Below, one piece after another: positions 1 through 64,000 of a DNA stretch of 64,000 nt. The stretch spans positions 5,364,501-5,428,500 of the forward strand of contig NC_136020.1 of NCBI RefSeq assembly GCF_048128805.1, written 5' to 3'. The notes beneath the pieces were generated by a model. It had not been told where the DNA came from and searched no databases. It saw only the letters and a program-made list of their open reading frames with translations. Position 1 is the stretch's first letter. The number at the start of each line of letters is the position of its first letter. Source of the stretch: Centroberyx gerrardi. Its lineage: Eukaryota; Chordata; Actinopteri; Beryciformes; Berycidae. The translations under genes were made by a program, and so were the position numbers.

Positions 1-2147
1 GCCAGACAAAACCAAACACGTCTGAAAAAGATCTTGCTGGGTTCCGACTGGTCTGGAGTCATGAGTCTTCAACAACCCGTTCACACCACAGAATAATCCG
101 ACTGACTGTCGGGTTGAGTCAGGGCTGGGGGGCACTCGGGCCCCGGGATGGTCCAGTCAGGATTAGAATCGGTGTGAAAAATCAGCTAGAGTGACCTAGC
201 TTTTAGTAAGCCATTAGTCAGCACTAATGTCCTCCCCTCTAACCAATGTAGCTTTATTAGAATTGGCAGAGGGCCAGAAAACATGTTGCCTGGTCCACAA
301 TAACAATCTTCTGGAACGACAGATGTTGCATAATTCATGGGAATACCATGTAGGAATGTGATCGGAAACACAATCAAAGCAGGAAAACCTTCACCTCCCA
401 TGAGCAAAGATGGGAAGTTGTGTGCCAAAACGAAAGTCCTTTTTTAAAATAAGAAAACCCCAGAAAAAAATTTGAGCAAGACAGGACAGGCGCAAAAGTG
501 TGCCTGGGAGCCCATATCCATGCAGCTCAAGCAAAAATGTTGCAAATGCTGATTGACAGCACACACATACATGCAGTCACTCAAAAGACGTTCTCCCAAA
601 TTAGCTCCCTGAATGCCAGAAATAGAAGCAGACACAAGGTGCAAGATGCCCATGTCTTCAAGGCGTGTATGAGGCAATCGTTATTTCATTATCTGCTTAT
701 ACTGAGTAATGACCAGGTTAGAGTCCTTCCTGTGTGACTTTTTGAACAGTTTAGTTGTCAGTGCAACAACTGCAGTGCAGCTTATCATGGATCCAGCATG
801 CAGAATGTGCTGAGCAAGTTGGACCCGATTTGATTGTAGTGAGATGCAGACAACAACAAGCTGGGAGTGAGCACGCACATGCAGAAATTAAACGTGTCAG
901 CCAAGCTCACTCATACTTGGCCAGCAAATACAGAAAAAGCCACAGATACATGGCTGGTATGGGTTTAAAAAGGTATCTGTACAAAACCACATAAGCTAAT
1001 AAATGTGCACCAAGTTACTTGCCTGAAACAAGAAATACAAAGAAGAAAACCTGTACCTGTAACGGCACAGTTTGAGCAAAGATGAGAAGAAAATCTGTAC
1101 TTGTAAACGTACAGTTTTCTGTTCTCTCTTGGGTGGACTGAACGTGACGCCAAACTCCACTCAAAAACCTGATTATTAAATGTTGCCTGGATCGCAAAGG
1201 TGCATACCGCATAAAATATGACTTAAGACATTTTCTGAATCATTAGGGAGCCGCTGTTCAATTCGGCACACACCCAGTACACAAAGCTGCACCTATTTCA
1301 AAAAAAAATCTACTTTTAACACTGGTTCGAATGTTATTCCCACAATCTCCTTCCACCAAAATACACCGTGGTGGGCGGTAGCGAGAGCAGGAATCGAGTA
1401 TAAAAGTTGAGATTTTATTAAAATAAAGTGCTGCTTGTTGCATCATCTATATGCCAAAATTATCAGAAGACTGTTGCTTCATGTAAGGTCTTAAGTTATG
1501 TGCTACCAGGTATGTACCTTTGTCAAGAAGAAAGGCAACATTAAACTGCCAGAATTTTAAATGAATGTCGCGTTTCCATCTATCCATACAATAGAGAACG
1601 GCACGAATTGGAGATAGCCAAGTTATGCATATTCACCTGGGAACATTTAGCAAAAAGACAAAGCTATATGCTTCACTGTAGCAGTTAATTTAGCTAAGCT
1701 AACTTAGCTAGCTACAGTTGCCCAGGCCCTGGCTGAAATCCCCTGAGCCCGGGTAAAATGCAAATTCTCCGTCTGGAAGAGACACATTGGCCTTGATACA
1801 AAGAAAAATGAGCATAACTAATAAATATGTGCCGTTGGAGGCTATCTTGCCAACTTAGGACAGATAGCCACCAGCTGATGATGTAGCCAAATGTAGAGCT
1901 AACAGCACTGTAACCCTAGCATGTTATGTTTTGATCCATTCATTCACCGAGTGAGCTAGCTTATAATACAGGCAATTTGCAGCCCCTTTTCTGACTGCGC
2001 ACTTCATGTGTATTTATGCTTAGCAATGTAGATGCAGTGCTAAAGTATGGCTTGGTCTGGAATACCCATATATACCCATCAGTGACTTATTTCCCCCACG
2101 AAGTAGCAGGGCCCATTCCAGTCCTCCCACCTCTCCCATTTTCTTAC
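1..2147 (-). other. tnpo3: Intron 1 of tnpo3 (left-truncated)
   Basis: There is no coding exon here. At about 1,350-1,560 lies a copy of a dispersed repeat also found at 2,690-2,850 and 54,880-55,100. Short open frames in this stretch have no recognisable family content. Confidence 0.6.
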
Positions 2148-2267
2148 CGATCTCTGCAGCTCCCCAAGCCACACCGAGGCTCGCTCTTTGCCGGCGGGGT
2201 CCGGGTCGTGATACAGAGCCTGAACAGCCTGGTAAACAAGTGCCAGTGTGGGTTTGCCCCCTTCCAT
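2148..2267 (-). CDS. tnpo3: Transportin-3, first coding exon (partial gene)
   Basis: Transportin-3 is an importin-beta family nuclear import receptor that carries SR splicing factors into the nucleus. This 40-residue exon starts [20 protein letters not shown], continues [11 protein letters not shown] and WLGELQRS, and is nearly identical to the human TNPO3 N-terminus, the start of the first HEAT repeat. The exon ends after the TCG codon at a clear donor (GTAAGAA on the minus strand). The next exon is not found between position 1 and 2,147, so intron 1 fills the left end and the rest of the gene lies outside. In humans TNPO3 also sits near the short-wave opsin and calumenin, which supports the call. 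Reading through the donor gives an artificial longer frame that should be ignored. Confidence 0.93.
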
Positions 2268-2560
2268 AGCGCAGGTTAGATTTATGAATGTAAACGATAA
2301 GGTGATAATATGCTACCGACAGTAACGTTAGATGTATTTGAGCCGGATAGATTTCTAGTCGGTCCTTATGTCGACCGCCATCTCGCACAGGTTTCCCGCG
2401 TGCAACTACGATTCTGTTCCGTGAAGAAACATAAGCAGGAACCTAGCCCTGAAACGTTCCGCTCTGTCGTATGGAGAGAATGTCACACCCACCCAACTTC
2501 ATCCAGTCAAACATCCAGTTAAACGTCATCAAGTTTAATTTTGCCGTACTTAGGGCAACG
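2268..2560 (-). promoter_or_regulatory. tnpo3: tnpo3 5' UTR and promoter side
   Basis: This is the sequence just upstream of the tnpo3 start codon. It is moderately CpG-rich around 2,340-2,480 compared with the AT-rich flanks, as expected for a housekeeping promoter. I see no TATA box and cannot place the transcription start. The call is by position. Confidence 0.4.
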
Positions 2561-2689
2561 ACACAGACCTGGTAGAACGCTATTTGAATCCTTAATGAAT
2601 TCTTGGGGTTTTGCTAAAGTCGGCTATATAGACATTTCAATAAACAGCACTTTATTTCAATGAAATCTCATCTGTTAGAATTGATTCCC

Positions 2690-3340
2690 CCTGCTCGTTA
2701 CTGCCATCCTCGGTGTATTTTGATTGAATAATATCGTGGGAAATCGAGGCGAACCAAATATAACAGTTGATAATTTATTTAAGTAAGTGCTGCTTTGTGT
2801 TGGGTATATGCCGAATTGAAGAATGGCTCCCAACTATCCGTAAAAGGTCTTAAAGGGTAACTTCGGCATTTTTCAACCTGGACCCTATTTTCCCAACTTG
2901 TTGTGTCTAAGTAACTAATGGGGACAACAATTTTTGAAATTGGTCCAGTATTGAGCAAGATCCCGTCAGCCGGTAGCCGCGAAATGAGCTGCAATGTAAT
3001 CCGATGGGGCAAATGTGAACCGTCAATGTACGTCCACTAAAAGTGCTTGTTTTTGCCACTGACAGGCTCAGATTGTTATTATAAGTGTCTGACAACATTA
3101 TGGAAAGGACCCTACAGAGAAATTAAAAGTTTTTCTTTACCTTTCGCTTGATCCGGTCAAGCGAAATCTGAAGCGATCTCACTCAATACTGGACCAATTT
3201 CAAAAATTGTTGTCCCCTTTAGTCACTTAGACACAAAAAGATGGGGAAATAGGGTCCAGGTTGAAAAATACTGAAGTTACCCTTTAAGTCATGTTCCGCC
3301 CGGTATTTGCGTTTACGTTTTACACAAGGCAACATGAAAC
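2690..3340 (+). repeat. Dispersed repeat copy split by a TTAA MITE
   Basis: The flanks (2,690-2,849 and 3,288-3,340) belong to a dispersed family with other copies at about 1,350-1,560 and 54,880-55,100. All three share the run AAGTG(T/C)TGCTT, then a TATGCC motif, then GTAAAAGGTCT or a close variant. In this copy the family is interrupted at a TTAA by the MITE listed next. The family is not named here; it is probably an old non-autonomous transposon. Confidence 0.55.
2850..3287. mobile_element. Foldback MITE with TTAA target duplication
   Basis: The element has two long inverted arms, about 2,854-2,962 and 3,173-3,283, that are close reverse complements. Both ends read AGGGTAACTTC inward. 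The element is flanked on both sides by TTAA (2,850-2,853 and 3,284-3,287). TTAA duplication is typical of piggyBac and Kolobok superfamily elements. The interior (about 210 bp) holds no transposase, so this is a non-autonomous element. The superfamily is inference; the inverted arms and TTAA are read directly. Confidence 0.8.
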
Positions 3341-3751
3341 TGAAAGACTTTTGAATAGACTTTGGCGTGACGTTCTGCTAAAATGAACTTAAATGGGGGG
3401 AATGGGTTAGAAAAAGGATAAACAACAAACAGATACAGTATATTGCACTAAAATATTTTGTAGTTTTTATTGTAAAGAAAGATGTTACAATGTATCATTG
3501 GCAAAAATACACATAGTCTTTGTATTGTGTATCAATTTACCACTAGATGTCAGCAAAGTACATACTACGAACTGGAGCAAGAGTTTTGTCACAAAGGTTG
3601 CACATAAAGACACCATGACAATTTAATAATCCCAGTGGGGAAATTGGGTCATGTTATTATATTATAGGCTTATTATGTTTATATTATAGATGTACCTGTT
3701 TTTGAATACATTCTCTCTTACTTGGAGAGAATGTGATAGACTACGCAGAAG

Positions 3752-3835
3752 CAGTGGTTCTCAAAGTGGGGTGGGGAGACCACCAGGGGTCCCTGAGTGG
3801 GCTCCAGGGGCTCCCCCCAGCAAAATGACTTACAG
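3752..3835 (+). mobile_element. hAT-like repeat fragment (GTGGTTCTCAAA end)
   Basis: It begins AGCAGTGGTTCTCAAAGTGG and runs into a GGGGTC/CCAGGGGTCC-rich segment. This is the usual terminal sequence of a widespread vertebrate hAT (Charlie-like) repeat. No other end was found, so it is a fragment. A related piece in the opposite orientation is at 53,590-53,665. Confidence 0.5.
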
Positions 3836-3867
3836 TTAAATTTCATTACTACTTCACTCCCCACAAG

Positions 3868-3990
3868 GTGGCAGGACAGCCAAGTGGTTGGTGAGACCGT
3901 CCGGGTTTGATCCACTTTGTGGGTCGTACCTTTCAAAGCATCCTTGAGCAGGATACTTATCTCCTATCCAACAAGAAGGATAAAAGAGAA
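3868..3990 (+). mobile_element. tRNA-derived SINE head
   Basis: It contains an A-box-like stretch (CAGCCAAGTGGTTGGTGAG) and a B-box-like GGGTTTGATCC at the spacing of a tRNA promoter. These are followed by the SINE body motif CATCCTTGAGCAGGATACTT. It does not fold as a proper tRNA and lacks an acceptor stem, so it is read as a SINE, not a tRNA gene. Confidence 0.55.
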
Positions 3991-4084
3991 ATGACCCCCT
4001 CAAAATCAAACCCTTAGCACAAAAGAATATATAAGACTATAATGACTATTTTGATCAGAGGCTTCATTCTCCCCATTGTTACCT

Positions 4085-4990
4085 CCCAGTGGTGGAAAGA
4101 GTAATAGAATTTCCTACTCAAGTAGAAGTATTGTTACTTTGCTGATATTTTACTTAAGTAGACACAAAAGTACTGGTGTAAAAATCTACTGAAGTAACAG
4201 TAAAAAGTAGCTTATTTAAAATGCCCTCAGAGTTACTGAGTTCCTTTTTAGAAAAGAGAACGTTGTCAGCTGTGATCTTTTCCATGCAACTCTAAAAGGA
4301 CGAGAGGACAGAGTTCAAACTAGATTCTTTTCATTGGAAAAATGAGAAATTACAAAATTAAGCAAAGTAAAGCCACATTATTCTTCTCTTCAATTCAATT
4401 CAATTCAAAAACTTTATTGTCCCACTAGGAAATTGGTTTGCAGCCAGGGGTAAGGGAATTACACAAATAAAAACAGATGACAATAACAAAACACAATACA
4501 GCATTCATGATCAAACATTAGGAACAGCAACAAGACAATAAATACACAAACTCCTGTCAAAGGGGAAATACAGTGAGTATACAAAGGCTATTTATTATTA
4601 AGCCTGTCAATAGCCACAGAAACAAAGGAGACCTTATGTCTCTTAGTCCTTCTAGCAGGCACCCTGAAACGGCGGCCTGAGGGCAGGAGCTCAAACTCCT
4701 TCTGCAGGGGATGGTCAGGACAAACCAGAATGGAATTGGCCATCCTGAGGACCTGCTTATTATAAATCTCCATGAGCTGGGCCTGACTCACTCTTCTTTG
4801 CTGATTGACCATTCACTGTGAATCTCTGTAATGGATGTGATTTAAAATGTAGTGAAGTACAATACTTCAGCAGAAACGTACTTAAGCAAAAGTACAATTA
4901 CTGACTTTAAAAAATACTCCAAAGAGTACAAAAACACAAAAAAAGCAACTCAATTGCAGTAACGTGAGTGTTACTTCCCTATAGAGACAG
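4085..4990. mobile_element. AGTACT-rich DNA repeat interrupted by a LINE tail
   Basis: The left part (about 4,085-4,225) and right part (about 4,845-4,985) both have the TACTCAAGTA / ACTTAAGTA-rich composition of a common teleost repeat that opens AGTGGTGGAAAGAGTA. Between them sits the LINE-derived segment listed next. The simplest reading is one old repeat split by a later insertion. Exact ends are uncertain. Confidence 0.5.
4385..4812 (-). mobile_element. 3' end of a LINE (reverse-transcriptase element)
   Basis: On the minus strand, residues such as HPLQKEFELLPSGRRFRVP and RRTKRHKVSFV match the C-terminal tail seen in fish L2/jockey-like LINE ORF2 proteins. The element ends at the left in a short TTGAA tandem tail (about 4,389-4,408), as expected for a LINE 3' end. 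Only the last 75 or so codons survive, so it is a 5'-truncated copy. The family name is from memory of similar sequences. Confidence 0.6.
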
Positions 4991-4999
4991 TTATGAAAT

Positions 5000-6650
5000 T
5001 CTGTGCAGTCATATCTGTGGTGGCATGGTAGTGTTCAGGCTGCAGATCACTTCCAGACTCAGGTCGTATCATACCCATGCATCTGACACTCAACAGCTTG
5101 GTTATGATACAAGCCCGGGTCTGGCAGTGACTTCTCCCTCCTCTCTTGGCCTTTGTCGTCTCCTTTTTGTCTCAAACGTCATCTGCTTTCTTCTTATTTC
5201 TCAGACGATCCGGGTGAATAAGTGCATGTCGCTGTGCGGAAACAGGAAAAAATTGTTCACGTTGCCATAAAACCAATGCACAAATGCAGCAATGAAAGCC
5301 ATTTTTACAATACATTCAAGTGATGTAGTGTCAATGGAGTGCAGTCTGCAAATTTGAGATAGATAAACGTGAAAATGACAAAAATGATAATAATAATAAA
5401 AGTTTGGCTTTAGAATTTAACGTTTAAACAAGACAAATATAAGTGAAGTAATACTAAACACTAGAAATGAAAACAAAAAAACATACCTTTGTATTTTGTC
5501 ATATTTTCTGTATTTCTAGGAGATTTTCTCTGGCACTTTCCTCTGCACTTGTCCTGCAAAGGAAAAGAGAAAGGCATGAAGAGAAGATGAAGAGTTTCTG
5601 AATGAGGAAGAACAGGAGTGGAGGTGTTTTTAAAAAAAAAAGAGCAGGGGGGGCAAAGAAGGGGAGGAGGCGATTTACTTGTTATCCCTCTCTTTATCCC
5701 TCTCCTTATCCTTCCCCAGATTAGCTGTTCTTCACTTATCTGAGTTTAGACTGTAGTTTGCGCAGTCTTTTGGCTCTAATCCCATGTTATAGCACTGTTT
5801 TGGCTGGGATTTGGAGGATTGACCAGGTAAATCTTATATATCCAGATTAGAGCTCATCCCAGTGGTGGGGGTATTCTTAAGATTCCAGTTTGCTCTAGCA
5901 GGGTGGATGGTTATGGGCCTGCTTGGCATGACAGTTTGTAGGTTAGAGGGTTTCACATGGAAGCTCAAAAGAAAGGCCACAGGGAACAAATGCAGGATAT
6001 TTAAGTGGCTGCCACCTGCTATCCTTATTATGAAGCCTTTGAAATGAGGCCAACTTCTATATAGTTTATAGCTGTGGTGCTTTCATTCAGTCATTCAGTT
6101 CAAAAAGCACATAAAAAACTGTAATTTGTTGAAGTGGAAACAGTCACATTACAGTATCTAAGTCTAAATATGATACACATTTTTAATGGTAGAGTGTATT
6201 ACTTCATATTTAGCCTTCAAAAGAAACCCTTTTTCACAAAATGAATGGTTGTTCAAAAATCTGTGATGGTATTATTGGTTGGAATTTGTATGTATGCCTG
6301 AACCGCTGAAAATACATTATTTTCCGGTAAGTAAAAGTAATGGGATTTTGATATAAAAGTGCAAGAAAATGTAAATTTTGAATTTGGTATTTCATGTTAA
6401 ATAGGTGTACGTTATGATATGGAGAAGTCATGTTTCACTTCATTGTAACTTTATATTCATCTTGTAAAATAACCCCAGAGCATGAATCGACAAAAACTAA
6501 TCTAAGACTTCTTCCTGCAGGCAGCCAGCTGGCCTGCTGCTGAACTGTATTGTTCCTCCTAGTTAGAATGAAATACTAGAAGGAACATTTTCATTTCTTT
6601 ATGAGAATTAACATTTTTTGTTCCATGTCTCTAAAGCCATGTCTCTCTCC
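5000..6650. other. No gene recognised
   Basis: AT-rich intergenic DNA. The open frames here (for example 5,862-6,047) show no family features, no splice context and no counterpart of SWS1 exon 1. Confidence 0.5.
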
Positions 6651-6659
6651 CTCTCCCAG

Positions 6660-8648
6660 TTGGTCCTTGGTTGTCCTTGGCTTTGAAAGATATGCAGATA
6701 ATGCAGCCATCTGTAACACTTTTGAATATTCAAATGTCGGAATGATCTGGTTGAAGGATAACATTCACACTCATAGAAAGTCAGAGGAATGGCACGTGTC
6801 ACACCGCCTGTCAACAGGTACCAAGACACTTCATTTAAATATTTCACAGGAATAACAATTTTATCCTGTCTCAAAGCCTGTCTCAATGCAGCACACACAC
6901 ATACATATACACACACACACACATGCTGGAATAGGCTCCAGCCCCCCACGACCCTGAAAACAGATAAGCAGGTAGAGAAAATGAATGAGTCAATCAATTA
7001 TTTTATTTATCTCAAAAAGTGATTTTAAACACTCATGTAAGTCAATAACTTTCACAGTTACCAATCTCTCATTAGGTTCCAGCATAGAGATATGGCTCAA
7101 CATTCAGGACAGATGTCATTTACATAACCTCTGTATTGCGAGAGCTTTGTATCGCACAGAGTGATCTATGTATAAACTGATTTTGCTCTTTGCAAGATGT
7201 TAAAATGCGACTGAAAATACTTACTTTAAAATGAATGAGACAAGTGAGACATGAGATGCAAAATTGGATTTTGTGATTAAATTTCATCATTATCTTTTTA
7301 CTTGTTTCTTCGTAAGGGTTCAGTTGTACAATGCGATCCTAATTGTTTTGGAGCTATAATAGTCCCAATAAACAAGCATTAAATCTCTCTATTGTATCAT
7401 TTATATTGATTAACAATATAAATGCCACCCAGTATGATTTATATATGGTGTCTATACACTACTACACCAGACTCATACACTCTATCTGTATTTTTTCAGG
7501 TTTTTCAGATTGTATTGTATTTGATTCCATTAGATATCAGTGATTGCTCTTGAATTTCTATCTTTTTCTATGACCAGATAAAAGCCCCAGCTTGCATACA
7601 TGTGTTCTACAAATAAATCTGCAATCTACAACATTATTTTTGAATAAAGCTTTTATTTAGCCATTTAGCCAATTAGCTTTTATTTGTGTCTGTCTCAGTA
7701 TGTTATTCTGTAGGACACTAGCCAACCACACACAGACACTAAGTGGTAAATTGATTGATTGGTATAACCAGATTGGTTAATTACTTGTTAAACAACAGTT
7801 TGTGAAAGGTATAGGGAGAATCGTTGCCTCTAGTCTGCTTTTTCTTATCCTATATGTTCAGAACTCAATATGTTTCCTTTATATTTTGTCTTTGCTGCTC
7901 ATGTACAAATATTCAATTTTTATGTGACAGATTGTTGGAACCTACATAAGACTCTTTTAGCCATCTATTAGAGCCACCAGTTCAACCAAGGCAGCTCAAC
8001 ACAGGAAATTAGTCAGCTATTTGGGTAGGACAAGTGTGGATTCATCACTGCAGAGCACAATGTTGTTCTCTCTCCACTCTTTTTCTCAACTGCAAAAACT
8101 ACTACTCTTTTGCTCTTACTATGCTATCACTCTCTCCACCTATACATATAACCCAAATGATCACACTTTCAAGCTAAGTAGATATAACCATACACCCACT
8201 TGTGATTGAATTTCATAGATTTTGACTGAGAACTGATCATTTCGCCACCAATACAACCAATCAATTTTGTTTGTTAGCTGCTAACCATAGTATCTGGTTA
8301 GCTATCATTGTCGACATAAACACATCTGAAATGTGCCCTAGCTAATGTATCTAGTTGTGGCAAGTAATTGCATGTTAACTAACATTTTGCTAGCGCTAGC
8401 TAACGCTTTGCTAAATTAGCTTGTTGGCCATATAGCTAGCTAACAGCCAAAAAACAACTGTTGGTTCAGATTAACTGACCTGACTCTTCTCAAGGTACAA
8501 CCCGCATTCCATTGTGGTTCTAATATTCAGTGTATTGAATGCACACATTAATGCTCTGACTGGTTTTCCCCTCTTCAGTTCATCATGGAGACGATGTTTG
8601 GGAAGAAGAGATGAGGCCTCTGAAGTTTTCTCCAAGACTAAGACCTCT
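6660..8648 (+). pseudogene. SWS1 opsin pseudogene (exon 2, part of exon 3, exon 5 remnants)
   Basis: Three remnants in the right order and orientation match the intact UV opsin about 5 kb downstream. Exon 2 remnant: 6,660-6,817, preceded by an AG and ended by a GT, encoding SWSLVVLGFERY where the intact gene has [12 protein letters not shown]. It is about 158 bp against 169 bp, with lost bases at its start and small indels. A weaker exon 3 remnant lies at about 8,021-8,145. Exon 5 remnant: 8,579-8,648, preceded by CTCTTCAG, with a 9-bp deletion near its start and a stop codon after FIMETMFGKKR. Exons 1 and 4 were not found. Because introns separate the pieces, this is a decayed tandem duplicate, not a retrocopy. 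It cannot make an opsin. Confidence 0.8.
6895..7000 (+). repeat. AC microsatellite and degenerate repeat tail
   Basis: An interrupted AC run (6,893-6,922) is followed by GCTGGAATAGGCTCCAGCCC and a decayed AAATGAATGAG tail. This is the common fish repeat ending of GGCTCCAGCCCCC...AAATGGATGGA type. It lies inside what would be intron 2 of the SWS1 pseudogene. Confidence 0.6.
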
Positions 8649-8649
8649 A

Positions 8650-10640
8650 TATATAGCTACAATATATTTTAAGGGAAGTACATTTGATAGCCATTCCATT
8701 AATTGAAACAAGTCCCAATGAATAATTACCAATTATGAAACGTAAGATAACAGTGACTGTGGTTATGGGAACACGCCCTGCCAAGACCTTACAGTGACCT
8801 CGCTACAGTGACAAGAAACACACTAATTAAACTAATTGGCTATGATTCAGCCTAATCCATTTCAATTACCACCGCTGCTGTTAGCTAACTCCACCTATCA
8901 CTGGGCCTTGACAGCACATCCTTATAGTAAATGGATTATATGCGAGAAGTTAAAACGTTGCTTTTGAAATGCAGCAAGACATCCTTGATCCAAGGAGGTT
9001 TTATGCATTTCAGTGTATATTACGTTTCCGTATCATATTGTTGAACTATAATACACTTGGACTGAAGTAGCCCTTGCTTTTCAGTGGCTAGATGTTACAT
9101 AAAGTTGAAGATAAGAAAAGTACACTCACTTTTGAAGTATACTGACACCTTTTTTTAAATCCATTTTACATCATACAAACAACAAATGGATGAACAGAGA
9201 AGATATATCTAAATTTTCTCTCCACAATCACAGACTGTTCAAATGTGTCCATATGAAATATGATTCCTGAACTTAAAATTTTCAGTGTTTCCATGGTCAG
9301 TCAATTTAAAAGCTGTAATTGATATGATAAGAGTGCAGATATTACAATGCAAAAGATAGATTTTACCATTACAGTTCATATCCTGGATACAGTTTTTTGT
9401 ACTGCTGCAAAGTTGCCCTAACAAGTCTTTGAAAAAGAAAATTTGTAATGTCTCAAATTTCATGACTGATTTCATGAATGATTTGAATATGGCTCAAAAA
9501 AAAAGTCTCACTTTGTTAGATTGTAATGTTAGATCATCAATTAACTCAAAAGAAAGGAAATCTGATGTAACCAATGAGTCGGAGAATACTAACTAGACTC
9601 CACTGACTGCATCCCAGTGTAATTGGAGTTTGTAATTAATGACTTAATTGCTTGATTGATTTGGTTAAATGAGAGTTTACAGGGTTAATTTAATTGACAA
9701 ACCTTGTATTTGACTCTGCCATGTCATTCCCTGCCAATTGTTCTGCTCTCAGGCAGGGTTAAGGAGCTAAGCCGCTTCAAGATAATGAAAATTGGATTGC
9801 ACAGTGATAATTGAGTGACCAGCTCAAGATGTCGCATGTCATCCCCCCTCCCTCTCCCTCTTCCTTCCTGTTCTCTTCACTGTTAAACTGTCAAATACAG
9901 GCAAAAAAGGTAGGTAGCATTGTACTTCACTTCAAATTCCTAAAACTACCTTGACATGACCTGTATATTATTGACACGTAGTGTGTACTGTGCTAATATC
10001 TTGGAGGCACTGTACATATTCAAATAACTCATCAATCATCAACATCACAACTTCAGTTGTAACCCACTTACCAAACACATTAAATACATAAAAATCCTCA
10101 GAATTCAGTATCTCCTATCTTCTGCAGTCAATTCAATATAGGTAATGTGCCTTTAATGGCAATTTGCTTTATAGAACTTTTAGAAGTTTGGAATGCTATT
10201 TCCAAATGCCACAAAAGATTGTTCTCTCAGTGAGGATGTTAAAAGACACAGAACACATGACACATTAATTTTCCACAGTAGGCTACAAAGATTCTACCTT
10301 CAATACAAAGGCTAATTTTTCCAAATTCCAAATTCTAAAGAAAACTTTCAATAGTCTTTTTAGTACACAAGAGACCAATTTAATAACCACTCTTTAAAAA
10401 TATAAGAGCAACAGTTCATGTATAAGGGATATGATTTGGATTTTTTTTGCTCTGATTAAGAAAAATACTGAAAACTAGTTTGAGCATCTATTTATTTAAT
10501 TTTACAAAATGAAACCACCACCCTCTCCAATTTTTAATAGACCAAAACAGATCCCACTTCTGCTCTCCTCAGTGAGGTGCTATCCTATGATTTAATGTAC
10601 TGTATGTATTTGCGATATGATCTTTATACATTTCATTTAA
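8650..10640. other. Intergenic DNA upstream of the UV opsin; homeodomain-site-rich block at 9,590-9,850
   Basis: No coding exon is visible. At 8,820-8,880 and 9,600-9,850 there are dense TAATTA, TTAATT, ATTGATT and GATAATT motifs around a non-repetitive stretch. Photoreceptor and other homeodomain factors bind such motifs, so this could be an enhancer, but the AT-rich background makes chance matches likely. Confidence 0.35.
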
Positions 10641-10644
10641 TTGT

Positions 10645-10960
10645 TCAGTTATGTTTTTTGTAACTTAATTCTTCATGTAAAGGCAGTATTGCATCCCAGA
10701 GTTTCCTTACCATGGAATAGGTGCTGTGAAGAAAACAGCTGCTAACCCAAAAGAGTTTAGTATTGGTTTCAATGGAGAGATTTAGTGTCCCATAGTCTAA
10801 ATACTGTTTAAGAGTTTTTACCACCCTAAAAGAATAAACACTGAAGTCTTTTGCATGAAATATGTTCAATATGTTTAAATTGAAACAAAATATTGTCTAT
10901 CAGTGACTTAAATCTAAAAATACTGGTATTGGTATCTTCAAAACCCCATATAAGTTGAAC
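10645..10960 (-). repeat. Dispersed repeat, family with CTCTCCATTGAAAC core
   Basis: On the minus strand it carries the core GGGACACTAAATCTCTCCAT, plus a TACTGGTATTGGTAT...TCAAAACCCCATAT segment on the plus side. The same family recurs at 15,225-15,365, 26,995-27,070, 30,425-30,540, 32,580-32,750, 35,215-35,510, 37,660-37,910, 39,930-40,150 and 63,386-63,510. Confidence 0.6.
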
Positions 10961-11214
10961 CATCGTATATATAAATCTATACATATATAATGATGTGTAT
11001 TACAGTATGTGATATTAACCCATGTAAAAGTGGATCCTGCATATATTCTAAGTCCCTTTCTTTCCAATCCTTCCCTGATTCTTACTGCCAGCTCTAAATG
11101 GGATTATACTGTTGTGCGGACGACACCCGTAGACGGAAGGCGAATGTGACGACAGCAACTTAAGCCCAAAATTTGTCCCAGCAATACGATCAGGAGATCT
11201 TCAAGGGAAGCTTG

Positions 11215-11310
11215 CCCCATCTGTAATCTTCAGCTTAAGTGGTTTATGACTGTTTAAAAAGGGGCAACATGAGGGAGCCGCATAGATAGCCGCATAGCCA
11301 AGGAGCCAAG
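11215..11310 (+). promoter_or_regulatory. opn1sw1: opn1sw1 core promoter and 5' UTR
   Basis: A TATA-like TTTAAAAA is at 11,253-11,260, about 50 bases before the start codon. A TAATC (11,224-11,228), the core of the CRX/OTX photoreceptor site, lies about 25 bases upstream of it. The arrangement fits a photoreceptor gene promoter. No transcript evidence is available. Confidence 0.5.
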
Positions 11311-13345
11311 ATGGGGAAGCACTTCCACCTGTACGAGAACATCTCCAAAGTGGATCCCTTCGAGGGGCCACAGTACTACCTGGCTCCGCTTTGGGCCTTC
11401 TACCTGCAGGCTGCCTTCATGGGTTTTGTCTTTTTTGCTGGGGTACCCTTGAATTGTATTGTTCTTTTCGTGACAGTGAAATACAAGAAGCTGAGGATGC
11501 CACTGAACTACATCCTGGTCAACATTTCGTTCGCAGGCTTAATTTTTGTCACTTTTTCTGTGAGTCAAGTATTCCTCGCCTCCCTGAAGGGATACTACTT
11601 CTTGGGCCATACCATGTGTGCCTTAGAATCTTGCATGGGATCTATAGCAGGTATAAAAACTGATCTACGGCAATGATAGTTATATCATCTGAGAGAAATG
11701 TAGGATCTATTCAATTCAACTATGATGAAAAGCTTGTTTCTACTGTGTTCCATTTCTTTATTCACCTCATCCTCTACTCTTCAGGGTTGGTGACGTCTTG
11801 GTCCTTGGCTGTCCTTTCATTCGAGAGATACTTGGTCATCTGTAAACCCTTTGGCGCCTTCAAATTTGGAACCAATCATGCTCTAGGTGCTGTTGCCTTC
11901 ACCTGGTTCATGGGGATTGGGTGTGCCACCCCACCATTCTTCGGTTGGAGCAGGTAACTGACGCACCCTTTTTCCAAGATCATGTGAATATGGGTACAAA
12001 TGTTCTGTGTTAGGGTGATAAGAGCGATCTTAACAACATTCTGCTTGCTTTGCAGGTACATTCCTGAGGGTCTAGGCTGCTCCTGTGGACCTGACTGGTA
12101 CACCCACAATGAGGAGTTCAACTGTTCCAGCTACACCTACTTCCTCATGGTGACCTGCTTTATCTCACCACTCACCATCATCATCTTCTCCTATTCCCAG
12201 CTACTGGGGGCGCTGCGTGCTGTGAGTCTAACTGCTTGTACACACTGCAAGCAACTTGGTTGATGGGTCACTCTGGGCAGTATGTGGGCAATTGTGTCTA
12301 TTTAGTGGACTCATCAAATCATAACATTTTCTATGATTTGGTATTGCCTTTCATAGTGCTACATCTTGTTGATGAGTTAACAAAACTAGCTAGCAAGCGA
12401 CAATAATTAAGTATCATTAATGAAAATAAACACAAGAAACTCAGTTACTTCAGAGCTTACCATCGACCCCAACCATGGATGCAATTCCTGTCATCTTTCA
12501 TTACAAGTTGTAGAGAACTGGGAAGCTGTGAATGGCTGTAATCAACTTCCATTTTGCACTTGTCATTTGGAACTATTGTTCATGAAACAAAATCACATCT
12601 TTAAGGAAACAAGGAAGCGTGGAAATCTGATTGGCAGTTGACAGCCGATGACCATGGAAAGTTCAGCAGTGGCCAGTTTTTCTCAGCTGACAAACTTGTT
12701 CACGGTCCACACATTTGCTGAATTTCCACATTTTGAAGTCACTCAGCTCTACAGGAAACTAATGGACTTCTGGTGACTTGTGTTGCTTGCGGTGTGAATG
12801 GACATTAAGCATTGTGCGACCAGAAAAAGGCAGACGGTCGTTAAAATCATTTACCTGTCACGGTTTGATTGATTCCATTGATTTCCTTGACACATGGTGT
12901 TTGCATTTGTTCAGGTTGCAGCCCAGCAGACTGAGTCAGTCTCCACCCAGAAGGCAGAGAAGGAGGTGTCCAGGATGATCATTGTGATGGTGGGCTCCTT
13001 CATCACATGCTATGGGCCCTACGCCCTCGCAGCCATGTACTTCGCTCACTCAGCAGATGAGAGCAAAGACTATCGCCTGGTCACCATTCCAGCATTTTTC
13101 TCCAAGAGCTCCTGTGTTTACAACCCACTCATCTACGCCTTCATGAACAAACAGGTGAGTAGACAGAGGCAGAACGACAGAAACAATCCTACACTGATTC
13201 CTGTCTGTGAAGTTACAGTATGTCGATGTGGTTGTTTCCTCAGTTCAATGCCTGCATCATGGAGACAGTCTTTGGCAAGAAAATGGATGAATCTTCTGAG
13301 GTTTCTTCCAAGACTGAGACCTCCTCAGTCTCTGTAGCTTCTTAG
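11311..13345 (+). CDS. opn1sw1: UV-sensitive cone opsin SWS1
   Basis: SWS1 is the ultraviolet cone pigment, a retinal-binding GPCR in photoreceptor outer segments that activates cone transducin. Coding exons: 11311-11650, 11785-11953, 12056-12221, 12915-13154 and 13244-13345. All introns are GT-AG and the phases fit, giving 338 residues. The start [14 protein letters not shown] and [20 protein letters not shown] are typical of fish SWS1. Key residues are present: counterion E113 in CALES, the ERY motif after SWSLAVLSF, retinal lysine K296 in FFSKSS, NPLIY in TM7, and a Ser/Thr tail with a [11 protein letters not shown] end for kinase phosphorylation. F46, F49, F86, S90 and S118 (bovine numbering) predict UV rather than violet tuning. 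V52, S114 and M116 are less usual. A decayed duplicate lies upstream, and calumenin is tail to tail downstream. Confidence 0.98.
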
Positions 13346-13690
13346 TTTTTGGGATACAAGAGGATAAAGAGGATCGAAGATGGAAGACACTTTCCACCAT
13401 CTTCGAAATGGGACTTTTCCAAAATCTGACCGCAGGTTTGGAGGTATGCTGCATTTTCCCTTGTAGGCAGAGAATAAATGCTTATAACTGGAAAGTGAAA
13501 ATGTGAGATACTAAGCTCATAACAACAGTAGCCAATAAGTTCAATTCTCATGACTTCCACCCTTAGATCACATGGGAATGCAATGTATAAATGCAACAAA
13601 TGGTTCAGCTTCTGATGCTGACATGTATTATACTGTAGTACATCTTTGTATAGATAAAGGCAACAAAAAATCAAATAAAAATATTTTGAA
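13346..13690 (+). other. opn1sw1: opn1sw1 3' UTR with polyadenylation signal
   Basis: The first AATAAA after the stop is at 13,674-13,679. A second AATAAA lies near 13,813-13,818 and could serve as an alternative site. The convergent calumenin 3' UTR ends close by. Confidence 0.6.
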
Positions 13691-14016
13691 CTTTTATTTT
13701 CAAACTTTTTTTGTCTCTCCTAGTCTATGACTTACTCTTGAGTGCACATATTTATGGGAAATTGCATTTTGAGTTTATTTTGATGTAATAATTCCACTGT
13801 AACATCTAGAATGAATAAAGCATGTTAATGTATGTATGATGCACTTTTGAAACATGGTGGACAGTTTTCTTTTTTCGACCCACATTTTCACATTTGGCAA
13901 CAGTATAGTCTTTAAATCAATCACAACATGAGGCTGAAATAACTAAGACACTATAAACAATTTAATTAAAAAAGAAAAAAAACACATACACATACACATT
14001 TAGTCAATTTTGTGTT

Positions 14017-14885
14017 TTTATTTAGAAATCAGCTGTGAAGGTCAAAGTACAGCAGTTAGTCCAAAATATGAATAACCATACATTGTCTGTATGCAAATTC
14101 AAGAAAAACTGATATGTAAATGTCAATTTTTTTACAATGTCTCTGATGAAGACGTAGATTAACAATTCATAGGATTTTCAAAGCACTGATCGCTTCATCT
14201 TGGTTCTCCAGCAGCTTTGATTTTTCAACCCGGATTGAGAATTCTTACATCACATCAGAACTTGATTTCTTAAATCTTAAATTTATCAGTGATATGGAAT
14301 GACCCAATGGCATGATAAACAGAAATCCAGAAAAGAAAATAGGAATATACAGAAAGTCACTGATAACTGTTGTGAGGCATGATTGACAAGGCGAACACAA
14401 GGCAAACAGGGGCAGAGGTCAGTAACATGGTCATACCTGCCCTATAGTGGATTCTTCAAAAGTAGGACAAGACAATAGTACATAACAGGATCAGGACATA
14501 CAGAGTGCTAATGTTGATGAACACAGTGATCAAGGCACAAAAGAAAAACTGGGCCTTTGTCGTCTACCAGCACTACGAGGAGCAGTAACGACACTAAGCA
14601 CCACAAAAAGGACGGTATACAAAGAAATGGAATGACTAGCAAGTGCTTGTGAGAACAAGTCAAACCTCAAAGGGAAACACAATGACCAGTCAAAGCTCAT
14701 TTCGCTTCACTGAGCATCATAATATGTAACAGAACTCTCAAAGTAAACACCCAAAACAAATGCATTGCTCTTCAGACTAATTGGACGCGCTAGTCTTTGA
14801 GTGCTGTAGGTCTCGTACAAAATAAATTATAGCATTTATCAAATCAAGTGTAAAATTGTTTTATCTATCTAAACAAACTAAGTCT
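14017..14885 (-). other. calua: Calumenin 3' UTR
   Basis: This region follows the calumenin stop on the minus strand. TTTATT at 14,017-14,022 reads as AATAAA on the minus strand and is the likely polyadenylation signal. No coding content is seen. Confidence 0.5.
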
Positions 14886-17011
14886 CTAGAACTCGTCATG
14901 CCGTATTAGCGCCTCCCCAAAGTCGGTTGCTTGGCTTCCGACAAACAGGTCATACTTGTCCACGATTTCATCCTTGGTAAGCTTCCCATCCTGTAGAAAC
15001 AAGGACATGCAAAACAGTTGTTAAATAGGCAAACATTTTCAGAGAGAGAGCACAACAGAGAGCAAAAGAAAAGCACTGAGATTAGGGTTAGGACCAATAG
15101 TTTGACGCCATGGCCTTTTATTAAAAATTGGGTATCAGCCAGTCAGTGACCTCTGATGTGATAGATCCAATGCAATTTGTTTGATTACATATTTATTATA
15201 TATTAGTATATATTAATATTGGTAGTATTATCCTGAATTTCAATGGAGAGTTTTAGTGTCCCATGATGGTCTAAAAGTTTCATAGACATTTCCAGCCTGC
15301 CAAGAATACAGTTTTGGGGGAAACACTGAATACTTTTTTTGATTTTTAAACAACTTTTCGAGATAACACACCTTATCGGAGTCGGACTCGAAGACCAGGT
15401 GTTTGGCTTCTGCCTCTGAATGGTCATAGTCATTGGGCAGTATCCAGTCCAGCGTCTCCTCCTTGTCCATCTTGCCGTCTTTGTTCTTATCCCTGAACTC
15501 GGTGAACTGCTGACGCTCTGTTGCCACCCACTCTGGCTCTGGCATGTCATCATTATGGTTGTACATGTCGCCTACGAAAGAGTTATGGAAAGGGATGAGA
15601 AAACTGCTATATTGACAAAGGAGAAACATGTCTAATTATTCAACTGGTACGTTTAAAGTAATAATCCACCACATTTTCAACCAAAACATCACAATTATTT
15701 ACCAATGTACTCATCAAGGTCAATGAGGCCATCGCCGTTCTTGTCGATGTCTTCTATTGTTTCCTGTGCGGGTAAGCAGACAGGTATAGGTGTCATGAAA
15801 CTAGTTTCTGATCCTGGTTGCGTTTCTTGGAATCACTTGATTTTAGAATAGAATACATACCTGCACCACTACGTGCTTCATGTGGTCGTAGTTCTCAGGG
15901 TGCAGGAAGGCGGTGAACTCTTCTCTGTCTGCCTTCAGGTCACCGTTCTTGTCTGCTGCTTTGAAGCGCCTCTCATCTCTCGCCATCATCTTCTTATGGT
16001 CGTACTCGCTATCTGGTTCATCTATTGGGTCAAGGGGGAATGGATGGGATCAAAACACACAAATGTGGCCTTATACAAACGTTAGAAAGCGACACTTGTC
16101 GGAACCAATGGCTTCTAAGTTCCTTGCCCTTCCCTCCTTACCCTGGTAGGTACCATAGGTGACGTTGTTGTACTCCTCCAAGGAGATCAGGCCGTCATTG
16201 TTCACGTCGAAGTCCTTCCACTGGTTGTCTACGTTGTCATAGACGTACCTGTTCTGAGCGTTCTTGATCCAGGTCTTCAGCTCCTCCTCAGTGACGAAAC
16301 CATCCTTGTTATCGTCTATCTTATCTACAATGAAGCTGGAGAGAAAAAGAAAGGTTTGTCCAAAGTGTCCAATGGAACATCAGTACCAATTCTACTAGTT
16401 TGAATGGCATCGTTCTCACCTGGCCAAACAAACTAAACGAGGAAACGCTCTAGAGTTCAAATAAACCGCTCCGAACATGCTTGGACTTAAACTTGCACAA
16501 CCAGTTTATGATCATTCTGCAGCAGAATCCAGTAAGCAGAAGTACATTTCCAGTTTGTCTGCCTCGTCATTGATTAAACATATTTACAGGAAGATATCTA
16601 CTGCCTGCTTCCTGGTGTGTCAATCTCTAAAATCTGCCAAACATCACACAGGCGGTTTGCATTTGACGCTACAATATCACCCTCTCTTCGCTTTCTCTTC
16701 AAAGTCATTATGGATGATGGCAGCAAGAAAAGGTTCAATCATCCATCGGGACTTAAGGACGCTTATAAATAGCTGAATCGTAAATCCACTCACCCCAGTC
16801 TGTGCTTGCTCTCTTCTGGTGTGAGATCATCAAAGCTCTTGGCCTCTCCGTGGCCCAGAAAGGCCTCGTGGTCGTAGTCGTAGTTCTTGTCATCGTCGTG
16901 CTCGAGGTGGCTGAGAGGTTCTTCGTGGTGAATGCGGCTCTTCTTCTCCATGGGTTTACTGGTGGCGTAGACGACGCAGAGGACGAAACACATGAGCAGT
17001 GGCCTGATCAT
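14886..17011 (-). CDS. calua: Calumenin
   Basis: Calumenin is a CREC-family, low-affinity calcium-binding protein of the ER and secretory pathway. Coding exons in transcription order: 17011-16794, 16335-16142, 16021-15861, 15763-15703, 15571-15372 and 14990-14886. They sum to 939 bases, 312 residues; human calumenin is 315. The N-terminus [18 protein letters not shown] is a signal peptide. Six EF-hand regions follow, with loops such as [67 protein letters not shown] and [14 protein letters not shown]. The last residues HDEF are the ER-retention signal. The splice acceptor lies one base before the ATG, so the 5' UTR is on a separate exon ending at 17,927. The third-exon sequence resembles the isoform with TYGTY rather than the alternative exon. 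Whether this is the a or b fish copy is inferred from linkage to SWS1. Confidence 0.97.
15225..15365 (-). repeat. Dispersed repeat (CTCTCCATTGAAAC family) in a calumenin intron
   Basis: It is another copy of the family described at 10,645, lying directly beside the donor of the 200-bp calumenin exon (15,372-15,571). The minus strand reads CCATCATGGGACACTAAAAC. Confidence 0.6.
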
Positions 17012-17319
17012 CCTGTGAGGCAGAGGGAGAGATTCACATCAAATTCATAGATGCAGGATACAGGATGCAGACACAGTCGGAGAAGCGGTACAGACTTTTC
17101 CATGACACTGCATGATACGGTCTCGTGCCTATTTTGACTTGGACTTATTTCCCTCCCAGCACTATATGCAATTTAAGGAATTATTCCTGCATAAACTTCT
17201 ATACATTGATTGGTCAAAATCATACAGAGCTCCTGCAGATAGATCTACATCTCTGTTGGTCCTAAAGAAACTCCTTCAGTATCATTTTTTCCATTTGGAA
17301 AGACATGCACAGTGTTTAT

Positions 17320-17455
17320 AGCCTTTTTTGGTCTTGGTCTTGAATAGGACTTGATTTGCTCTGGTCTCGGTCTTGACTTGGTCTCCACCCCCTTTGGACC
17401 CGGTCTTAACTCGAACTCGACTGAACCTAGTCTTGGAATTGACATGGACTCGAGT
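17320..17455. repeat. GGTCTTG-type dispersed repeat in calumenin intron 1
   Basis: It holds multiple near-copies of GGTCTTGACTTGG-like words (TGGTCTTGGTCTTGAA, GTCTCGGTCTTGACTTGG). This is a low-complexity fish repeat, with a possible start at about 17,110. Confidence 0.5.
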
Positions 17456-17926
17456 AAGGCTTTGACTGCTGCCCTGATGTATTAATATGTGTTGTTGTTA
17501 GCGATGCTGAGGACACACAGCATCAGCAGTGTTAAGAGTGTAGACATGTGGCTAAGGTGGCTCTGCATGACTTTCTGCTCATCATATCAAATTACAATAT
17601 GATGCAATGTAATGTTGCAATCATAACCTGATGCAGGGCAACATCACAGTTTGGTGATAACCCTTACCATAATTAATACAACTTATAGCAACGACTTTGT
17701 AAATGATTCCCCAACTATAAATACTAACACTGAAAGCAACAACAGCACAGTGATCAGTCTGGCCACTAACCTGAGTTGTAACAACCATGTATGGTAAATA
17801 CAATGTTATGACCACGTCTGCTGTCTATGACTGAGCTGTATAGGAATGCGACATGTACGCCATAGTTTGCTTATCATTCATCTCTGCACTGACAAAGACT
17901 GCAAACATTACGAAAGGTTTACCTAC

Positions 17927-18060
17927 CTGGATGATGGTTGCAGTCGGACGCTGTAGAGTGCAAACCGCTTTTCTCAATTCACCAGCCTCCAAAACACAGG
18001 CGGCTTTATCCCATCAGTCAACAGATCACACCCCTGCGTCGACGTCCCGTTTCCTCCCGG
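17927..18060 (-). other. calua: Calumenin 5' UTR exon
   Basis: On the minus strand a good donor (CCAG|GTAGGTAAAC) ends an exon at 17,927. The first coding exon begins with an acceptor one base before ATG, so an upstream untranslated exon is needed, and this one fits. The upstream end (about 18,050) is a guess. Confidence 0.6.
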
Positions 18061-18270
18061 ACACAGCCAATCAAAACCCGCACACAACACCTCTCCCGAT
18101 TCCATTGGTCCACTTCAGCATCAACGTTTTCAGTCTGTGTCATCATGCATCGCACGGAGGGCTCGCTCATCGCACTTGCTTGTCATTGGCTGTCGTAAGC
18201 AGAGTTCCGTGTATGAGCCAATCAGGGTTAAAGGAGCGGATACGCGTGGAGAAAAGTCTCACCGCTACCT
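18060..18270 (-). promoter_or_regulatory. calua: Calumenin promoter with four CCAAT boxes
   Basis: CCAAT or its complement occurs at 18,067-18,071, 18,104-18,108, 18,185-18,189 and 18,218-18,222, in a CpG-containing stretch just upstream of the 5' UTR exon. Clustered CCAAT boxes are bound by NF-Y and are common in promoters of ER proteins. No perfect ER-stress element (CCAAT-N9-CCACG) was found; 18,067 comes close, with CACAC at the second half. Confidence 0.55.
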
Positions 18271-18299
18271 GCCACGTCCACAATCTTTGAAACGTAGAT

Positions 18300-19440
18300 G
18301 AGTCTGTTGTATTTGATAAAAAGACAAGTGCAGAAACAACAGTACACACAGGATGTATACAATGTGGCCCCTTCAAGGGAAGACAAATATTTATTCATTT
18401 CACAACTTTCTTACTGGAAGAGTGTAGGATGGTATTCATAGATTGTTCAATACCAATTTATTTTTTTATCTGTAGACTTGCATTTCCAAATCTGAAATAC
18501 ATCACATCAATTAAAAATGATAAGATGCTGCTTGCTTCTATTACACTTAAAGAAACCAAAAACCTACTGTAAGTAAAAGGCCATCTGACTTGAAAAGTTG
18601 ACTGACAAATAGGATAGTGTTTTGAAACTGGTTGGATGTTGGATGATAGTTACATCATTCACATGTTATAGCTATAATAAAGTCAGCAAATATGCAAGAG
18701 ATTTGCCTTCATAATAACATGTTTTTAACTTTTGCATTCACAAAGCACAAGGAGACCCTCTACATTTACATTCTTCTTTTAAAATGTAAGATTACGCATA
18801 CATTTTTAAAAAATATCTCTGTCTGTGGTCAGCAAAAATAACTATGGTGTTCTTGGTGTTGTTATGTTACATTATGATACAGTTATAGTGGGTGAAGAAG
18901 AACAGAAATAGGTTACATAGGTATAAACATGGATTACAGTAAATTCTTATTAGTGTGTCTTTGTGGGTGTTAAAATAGGCTCACTGATGAAACATATGAT
19001 GCAGACTGTGTACCTAGGAATAACATAATTACAATTATTAAGATAAGATAGCACTTTATTAAATAAAATTCAGGTAATTGGTGGACAATGCCAAGGAAGT
19101 CAAGTCTGTAATGTATTACTTCATTAAACAACAATAGAAAGGCTACATTTAAAGTCTTGTAGATAATTTTTCCTTGTGTGCGCCAAGACAACCTACTCCA
19201 CCGTGTTACATAATTACATCCTCTGTTGATTCACTGGGTATCACTGCCTTCCAAGGAAGGGATTCACTAGTCTTGTGCCCATTCGAATTGCACATGTCCC
19301 GTGTCCTTTGTGTCCTGTCCTGTCCAGGATAGGACACAGCCCAATGTCAGCCCAAAACGGGCTGACATGAAAAATGACAAGCCTTGCATTTTACAGCCTC
19401 ATGCTGAATAGTCCTCATAAATCACTTCCTCAATATGGCC
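18300..19440. other. Intergenic, no gene recognised
   Basis: AT-rich DNA without coding or splice context. Short open frames here have no family features. Confidence 0.5.
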
Positions 19441-19454
19441 TCAGCAAGCTGTGA

Positions 19455-19820
19455 GACCTCAGCTGGCAGTGGCATGTCAATTTAATACCATAATAGATTG
19501 CGGGGCCCCGATTGGCAGTGGGATCTTACTAGGCAGTGGAAACTCATTCAGCAGCGGGCAAAGAGGCGATGGAAATTCGGCAGGTAGTGGGACCTCGATT
19601 GGCAGTGGACAGAAAGGCAGTGGGACCCTAGTAGGCACTGGGCAGAGAGGCAGTGGGTCCTCAGGTCCTCATCTCAGTGGGCAGTGGACCCTGAATAGGC
19701 AGTCGGAATCTAGTATGCAGTGGGACCTCCCACATCAATGGGCAGTGGGACCTCTGTTGGTAGCGGGACCCCAATAAGCACCAGGCAGAGAGGCAGTGGG
19801 TCCTCACTAGGCAGCAAGCC
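19455..19820 (+). repeat. Minisatellite of GGCAGTGGGACC-type units
   Basis: About fifteen imperfect copies of a GGCAGTGGG-centred unit, spaced roughly 15-36 bases apart. One frame reads as a Gly/Ser-rich string (GSG...GSG), but this follows from the repeat. There is no start context, splice partner or homology to support a protein. Confidence 0.75.
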
Positions 19821-20559
19821 CAAAGTTTCTTTCCATGGAGTTGGTAGAGAAGGTACAATTATCAAACTCTCTACTCCCCACATGGAGATGTCAATATTTC
19901 AGTATCATGTAATACACACCAAGATAAAGTTTGCGAAAGTTTGTGTAGCACTTGTTCAATTGGTCAGATTTTGCCTGACCAAAGGTTCGTTACATGTGAG
20001 CTAACTGTAACTGTTGTTACATATGAAACCAAATATGCCTGGAGACAAATATACCTTTCATCACTAATAAATTATTAAACTGAATCTCAAACTATTATCA
20101 GGAAAAAAGCGAGGTGCAAGAAAGCAACTGCATGAAGCAAGATGCAAAAAAGCGAAATGTAAGTTTATCAATATTAAACTATGGTATATCCTGACTTTAC
20201 ATGCAGCCAACCACAACCTTCAACACCCGGAAGAGTGTCATCGACATAGAATTTAAACCGGACAGCATCATGCTGGTGGGCCGAATGCGACAGCTTCTCA
20301 GGGTGAAGCTGATTTTCTTCGGTTTAGCAATCCCAAACTCTGAATTTAGGCCCAGTCAGCACTAACCGTCAGCTGTGTGGCAGGTGAGTTCTATAAAAAC
20401 TGGATTGCTACTCTACCAGTTTGTGTTTGCAGTTTGACAGTTTGACAGTTCGACTGTGAATACCTGAGGGTGTACTACGTGTCCATAGCTGCTAGGATGA
20501 ATGTTGAATTAGAGGAAATACATACTGTCACAACTTAGTGTGGAGGGATGTCAGAGGGA

Positions 20560-20830
20560 GTTGGAGGGATGATGTTTTTTGACATTGTGTTCTGATTGGC
20601 CTGATGGGGGCGCTATAATTAAAAGTCGAAATTTCTAACTTGGACAGGCCATCACTGTCCGACTGACACAAAACTTGCCACAAAAATCCAGCTATCCTTA
20701 CAAATTACACTGATTGCTCTAACAGGGACGAATGCAGTGTTGAGATGCATTATTCACACAAGTTTAGTCAAAATGTGATCAAAATTGGTCAAAATTTGGT
20801 GTCTGAGATATGACAGAGCACACAAATCTA
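20560..20830. repeat. Old dispersed repeat (GGGGGCGCTATAATTAAA type)
   Basis: This segment, beginning ATTGGCCTGATGGGGGCGCT, resembles a common teleost repeat that ends GGCGCTAT. The boundaries are not resolved. The stretch before it (20,200-20,400) has a short protein-like frame that I could not assign. Confidence 0.35.
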
Positions 20831-20999
20831 CAGACAAAAACCATAATTATAAATGATTGACTAACCTAAACAATGACTGCATCCTGTGTCAGGGACGACA
20901 TGTTTACTTTTGCCTTGTCAGGGATTGCTGTCATCTCCGATGCTGTATCCTTGGTCCTCAAAACATACTAGTTCTCATTTTCTATGCTGGTCTTCCAAC

Positions 21000-22900
21000 C
21001 TGAAGTCTCCAGAACTCCTGCTGGGCCTCCAGTTTTTCCGAGGCCATTGATACTGCATGTGGTCCCTTGGGTGTGACTGTTGGCTGGCTTGTTCCCCTGG
21101 CTGTTCACTCTACCCTGGGAAGTGTGAAAATGATGTGGTCAGTAATCTACTATGCCTGCACTCTCAGCCAGCCCTATCACAGCCAGGGTCTCTTTCCAGA
21201 ACAATGCCGCTACTGATGAAAAACAGTCATTCCCATCCTATTAGGTAAAATAATATACTCTGACCATGCCGCTCTCGCAGGCTGCAAGAGGAGGAAAATG
21301 GTCAATTGTTAGAAAGTTTGATTCAGATTCAGGTACTATGTGCATTTTTGACCCAGAGGGAAATTTGCATGAAGTTTATGAAATGTCACTTTACAGACCT
21401 TTGGAAGGATCAGTATGTTAATAGTACAGCATCTTTGGCCACTTTCAATAAGGCACAGTTTGATACTGTCATACTGAGGAGGAAGAGAACCAAGTCTGGA
21501 CCTGATGAGAGTGGAGGCAGGTATAGTTTCTGCTGACTTGCAGGATACGCCAATCACAAGAAATAAGTTAACATAAGCAATCATAATAATCATCAATCAG
21601 TAATCCATTTTAGGGCAAATTTTAACTCTTTTTTCACTTATCACAGAAATGACTAAAATCATTAACCTCACTGACATAAAATGTATTTATTTTGGGGCAA
21701 ATGCCTGTGTCTTGGTGAATAAGGAAACTGAAAAAAACAAAACAAAAACAAAAAAAAAACTCCACAATTGCCACAACACAATGCATCACCATCACAAAAC
21801 TACATTTTCAAACTTATTTCCCATGTGAAACAGTATGAACAGTGACATGAAAATAGATTGACACTTTTCAGTAAGTAAAAATATCAATAGATCATGTGGA
21901 TCAGTTAAGGTATAGTGCGTAGAGGTAGACACACAATTCTCCAAGCAATGCAGATGACCTATTTTTGAGTGTTAATAAGTGTTGATTGGACTTAAACATT
22001 TGCAGTATTGAATTTAACACTTGCAGAATTAAATTAACACTGACATGTTTACTGTTTAAGATGCTCTATTCAAGCAATATGAAGTGTTTTTACGTTTGTT
22101 TGTTTTTTGTTGTTGTTTTTACATTTTTTAAGTGGAAAACAAGTGGAAATTGTGATTTGGCTGTGGGTGGGCACATTTTCTGAGAACTAGCCAATCAGAA
22201 AGTGAGCTTGGCTAGTGAATTAGAAGATGTTTAAAGTACTCCCATGTCCTTCCACAAGTTTCAGACAGAATGAAAACATTTTCATTTAATTCTGTACCTT
22301 TATTATCTGTCTAATATGAGATTATTTTGTATTGGAAGCTCAAGTCTCACAGCTGTCAGGGATTGTAACATTTTATTTTGTTCATCCTGAAGAGAAACCA
22401 CCAACAAAATGGTATCTAGTGTGATAAATGGTGCAAATTGATTGCCCACTGTAGTCTGTTATTATATTATTGCACAGTGTTGCACTAGTATCCTTCATAA
22501 GTATTGCCTGTCAGAGTGATAGAAATGTAGGCCTAATATACCGAAATGTGTTATTGTTTATGTTTTTAATTATATTTTGATATTTTATAACTAAACTATG
22601 CATATATGTAAATTCCTGACAATAAATAACTAGTACATTTGGCCATTAGGAAGAATTTTATTCAGGCATGATTTGTGTTACCAAAACAAGAGGGTCCTTC
22701 TGTGGTTCACACGGAAACCAACGCTCAAGACCGATGTTTGTTTTGCTACAAGTAGAAGGTAACCGTTAAACATTTATTGCGCATTAAAATTGTTGCATTA
22801 GAATGGGTGAACGCGAATTATAGTCTAAGTTGTTGTAAATTTACTCTACAACGATTACATAAACACCATTTGCTAATTTCGCGCTGTCAAGACATTTGTT
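21000..22900. other. Intergenic, no gene recognised
   Basis: No coding exon is visible. A short stretch at 21,970-22,045 contains alternating GTGTTAAT/AACACTT words typical of an old fish transposon, but its ends are unclear. Confidence 0.45.
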
Positions 22901-23556
22901 TACATCAGTTTCAATGCTTCCATTCAAGTGGCCTAACGCTAACACGACGGCTAACGATAACTATGCTAACGCTAACTAAGTAACGTTAACTATTTTCGCT
23001 AGCTACTGTGTATTGTGACTTCTTATATAAATATAAACGTCTACCACGCCACGAGGCTACTAATCTGACTGTTTCACGCACAACACGATTTGTTGTTGAT
23101 TCGTCGGCTACACAACGTAAAGTGAGCAAACGTTAGCATACCGAATAAGTATTCAGGTGGCTAGCTAGCTAGCTAGCTAACGAAGGTATCTTCGTTAAAC
23201 CAGGACGAAACGGCTGTGGGTGTGCGGCAAACTCACATTTATGTTGGTTTCGTTGGTTACTTGATTGAATTTTAGTTTATATATTCTCGAAAGCAGGTAA
23301 GTAACGAAGTATCTACCGATATAGCTATTGTGATGTGCTAGCACTATAATGTCAGTGATTTTCAACAGGTCTCTCACTTTATGCTAACGTTAGCCGCCTG
23401 GTATTTATCACATTTAGCTGTACTAGGTACAATTCATGCAGAACGGCGTCCTTAGTATAATGTTACAGTGTGCTCACAAGTGTCACTAAGCTGTGCTTCT
23501 TGCATATTGCATCCAAGTTACAGATTAGCATAATTTTTATTCCCTTTATCTCCAGT
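22900..23556 (+). promoter_or_regulatory. upf2: upf2 promoter and 5' UTR with a UTR intron
   Basis: A strong donor (AAGCAG|GTAAGTAAC) at 23,296-23,297 and an acceptor (CTCCAG) at 23,550-23,555, one base before the ATG, define a 5' UTR intron. The first exon start lies somewhere in 23,000-23,250. GCTAACG and GCTAGCTAGC words repeat at 22,930-23,180. There is no clear TATA box. Confidence 0.55.
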
Positions 23557-26500
23557 ATGCCTGCTGAACGCAAGCGGTCAGTAAACATGGATGAGAAAGA
23601 AGTGTGCTCATTCAGTAATAAAGAAAAAGAGAAGGATAGAGATGGTGACAGAAGACCAGCATCCTCTCGAGATAAAGCAAAAGATGAGGCCAAAATGAGT
23701 GGTAAAAAAGATAGTGGCAAGGCTGCAGAGGAGAAGAGAAAGCGCCTAGAGGAGGAAAAGAGGAAGAAAGAAGAAAAAGAGCGAAAAAAGAAAGAGGAGG
23801 AGAAACAGAAAGCAGAGGAGGAACAGAGGAAGAAAGAGGAGGAGGAGAAGAGACAGCAGGAGGAGCAGGAGAGGAAGCTCCAAGAGGAGGAGGCCAAAAG
23901 ACAACGTGAAGAGGAGGCGGCTCAGCAGAAGTAAGTGATGGTGAACATTGTATTGTTACACTCTTCCTTGTAAGGCCCCTTTTCACTGTTGTGATTAAAA
24001 AGTACTGGATTGTGTGCTCTCCATCATTTAAGAACATTGTAGCTTTGAACCAGGCAGTCCTTGGCATAGCAGGACCCTGGCCAGTAGGAACAAGGCATTA
24101 CAATTTTTAGGCAGAAATCTTTGTTTTGTTTCATGTTAATCTTTTTTGGTACACCTGATATGGATGGTAGGGAATTTTGACACAGAAATGAACGGCTTTA
24201 TGTTTTAACAGTACATAGAGCTCAGGAAGTTTTAATGTTCAGAAAGGTCCCTAAAATCAAAGGATGCATTAGCAAACATCATCTTTCTGCTTCTGTTGAC
24301 TTAACCTCACCATCCATTGTCCCTTACCTTCGATTCATCCTTATTTCCCCAGGGAAAAGGAGGAGAGCCATCAGCTGCACCAGGAGGCCTGGGAGCGCCA
24401 CCAGTGCAGGAAGGAGCTCCGCAGCAAGAACCAGAACGCCCATGAGGGTCGGCCCGAAGAGGCCTTCTTCAGCCGCCTGGACTCCAGCCTTAAGAAGAAC
24501 ACCGCCTTTGTCAAGAAGCTGCGGACACTCACTGAGCAGCAGCGAGACTCCCTCTCCAATGACTTTGCTTCGCTCAACCTCAGCAAGTACATCGGCGAGG
24601 CTGTGAGCTCCGTCGTGGAGGCCAAGCTGAAGATCTCAGACGTTGGCTGCGCCGTCCACCTGTGCTCCCTCTTCCACCAGCGCTATGCTGAGTTCGCCCC
24701 TCTGCTGTTGCAGGCATGGAAGAAACACTTTGAGGCGCGGAAGGAGGAGAAGTCGCCCAACGTGAGCAAGCTGCGCACAGACCTGCGCTTCATCGCTGAG
24801 CTCACGATCGTTGGCCTCTTCACAGACAAGGAGGGCCTCTCGCTCATCTACGAGCAGCTGAAGAACATCATCGGGACGGACCGGGAGACGCACACTCACG
24901 TGTCTGTGGTCATCAGCTTCTGTAAACACTGCGGGGATGACATCGCCGGTCTGGTGCCCCGCAAGGTGAAACTGGCTGCTGAGAAGTTTGGCTTGGTCTT
25001 CCCACCGAGCGAGATCATCAACACAGAGAAACAGCAGCCCTTCCAGAACCTTCTAAGAGAGTACTTCACATCACTCACCAAGCACCTGAAGAAGGACCAC
25101 CGAGAGCTGCAGAACATTGAGAGGCAGAACAGGTGAGCAGGGGACCAAAAGAAAATTTTATTTTTTTCCCCACAGAGCATTGCTCTCCTTGGTCGCTTTT
25201 TGTTGTTTACTAAGACCTCTTTACATTTTGTCCTCATCAGGCGTATCCTCCATTCCAAAGGGGAGCTGAGCGAGGACAGACACAAGCAGTATGAGGAGTT
25301 TGCCACCTCCTACCAGAAGCTCCTGGCCAACACTCAATCTCTGGCCGATCTGCTTGATGAAAACATGCCAGAGCTTCCTCAGGACAAGACTGTGCAGGAG
25401 GGTGTGTGATGATTCTTTTCTGGTCCTGTTTAAACTTAAAGATGCAACATGTAGGGTTTTCTCATTAATATGTATCTGCAGAATAACAATGGATCACAAA
25501 CAGTAGCTCCATTGAGGTCTGAGCTCTCAAGCAGCTTGGAGGGGAAAGATACAGTTAGAAAACAGCAGGGCAATAGAATGTAGCATCAGTGATAATTTCC
25601 ACAATTTCACATTGGCATAAAATCTTATATGTGTTACCGTTATAATTATGATAACACAATTCTTGTCGTGAAGATTTTAATTGTGATGCTTTAGGTCTTT
25701 CCAGTGTTTTTGTGTGTAATATTTTGTCTTCCTTCTGCCCACAGAGCATGGCCCTGGCATTGACATTTTCACCCCCGGTAAGCCCGGAGAGTATGACCTC
25801 GAGGGGGGCATCTGGGAGGACGAGGATGCTCGTAACTTCTATGAGAACATGGTGGACCTGAAGGCCTTTGTCCCTGCCATCCTCTTCAAGGACAATGAGA
25901 AGAGCAACCAGGGCAAAGACAAAGATGATGCCAAAGGTACAGTATGTTTAGTAAAATCACAGACAGAGGGCGAACACACACACACACACACACAGATTTC
26001 TTCTGACTGTGTTACTGTTGCTCTCTTCTTCAGATGCCAGAGAGGGGAAGGATGGGGCCAGCACCACAGAAGAACTGGAGCTGGAGTTGGAGGCTCTGGA
26101 CATTGCTGACGACCCTCTTGAACTGGAAGGCCCAGATGAGGCAGAGAATGAAGAGCTGGCCAAGAAACTGCTGGACGAGCAAGGTAAAGATGAAGGTATT
26201 CCCTTAATGCCACCTGACAAACCAGCCCCCTCCTACATTTAACGCTTACTATTTAGCTTGATAGCCAGAATAGTATTAGAACCCCTTTCAATATATGTGA
26301 GATTCTGACAATACGATAAACTCTTCAGCTCTAATTTGTATTACATGCTGCTTGTCTTTTTTTTTTTAACAATGCATTGTACTTTTGTGCAACTGTGAAT
26401 CTCAAATCTTTTTATTGTCCTGTTAGGTTTTTTTTTGTTTTTTTTGGCAGTTTTTAGTTTATTTTAAGTGGATTTAACACCTACCTTCATGATTATTTTG

Positions 26501-29500
26501 TGTGTGTGAAGAACAAGAGGATGAGGAGGCCAGCACCGGGTCCCACTTGAAGTTAATAGTGGACGCCTTCATCCAGCAGCTCCCCAACTGTGTCAACAGA
26601 GACCTCATAGACAAGGTAAAGAGAAGCATTACAAAGGAGTAATGGCAGGCTTTACTTGGTGGGTTTTAGGAAATAGAGAATGACTGACAGCTGAAAAGGT
26701 AACACTGATCTCAGTTCAAAAAGTAACTGAGAAGCAAAAAAACATCCAATGTCATTGCTTCTTAGGCAAAAAGATCTGTGAGATTTCATGAATGATCATT
26801 TCTATTTTATGGACACTGTTTATTCTCACAGGCTGCCATGGACTTCTGCATGAACATGAACACCAAATCCAACAGGAGGAAGCTTGTCCGTGCCCTCTTC
26901 ACCGTTCCCAGGCAGAGGTAAAGCTGTGCACACCAGGGTTAGACTCATGTATCAGTTCACGTGAAAATGGTCAAATTTAGAGATACTGAATATTGGCTAT
27001 CGGCTGCTTCAATCCAAAAATATTGGTATTGGCATCGGCCTTCAAAAACCCATATTGGTCAAACTCCAGTCTAGTGCGCTCAATTCATGGTTGATATCTA
27101 TGATGTGATGGTGACTGACGCCACCAGGTGGTGCTATCCTCATGTTTTATGGCACTGAAGACCAGTAGGGCACTCACAGTTTTTCTCTTGCAGGTTGGAT
27201 CTTCTGCCCTTTTATTCTCGCCTGGTTGCGACCCTTCACCCCTGCATGTCAGATGTGGCTGAGGACCTATGCTCCATGCTAAAGGGAGACTTCAGGTTTC
27301 ACGTAGGTCCTCTTTAGAGCTGCAACGATTAATCGATTAATCGATTAGTTGTCAACTATTTTGATAATCGATTAATCGGTTTGAGTAATTTTTTAAGAAA
27401 AATAAGTCAAAATTCTCTGATTCCAGCTTCTTAAATGTGAATATTTTCTGTTTTTTTTACTCCTCTATGACAGTAAACTGAATATCTTTGGGTTGTGGAC
27501 AAAACAAGACATTTGAGGACGTCATCTTGGGCTTTGGGAAACACTGATTGTCATTTTTCACCATTTTCTGACATTTTATAGACCAAACAACTAATCGATT
27601 AATCGAGAAAATAATCGACAGATTAATCGACAATGAAAATAATCGTTAGTTGCAGCCCTAGTCCTCTTTATTACTTTTAATTACTGATTTAGTGTCACTG
27701 GATAAAACCTAATGGGGACTTTGCATTAAAAAGTGGTAATCTGTGAACCACCAGTTTTCCAGCAGAGGATTTTCCCCAGTAAAGAGCTACCAGACTCTGG
27801 GTGTTCAGAACAGCAAATGTAAAAGCTTTCATGATCTGGCTACAGGTTAAATCAATCAATTGTGGATGTAGAGTAGCAGAACAGAAATTTATTTGTATGA
27901 AAATGTTGCGGATTACTATTCTAAGTTTGAATTGGTGGCTTATTTTGCTTCACTGATGTTTTCCCATAGATTCGGAAGAAGGATCAGATCAACATTGAAA
28001 CCAAAAATAAAACTGTCAGATTCATTGGGGAGCTGGCCAAGTTCAAGATGTTCTCCAAAACGGACACGCTTCATTGTCTCAAGGTAGGTGGATAATCTCT
28101 GTCAGTGATCTAAAGCTTTGTGTTTAGTGGATGAACAAACAAGTTGTTTAATGTGTGTGTGTGTGTGGTCCAACAGATGCTGCTGTCTGATTTCTCCCAT
28201 CACCACATCGAGATGGCCTGCACCCTGCTGGAGACCTGCGGTCGCTTCCTCTTCAGATCCCCTGAGTCCCACCTGCGTACCAGCGTCCTACTGGTATACA
28301 CCCAAGGACGCGCACACACACACAGGAAAAAGATTATGATTATTATTATTATGCCGAGATATGATGAAACTTGAATGATCCCCGTGGGTAAATTGCGTTG
28401 TTGCAGCAGCATCATAATAGGATACAGCAAAGAAAAAAATGTACATCGTACTGTATATACAGGATGTGCAAAATGTGTGCTGTATTCACATTAGCAGGGC
28501 TACAGAAGTTCATACATATGAAAAGGATTTCCCTTATCTTCTCTACCCTCTTCTTTTGAGCCATATTATTATGACTGTTGAATATTTTGCTGTAAGTCTT
28601 CATGGAAACTGATATTTTGTCAATTCCTCTCTGCGTCCCAGGAGCAAATGATGCGTAAAAAGCAGGCGCAGCATCTGGATGCGCGCTATGTGACCATGGT
28701 GGAGAACGCCTACTACTACTGCAACCCCCCGCCCATGGAGAAGACCGTGAAGAAGAAGAGACCCCCGCTGCAGGAGTACATCCGCAAGCTGCTCTACAAG
28801 GACCTGTCCAAGGTCACCACCGAGAAGGTACAGGACCTGATATGACTGGAGAGACTGTAGTATGTTAATTCACTAACCAGCAATTAACGAGCAATTCTTG
28901 TGCTGATGATTGCAAATTGACTATTCCATTCCTGTTCTCTTTAAAACATTTTTATTGAGCAGTAAAATATTAATAAAAGGAAGTAAAAGTTGTAGTGTTG
29001 AGAAAAAATAACTTTGACTTTAAATCTTCACATCTTAGCTGCAAAGTTTCACAGACGTCCCATAATCCCCTTCTCATATGCAAATAAACTTAAACTAGCG
29101 AGCCAGATAGCCTAACATTACTGTAATCTCCATAGAAGTGATGAAGGCAGCTGATCAACTAAGGAACCAGAGAGCTGAGATCACATTCAAATAAACTGAT
29201 CTTTAATTAAGTCAATATGTCATCGCCATCAGTCTACAGTGGTTCCCACAGGTCTATTTTCTATTCTGTCTATCCTCTATTCTGTCTATTCAAATTGAGA
29301 TGGACCTCATGGTGTTTTCTCAGTTGTGTGTGTGTGTGTGTATTTATCTAACTAGGCTATGTTTTGGCTGCATTTTTATTGATATTTCATTTGGCAAGCT
29401 CAGTATCTTTGTTCAGGCACTAAAGTCTCTTACTCTATTAATATTAGCGCAGAATTATACCCCCATCTGACTAGCGCTAGTTTTGTGAACCAAAATGTGT

Positions 29501-32500
29501 GGTTTACCGCTACATATGGTGTGAACTACATTTCAGACATTTCATTTCTTTTTTTCATAAACGTCATTAATTAGAAATACCAAGTTTGAATGCAAGCATA
29601 CTACATCATAGCGGACAAAAACTTGAAGTATACAGAATGTATTAGTTATGCTCCCATCTGTCCCCAGGTGCTGAGGCAGATGCGCAAGCTTCCCTGGCAG
29701 GACCCCGAGATCAAGAGCTACCTGATCTGCTGCATGGTCAACATCTGGAACGTCAAGTACAACAGCATCCACTGTGTGGCAAACCTGCTGGCTGGACTGG
29801 TGGCCTACCAGGAGGACGTAGGCATCCACGTGGTGGACGGCGTCCTGGAGGACATCCGCCTGGGCATGGAGGTGAGGAGGGGAAGGGGAGGTAATGGGGA
29901 AAATGATAGTATCTCCACTGATGATATGATCCACTTATACTCCACACATACTTCTACTATACTATATTACTGAGGGTTCTTTGGGCGTTGAGGTGAAGAA
30001 GGAACAGAGAGAGGACAGGAACGCAAACGATAATAGGCGCTAATCTTGATTGACATGTTTGACTGTAGTATGAAGATGAAGTAACATGTTGTTACTGTCA
30101 TTATTATGAACCGTGTGTACATGCTGTGAGCCACGTGAGAATACTGTATGACTCTACCTAAGATGCAGTCACGTGGCTTTGCACCATGCTTCTTAAGGTG
30201 TCACATAGGTGAAGTTGCCCCTCAGGCTCTGACAACAGCAGGACAACATGGTGAAATGTTGATGAGCACATGTGATGAACACACATGCATACGGTACATC
30301 TCTTTAAATAAATTGTCTACTGACTTTTGCGAACAAGCTCTGATTTACTTGTAATTGGGTACTGTGAGTCAACTTTTCCACTACGATTCAGACCAAAGAA
30401 GAAGAACTGCAGGTGCGATCACACCCTAAAACTCTCCAGTGACACCCAGGATAATAAGCATAAAATATATTTGTGCATACTTGTGTGGAATTCAATCAAA
30501 ATGTCTCATTGCTCATTTCACGTTAAGGGCTTTCCATAGATCTAACTGTACAACACACACACTTCTCCATCCCCAGGTCAACCAGCCCAAGTTCAACCAG
30601 CGGCGTATCAGCAGTGCCAAGTTCCTGGGTGAGCTCTACAACTATCGCATGGTGGAGTCGGCGGTCATCTTCCGGACCCTCTTCTCCTTCATCTCCTTCG
30701 GGGTGAACCAGGACGGCAGCCCCAGCCCTCTGGACCCGCCGGAGCACCTCTTCCGCATCCGGCTGGTCTGCACCCTGCTGGATACCTGCGGCCAGTACTT
30801 TGACCGAGGCTCCAGCAAAAGGAAGCTGGACTGTTTCCTCATCTACTTCCAGGCATGTCTGCTTCCAGTGCACCTTGAGTCCTTCTGTTTAGTTTTATGT
30901 CCTTTCTGTCTCTTTCTCTAGCTTGCTTTCCATCCAGTTAGTTTTTTGCAAATTATGTTGCATCGAATCAGAAAAGCTGAATGGAAACGTCAGAATTTTA
31001 TACAATTAATTAAATATCTCAAAAAAGTTTTTACGCTCGCTTCAAGTGGACTTCAGTGGACTTGTTGTTGATGAAGATAAGTAGCGATGAAAACATTCCT
31101 CAAATAAAAAAAATACTGACGTAGGCCTGGCATGATCAGCCCGATGCATGGTTCAAACTGTGGTTTTGGATGTTTTGAAATGTTGTGTGTAAAATATCTG
31201 TCCAGCACATCTCCTTGAGATGCCATACCCATTGTGTCTCCCATGTATAAGTCTAACTTTCTTGGTTGTATGACCGTAGTTGGTACACTAGTATATTGCC
31301 AAGTGCATGTTTTTGTTTTCATCTTTGGATGAAAGCATGAAATAGAGCCAACATTAGGCGAAACTAAAGAACACAAAGTGTATTCACTTCAACCCAGCTG
31401 ATGGAAACGCACAGAATTTGCATTATATTTTTTGCACTATTTCAAAAGTTGACTAAAAATTTATTGGCACTTGGATGGAAACATAGCTTCTGGGATTTTA
31501 CATTTTAGGCATTTAGTTAATGCTGCTGTACAAATCAACTTAATAGCAAAATGAGCTTCAATTCCTAGATTGCCAACATTACAAGCAACCAAGCAAACTT
31601 CTCTCTCTCTCTGTAGCTGTGGTTCATATCAGCATCAATTCAGTGGAGGAGATTAGGCCTCTATAGTGGCCTAGTCAGGACGGATTCTCCCTCATATCAG
31701 AGATAAGTTTTTGCCTGACGTCATTGTGTGTCCTTATAGCGCTACATCTGGTGGAAGAAGAGCATAGATGTGTGGAACAAGGACCACCCGTTCCCCATAG
31801 ACATCGACTACATGATCACCGACACCCTGGAGCTGCTCAGGCCCAAGATGAGGCTCAGCTGCTCCCTGGAGGAGGCCACCAAACAGGTCACCGACCTGGA
31901 GAGGGAGGTGCTCGTCAAACTAGGTACGCTGGCAGCAACCCGCTGACATTTACAGACACATGCAATTGTCGATTGTCTCCACCAAGCATGCAATTACAGC
32001 ATGTGTAGAGGATGTGACTGTGTAAGTGTAGCTGGCAGCCAGCCTCGCAGGTTGACCCACTCTCTGTCTTCCCGGCTGAGCAGCATTCCCCGGTGTGTAG
32101 GCGGAGGATGCTGTTGCATCACTCTTCTCTCTCTTGTCTATCCATCTGTCAGACAGGTTCAGCTCATCTAAACACACATACCTAACACACACTGTCACAG
32201 CTGTCAGTCCTGCCTACACTGCAGGGCCCAGCAGATACAGGATTTTCGGGTCTGATAATTGGGAACTAAAATTAATGACGTTCAATATATCTGCCACTAA
32301 TGAATTACTTATGTAATTGCAGGGTATTTTGAAGGAAAATGTTCCTCACTCCTCAGATTTTTGTGAATGTAAATATCTTAGAAATAATTATTTTATATAT
32401 TTTATATTATAACTATAGTAAAATCCAATTTTGAGATGATTATATGGGTTGCATATGTGCCAATAATATTCAATGATATATCATTTGGATCCTGTTATGT

Positions 32501-33155
32501 TGTAAACTTCCTCTAAAAATACACATGCCCAAATGGCTTCTCTCTCTTTTGAGATTTATCTGATTCATCTGTTGCCTGTTTAGACCGTGGGAGACTAAAA
32601 CTCTATTGAAACACAGGATGATGAATAATAAAAAAAATAATAGTTTGGATGATGATGATAATTAGGAGAAGAACATATTCATGCATACTTGTGTGTAATC
32701 CGATCAAAATATCACTTTAGAAGTTCCGATTGGCATGACATCATTACCACCTCCTATTATCTGAGTTTTCTTTCTAATAATGTGATTTATTGCCTTGCAA
32801 TTTTGTAATACTTAGGCCTACTGAATAACGAGGTAGGCTGCTGCTGAGTGTACCGTGAACTGTCTGTCTTCAGGGCAGAAGACAGACAGTTGTGAATGAA
32901 TGGAGCAAAGCAGATGAGCAAGCTAGAGTCAGGTGGCTGTAGCAGCAGAGGAGAGGAAGAGGGAAGCATTCCTGTAGCAGGTGTAATGAACTCTCCAGTC
33001 ACAGCGCAAACAGGCTTCACCGTTCAGCCTGATAGCAGCACCGGCACACCGCATTGTTTTACAGTTTCAAGGTGTTGACGTGTAATGTGGAGAGAATGCT
33101 TTCAGCAAACCACAGCTCCACCCTCTGCGCGTGTGTCAGTGAGTGCATGTGAGTT

Positions 33156-33192
<37 letters not shown>

Positions 33193-36100
33193 CTGCCTGC
33201 CTTTTTATGCTTGTGTGTGTGTGAATGAAAGGGAGAGAGTGATTGATGAGGGAGATGGAGGCCCCCAAGCTAAACAGTGGCCCCATTGTTTTACCTTTCA
33301 TCCTTTAACCAGGATAAGGCATTCCACAGCCCCCTGGTTACACAAGACCTGATCTTCAACTTCAGCTTGCCTACCTGACTTCATTTCTCCGCTCTGTCAC
33401 CACTCTCACGTAATTTGGCTCTGTAATTGGTCTGGCGCTCATTGTCTAGGTCGGTGTGTAACGCCGAAGCTCCCTTTTAATGAAGCAGTCATTTCCTCAT
33501 GCCTTCTCTCATGAATAATTGTTTTATTTATAAGTGAAGCTTTTGTTGGAGGAAAGCCGTTCACCCGGGTTGGACATACTTGGAGTAGTTTATGATATAA
33601 TCTGTCATAACCATCTCTGTGTGTAATCTGATTACTGCATCTAAAGCCTGTTGAGAACATGACCATTATTCCTGTAGAGCAGGCCTATTCAATTGGTGGC
33701 CCGCGGGCCACATCCGGCCCAGAAGCAACCTCCGAGTAGCCCAGCGAGCTTGAATTAAATAGGCTATTTTAATAGCAATTTTAATTGTAATATTATTTTA
33801 TAAAAATTTTGACTCGTTTTCACTCGTCATGAATTTATTTCCTCCGTGGCAGAAAAACACGTTACACGAGCCTTCAGAAACTCCTGCAGGTTAAACTGGA
33901 CTAACGAAACACTTTTGGGGCTGACTGACTCTAACAGACTCACTATAAACAGACTTTAAGACACTCGCTAGCCTAGCAACATTAAGGCTACAAACAACCC
34001 ATAATGCAACACTCCGTGTAGCAGTCGGTTTTACACCGGTACTTTGTCCATTCAAAAAGAATATCTGATGTTGTGAACACGTTTGTCTAGTCCTCGAATA
34101 TAAGACGACCCCCACTTTTTCTGAAAATATGTCTCTGTCAACCCTGAAACGTAGAATTGACAATGAAAACCGTTGGTTTAACCCTGCCTGGACTGTTTCT
34201 GCACTTTGTGATGTGCCTGGGTCAGATGTGACCAAAAATATTTTTTTTTATTTCAAAAGTGAAACAATAAACATTGTTTTGTGTGTGTGTGTGTGTGAGA
34301 GAGGGGAGAGGGAGGGAGGGAGATACTGGTAGAGAGAGATAGAGTGTGTTATTGGTTACTGTTATTGCCACTTGTTATGATTCTGTGCATTGATAGCTCT
34401 TTTTTATTCTGTTTCTGCACTTTGTGATGTGCCTGGGTCAGATATGTGACCAAAAATATTTTTTTTATTTCAAAAGTGAAACAATAAACATTGCTATTTT
34501 TTACTACATTCATTTGCGTTTATTTAAAAATTGTCATTACCTAAAGCTAAAAAAAGGTTTTAAATAGGCTGCTGAAAATGTCTGGCCCATCTACATTTCC
34601 TGGTTTTAAAATCTGGCCCAATTGAATAGCCCTGCTGTAGAGCATTATGGTCAACATAGCGTTATGGAATATAATGTTGACTTTACGCTCAGAAAAACAT
34701 GACGAATATTGTGCGAGTTGCATTTTTTCCTTGTTTCCTCAAAGAGCTTCAACTTCTTCCCCATGCCCTCTGATCCCATATGTGTTAACATGTCTCAATG
34801 CGTGTGTTCATGAAGGCCTAGCCATGGAGAAGGACGGCCGTTGTTCCAGCGCCATGGGTGAGGGCGAGGTTCTGGACGAGGAAGATGACGACGGCGATGA
34901 CGATGAAGAGGGAGGGGCGGAGACGGAGGAGCAGTCGGGCAACGAGAGCGAAATGAATGAACAGGAGGAGGAAGTGAGTGAACTGACTGTAAAAACCTCC
35001 ATCCTGTCTGTCCACCCCTTTTCTACTGTTGGTGCCGGTAGATCGACATGTTAATATCACACTCAGAATAACTTAACACATTAATATGTGTGTTGAAACT
35101 GTGTTCCTGACACTGGCTGTCTAAATCAATTTGACTAATCCTGATATATCTGCCACACACAATATTCAATCTTTAAATTTGACCATTTTCATGCATAAAA
35201 TGACAAGAATTCTTTCTTTTGCTCAGAACTTTATTCTTGTCAGGGTGGAAAAGCCTTTAGTCCATCATGGGACACTAAAACTCTCCATTGAAACCCAGAC
35301 TAATGAAATTCTTTTATGTGGCTTAGCAGCTCCTGAGGGCAGGGTGAGGCAGGTTGCACTGCAGGTTTCACAGACTGACACCCTGAAGCGGTTGATTAAA
35401 ATACATCCACACCGCAGTGAAATGAGTTGGCCTAAAATAATAAACACATATTAATGCATAATTGTGTGGAATCTGATCATGCCACATTAGAATTCATGTT
35501 AGACAGATATCGTGTTGGATTAGCTGTGGTCAGGACTAGGGATGCACCGATCCGACTTTTTCAGTCCAGATACCGATACCGATAACTGGGCTTTGGGTAT
35601 CGGCCGATACCGAGTACCAATCCGATACCAGTGTTTAATTAATAAACTGTAGGCTATGCCTCACTGTGTGGAAGAGACTGGGATCATTCTTTTATGTGTA
35701 AAGCAACATCAGGCTTGACTTTAACATTGCTTTCCTAGCTTTGTAAAACAAAATGTAACAAATAAATACATAGATATAAATGTACTCAATTGTTATTTAT
35801 TATTAAAATAATAAATAATCGTGCTCCAGCAACTTGGTATAACATCTTCAAAATTAACAGGAATTACAATTCAAGTGTAAACCTTTTAAATGCAGCAACA
35901 AATTGATCAGGAATTAAAATTCCAGTATAAAACAATACAACTGCATCAAATGAGAACAAAATGTAAACATTAAATCACAATTAAGTCACAAACTAGTGCA
36001 AACTTGATAAATTAAATCACAATTCACACAAGTAGTATAAACAAGTAACTTGGTAAAAACAAAACATTCAAAATATGCAGAATAAACCTAAATTACTGAA

Positions 36101-39099
36101 ATAACTCTGGTTTAACTGGTAATCTTGCTTTATGAAACAGCCCTCAGAAAAAAAAATCAAGGTATGTTAGTCTGACTATGTGTCGGCCGAATGGAGCAGC
36201 AGTACCTGACGAACACCTTGGATTTATGAATGGAGTCTGGCTGGACGCGCCGATTGTATAATTGGTGGAAAACTACTTTACCTCGCAGGTTAAATGGCAG
36301 CCTGCTCGGCCGCGCGGTGACCCGGGAGAGTTTAAACATATAACCGAGACAAAGTATTCATGCAGGTGTGTTTTTAACTACCGAGCATCAGCACCGACCC
36401 CCGGTCAGCTCACCCCGACCCCCGGTCAGCTCACCCCGACCCCGGCTCTGTTATGAGGGTTGGGCGCCAGGTTAGCTTGTTAGCCTGGATGCTAGCTGCG
36501 GGAGGCTCGCGCCCCACGAGTGAGAATTCAGTGCGCGAGACGCTGCGCGCGGCAGGCGGGATCCTCCGAAGCTGCTGGACCGGAGGAGCCATCGGACGCA
36601 CCGAAGGCAAATGGCCGGGTCTACCGGCGCGCTGCTGACGCATGACGTAGTATGCGCACGTAGACATAAACATAGAATTGAATTGAATAGATCGGCCCCA
36701 TTGTCACCGATACCCGATCCAGCTATTTGAGTCAGTATCGGACCGATATCCGATATCAGTATCGGATCGGTGCATCCCTAGTCAGGACGGATTCTCCCTC
36801 ATATCAGAGATGGACAACACTGACTGGCTGACATCCAGTTTTTCACTTAAAGAACAATATTGCCCCAATTAAATCGATATATTGGTCTAACCCTACTTGG
36901 CTGAATCCCTGGTCAGTAAACAAGATGCGGCTCTGTTTGTTCCAGGAAGGGTCCGAGAACGAGGAAGAGGAGAGGGAGGAGGAGGAGGAGGAGAACACCG
37001 ACTACCTGACCGACTCCAATAAAGAAAATGAAACCGACGAGGAGAACAATGTAAGATTGAACATGTGGATATGAATAGTTTTGCTCCAAAAAAAAACATT
37101 CTACCAAATTGATAGCACAACATGAAAACAAATTCTGGTGCTTTTTGAAAGATGGTTGGTAACCTTTACAGACTGGAATCCCTAGAGATGTTTAATGATG
37201 AACTTCAGGTCATAGTTTTATTCCAAAATGGATACGTAGTGTTTTGATGGATCTTTTTAGATTTTTCTGAGAGTGTATGAATTGGTTTGCGCTCATCCTC
37301 TGCCTTTCCATAGGAGGTGACCATCCGTGGTGGTGGCCTAAAGCACGTGGCCTGCGCCGAGGACGAGGACTTCATCCAGGCTCTGGACAAGATGATGCTG
37401 GAGAACCTGCAGGTATGCTAACATCGTGCCTCATACTCATCTGTGGGCTAAAATGCGAATACGACACGCATTTTGCACATCCTGTGTATAACCTTTTGTT
37501 TGTTTTCCTCATATAGTCATATTTTTCTCATTTGCCACATATGATATATTTTGGATAAATTATCATATTGTACATATTTTTCTTTGTCTTAGTATTTTGT
37601 ACTGCTGCTTTTGGAACAAGCTCATACATGTTGTAATTCATACATTTTCCATACTTTGCATAGAGATTTCTACTTCGGGATTGACCAGTGTGTGTTTTTG
37701 AAGGCCGATAGCGATATTCTGTATTGAAGATGCCAATTTCTCTTATTTTGATGCCAAAAAATCTGTAGTGTTTCCCCCAGATTTTTGAGACACTAAATCT
37801 TTTCATTGAAACCCAAGATGATAATAATAAAACATACTCATGCATACTTGTGTGGAATCCAATCAAAATGTCTCATTAGAATCAATTCATGTTGAGGGTT
37901 CCCCATAGACAACTAGTGTAGTATTAATCAATTCTACAATAAATATGTAATCAATCAAACTGCATCATATCCATCATAACAGGTTGATACCACTGATTCC
38001 ATTGCATTATGTTATGTAATAAGTTCATGTAAATACCCTCCATTTGCTCTGTTCTTAATGATATTATTTTCTTTGCTGTGTCCTATTACTGTTATTACTG
38101 TTACATTAAACGTTTATCTTAAGATACCAGGTCGACTCTTACTGTGAAGGAAGAAGGGATTTTGACTTGTGTGTTTGTTTCCACAGCAGCGCAGCGGCGA
38201 GGCAGTGAAAGTGCACCAGCTGGACGTGGCCATTCCCCTGCAGCTGAAGAGCCAGCTGAGGAAGGGCTGCCCCGGACCAGCATGCACCGGGGAGGGAGAC
38301 TCCGACATCTCTGACACCATGCAGTTTGTCATGCTCACACGCAAAGGCAACAAGCAGCAGGTAAAATCTGCAGAGGACACACACACTTTGAAAGGTGCCA
38401 TGTGTAGTATTTTAACATCAACAAATCATTACCACAATTGAACTTGTGAGCAACGGAGGAAGGGGGAGGGGGGTCAAGAAATGCACTAACAATACCACTA
38501 GTGTGAGATAGAGGCTACCATTCATCTCAACCATGATCTCATTTGTTTACAGTAATCATACCAAGGTATCACAATTCATTTGACAGTGACATATTGATGT
38601 TTACGCCAACCAAGTTTAACTTTATTTTTATAGGGCATTAAACACCAAAAAGATAACATGACAATAAACAAGCTAAACGGACAAAAAGTTTAAAAAAAAA
38701 ATATATATATATTTTTTTAAAATATTGCATTGTGTTCTGCTAACCTCACGCTTCATGAAGGTTGTTCCACAGTCTAGGGGCTGCAATAGCAAAAGCACAA
38801 TCACCCTTTAGTTTTAACCTAGAAAGCCCCTGGCCAGAGGACCTAAGGGACCTAGTGGTGCTGTAAGGGTCCAGAAGTCCAGAAATATACTAAGGAGCAA
38901 GACCATACAAAGCTTTATAAAGAAACACCAAGAGTTTTAAAGTGGATTTTATCACTGACAGCGAAGGGACACCAGGAGAGGAGCGATACGCTCCTTCCTT
39001 CTTTTACACCTCCTTCCTACTGAATGAAATTCCCTCACAGACTCAGCACTGTCCGACTGAACCCAGGAATAATATTGACTCTTGAGTTGCAGCCGTGTG

Positions 39100-39132
<33 letters not shown>

Positions 39133-39467
39133 TTAGGCAAACGGCAGCGGTGGAATGTGTGGTTTGAGGGCAGAGACTGGTTCTTGTACTGTAGGGTGTG
39201 TCCAGCTTTCTGCCAGCGCACTAAGTTTTAATAGAGCACTCTACACTCACAGTAGCACACATGACTTTACTCTATTTTAAGGACAGTTGCCAGATACATA
39301 TACGCAAAATAAATTAGTTTTTATATGAGAAGTCGGCGAGTACACAGACTATGTAGATGTAATAATAAGCCATATAGATAGGAAATGACATTTTTCTCTG
39401 CACCCCCATTATAAACACAGCTCCCCCTCTGCTGTACTGGGTTTACCGCAATGGTGAATAAAGGAGT

Positions 39468-39554
<87 letters not shown>

Positions 39555-39624
39555 TAGTAGTAGTGTCACTACCTCTATGTAGGATGTACCTGGACCGCAG
39601 CTGGAGTCGCTCCCTGACAAACAT

Positions 39625-39663
<39 letters not shown>

Positions 39664-40720
39664 CGCAGCTTGTTGCTGCCAGCTCCTCAGACCCACACAT
39701 GTCAATTTAACTGAGAGAGAGAGTTTAGGAATTGGAATTTGCAGAATATAACAGCCTTGTCAGTACCACATACACACACGCTAACGCTCTATGCTAAATA
39801 CTGTACTCTTGTCTAGGGTTACACTATTATTTTGGTTTGATGATGTATGAGGCCAATGTTGCCTTATATAATGTAGAATTGATCTGAATTGATTGTAACG
39901 AGACATTTTGATTTGATTACAAGTATGTATGAATGTTTTATTATTGTTATTATATATTTTAGTGTCCCAGGGTCTAAATGTTGTTTCAGAAGCTTTTCCA
40001 CTCTGACAGGAATAACATTCTGGAGGATATACTGAGTAATTGATTGATTGATTGATTTTTTTATATATAAATATCGGCTATGGGTAGTTTGAAAAAAAAT
40101 ATAGGAACCCATATCAGCCTTCAACAACCCATACTGGTTGAACTCTATTGATGTCTGTCTTCCTCTCACTGATCTTTGAGCCTGTGTATGCCAGTTTTGC
40201 CAGTGTAAATAAAGAAACGGCGCTGTGTGTGTCTGGTCAACAGTACAAGATCTTGAACGTGCCCCTGTCATCTCACCTGGCGGCCAACCACTTCAACCAG
40301 CAGCAGGCTGAGCAGGAGGAGCGCATGAGGATGAAGAAACTCACCCTGGACATCAACGAGAGGCAGGAGCAGGAGGACTACCAGGGTATGGGATGACGAT
40401 TTGAGTTAAATACCCCGTGGAGGAGGAGATCAGTGAAATTTACACCAAATATGATACAAAAATGATTGATACAAAATGATATAAAAATTGAATGACCAGG
40501 GACTACTTTCCCTTTGGAAAAGTCTCTAAACAACAGGCCAATCTCCAAAAACTTGCTGTATTCCTGTAATAGACTGGATATGGGTGTGTTTACATGGTTC
40601 CACTTTTTTGTAGAGAAAGCGCTGCCTCAGCCACATTCCATGCTGATAATGAAAAGCAGGTTAATTTCCGTAAGGGCAAGCTGCATTAACTGTCACTATT
40701 GACAATCAGTACCTTGTACC

Positions 40721-40798
<78 letters not shown>

Positions 40799-41380
40799 TA
40801 CAGAGATGATGCAGTCCCTGGCCCAGCGGCCGGCCCCGGCCAACACCAACCGGGAGCGCCGGCCACGCTACCAGCACCCCAAAGGAGCTCCCAACGCCGA
40901 CCTCATCTTCAAGACTGGAGGAAGGTGAGACTCACACCCTCAACCCCGGTCACAGACACACACAACCCGCAGCATGTACTCGTGACTGCGGGAATAAGGA
41001 AGAGAGCTCATTATCTTATTATGTACTGACTCTTCCTTATCGGCATCTCTTTGAACAGAAGACTGAGAAAACAGGCAAGAAATGAAAGACATGAGAAGCA
41101 AGACAGGCAAGAGAGACAAGCGAGGCAAGACAAGCAGGAGAGAAACAACGCATATAAAATGGAGTAGGCTAGAGCCAGCCAGATGAGCTGGACCCGCTTT
41201 TGACAGAGCCTCAAAAGTGTGTGTGTCCAAGCCCCACTAAAGACTAATAATATGAAGTCAGCAGGAGTGAGGCAGTAGCTGCGAAGGTTCAGCAAGTTAG
41301 TAAAATAGTTTTTGTGGAGGAGAGACTCTTCATTTTTGCTCTTTATTTAACTGAAATGTGTTCTGCTTTGCAGGTGCTAA
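23557..41380 (+). CDS. upf2: UPF2, regulator of nonsense-mediated mRNA decay
   Basis: UPF2 bridges UPF1 and UPF3 on exon-junction complexes and triggers decay of mRNAs with premature stops. Coding exons: 23557-23930, 24353-25132, 25241-25401, 25745-25936, 26034-26183, 26512-26615, 26832-26917, 27194-27302, 27970-28083, 28177-28293, 28642-28827, 29668-29871, 30577-30852, 31740-31923, 34816-34973, 36946-37050, 37314-37412, 38187-38360, 40244-40385, 40804-40924 and 41374-41380. They total 3,843 bases, 1,280 residues. MPAERKRSVNMDEKE opens a Lys/Glu coiled-coil region. Three MIF4G domains follow (about residues 150-430, 560-750 and 765-1,010), then an acidic stretch (EEGGAETEEQSGNESEMNE, NTDYLTDSNKENETDEEN) and a C-terminal UPF1-binding region ending FKTGGRC. 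Intron 13 starts with GC (cag|gcatgt) and the others start with GT. The final exon supplies only two codons before the stop; human ends GGRRR. Very high similarity to human UPF2 leaves no doubt. Confidence 0.98.
26995..27070. repeat. Fragment of the CTCTCCATTGAAAC-family repeat, upf2 intron 7
   Basis: It contains ATTGGTATTGGCATCGG, TTCAAAAACCCATATTGG and TCAAACTCCAGT, matching the segment also seen at 10,915-10,960, 40,070-40,150 and 63,400-63,500. Confidence 0.5.
27315..27660. mobile_element. hAT MITE with 8-bp target duplication, upf2 intron 8
   Basis: The ends read TAGAGCTGCAACGATTA and GTTGCAGCCCTA, in inverted orientation. The element is flanked by a perfect 8-bp duplication GTCCTCTT (27,307-27,314 and 27,661-27,668), the hAT hallmark. 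The interior has many ATCGATTAATCG words and no transposase. It lies 12 bases after the exon 8 donor. Confidence 0.9.
28152..28167 (+). repeat. TG run just before the upf2 exon 10 acceptor
   Basis: Eight TG units end 9 bases before the exon start. A complementary AC run follows the donor of the same exon at 28,313-28,324. Confidence 0.85.
30425..30545 (+). repeat. Dispersed repeat fragment (CTCTCCATTGAAAC family), upf2 intron 12
   Basis: It has AAACTCTCCAGTGACACCCA followed by the CATACTTGTGTGGAAT and CAATCAAAATGTCTCATT words shared with 37,840-37,910. Its right end lies 30 bases from the exon 13 acceptor. Confidence 0.6.
32575..32755 (+). repeat. Dispersed repeat fragment (CTCTCCATTGAAAC family), upf2 intron 14
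   Basis: It reads GGGAGACTAAAACTCTATTG, then CATGCATACTTGTGTGTAAT. It has the same order of words as the copies at 35,270 and 37,790, with an ATGATGATGATA expansion inside. Confidence 0.55.
33153..33188 (+). repeat. GT microsatellite, upf2 intron 14
   Basis: A run of about 15 GT units, shading into GTGTGCGCGCC. Confidence 0.85.
33680..34634 (+). mobile_element. hAT element with 8-bp target duplication and transposase remnant
   Basis: The ends read CAGGCCTATTCAATTGG and CCAATTGAATAGCCCTG, inverted. CTGTAGAG duplicates flank them (33,672-33,679 and 34,635-34,642). At 34,129 a frame beginning MSLSTLKRRIDNENRWFNPAW resembles the N-terminus of BED-type hAT transposases. It soon breaks down, so the element is an internally deleted, non-functional copy. 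An internal segment of about 80 bases is present twice (34,196-34,276 and 34,412-34,493). It lies in upf2 intron 14. Confidence 0.88.
35215..35510 (+). repeat. Dispersed repeat (CTCTCCATTGAAAC family), upf2 intron 15
   Basis: It contains CCATCATGGGACACTAAAAC and CTCTCCATTGAAACCCAGAC, then CATAATTGTGTGGAATCTGA. It is one of the more complete copies of the family. Confidence 0.65.
35537..36780. mobile_element. hAT element with CpG-rich interior, upf2 intron 15
   Basis: The ends read TAGGGATGCACCGATCCGA and TCGGATCGGTGCATCCCTA. Perfect 8-bp duplications GTCAGGAC flank it (35,529-35,536 and 36,781-36,788). About 36,180-36,660 is strongly GC- and CpG-rich and holds three tandem copies of a CCCCGACCCCCGGTCAGCTCA-like unit (about 36,395-36,445), unlike the AT-rich first half. 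No intact transposase is present. The GC-rich part may be the promoter or 5' UTR of the ancestral autonomous element. Confidence 0.88.
37660..37915 (+). repeat. Dispersed repeat (CTCTCCATTGAAAC family), upf2 intron 17
   Basis: A fuller copy. It has GAAGGCCGATAGCGATATTC, then GACACTAAATCTTTTCATTG, then CATACTTGTGTGGAATCCAA, and an end TGAGGGTTCCCCATAGAC. Confidence 0.65.
38610..38945. mobile_element. LINE-like dispersed repeat (GTTCCACAGTCTAGGGGC type), upf2 intron 18
   Basis: It contains GGTTGTTCCACAGTCTAGGG, GCAAAAGCACAATCACCCTT and AAAGCTTTATAAAGAAACACC. These are words of a very common fish repeat that I believe derives from a LINE 3' region. There is no open frame and the boundaries are approximate. 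Confidence 0.45.
39471..39660 (+). repeat. (GT)41 and (AC)17 pair, upf2 intron 18
   Basis: An 82-base pure GT run (39,471-39,552) is followed by a few AGT units. After 73 bases comes a 35-base AC run (39,626-39,660). The two are complementary and would form a hairpin in the pre-mRNA. Confidence 0.95.
39930..40150 (-). repeat. Dispersed repeat (CTCTCCATTGAAAC family), upf2 intron 18
   Basis: On the plus strand it reads ATTTTAGTGTCCCAGGGTCT, TTCCACTCTGACAGGAATAA, then AGCCTTCAACAACCCATACT. It has the same orientation and order as the copy at 10,645-10,960. Confidence 0.6.
40722..40797 (+). repeat. (TG)38 immediately upstream of the upf2 exon 20 acceptor
   Basis: A pure TG run of 76 bases ends six bases before exon 20; only GTACAG, read with the run, separates it. 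No pyrimidine tract is present at this acceptor. Confidence 0.95.
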
Positions 41381-41455
41381 GCTCAAGTGAGATTCTTAAT
41401 TTTCTTTAAAAGCTGTAGAAAAAATTTGGAAATAAAGATTGCATGAAGTTTATAT
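41381..41455 (+). other. upf2: upf2 3' UTR and polyadenylation signal
   Basis: AATAAA at 41,431-41,436 is about 50 bases after the stop codon, which implies a very short 3' UTR. Longer forms ending further right cannot be excluded. Confidence 0.55.
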
Positions 41456-41962
41456 TTTCTTTACATCAGAAGCACCTTGTGTGTCTTTCTTGCATCTGTA
41501 TCGAGGAATGACAACATGACATAAGCACTCTATAGAGGAATTTTTGCATACATGACATTTTTCTTAAACCCATAACCAACCACAAGCTTATTTAATAGCA
41601 AGTGTGACCCGTTTTGGAATACTTTTTTACATTTGGGGGAAAGGTTTTTTAAAATTAGTGCATAATATTTTTGAATTAAGAAACTTAAGGACAGTCAGCT
41701 GCAGTGTGAGAATACAGGAAATTTCAGGAGAATACATTAATGCCAGAGGATGGAGTAGAAAACATTGAAGAGAGATTACAGACTGTGTTTTTTTTGAGTG
41801 AGAAGATAATGGTGATCTCCAGTTGGAGTAGTGTTGTCACGACACTAGATTTATTTTGCTTTGATACCAGTTACTAAGTGTATGTGAAAATGTGATACTA
41901 TTAGATACCACAGCAAACAAGATAAATCATTAAGCAATGTAAGCCAGTAGTGTGCAGTCTTT

Positions 41963-42098
41963 TGCCATGGAGGAGTCTGCAGGTTTTGATTCCGACCAAA
42001 CGCTACAGCACCTTCAACCAGAGAGGAAAGAACTAACCGGTGAAATCAGCCGCTGTAGCGTTTGGTCGGAATCAAAACCTGCAGACTCTTCCATGGCA
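41963..42098. repeat. 46-bp inverted repeat (hairpin)
   Basis: The arms 41,963-42,008 and 42,053-42,098 are reverse complements with a single mismatch, separated by a 44-base spacer. The left arm begins TGCCATGGAGGAGTCTGCAG and the right arm ends in its mirror. It does not match the transposon families seen elsewhere in the window, and no target duplication was noticed. Confidence 0.9.
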
Positions 42099-42099
42099 C

Positions 42100-43060
42100 A
42101 TTCCATGACTGGCCTCCGCTGGTCTAGAGGGAAACCCGGTCCCGGAAGCAGCTCCTACAGTAACGTCCTGCTCTGTCCTCCAGGAGACGCTGATCGGAGT
42201 CTGGGCCCGGGAGCGAGCGAGCGAGTAAGTGAGCGAACGAACGAGCGAGAACGAGAGCGAGCGAGCGAGAGAAGAGAGAGAAGATCGGAGGGAGACCGGT
42301 CTCGTCTGAAACAGGAGTGAATGAGTCCTCCAGACGCCCACTGATGCCGGGGCGGACCACCACCCACCCATACAAACACTTAACCCACCGTGGGGCTGAA
42401 GCACAAGGAGGAGAAAGCTTATCAACAAGGGGGAGGGGTGGGGTCAGGGGGGTCAGACGGACGGCTCCCTTTCTTTTTGTCTGTCGCCTGAGACGACAGC
42501 GGCACAGTAGCGCGCAAAAAAAAAAAAACAACCAACCACCTGTCTGGACCAGAGAATGAACTAGAAAGATGAATGAAACCACCGACCGGCTGCTAGACGG
42601 ATACAAACAGACAGCAGGGTGAATGGGATCGCCTCCAGCCGTCAAAACCAGCACAGGAGTAGAAAAGTCACTCAACGTTTAGGATGCAGAGTTTAGAAAG
42701 CTGCGAATCAACGGACAGAATTTGTGTGCAAGAGTAGCGGGGGGGAGAGGGGGATTCGACATCCGTAGGGATTTGTTTTGACTCTTTAAAAACTGGGAAC
42801 GCATCTGTTGTTCAAGTCTACTTTTTTTCTCTATCCTAACTAAAACTGCACACTGTTTGTCAAGGCAGCTCTGAAAGACGGAGGAGGAGGAGGGGGGTTG
42901 GGGTTGGGGTTGGGGAGGGTCGCCCACTGAGAGACGATACGCCCGACGGTGTAGAGGAAGACGTGGATGGCGCGCACACGCAGAGGAAGCGCTTCGCCGT
43001 GCACACTTGCCACGGCGGTGATCAGGCCAGGAGAGACTTAACCGACCCGCATCTCATGGT
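42100..43060. other. GC-rich unassigned block between upf2 and proser2
   Basis: It is CpG-rich and non-coding. It includes a GAGCGAGC/GAACGAGC low-complexity stretch (42,211-42,290), A12 and G-rich runs, and a G-quadruplex motif at 42,892-42,919. Open frames up to 183 codons exist on the minus strand, but their residue content (Leu/Ser/Arg strings) follows base composition and they show no family features. The block could be a CpG-island promoter or an exon of a noncoding transcript. Nothing in the sequence settles this. Confidence 0.4.
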
Positions 43061-44800
43061 CGCAAATATAATATATACCTGAGCGTACATATTCTTTATT
43101 TCCCCCCCTGCTTTTTAAGCCCTCTAGATGTTTTCTTTCAGCATCAAAAGAGATAAGTTTGGACACGTATACAGCTTGTGTTGATTTGGATTTGTGTGCC
43201 GTAATGTGGTAAAAAAAAGAAAAGAAAAAAAAAGCATATTTTTCCTTTGACAAAATTGATAACATCCATATCTGTGTGCCTGAGAGTCGTGCTTAGCGGC
43301 GGCAGTGACTATATACCGTTGGATTATTTTTGTCTGCTGAACCTATAGGTAGATCTACTCTGTATTCTGCTGCATGGGCCTTTTCTGCACCAGCTTTCTA
43401 AGCTATTCTCTGCCTGTGTTGTAGTAAAGTGTCCACTGGTGACTCCAATTTATAGTTTGTCTTGTGTCTTAAGATTCAAACATGCTCTAAACTGCCTTCG
43501 GCTTTGTCTTGGCTCATGACAGACTAAGTAATATCACAATAAAGGTATGAAAAATAACCGTCTATATAAAACTCTTACCCTCGCCATATACATGCAATAG
43601 AATGAGCTATGATGAATGAATGATCTATAAATGAGTGTGTGCTGCGTGTGTTTGAGAGCAGCGAGAGGGTGCGTCTGTTTGTCTAGACCTAATTACAGGC
43701 CAAACATAACCATTTCCTCACTTCCCGCCCGGTTCCCTCCTCTCAAACACATCGTATGCAGCGCATCGCTAACACACACTGCAGGACATGCACGCTCATT
43801 AAGACAAATCACGCTAAACGAGAACGCAGATTCTCCTCGGTCACTCCCAAAGATGCCCCAGATGCCCTCACTCTCTCTCTCTTTCACACACACACACACT
43901 CTTTAAGTCTAGAAGTCTCCGAGCCACACTCCTCAGGGAAGAAGGCTTCTCTGTTGAGGCCTTATGCAATAGTCTGCAACTTAGACAGCATTGCTTCTGT
44001 GCAGCTAGGTGGTGGTCAGTACATAAGGAGTCCAATGTAAAATCTGAAATATGTCTGGGAAAAAAAGTTATGAAATCTCATTGCACAAGCAAGCAAAGCT
44101 GCCAGAGACACCAAAATATTTAGTTAATATTTCATTTTTAAGATCTATCAATCTATAGGTTTACAATTACAATATTTACATTTACATGGTTCGAAGTGAC
44201 ACAATTTCTCAAATAACCTGGTTCACATGGATTCGTTTAATGCATTAATCGAATACTCGTCCCTCCACTGAACTGAGCCATGTTTGCTTTGCAAATACAG
44301 CATGGTCACTGTGTCTACATGCGCAGTTGGAAAAAGGCAAAAGAAATGTAAGGCGTTCACATGTCCTAATAAATGGAAAGATTGAGCAGTGACCTGGGTG
44401 TGTTAACTGGGTTATGTTGACTCTGAGTATGACCTAACTCTGATTGAGATAATCAGGACTTTAAATGACAATTTACGTGATAAATTAAGTCTGAGTATTG
44501 CCTTAATTGGGTTAAGATCGAATTATTAGCGTGCATGTAAACACACAGAGTGTATGCTAATGTGTTAGCATGGAGCCTACTATCATTCAACATAGTGTAT
44601 GCAAAATTTGTATTGGAGCACCGGAGCCAACGATCTACCGGGGACACATGTATGAAGTCTATGCTCTCATCACTTCTATTCCTTTAAAGTTTCAACCCAG
44701 GTGAATTATTCCCCAGACATGGCCAATCATTAAACACCACACATTCATTCTTTTCATTCTAGAGTAAAGCGAAGAAAAACAAAAGCCTCAATTAGAAAGA
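43060..44800. other. No gene recognised
   Basis: Intergenic DNA with short AC and CT runs near 43,865-43,895. No coding exon is seen. Confidence 0.45.
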
Positions 44801-44814
44801 CGTTATATTATTCT

Positions 44815-46722
44815 CTTTAATGATTGACAAAATTTGAACATGAGATATATTTAGCAGAGTACATTTTCAGAATTCAGAAAAAAAAGCATACCAAGCTGTT
44901 GTACCATAGCAGCAACTTTTGGATGGCCATTGATCTCCCATCTACCGTTCATGTCAGGGAAGCACGTTTTGCCTTGCTCGGTGTGGATCTGTACACTATG
45001 CAGATACATTTCCCTGGTGTGAGTTTACACAGTATGTATATGTGTATGTATGCACCACTGGATACTTCAAAATGACTGTAGATGAACTACAAAAAACCGG
45101 AGTCTGTAAACAAAATTCACAAAAAGATTCACACTATTGTGTGATACAAAAGATACTTCAAGAGTTACTGTAGACTACCTACAGAGGCCGGAGTCTGGAT
45201 AAAACAATAAGGTAAATAGACATACAGGTTTCTCACACACATGCACACACGCACACACATGCACACACGCACACACATACACACACACACACACACAGGG
45301 TTTCATACCAGCAAGGGTGCCAGACGCATACGTTACAATGACAGTTAAATAACATACTTCAAATGTCAGAACAGCATAGTCATCAACAAGTGTGACAGGA
45401 AAAAAAAAATTCTCCCGGTATGTATTTCTAGATTCTGTGGTTTTAGTGTTTGTGTTCTGTACAATACCATGTGCTCGCCCGTCCCTACAGAGTAGCAGTG
45501 TTTTTTTTTTTTTCATTTCCCATATTCCCTCTGTGTAGTAAAAAGTAAAAGTCCTACCCACAACTCATTCCACAGTCTGTGGTTTGGTGTGGGAGGCTTG
45601 TCCGTGGAGTATAAATATCCTTCAGCCAACTCTGTAGTTAACACAGCTTTAACATATTGCTTCTTCCAAGAAACTCAGGCTCTTCTCACTAACTCAACTT
45701 TGTGCCTATGTCATTCTAGGACATTTGATTGAGTGGAATCATTGGTATAACAGACATTCATTTCCTGTACAGTTAAAAGAGGAACAGAAACCAGTACAAT
45801 TTTTGTAAACTATGAGCGTGGATGAGATAGCGATTAGTATGCAAATCATCTTTTTTTTTTGTCTTTCCAGATGAAAGTGGTCTCATTTCTTGCGTCCTCT
45901 ATTGTTCTAGTTAAGATAGCACTGTGTGTAAACACACCGCTTTTGATTTACAATATAGTTTTGATCACGTCAGAATAATAAAATGCTGTCAAGAAAAGTG
46001 CTTTCAACTTTGTTCTTGCTCATAAGCGCTGACAGAAAAACACACACTGACTACAATGCCCTCCAAACCAACAATGCCCAAGTCAGTAAACAAACCAGTG
46101 AAAACAAGAGGTCACGAGTTCCCATGTAACAGCGGCACAACAGACTTCACAGCCTGTTTATGACTATTAATTTCACTTGGCTGAAAGCTGCTAGAAAGAA
46201 AGTGACATGATAATACAGAGTAACCTAAATAAATTGTGTATATATATATCCGTTTTGTGATAGAAACAACTGTGGGGAGCCACTTCTTTAGTGTGTGGCA
46301 TAAGCAGGAGATCAAAAGTCTGTTCTCAACGCTTATCTGATTCCCACAGGGAGGGGACACTCCTCTTTACAGCATTAATTTGGTTCAAAGTATCTTGTGT
46401 AGAGGTATACAATGTCTTGGATCAGAGGCAATGTAAAGCAATTGTTATAGTTCCTTTGTCAACACTTTGTCAGCAAAAGTGTGTGTACAACAACTGCACC
46501 ATGTCAGACTTGTTTGTCGGAGTTTTCTGTTGACCAGGAACAGAGAACTGGCTGTGCAGGTCTATCACAGGATCCAGCTCCATTCCACTGTAAATGTAGG
46601 TCTCTCTCCGACCACGCCTCTCACATACACACACGGAAACTTCGAGAAACCACCTCCACCTGCTACTACACTCAGGAGATTCAGGCTGTACAGGTGAAGC
46701 CTGAAGAATGGAGTAGACTGGT
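44815..46722 (-). other. proser2: proser2 3' UTR (probable extent)
   Basis: This follows the proser2 stop on the minus strand without any coding content. An ATTAAA-type signal on the minus strand at 44,816-44,821 would give a 3' UTR of about 1.9 kb. An AC microsatellite lies at 45,235-45,299 (GT in the transcript). The extent is a guess. Confidence 0.35.
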
Positions 46723-49700
46723 TTAGTAAGTGTCTTTCAGCAGCCCCAGTTTCCTCAGCGCTTCCCTGCGTGACTCATCCGTCGCTCCCCGTCCGGAAAA
46801 CTGCACGGTGATGCCCTGGGAACGGAACGAGGCCGGTTTGGAGATGGACCTCCGCCTGGATTCGGGGGAAGGGGGTCGGCCCACTACTTTCTGGGGGCTG
46901 AAAGAGCTTTGGTGGGGGTGGTGGCGGGCGGGTCTGGGGGCCGGGGTCGGGGCTGGAGCTTTGGAAGTCCTCGCCGGGCTGAAGGAAGGGGGATTGGAGC
47001 TGGTGGAGGGTGTTATGGTTCGGGTCTTGCCTCCGTAACTGTTGAGCTCGTAGGGTAGTGTTTCCGGTTTGGTGGGGGATGGCAACGTTCTGCTCTTGTC
47101 AATGTGAGAGCTGAGGATGTCGGGGAGGTCGCTCCTGGTCATGGGCACAGAGGCAGTGGCCATGACTTTGGTCTTTCCTCCGAAGCTGTTGAAGTCACTG
47201 GGGTTAGCCAATGCGGACGGGAGGGTTTTGCTATCATGGCCGCCTGTAGAAACCGCAGGCTCGCTTTTGGAGGAAGCAGAAGGGTTGACCACGATGGTTT
47301 TCCCTCCATAGCTGTTGAAGTCCAAAGAGGCAACCTCGGGTGGAGGGGCTGGCAAGACTGGCGGCTTGCTTTCAGAGGGAGGTGGGGGGTAGCTGCTTTG
47401 TGTGACTGTTGCAGGAGGTGAGGGGTTCATCTGAGGGGTTTTATCTCCAGAGTTGGTCAGCACCGTCTCTGGTTTTCTGTCAGCATGACTTTGGCTCTGG
47501 ATTGGGCTGGGAATATTGGCCACAGGAGGTTCGGTGCTGGTTTCTGTATCTGTGGTAAGAGGTGGGATGGTACTGTTAGGGGTGATAAGGACAGACATAC
47601 CCCCGGACATGGCACGGTTCCTGGTCAGGCCCAGCTTAGACAGCGCCTCCTGCCTGGATTTGTCTGGCGTGGGATCCCTGAAGGAAACGCTACGTGTGGG
47701 AACGTTTCGAGACTTTTGTGGCGAGACCTGCTGAGGGTCTTCCAGCTCCAGAGGGTGCGATGTCCCTGTTAGGTTAGCCAGCATCTGCGCCCGCCTCTCC
47801 TGGATGTTCACGTTAGCCAGCGACTGGTTGTGGTGCTCTTTGCTGCCGAGCATCACGCTGATGTTAGCAGGGAAGCGGGTGGGCTTGACGGAGGTAGGAG
47901 GGCCCTGTTTGGCTGAATGGTCGGAGCTGTAGCTTGGCGGCTTATCAGACTCCAGGCTCGAATGGCGGAGAAGAGAGGAGGGATGGAAACTGGAGGTTCC
48001 ACTCGCCTGGTTCTCAGCTATCTTCTGGGCAATCAGGACCGGGGTGGGGATGCAGCCTGGGGGGTGGTAGGAAAAGTGGCTATCTGCAGGTCCATAGCTA
48101 CCGCTAGGTAGGGGAGGGTTGTACTCCAAAGGCAAGCCGTCCATCGGATCACGCCTTGGCTTCATCTCAAAGTGGCTGTCAGGATTCACCGCCATAGTCT
48201 GGAAATCTAGGAGGGACACATTTCAAAGATTAATGCTTCAATTCTTAGTCCTCTCCTTTCAACTGACATGAATTACAAATATCATCTAGTTAGAGCTGCA
48301 CTAGGCAACTTTGCACGTTGGTGGCTCCAGATGGCAGCGAGAACTTCAATACCCAGAAATCCTGTAACATGATGTCAGTAAACTGCACACAGCACGCTCA
48401 TGTTTGCCAACCTGGCCGGTCTGTGATGCTTTATACCAAAGAATACCAAACGTACGAGAAAGGCTGTTTAGGAGACTCTTTGTATTTCACTCCTAAGTTT
48501 CAGTTCATCACCTGTTGTAGGTGGAGAAATGTTTTTTTCTAATGGACTGTAAATAAAGGCTGTTAGGCCAAGCTGAGCAGTACACTACCTGGAATGGTGG
48601 GATGGAAAAGTGGCTCTTTGGTCTGGACAAGGTCCGGTTCTGGTTGGACCAGGTCTATAATGTCCTGGTCTTTGGGACTGGGGGGTATGTCCGGGAAGGA
48701 GGACATGGGCCCAGGGCTGAAGCTCGGTGCAGAGGGCAAGGTGGGGGGTCCGTCTACCTCCTCGATGGGACTGCTGCTCAACGGGGGCTTCGCCGGCCCT
48801 TGCTTTTGCTCGTCCTCCTCCAAGCTCTCCTCCAGGGAGACGATGGTCTCCTCGAAGAACAGGATGCACTCCTGCTCCTCCTGGCTCAGGAACTGCAGCG
48901 TCTCGTCTTCCTGTCAGGGGCCATACAAAGCAAGAGTCCTGCTTATTACTGGAGCCTGGACTGTATACCTTGTCACATCAATACCAATCTTTTGGCGTTG
49001 CATTCCACTCTGTGTGGTAGAAGCATCACCATCATAGCCACGACTTTGTTATTGAACATCATTACTTGAGTCTTACCCTTGTGAAATGATGCAAAGCAGT
49101 GCCTTTCCATTCATGGTGGCACTGAAAACCCTGTGTCAAGCCATTGAACTGGCTTTCTCATACAGTAGGTGTGTGTGTGTGTGAGTGTGTGTGTGCGTAC
49201 AGAGAGAACACAGGGCTGTTTGTTCCTGCATCCCAACCTTCCAAACTTCTTTCCCACCCTATATTTAGCTCAAACGCCCCTCTCTTCTATGGGAGGGGTC
49301 TAAACCTTGACAGCCCCTCCCTCCCTCCTTCCCTCTCTCCATCCCTGCTTCTTGCCTTCATGGCTACCTGTCCTGCTTCACACAGGGCAGCCCCTGTACA
49401 CGACACAATGGGGTGTCCAATAACAGCCGCTGCCTGCCTCGATGGCTGGGCTGCTGGGTGACTATTGATTTTTCCGCTGCACCCTGAGGTCTTTTTCAGT
49501 CCAGACGAAGGTCAAGTCCACCTATTTAAACCAAACCACATGGCTTTAGGGAGTAGGTATTATCCCCAACAGCCAAACATGATGCACTTAGAGGTAAGTA
49601 GAGTGCACATTAGTAGACACAGTGACAATACAATGTACAACAACACATTGTTTTGATCACATATCGTGTATTACTACAATTATATTGCCACTGGCCAAGC

Positions 49701-52248
49701 TGAAGGTGCTTATTTGTGCTATTTTAAGATTATGACATTCAGTTTGTGGTTGACATGGTAAACAGGGTTACCATGGCGGCAGGCGGATGTCTGATGCTGA
49801 CATGAACGTTGTGCGAAGAGCCAACCGGTGGCACGGCGAGGTGAACGCGAGGCTTGTTTTGCTTTACACATAGACACAAAGACACCTGTGGCAACACCCA
49901 ACTGAAACCAATACGAGATAAAACTGATATGCTGGTTTCAGCAAGAATGAATGATGTCTATTGTCGTAATGGAGCCAAGACCCAGAAAACTGCAGCTTAA
50001 CCGGTTCGGCTGTGTTGTGTGTTGATAAATGCGTGTCATCCCCAAGGCATGCAAAGGGATTAAGTTGTTAAGCGAGTGTAATTTCTGCGTGTCCGCGAGG
50101 ACCGGTTGCGTTGTATAAACACAACGCACTGCTCAGTCAAGGGTGAATCACAGAACAATAAGCATCAGCTCTTAACTTGATAACCAACACATTGAGGCTT
50201 ATCGTTAGTAATAGACAGCTGAAAATAAATGCTTTGAAATGAAATAAAGGCGTGTGGAGTTTTTGGCAAGGTGTTACTAGTCGAATTCACCGTGAAAAAG
50301 ATTTTCCACACACTTAGAGCTTAGAATTATATGGGTTCTATCTGACTTTTTTCTTAATCAAAATTGAATTATCCACGTATTCATGATCTTTGAATGTTAC
50401 TTAATGCCTTTTGGGGTTAAATATTTAAAAAGATAGAAAGTACAGAACAGTTTTCCCAGCTGGATTGTGAAATCTTTGATGCTCAACATTGCAGAATGGC
50501 ACTTCACCCAGATAGAAGGTTATAATTCCAAGCTCATGATTTATCATGTATCCACGGTCTGATAAAGCTCCTGCAGACTTAAAGCTTGGCTCAGTAAATG
50601 TAAATTACATGAATCTAAGTGTGCAGAGGATCCTTTTCGCCCTGTGAGATGAAATAAAGGTACAAGAAGACTTAATACCGACCCAAAGTCAATTACTGAT
50701 TAACCATAATGGTTTCCTAATACTCACGCTTGGCCTGGAGTTTCTCCTGGCCGCTCCGTTGACACCGAAGTGGAGCGGAGGATTGGCCTGCAGATGGACG
50801 TCCATGGTAACCGGGTCAGAGGTCAGCTGGCCTTTGGACATCTCATGGAGGGCTTCCAGTCTTCTTCTCTAGGAGAAAACCAGAAGCGTGTCCGGGCTCA
50901 CTCTGAAGAATCATCGAATCCTCTCATTTCAACCAGAGCCTGGAAAACAGAGGGAGAGAGAGAGAGAGACAACAAACAGAGTGAGAAGAGTGAAAGATAA
51001 AATATCACCGTGACAGAGAGGAAGAGAGGCTTTGATGGCCACTCTACACACTCATGTGGGTCTACTCAGCACACAAGACCAGTTCACCTTCTGCTGTTTG
51101 TTATGCAAATACAAACGGTCTACTCCAACCGACACTCAACTGACTCCTCAACCAGAAGTGCTTCAAGGTCAGCACCTGTACTTGAGGAAGCTTTCGCCTT
51201 CGCAATCACAAGAAACAGCTGAGTGCATCCACTTGGGCTGGAAGTCCTCGCTGTTTTGTTTATGTTTCTAGTAGTGTGCCAGTCTTTATTCCTGTCTCTC
51301 TGGAGGTGACAGCACAGCATCACAACAGAGGCCTGACGGACCAGTTCTCCTAGATCAGGTGGAGCTGGAAACCAGGCTCCAAAGCAGCAGCGGTGGTTTG
51401 TCAAGTGGGTGATTTAGCCAGCACATTCCTTTCTAAAGCAGTTCTGATAAGGACTAAAGCAAGATGGTGCGTTGCTGTGGTCTGGAGCCAAATAGCACAA
51501 ACTGAGATCTGAACAAAACAGGCTAAAGGCAACAGCAGACTTACAGCTGACCCTCTCAAAAAGAAAGCATACTGATCCACCCCTGGCTTTGATAAATGTG
51601 AGAGGATACAATACAATTATCACAGCAAAACTATAAACTTTATACACTAACCTATAGGAATATTACAGTGATATAGAACGTAAAACACCATTAAGTATAA
51701 GGTCACTATAAACTCATTACTGAGTACCAGAGACACACTAAAAGTATCTATAGGAAAATTATAAGGATATTATAGAGATACTATAGAAGATAAAAATGCC
51801 ATAGAGTACAATAGGGTCACTGTAAATTCACTATTGAGTATCACAGACACAGTATAAGTCTCTATATGAATATTATAGGAATATTATAGAGATACTATAG
51901 GAGATAAAAATACCATAGAGTACAATAGGGTCACTGTAAATTCACTATTGAGTACAAGAGACACACTATAATTCTCTATAGGAATATAATAGGAATATTA
52001 TAGAGATACTATAGGAGATAAAAACACTGTAAAGTACTATTGAGAACCCCAGACGCACTAATAAGTCCATATAGGAATATTATAGTGACTTTCATTAGGG
52101 GAGGTAAGTAATATTAATAGTAATATTAAGTCAGATTAATCAATGACATCAAATTGATACTTTGGGACTGCTGTAAAGAAAGATTGCCAATAACAGTGAA
52201 ATAGTCAAAGATGTTTTGACTTACCCAACATCTCCGCAGCAGCCGCAT
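46723..52248 (-). CDS. proser2: Proline and serine-rich protein 2
   Basis: PROSER2 is a poorly characterised, mostly disordered vertebrate protein. Exons in order: 52248-52225, 50868-50728, 48910-48589 and 48206-46723. They total 1,971 bases, 656 residues, longer than the human protein as I recall it (about 435). The conserved N-terminal core is RRRLEALHEMSKGQLTSDP, then EDETLQFLSQEEQECILFFE and ETIVSLEESLEEDEQKQ. The rest is Pro/Ser-rich. It carries three NS(Y/F)GGKT repeats and two copies of an R-x-EAL-x-KLGL motif, one of them at the C-terminus (REALRKLGLLKDTY). The short first exon (MRLLRRCW) is the likeliest start because its donor phase fits; the Met in HEMSKGQ is an alternative. Identity rests on sequence style and its place between upf2 and echdc3, as in humans. 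Confidence 0.88.
48290..48545. repeat. Dispersed repeat in a proser2 intron (GAGCTGCACTAGGCAACTTT type)
   Basis: It begins AGAGCTGCACTAGGCAACTT and continues GGTGGCTCCAGATGGCAGCG, a word order seen in a common fish repeat. No ends or duplications were resolved. Confidence 0.4.
51640..52095. repeat. Tandem repeat, about 114-bp unit, about 4 copies, proser2 intron 1
   Basis: The word CACTGTAAATTCACTATTGA recurs at 51,818 and 51,932, a spacing of 114 bases. ATAGAGTACAATAGGGT and GGAATATTATAGAGATACTA recur with the same period. The first and last copies are degenerate. The core CTATAGGAATATTATAG is nearly palindromic. Related single words lie at 52,700-52,790 and 55,228-55,260. Confidence 0.85.
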
Positions 52249-53589
52249 CGCTTTCACAGCGACAGATCACATGTATATTTATAAATCAGCGACTTATGAG
52301 AGGGAAAACTGCTCAGTCGTTTTCCCCTCTAAGAGAAATCATGTATTTAATCTCCGACTTGGTCGTAAAAAAAATGCCCTGCTGCGCTCTCTCCGTGCGG
52401 ACTTGGTGAACTCCCCGTGCGTAATGGGGCCAAAGTGGCACATCGCGCACCAGTTTGAGCGGCGGGCAAACTCCACCCAACAGAGGGGGGAGGGAGGGAG
52501 GGGGGCGGTGGTTTCATTCAGGTGTGAGAATCAGTGTTGGCTCGTAAACCCAGTGTAGCTACCCAGCTTTTTATTGGCGGAATAAACTTTTATCCGCCTT
52601 GATAGTCTGACATAAATCTTAGGAGTTCAATTCACACATATATCAAAGTGATGCAGTTGGCATTTGTTAGATGGTTGATGATTTTTATTTCCAATGGTAT
52701 CGCTATAATATTCCTATAGGACTTGTACCTTTGCTGTGGCATTTGTAGAATATCCTTTATAGTATTCATTATAGGATTGCCTACAGTTATATGCAAAATT
52801 ATATCTTGATACACAGCCTTGCTTACATTTTTATATTTTGTTATGAATCCAAAACAATGTGTTCTCTTTGCACTGTATGTAAAGTGGTCAGACAAAATCC
52901 CTGTATATTTATTGCACTAAAGTGATTGTGGGAGTGATTACACTTTGACCTCAACGAGAAGAGCAGTTGGTGTTTCACTTTTCATGTCCAGGGTGTGTTT
53001 CATATTTTTTTGCAATAGAAAAAGAATATTTATAATAGTTTATACATCCCAGATTACAAGTGTTACACTGAAAGGAGAGTTTAAACAGATGCTGCAGCCT
53101 TGTCCACTATTCAGGATAGGCCTATTACGAAAAAAAAAAAAGTCATCAGTTTGCTTGTCAAAGTAAGGATGAAATTGAAAACATTTATGAAATTGGAATG
53201 AAACTACTGGATAAACAGGATTAAAATATGTAAGGCAGACATTCAGTTCCACAGATAGTGTGCTAAAGTAGACTGCGCCACCTAGTGGACACATGACAAA
53301 GAAAAACTATGAGGGTCAAGGGTCAATCAAGTCACAGCATTGTATCTGGGTAGAGAAATTATTATCTCATATATATATCAAGTTAAAGTCTTATTAATAT
53401 ACTTCCATTTGGGCTGTTCCACACATCACATAGAACAACTTTTGCCCTCAAAACAAAAATATGACGTATAATAATCTATGTAAAAATAAGTAATAGTGCA
53501 TACAGTGAAACCTTTGATTAAAATAGTCATCCATGTCATTGGACTAACGTCTAAGCAGCGAAATAATAATGATAACCTGTTATTTATTT

Positions 53590-53665
53590 TTCTCGGGGAC
53601 CCTCTGGAACACGGTCAAGGACCCCTGGAGGTCCCAGGACCCCACTTTTACGGACCACTGTTGTA
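53590..53665 (-). mobile_element. hAT-like repeat fragment
   Basis: The plus strand reads AAGGACCCCTGGAGGTCCCA and ends ACGGACCACTG. It is the reverse-strand counterpart of the CAGTGGTTCTCAAAGTGGGG family seen at 3,752. Confidence 0.45.
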
Positions 53666-54379
53666 AGCATCCTTTATTTACACGTCCACTTGGTTGAGGG
53701 CTTTTATTGTGAAAGCCCATCAGCCCGGAACTGTTTTGTTTTCGCTCGTTTGACCGGACCGGCAGGAACGGCACAAGACCAAAGATCATTCAAGTTTTTT
53801 TAAAGATGAATTACTCAGTAGTTTACAAATAAACTGTCCCATCTATAAGTAGACCTCACAGCAACTGATCTCAAAGTTTGTTTTTTCTCAAAAACCACTG
53901 AACACACACACAAAAAAAAAAATGCTTTGGATGCTGGATGTTAACACTACTTTTGGCTTGTGTGTGACTTGGTCCAAATAAATTAACCTTACATGTTTTT
54001 AATGAAAGAAAACAACAACATGTAATACCAGGCCACTTTCTCATTAGTGTCAAAAACTGAAGGCATTGCCTGGTGTGCAATTTTTACCACAGAGCTGTCA
54101 TAACAATAACATAACAATAGCATACAATTTGGATTCTTTATGGAGAATGAAAATTGGAGTATTTCTCGGTATTATAGTTAGTGCTATTTCATCCATAAAC
54201 ATTATTTTTTACAGTTAAGAGAATAAAAGTGCTCCTAAATATATAATATGATGAATTCATATGAAAAGTTTAGACCCCTTTTCCTATTTTTTACATGCTG
54301 CTCGGGTGTTTTCAAAGTATTTTCACTGTAATGTGTGTAACTGTGGTTAAATTAAACACAAACAAAAAATAATCTGTAC

Positions 54380-54502
54380 TTGTTTTTGCACGTCGCGCTA
54401 CGTGATGACGTTTGTGGTACCCGGAAACAGGGAAGAGTGGGAGGTCTTCGCTTTATCCCTTCTTTGTCGTTTGACAGGACAGGACAGTGACAAGAGCAAA
54501 AC
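54380..54502 (+). promoter_or_regulatory. echdc3: echdc3 promoter and 5' UTR
   Basis: A short CpG-containing stretch carries a CRE-like TGATGACGTTT (near 54,404) and CGTCGCGCTACGTGA. It lies just upstream of the echdc3 start, in otherwise AT-rich DNA. No TATA box. Confidence 0.45.
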
Positions 54503-55655
54503 ATGGCCCGTAGTCTACTGTGCAGAGCCGTGGATGTAGTTCAGCTCAGCAGGTTAACGCTGCTGACCGGGACACGGTTATACTCTCAGACTCAAACGGA
54601 GCCGCTGACCGTGAGGCAGCAAAACAACGGAATAAGGTTGAGTGAGTTATCATGTTACTGTGTCCGTCGTCTTAGCTGGATAGCTTGGAGATGAACTGTG
54701 TGGCAAACTCCATTCAACAATCTGGCATTCTTGCTTATCGGCAAACGAACACACCTCATAGCACATGACATGAGACGTTTTCCGACTCGTTAGGGTCCTC
54801 TGATAAATTCGGCGTACAACTAATCCACAGAGCACAACATTACCTCCATAAAATCACTTTTAGAATTGGTTCGCACATCCACCATGGTGTGTTTTGCTGG
54901 AAGAAGATAGGAATGACAGGCAAACACGTAGTAAAAGTTGAAACTTAATCGAAATAAGTGTTGCTTCGTGTATTGGATGTATGCCGAAGTAAATAATGTC
55001 TCCTAACTATTTGTAAAAGGTCTAAAGTTGTATTCTACCAGGTGAGAACGTTTGAATAAGAAATGAAACATTAAATTCAGACTATTGAATGGAGTTTGGC
55101 GTTCAGTCCATAGGAGAGAAGGGCATGTATTGGGGTTAGCAGGTTACATAAGTTAGACTGTTGGCTAGTTGTTCAGTCTAGTCTTACTGTAAGGCCATTA
55201 AAGACCCTTTACACTAACCCTAAAGAAAAATCACTATAATATTCCCATACTATTCCTATATTCTTTGACACCTAATTCGTTGAGAGCAAATATGTCTCTA
55301 TGTTAATGACACTTTTTATGTTTTCAGGAGAATAATATTGAACAATCCCAAGAAGAGAAATGCTCTGTCCTTGTCCATGTTGGAATCACTCAGAGAGAAC
55401 ATCCTCACTGATGTCGACAGTGACGACCTCAGAGTTATTATCATATCAGGTATAATATTGACGTGTGTGTGTCAGTGTGTGAGAGAGAGAAAGAGAGCGA
55501 GATGTTATTCTAACTGTGTAATGTGTGTGTGTGTGTGCGTGTGTGTGTCAGCGAACGGTCCAGTGTTTTCCTCCGGGCATGACCTGAAGGAGCTGACGTC
55601 GGCACAGGGCCGAGAATATCACACACAGGTGTTCCAGAGCTGTGCAGAGGTTAGT

Positions 55656-55699
<44 letters not shown>

Positions 55700-56497
55700 C
55701 ACAGACACACACACACACATTAAATCCACTCCCTCTTGCGTTTCAGGTAATGACTCTGGTACAAGACATACCTGTGCCTGTGATCGCCATGGTGAACGGC
55801 GTCGCCACGGCAGCAGGTTGCCAACTGGTGGCCAGCTGCGACGTCGCCGTGGCGACGGAGAAGTCCACCTTCGCCACCCCGGGCGTCAACGTGGGCCTGT
55901 TCTGCTCGACGCCAGCGGTGGCCATAGGAAGAGCGGTGCCCAGGAAGGTAAACATGGGAGTCCATTTGACAAATTCCCACAGGGATCAGTAAAGTTTTAT
56001 CTTATCTCTCACTTTTTTTTCCCAGGTCGCCATGGAGATGCTGTTCACGGGGACTCCCATCTCAGCCCGTGATGCTTTGCTGCACGGTCTGATCAGCAAG
56101 GTGGTGCCGGAGGAGCGGCTGGAGGAGGAGACGTTAGCCATCGCCCGGCGGGTGTGTCAGGCCAGCCGGCCGGTCGTGGCCCTCGGCAAGGCCACGTTCC
56201 AGAGGTGAGGAGGCTCTTCTGCTCTTCAAAGATCAGCCTGTCCCTTTCCATAGTGGTTGTGCATATGATTATGTCAGTGGTTCTTAAAGTAGGGTTAGGT
56301 TCAAGTTTACATGCTCTCCTTGACGTTGTTTTCCCCCCGCAAGACAAATGGCGCAGGGTCGAGACGCAGCCTACGCCACCGCCTCCAAGGTGATGGTGGA
56401 CAACCTGGCTCTCCGAGACGGCCAGGAGGGCATCCGGGCCTTCATCGAGAAACGCAAGCCGGTGTGGAGTCACAAGGCGGAGAAGGCCCACGACTGA
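54503..56497 (+). CDS. echdc3: Enoyl-CoA hydratase domain-containing protein 3
   Basis: ECHDC3 is a crotonase-fold protein predicted to act in mitochondria; its substrate is not established. Exons: 54503-54636, 55328-55449, 55552-55649, 55747-55947, 56026-56204 and 56344-56497. They total 888 bases, 295 residues (human 303). The N-terminus [20 protein letters not shown] is basic and amphipathic, as for a mitochondrial targeting peptide. The crotonase core includes [28 protein letters not shown] (oxyanion-hole region), [40 protein letters not shown] and [20 protein letters not shown], ending [14 protein letters not shown]. Exon 3 is flanked by a GT repeat upstream and an AC repeat downstream. 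Very close to human ECHDC3. Confidence 0.97.
54880..55105 (+). repeat. Dispersed repeat copy in echdc3 intron 1
   Basis: It reads TAAGTGTTGCTTCGTGTATT, GTATGCCGAAGT and TTTGTAAAAGGTCTAAAGTT. It is the third copy of the family at 1,350-1,560 and 2,690-3,340. This copy lacks the TTAA insertion and so shows the uninterrupted sequence. Confidence 0.6.
55522..55695 (+). repeat. GT and AC microsatellites flanking echdc3 exon 3
   Basis: A GT-rich run (55,522-55,548) makes up the acceptor region of intron 2. A 38-base AC run (55,658-55,695) starts nine bases into intron 3. Together they bracket the 98-base exon. Confidence 0.92.
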
Positions 56498-57370
56498 TGG
56501 ATGGATGGAAGGACGGAGAGGCCTTTACCACAGCTGATTACCGTACTACTCTAGTGATTATCCTGATTGTTGCACTTTGAATCTGGTGTCGGATCATGGG
56601 TGTGGAATATTCAAAGGCGTTCCAGATGAAATGTTCAGGCTACTGATAAGACCTGGGAAGTGTTTGTTGTGTTGCTTGTTGTTTTAGCGTTTGGCGATGA
56701 TATTGTATTTAGAAGTGAAACTCGCCAGATCACAAGCAAGGCAGGAGCTTTGAACTTGTTAGCTGGCTTCCCTGAGGATTTCCTCCCTGTTGCTGTGTGA
56801 TTAAGGCAAGTGAGCTGGACCAGTGTGTGCCTTAGGAAGAGGAAGGAAGGAATGCATTGGGACTTGAGATGTTCTGTGACAATAGTGGACTCACTAGAGT
56901 TAAAGTGCGCTGCTCTGACTATATATCTAATGTAAGGTACAATTGAATTAGGGTCCTTAAATGGCCACAAACTACTTTAATTTATTGAAGAAATATGAAT
57001 GGGCTGGTGATTTTATTTTTTTCATGGGATGCTCTGTTATACAGAGGATAAATGTAATGTAATCTTACACTGAACTGGTGAACTGGAGCTCTTGATGAAT
57101 GACAGCTATTGAGTGATTTCTCAAAATCTCCGAGGTGATGGGAATAAAAGTGTGAAATGCTTCCGTGCAACATGTCACCACATCAGTTGTGCAACAGGTT
57201 GCTGTTTTGCTGCATGGCCATGTGATGGTGTCACTGTCCTGATCTGAAAAGTGAAGGTTCAAAAAGCAAGACTTCAGAGGCTCCACTACAGCAGCAGCAG
57301 CAGCCAGCTGGCCATGCAATACTTCAAATCCTGTTTCTGTTTTCAAAATAAAAGTCTACGAATGGAGAGT
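56498..57370 (+). other. echdc3: echdc3 3' UTR with polyadenylation signal
   Basis: AATAAA at 57,347-57,352 follows the stop by about 850 bases. A CAG-type run (GCAGCAGCAGCAGC) sits near 57,290. Confidence 0.55.
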
Positions 57371-59460
57371 TGAGTTACTGTAAACATTTTGTATCAAGGG
57401 TACAGATTTTTTTCTTCATATATGGCTGGGTTTATTCATGTGCAAAAAATATTTTTTCATTGCTATTCAAACAGATGACTCCCCCTATAGAACTCAGTTT
57501 CGCATGATCCTCTACTCCCTCCCACACGACCTTAACCTACCACTTCACTTGGTATTGTTTTTGGTTAGTTTAGAGTTAAACAGTATCTTTGTAGGTAAGT
57601 GACAGTTCAGGTGCAGGTTAAGTTCAGATCTATCAGATCAAAATGGGCCCGCCTCCTGACCAATCAGCTCTCCGGAAACAGGCAGTTACCATTTCTACAG
57701 GATCCCAACATGGACAAAAATACTGCATTCAAATGAGAATGACAAGTAATAAAGAGAACAGTTACTTAGTTATTGATTAACAGACAGTCAGAAGGGTTTG
57801 CAGGGTGATGTGTTCAATAGGGTCGGCTAGTAGAATCACTTTGCTTTCCATGATAATTTATTATATCGGTGATATAGCAGGTACTTAACTGACCATATTA
57901 TCAATGAATTTACTTTACTGTTGCATATTAATTGCGCTGATAATTTTTCATTGCATTCCTGACAATTCAATGCAGCCTATTGCATTCATATTCCATCACT
58001 GCAGCCCTGAAGAACATGAGGCCGACTTTATGAATAGAAAATCTTTTCACAGCCTCAGTGCGTCCACAAACTATTTTATCAATGGAAAATATGCCCACTG
58101 TGTCCTAATGACGGACAGTTCGTCCAGTTGTAATGTTGTTTTGTAATGCTGACAATTATTCATTATAAGAGTTTGTTCTTCTTGAGAGAAGAACCCAATG
58201 TTAGTAATCCATTTCTTCCCGATACCCACGTGTTGAAAATGTCAGCAGTATATATTAGGGTTTATATAATAATTAGGTCTAGGTACAGGTTTTAAATGTC
58301 AAAGGTCATGACTGGGGTTTAGATTTAGCTTTTGTAGCACAGTGTAGGAGCCAGTCTGTAGTGATGTATTTCCATGGAGCTGCTCTGTAAGCAGTGCCAA
58401 CACTAAATTACAGGTTAGTCTCAGTAATAACAGTTGTCCCCCATCAGGGATCAAACCTTCTTAGAGTCTCAGGTGTTGATGGTTCAACCGAGTATTTATC
58501 CCAGTGAGCCTCTCAGCCTTTCCTCCAATTTATCCTCTTTACTTATGCAGATTCTCCGCACTACGGACAAAAATAACACGACACAGCTGAAGATTTGTGG
58601 GCCGGGGTTCAAAGCGACATCCCGGCGCATCACAAGCATCTCTTTAAGCTTCTCTTACCGTGGATTTGTCATCCTATTTATGTAAGTCTTCACACTGCTG
58701 ACAACAAACAGCCATTACCATGCAGGCTGCAGGGAGACAGGCATCAGAAGCGGGATTTTGTTGTTTCCTCGAGTGTTAGCTCATCCCACAAAGCTCTCAA
58801 CATGATGTGCTTCTGATGCCTTCATCAACTCAGAGATATACAATAACAGCATGGGAGTCAGGGGGTTGAATGGAGATGTTGACTGATCCTATCAAGCTAC
58901 CTACAAGCTATACCTCTGATGCCTTCACCAGCTTATTTATTTATAAGTAGACCATATTTTTTTATATAAATTGAAGCTGCCAGTATTTTTCCCCACTACT
59001 GAGTGTAACTTTAATCAGGAGACATCTTTACTTTGGCCTTACTTTTCCCTAAAAGACGCAGATCTGTATCAAATTTGAGACACTTTCAAATCGAATCCCT
59101 GACCAGAATATAATATTTATCCTGTTAACACCAATTCAAACGTTTCCCTCTTGGTTTGTGTGCTGGAACTTCATTTAAAGGATTCTGCATGTATCTAAAC
59201 TCACTCAAAAACACTTCACATCTCTTATTTACATGCTGCAGGCAGGTGAAATTAAATTTCCTCCAAAGCCCCGTTTCTCCACTAGGGGGCAGAGTATCCT
59301 AAAGAGAGGACAAGGCATGCAGCAGGAAAAGAAAGGGGTGGAAATAAATCTTGTAGGAATGTGCATGCTTGAGGATTTCCTACTACTCTACCTAGCGAGT
59401 GTATGACATAACCTCCCGTTCACGCCCAGTCAATGACAGATCCGCCGATTTCATTTTCAC
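57371..59460. other. Intergenic between echdc3 and usp6nl, no gene recognised
   Basis: The two genes converge here. No coding exon or well-bounded repeat was found. Confidence 0.45.
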
Positions 59461-59470
59461 CCCATCTCGT

Positions 59471-60766
59471 TTTATTAAGCAAAGTATCAGAGAATGGTCT
59501 GCGATTAGTCGTTTAACAAAAAAAAACACAAGATAACTTAGGGAATGTAATGAACAGTATGGCAATACTGTTTGAGAATTGACAAAAGTTTGAGGAAAAA
59601 CAGGGAATGTGACTGATCAAGTGTTGAAATGTGTGACTCACACATCAGTGACTATGTAGTGTGTGTGTGTGTGTGTGGGATGATGTATGCCAGTGGAAGT
59701 GCCAGTAGCTGAACAGTAGTTGATCTGACAGTGTTGAGAATAGTAAAACATAACTAAGTAAAGCGAACTTGCTGCATTGTACTGAAACGCCAGTTCACAC
59801 CCGCCTCTGACTGCCCGCTACATGTGCTGCAGATGTGGAAACTACAGTACTGCAAGTGTAAAACTTATGTTACCTATGGTTACACATTAAATCAGAGGAT
59901 TTAAAACCATCAAACCAAAAAAAAAAAAACAGAAACAAAACTGGATCATACAGCCCTCGCAAAACAGCTCGCTATTCCTTGAGTCTCGAGTCGGGATGGG
60001 AATTTCACCGAAAACTACACTGGCCTCAAATATATGTCAATAGCCAATGTACTGTACTTCATGTGGGAAAGAGAAATGCATTGCACATCAGTTGATCAGA
60101 AATAAACGTTATCGCTGAAACTGAGCAATAACAAAATCATCTCGGTGAAAAAAAACCCCATAAATCCCTAATTAAAACAAAAAAACGACAGTGGCGGCGC
60201 TTCAAAATTGAAATGGAAATCATGACTTGCAGCGAGTCAATCATCACTGCTTCTAATCCTATCATATGACATAGTATTATTTCTTCTCTTCGAAAAATAA
60301 CATATTCACAAGCATATAGAGTAAATCGACCTCTACTGTAAATATCTGGAGCTAACATATAAAAAAATAAAGATGGAAAAAGAAAATACATCTGGAGTTT
60401 TTTCCTCTTCGGGAGAACGTTCCCCTACTACTGATAAAGTTTAACGACTCAGTATATTAACAAAACATTTTTTTTTACTGTACATTTCAGACTCTAAAAG
60501 ATATATAGTCACCTCTCGTTAATGATTTACATCCAAAAATAAAATAAAATCTTCAGTCAGTTTTTTTTTTTAAAGTGATCAGTAAAAACGTCAGAGGCTG
60601 GTGTGTCCTGCAACTTTACGATGCAGCGTGACGGTCAGAAGGTCAGTACTTCACACATAAAGCACGAGGAAACAGAACAAAACAAGGCTCCTAACAACGC
60701 TAGGACTACTGCCTGTCTTTGCCACAGTGTCAGTGACTACACCTCAGTTTATTTCAGTGTCTCTCC

Positions 60767-60802
<36 letters not shown>

Positions 60803-60813
60803 GTCACTTGCCC
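59471..60813 (-). other. usp6nl: usp6nl 3' UTR (probable extent)
   Basis: TTTATT at 59,471-59,476 reads AATAAA on the minus strand, about 1.3 kb after the stop. A CT run (60,770-60,799; GA in the transcript) lies within 20 bases of the stop codon. Confidence 0.45.
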
Positions 60814-62429
60814 TCACAGCAACATGGACTCCTGCATGGCGAACGCCTCCTGTGCGTGCCTGTAGTGTGGTCCTCCGAACAGCTGGGGGAGCTGCTGCCT
60901 CAAGACGGGCTGCTGCTCCTGGTACTGTGTCCTGTAGTGAAGCAGGCTGTCGGGGTCCGGGGGGGAAGGGAAGGTGAACTCCTGGACGGGAGACATTTGC
61001 GCCCTCTGGAAGCTGGGCGAGCGGGGCATCCCGCCCGGGGAGCGAGGCGGGAGCTCGCCCTCCTGCGCCCACGGGTGTCCGTCCACGACCCGCTCCGGCC
61101 CCTCCGGCGGGTAATGCGGGTTGGCCTCGCCTCTCCGCTGCCCCTCGAACCTGTAGTCCGGCGGGGCGTAGGTGAGCCGGGTGGGCTGTCGCAGGTAGAC
61201 GGGGGTGGAGCTGCCGGGGCTTTCCAGCTGCAGGGGGCGCTCCGGGGGCGGGCCGGCGTTCCGGAGGTCGGGCGGCTGTCGGCGGTAGGTGGCGTAGGAG
61301 TTGTTCATGAGCGCCTTCTCCGGGGAGAGGCTGTTGGGCGGCCGCTGAGTGGTGGCGTACGCCCGGTCCCCGTACACCAGGCTGGAGGGCGGGGGGACTC
61401 GGGAGGGCGGGGCGTAGTGTCTCTCCTCTCCCCTGTGCTCCAGGCTCACGCTGTAGGAGGGATGGAAGAGGGGCATCATGGTAGGCCTGCTGGGAGAGTA
61501 CTGCTGGGGAGGAGTGTGGTACTGGCCTTGGGTGCCGGGGTAGCCGGCCTGGACCCCCGCTGGACTGTTGAGGGAAAGAGGAGGGGGAAGCGGGTGTTTG
61601 GCCACCCTGGGCCCTGTTGCGACGGAGACGGCGCTCCCAGCGTGGCTGGGCGTGCGGCTGGGGCTGCCCTGGCGGAGGGACGGCGTGCTGAAGGGGGTCT
61701 CGCTGCGAGGGGTCCTCATTCTGGACGGAGGTCTGTCCAGCTCCAGGACTTCGAAGTCTGGCTCGGGCAGTCCCGGGACGTTGTCGTACTGGGAGGCGTT
61801 GGAGCCGCGGTTGGAGCCGGGGACGAAGCCCCTGGAGCGGGGTCGGCGGTGGGGCGGCACGGTGTCGTCCGGGCTGGAGGGGGCCGGGGACGCCCCTCGG
61901 CCCAGCTTGGTCTCCCGGGCCGCCGCCGCCTTGGCTGCCTCCAGCTTGGTCTCGGAGGGCTTGACCCAGCGGGGGGTGATCTCCCTGCGAGAGCTGGAGG
62001 CCGCGTTGGAGTTGTGGTTGGCCGTGGCGTGGCTCTGAGACTTCCCTCCCTCCACTAGCCCCGGGATGGGCTGCGGTGCGGTGGTAGGCGTGGGAGTGCG
62101 GGCCGGGGTCGGCGTCACCCCCCTCTCAGGAGTTGTGATGGTGGAGGGGGTGGGCTGCCTTCGATGCTCGGCGGGAATCTCGCCCGATCCCCTGGAGCGA
62201 GCCTCCCGCTTGTCAGCCTTGTGCTGGCGGACCAGCTTGTCCAGGGAGTCCCGGCGCGCCCGGCTGGGGGGCCGGCTGTCCCGCTGGCGGTCCGGCAGAG
62301 GACTGGGGGCCCTGGGAGGCTCGGCTGGCTCGACGTGGCTCTGACCGTTAGCCATGTGGTTCGCCACCGCTGCTGCCAGCTCAGGAGGAAGCTGCCCTAG
62401 AGGCTTCTTGGGAAACTCTTCCTCTTTAC
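60814..62429 (-). CDS. usp6nl: USP6 N-terminal-like protein (RN-tre), last coding exon
   Basis: USP6NL is a TBC-domain GTPase-activating protein for Rab5, Rab43 and related Rabs, acting in endocytosis and Golgi traffic. This single large exon encodes about 538 residues of the disordered C-terminal half. It opens GKEEEFPKKPLGQLPPEL against human GKEDEYPKKPLGQLPPEL. It shares NHNSNAASSSRREITPRWVK, GSNASQYDNVPG and the end MQESMLL (human IQESVLL). The acceptor is TTGGCAG just before GTAAAGAGG, so an ATG slightly upstream is not the start. The TBC-domain exons must lie to the right, outside the window. The opposite strand stays open for over 400 codons, but only because of GC-rich codon bias. Confidence 0.96.
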
Positions 62430-64000
62430 CTGCCAAGTGAAAACAGTGGAGAGGTTAGAAGACCGCCATAAAAACAAATTGAAGGGTAATGGCTTGAACA
62501 CACTGTGTGGTGTTGATTCACATCAGATGAGGATTCACAACGGGTACATGGATTCATGCAACACCACTGCCATAGGGAGGTAAAAATAAAGGAGAATTAC
62601 ATTCATGACAACACTTAATCACATTTCCACAGGCAAAGAACAAAGGACAGAAAAAAATACATCTGAAATAGTGTTTGATATTAATTCCCAGCTCGCTGGA
62701 GGCGCTCAATTAGGAACTGACACTCAATTGAGTAGCCTCTGAAATTATGAGTTTCACTCCATTCCATTAAACTGTACTTAGCTGCGGCAGTAGACCCGGA
62801 CTTGAAAGGTCATACAGAAATAGTTCTTGATTAATGAACCTTGTTAAATGTACTTAGACTTATAAGTACAAGCATTATAAAACCACAGAAATATTTCTTA
62901 ACTTCGACTGCTATGCTTGCACCTACAATAAGTATTCTACAACTAGTACATGTTACAAGTTATGACATGATATTATTCACTACTTTAATTTACTACTTTA
63001 GACTTACAAAGAAATAAAAAGAACAGTTGACAAGAACATATACAGTGTGCAGAGACAGTAATGGTGACGCTGGATGTGTTGGGGACTGTAAGGGAAAGTG
63101 TGATCTACAATCACCAGAGTCAGGCCAGGAGGCAGCAGCTGGAGGAAGAGGAAAGGCTGTGGGAGTGACCCAGGAAGTGAACTTATTGGCACTGTATCCA
63201 CAAACTAAAATGTCTGTCCATGATATCTTTTTCCACTAACTTTGGCCTTTTCTCCTGTTCTCAGACCAAATGGGTTAAAGCAATAGAGAACAATCACTTA
63301 AGTGACTTTACCTTCCCTATCCACCTTTGCCACATCAGCATTGATCTGTACTGGATAAGATCGTGTAAAGAAGCTTGATTTTTGTTAGGGTTAGACCGAT
63401 ATATCGGTTTGCCATATTTGCCAAGGTATTGGATATCAGCACAAAGTATCAGCTTCAAATATTTTTACTGCTATCGGCCTTCAAAAAACCCAATCGCCCT
63501 AACCCTAATTTTTGGGTTTGTGATCACAAAAGAAAGGAGACAGGGGAAAGGAATACATGGAAAAGTACTCAATTGAGGCATTGACTCCTTATTGCTCTAA
63601 CCTACTTAGTCTTCTCAGTAAAGACACAGGAGATGAAGCCACTTCAGACTGGGGATTCACCCAGCTGGAGTGTGTGCAGAGAAAGTTAATTATGTTGTTG
63701 TGGTGGTTGGGTAGAGGATGGCATCTCTTAACTCAAGAACATGACTAGCAAAACTCAAAACTACCAGAACCATAGAACCATTGTCAATGTCTCACAGTTC
63801 AGCCAATTCAGATAAAAAAAAATAAAAAATGCCACCATTCCACGCCAGCACATAAACTGGCGTCTGGCTTGGTGGTAGCAGATGGTTTTGAAGATGGGTC
63901 TCTAAGAGCCAGTTTGACAAAAGCCTCCAGTGTTGGAAAGAGTGGCTCATTATCTTGTCAGAGGGCAATAAGACAGCTACTGTAATGTTGGCTGTGTGGG
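62430..64000 (-). other. usp6nl: usp6nl intron (right-truncated)
   Basis: No upstream usp6nl exon is found here. The stretch contains a repeat of the 10,645 family at 63,386-63,510 (TTAGGGTTAGACCGATATAT, then GGCCTTCAAAAAACCCAATC). Confidence 0.6.

Follow-up and report, generated by a model that had tools for sequence, protein, structure and literature searches.

Gene content of the SWS1 locus

The window analyzed in this study is a 64-kb stretch of the Centroberyx gerrardi genome (C24:5364501-5428500), and it contains an intact gene for an SWS1 (UV) opsin together with, upstream of it on the same strand, the probable remnant of a second SWS1 copy. The intact gene (11311-13345, plus strand) is composed of five exons (11311-11650, 11785-11953, 12056-12221, 12915-13154, and 13244-13345) with GT-AG introns, and its open frame encodes 338 amino acids. 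It begins 2.7 kb beyond the remnant, where the original prediction had placed it. In a search of solved structures, the top match of the encoded protein is human short-wave-sensitive opsin 1 (PDB accession number 8y02; E = 1.7e-142), and bovine rhodopsin (1f88) is matched with an E value of 4e-101. The protein has the residues F86, S90, E113, S114, and S118 in bovine numbering, which was taken from the alignments of this search. The marks of a functional UV opsin, i.e., an open frame, E113, the chromophore-binding lysine of the FFSK motif, and F86, are all present in the sequence of the downstream gene, which, with its open frame and F86 kept, would be the copy still in use. Lin et al. linked F86 and S90 to UV sensing (PMC5686071), and in damselfishes the combination of S114 with S118 is accompanied by an estimated maximum of 368-370 nm (PMC11019301), a damselfish value that is not transferred to the fish analyzed here.

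A TNPO3 exon (Transportin-3, 4ol0, E = 2.5e-33) is located on the minus strand approximately 8 kb upstream of the remnant, in stretch L002. The downstream neighbor of the intact gene contains an EF-hand frame (16074-16379, minus strand; Pfam EF-hand_1, E = 7.7e-11) and is presumably a calumenin-like gene; a second frame of this neighbor (15243-15635) has no Pfam match. The remnant sits between the TNPO3 exon and this calumenin-like gene. In the teleosts compared by O'Quin et al., SWS1 appears flanked by TNPO3 and CALUA (PMC3116502), and very few changes of the SWS1 neighborhood across ray-finned fishes are described by Lin et al., along with a duplication in gar that they infer to be tandem and a separate duplication in Cyprinodontiformes (PMC5686071).

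The rest of the window holds several repeats and coding frames. Inverted repeats occupy 1122-3858 (2849-2969 versus 3168-3288, 91%; 1223-1568 versus 2511-2853, 71%), and have kin at 53557-55140; this is perhaps a fold-back element. Short dispersed repeats are located between the remnant and the intact gene (10737-10951); the repeat at 10737-10837 has relatives at 15238, 35267, and 39958, three more in stretch L002, and one in stretch L003, and the repeat at 10889-10951 has one relative, at 26989. A tandem array at 51697-52024 consists of 2.9 copies of a 114-bp unit with 89% matches. Frames of neighboring genes include a UPF2-like one (24300-25133, plus strand; 4cem, E = 4.2e-149), one with a SARG domain (46726-48222, minus strand), which we take to be PROSER2, and an enoyl-CoA hydratase one (55699-55989, plus strand).

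Remnants of exons 1, 2, and 5

The sequence of the intact gene was aligned locally with the region 5000-11200, and the scores were compared with those from 100 dinucleotide shuffles and from 60 real-DNA controls, the latter being cut from 14.2-63.8 kb as 15 pieces of 6.2 kb that overlap by half, each used in four orientations, and, as such, not independent of one another. The clearest match is to exon 5. Its remnant (8579-8658, plus strand), found by both blastn and local alignment, encodes IMETMFGKK and DEASEVFSKTKTS in two frames, and its local-alignment score of 41.5 is equaled by 0/100 shuffles and 0/60 controls. With the intact gene masked (11251-13400), a blastn search of the whole 64-kb window recovers 8581-8647 with 79.7% identity over 69 columns (E = 1.8e-10); the protein-level match is weak (tblastn, E = 0.020). 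An acceptor-like site with a pyrimidine tract and CAG (8561-8578; CAG at 8576-8578) directly precedes the piece, which begins at 8579. The 9-bp deletion and the stop that had been ascribed to this exon are both present: the 9-bp deletion follows the first codon, a 2-bp deletion then shifts the frame, and a TGA stop (8612-8614) lies downstream of this frameshift.

The exon 2 remnant (6660-6808, plus strand) includes the piece WSLVVLGFERY and is best supported in its core (6660-6742), for which blastn against the same masked window gives 67.9% identity over 84 columns (E = 0.004). The local-alignment score is 33.7 in 5000-11200, equaled by none of the 100 shuffles and none of the 60 controls, and the core by itself scores 28.7, compared with 16.4 for the top control. 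At the protein level the match is again weak (tblastn, E = 0.061). The first 13 bases of the exon are absent, and an insertion of approximately 9-11 bp, depending on the alignment, is present. Another acceptor-like site, a pyrimidine tract with CAG at 6657-6659, lies immediately ahead (6641-6659). These results bear out the exon 2 and exon 5 pieces of the original prediction as real.

Exon 1, which had been absent from the list of exons first proposed, is represented by a partial remnant (6508-6582, plus strand) that was recognized by local alignment and translation and contains the pieces FFLQAA and LNCIV. When it is aligned with the intact exon, a 20-bp gap opens, and there is a stop in the same frame as the first piece. 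The best exon 1 alignment spans 6508-6670 with a score of 36.2 (0/100 shuffles, 0/60 controls), of which only 6508-6582 is counted as exon 1, the alignment overlapping the start of exon 2; the intact exon 1 core (11397-11484) by itself scores 25.3, and the top of the 60 controls scores 20.0. In the masked window, blastn recovers just 19 bp of this remnant (E = 3.8), and exon 1 has no clear match in the region over its first 86 bases (46/200 and 139/200 shuffles under two scorings). A genome-wide DNA search with the intact exon 1 (779 Mb, 278 contigs) returned the intact gene as its sole match and bypassed the remnant, which shows that the exon 1 piece is very faint; since the search misses the fish's own remnant, it would also miss other worn copies.

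Exons 1, 2, and 5 of the remnant keep the order and the strand of the intact gene. When the region is reverse-complemented or reversed, the same queries score 15.1-19.9, compared with 33.7-41.5 on the true strand. The splice signals seen are the acceptor-like CAGs of exons 2 and 5, which keep intron positions as in an unprocessed pseudogene, and no donor site was identified beside the remnant exons. The starts of the exon 1 and exon 2 matches lie 152 bp apart in the remnant, compared with 401 bp in the intact gene, so that on this anchoring approximately 250 bp, including the end of exon 1, would have been lost; from exon 2 to exon 5, the remnant (1,770 bp) is longer than the intact gene (1,290 bp). 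The case for the remnant rests on DNA, the protein-level matches being weak. Further SWS1 pieces were sought with blastn and tblastn, and none was convincing elsewhere in the masked window; nor was any in the 20 kb upstream, where the E value was at best 0.086 with blastn and 1.5 with tblastn.

The interval between exons 2 and 5

The interval expected to hold exons 3 and 4 (6809-8578) has no significant opsin match. For exon 3 DNA in 5000-11200, the score of 14.9 is below the shuffle mean of 16.5 and is reached by 84/100 shuffles and 53/60 controls; within 6810-8580, it is reached by 191/200 and 159/200 shuffles under two scorings. The probable part of exon 3 in the original prediction is thus not sustained, and the claim that the pieces lie in order on one strand beside splice signals stands for exons 2 and 5. 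Nor did exon 4 give a significant match: its scores are reached by 7/200 and 43/200 shuffles in the whole of 6810-8580 and by 65/200 and 199/200 in 7051-8580 (two scorings in each case). A protein-level search of the interval was equaled by 70/200 shuffles for exon 3, 152/200 for exon 4, and 81/200 for both.

Two candidates in the interval were set aside. The best exon 4 candidate at the DNA level, at 6920-7049 (3/100 shuffles, 4/60 controls), is not counted because it overlaps a CA-rich stretch and a repeat-like block, the latter presumably the tail of a common fish repeat. A tblastn match to residues 204-307 lies in the expected place (7871-8188), with an E value of 0.17 in 5.2 kb, and is equaled by 81/200 shuffles.

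Collinear similarity outside the exons, which had been proposed as a means of dating the duplication, was sought in introns and flanks and was not clearly found. Introns 2-4 have no clear match to the remnant region, and intron 1 is marginal (2/200 shuffles under one scoring, 17/200 under the other). The 5' flank (7/60 and 25/60 shuffles) and the 3' flank (9/60 and 20/60), each of approximately 1 kb, have no clear match either. The lack of clear collinearity in introns and flanks is as expected for an old duplication and is not decisive against a tandem origin. Compared with the original prediction, the 5' end of the remnant is better documented and its middle less well.

Origin of the upstream copy and comparison with other fishes

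The remnant is best read as an unprocessed pseudogene that arose by duplication and formed the upstream partner in an old tandem pair of SWS1 UV-opsin genes, with a probability of approximately 0.93. This reading, which was also that of the original prediction, follows from pieces of exons 1, 2, and 5 in order on one strand, two acceptor-like sites, the intact gene beside them, and their place in the TNPO3-calumenin interval, and it is supported as fitting better than any rival considered. Similarity by chance or through low complexity is highly improbable; although the exon 1 and 2 alignments contain many gaps and the tblastn E values of exons 5 and 2 are 0.020 and 0.061, each of the three exons exceeds all shuffles and controls in the right order and on the right strand, the reversed region scores far lower, and for exon 5, with its blastn E value, chance is as good as refuted. 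A processed (retro-) pseudogene has next to no probability: exons 2 and 5 each follow an acceptor-like site and sequence that is not exonic, their pieces are 1.77 kb apart, and the remnant lies beside the intact gene on the same strand. The intron positions refute a processed origin, and no point in its favor was found.

That the remnant derives from another visual opsin class (RH2, LWS, SWS2, or RH1) is very unlikely, and the pieces differ in how they bear on this. Over five stop-free pieces (44 residues), which were selected for agreeing with the intact SWS1 and hence favor it, identity is 37/44 to the fish's own SWS1, 25/44 to bovine RH1, and 24/44 to human SWS1; with the latter two this close, only the own SWS1 separates the classes overall. 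The comparison took in these three proteins. For the exon 2 piece WSLVVLGFERY, bovine RH1 and the own SWS1 fit equally well (9/11 each), and for the exon 5 tail nearly so (9/13 versus 10/13), so that neither piece separates the classes. Against another class, the pieces of exon 1 together with the first half of exon 5 separate SWS1 from rhodopsin, agreeing with the own SWS1 at 18/20 residues, with human SWS1 at 12, and with bovine RH1 at 7, and the place of the remnant is the SWS1 locus.

The mismatches between the remnant and the intact gene number 13/88, 15/90, and 31/93 at codon positions 1, 2, and 3, respectively, and the excess at position 3 (Fisher p = 0.0011) supports common descent from a coding exon. 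Jukes-Cantor divergence is 0.44 at position 3 (31/93) and 0.18 at positions 1 and 2 (28/178), values that are understated because they were taken from the best-preserved pieces only. The excess is no proof that the upstream copy worked, since silent changes in the surviving gene alone yield such an excess. By a rough estimate, a copy dead at birth would show a ratio of position 3 divergence to that at positions 1 and 2 of approximately 1.7, and two working copies would show a far higher one; the ratio found here, approximately 2.5 from 59 mismatches, falls between these expectations. Within the tandem reading, a duplicate that was dead on arrival and never a working opsin is possible, with the odds somewhat against it: exons 3 and 4 and the 5' flank are undetectable and divergence at positions 1 and 2 is high (28/178), whereas the pieces come from both ends of the gene, which indicates that the duplicated segment spanned it, and the position 3 excess is somewhat greater than the rough dead-at-birth expectation, on small counts. 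An equally tentative reading is that the upstream copy was long a working second UV opsin, perhaps tuned unlike the surviving S114/S118 copy; its loss would then mark a change in the UV vision of the lineage, and relatives may keep both genes.

In the simplest account of the decayed tandem copy, duplication of a DNA segment including at least exons 1-5 would have left a pair of SWS1 genes in the TNPO3-calumenin interval. Once freed of constraint, the upstream copy would have acquired frameshifts and a stop and lost approximately 250 bp from the stretch that separates the matches of exon 1 and exon 2, and exons 3 and 4 may have gone through deletion and insertion or by erosion. The disabling lesions observed are the exon 5 frameshift and stop and the missing exons. 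No function of the remnant is indicated. The lineage would thus once have doubled its UV-vision gene and then lost one copy, and the remnant is useful as a marker in comparative study.

Decayed opsin copies are already well known, and a relict of clear origin formed by an ordinary mechanism is by itself unsurprising. In the open-licence literature searched, we found no description of a fragmentary SWS1 relict in tandem with, and upstream of, an intact SWS1, and no priority is claimed. SWS1 duplicates are described as rare in fishes, at 1/41, 1/56, and 12/101 species in three surveys quoted in one account (PMC11019301), and pseudogenes and truncated genes are excluded from the counts of Lin et al. 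(PMC5686071). With such copies left out of those counts, and with relicts this worn hard to see, duplication of SWS1 may have happened more often than the genes now alive suggest; the TNPO3-CALUA interval offers an easy place to seek further relicts.

Two SWS1 copies are listed for spotted gar (in tandem), damselfishes, ayu, and blackbar soldierfish (PMC5686071, PMC3826523, PMC11019301). The present case resembles these in having two copies in one lineage, those of gar being inferred as tandem by Lin et al., and differs in that one copy is reduced to three exon fragments where two genes are listed in those fishes; in addition, gar SWS1 has A86 (PMC5686071), whereas the intact gene here has F86. 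Atlantic salmon and brown trout also keep one SWS1 while a second, the pseudogene sws1-2, has decayed (PMC9309310). The lesions described there comprise a 6-bp deletion, plus a premature stop in salmon and additional indels in trout, with no whole-exon loss among them, and Lin et al. link the extra salmonid SWS1 to the genome duplication of salmonids rather than to a tandem event (PMC5686071). The remnant of a third SWS2 adjoining SWS2B in Atlantic cod (PMC4281148) is likewise a fragment of a tandem opsin copy, with intact genes of the same class next to it; unlike the relict in the present locus, that of cod is SWS2, and the SWS1 of cod is reported in the same source as missing from its locus.
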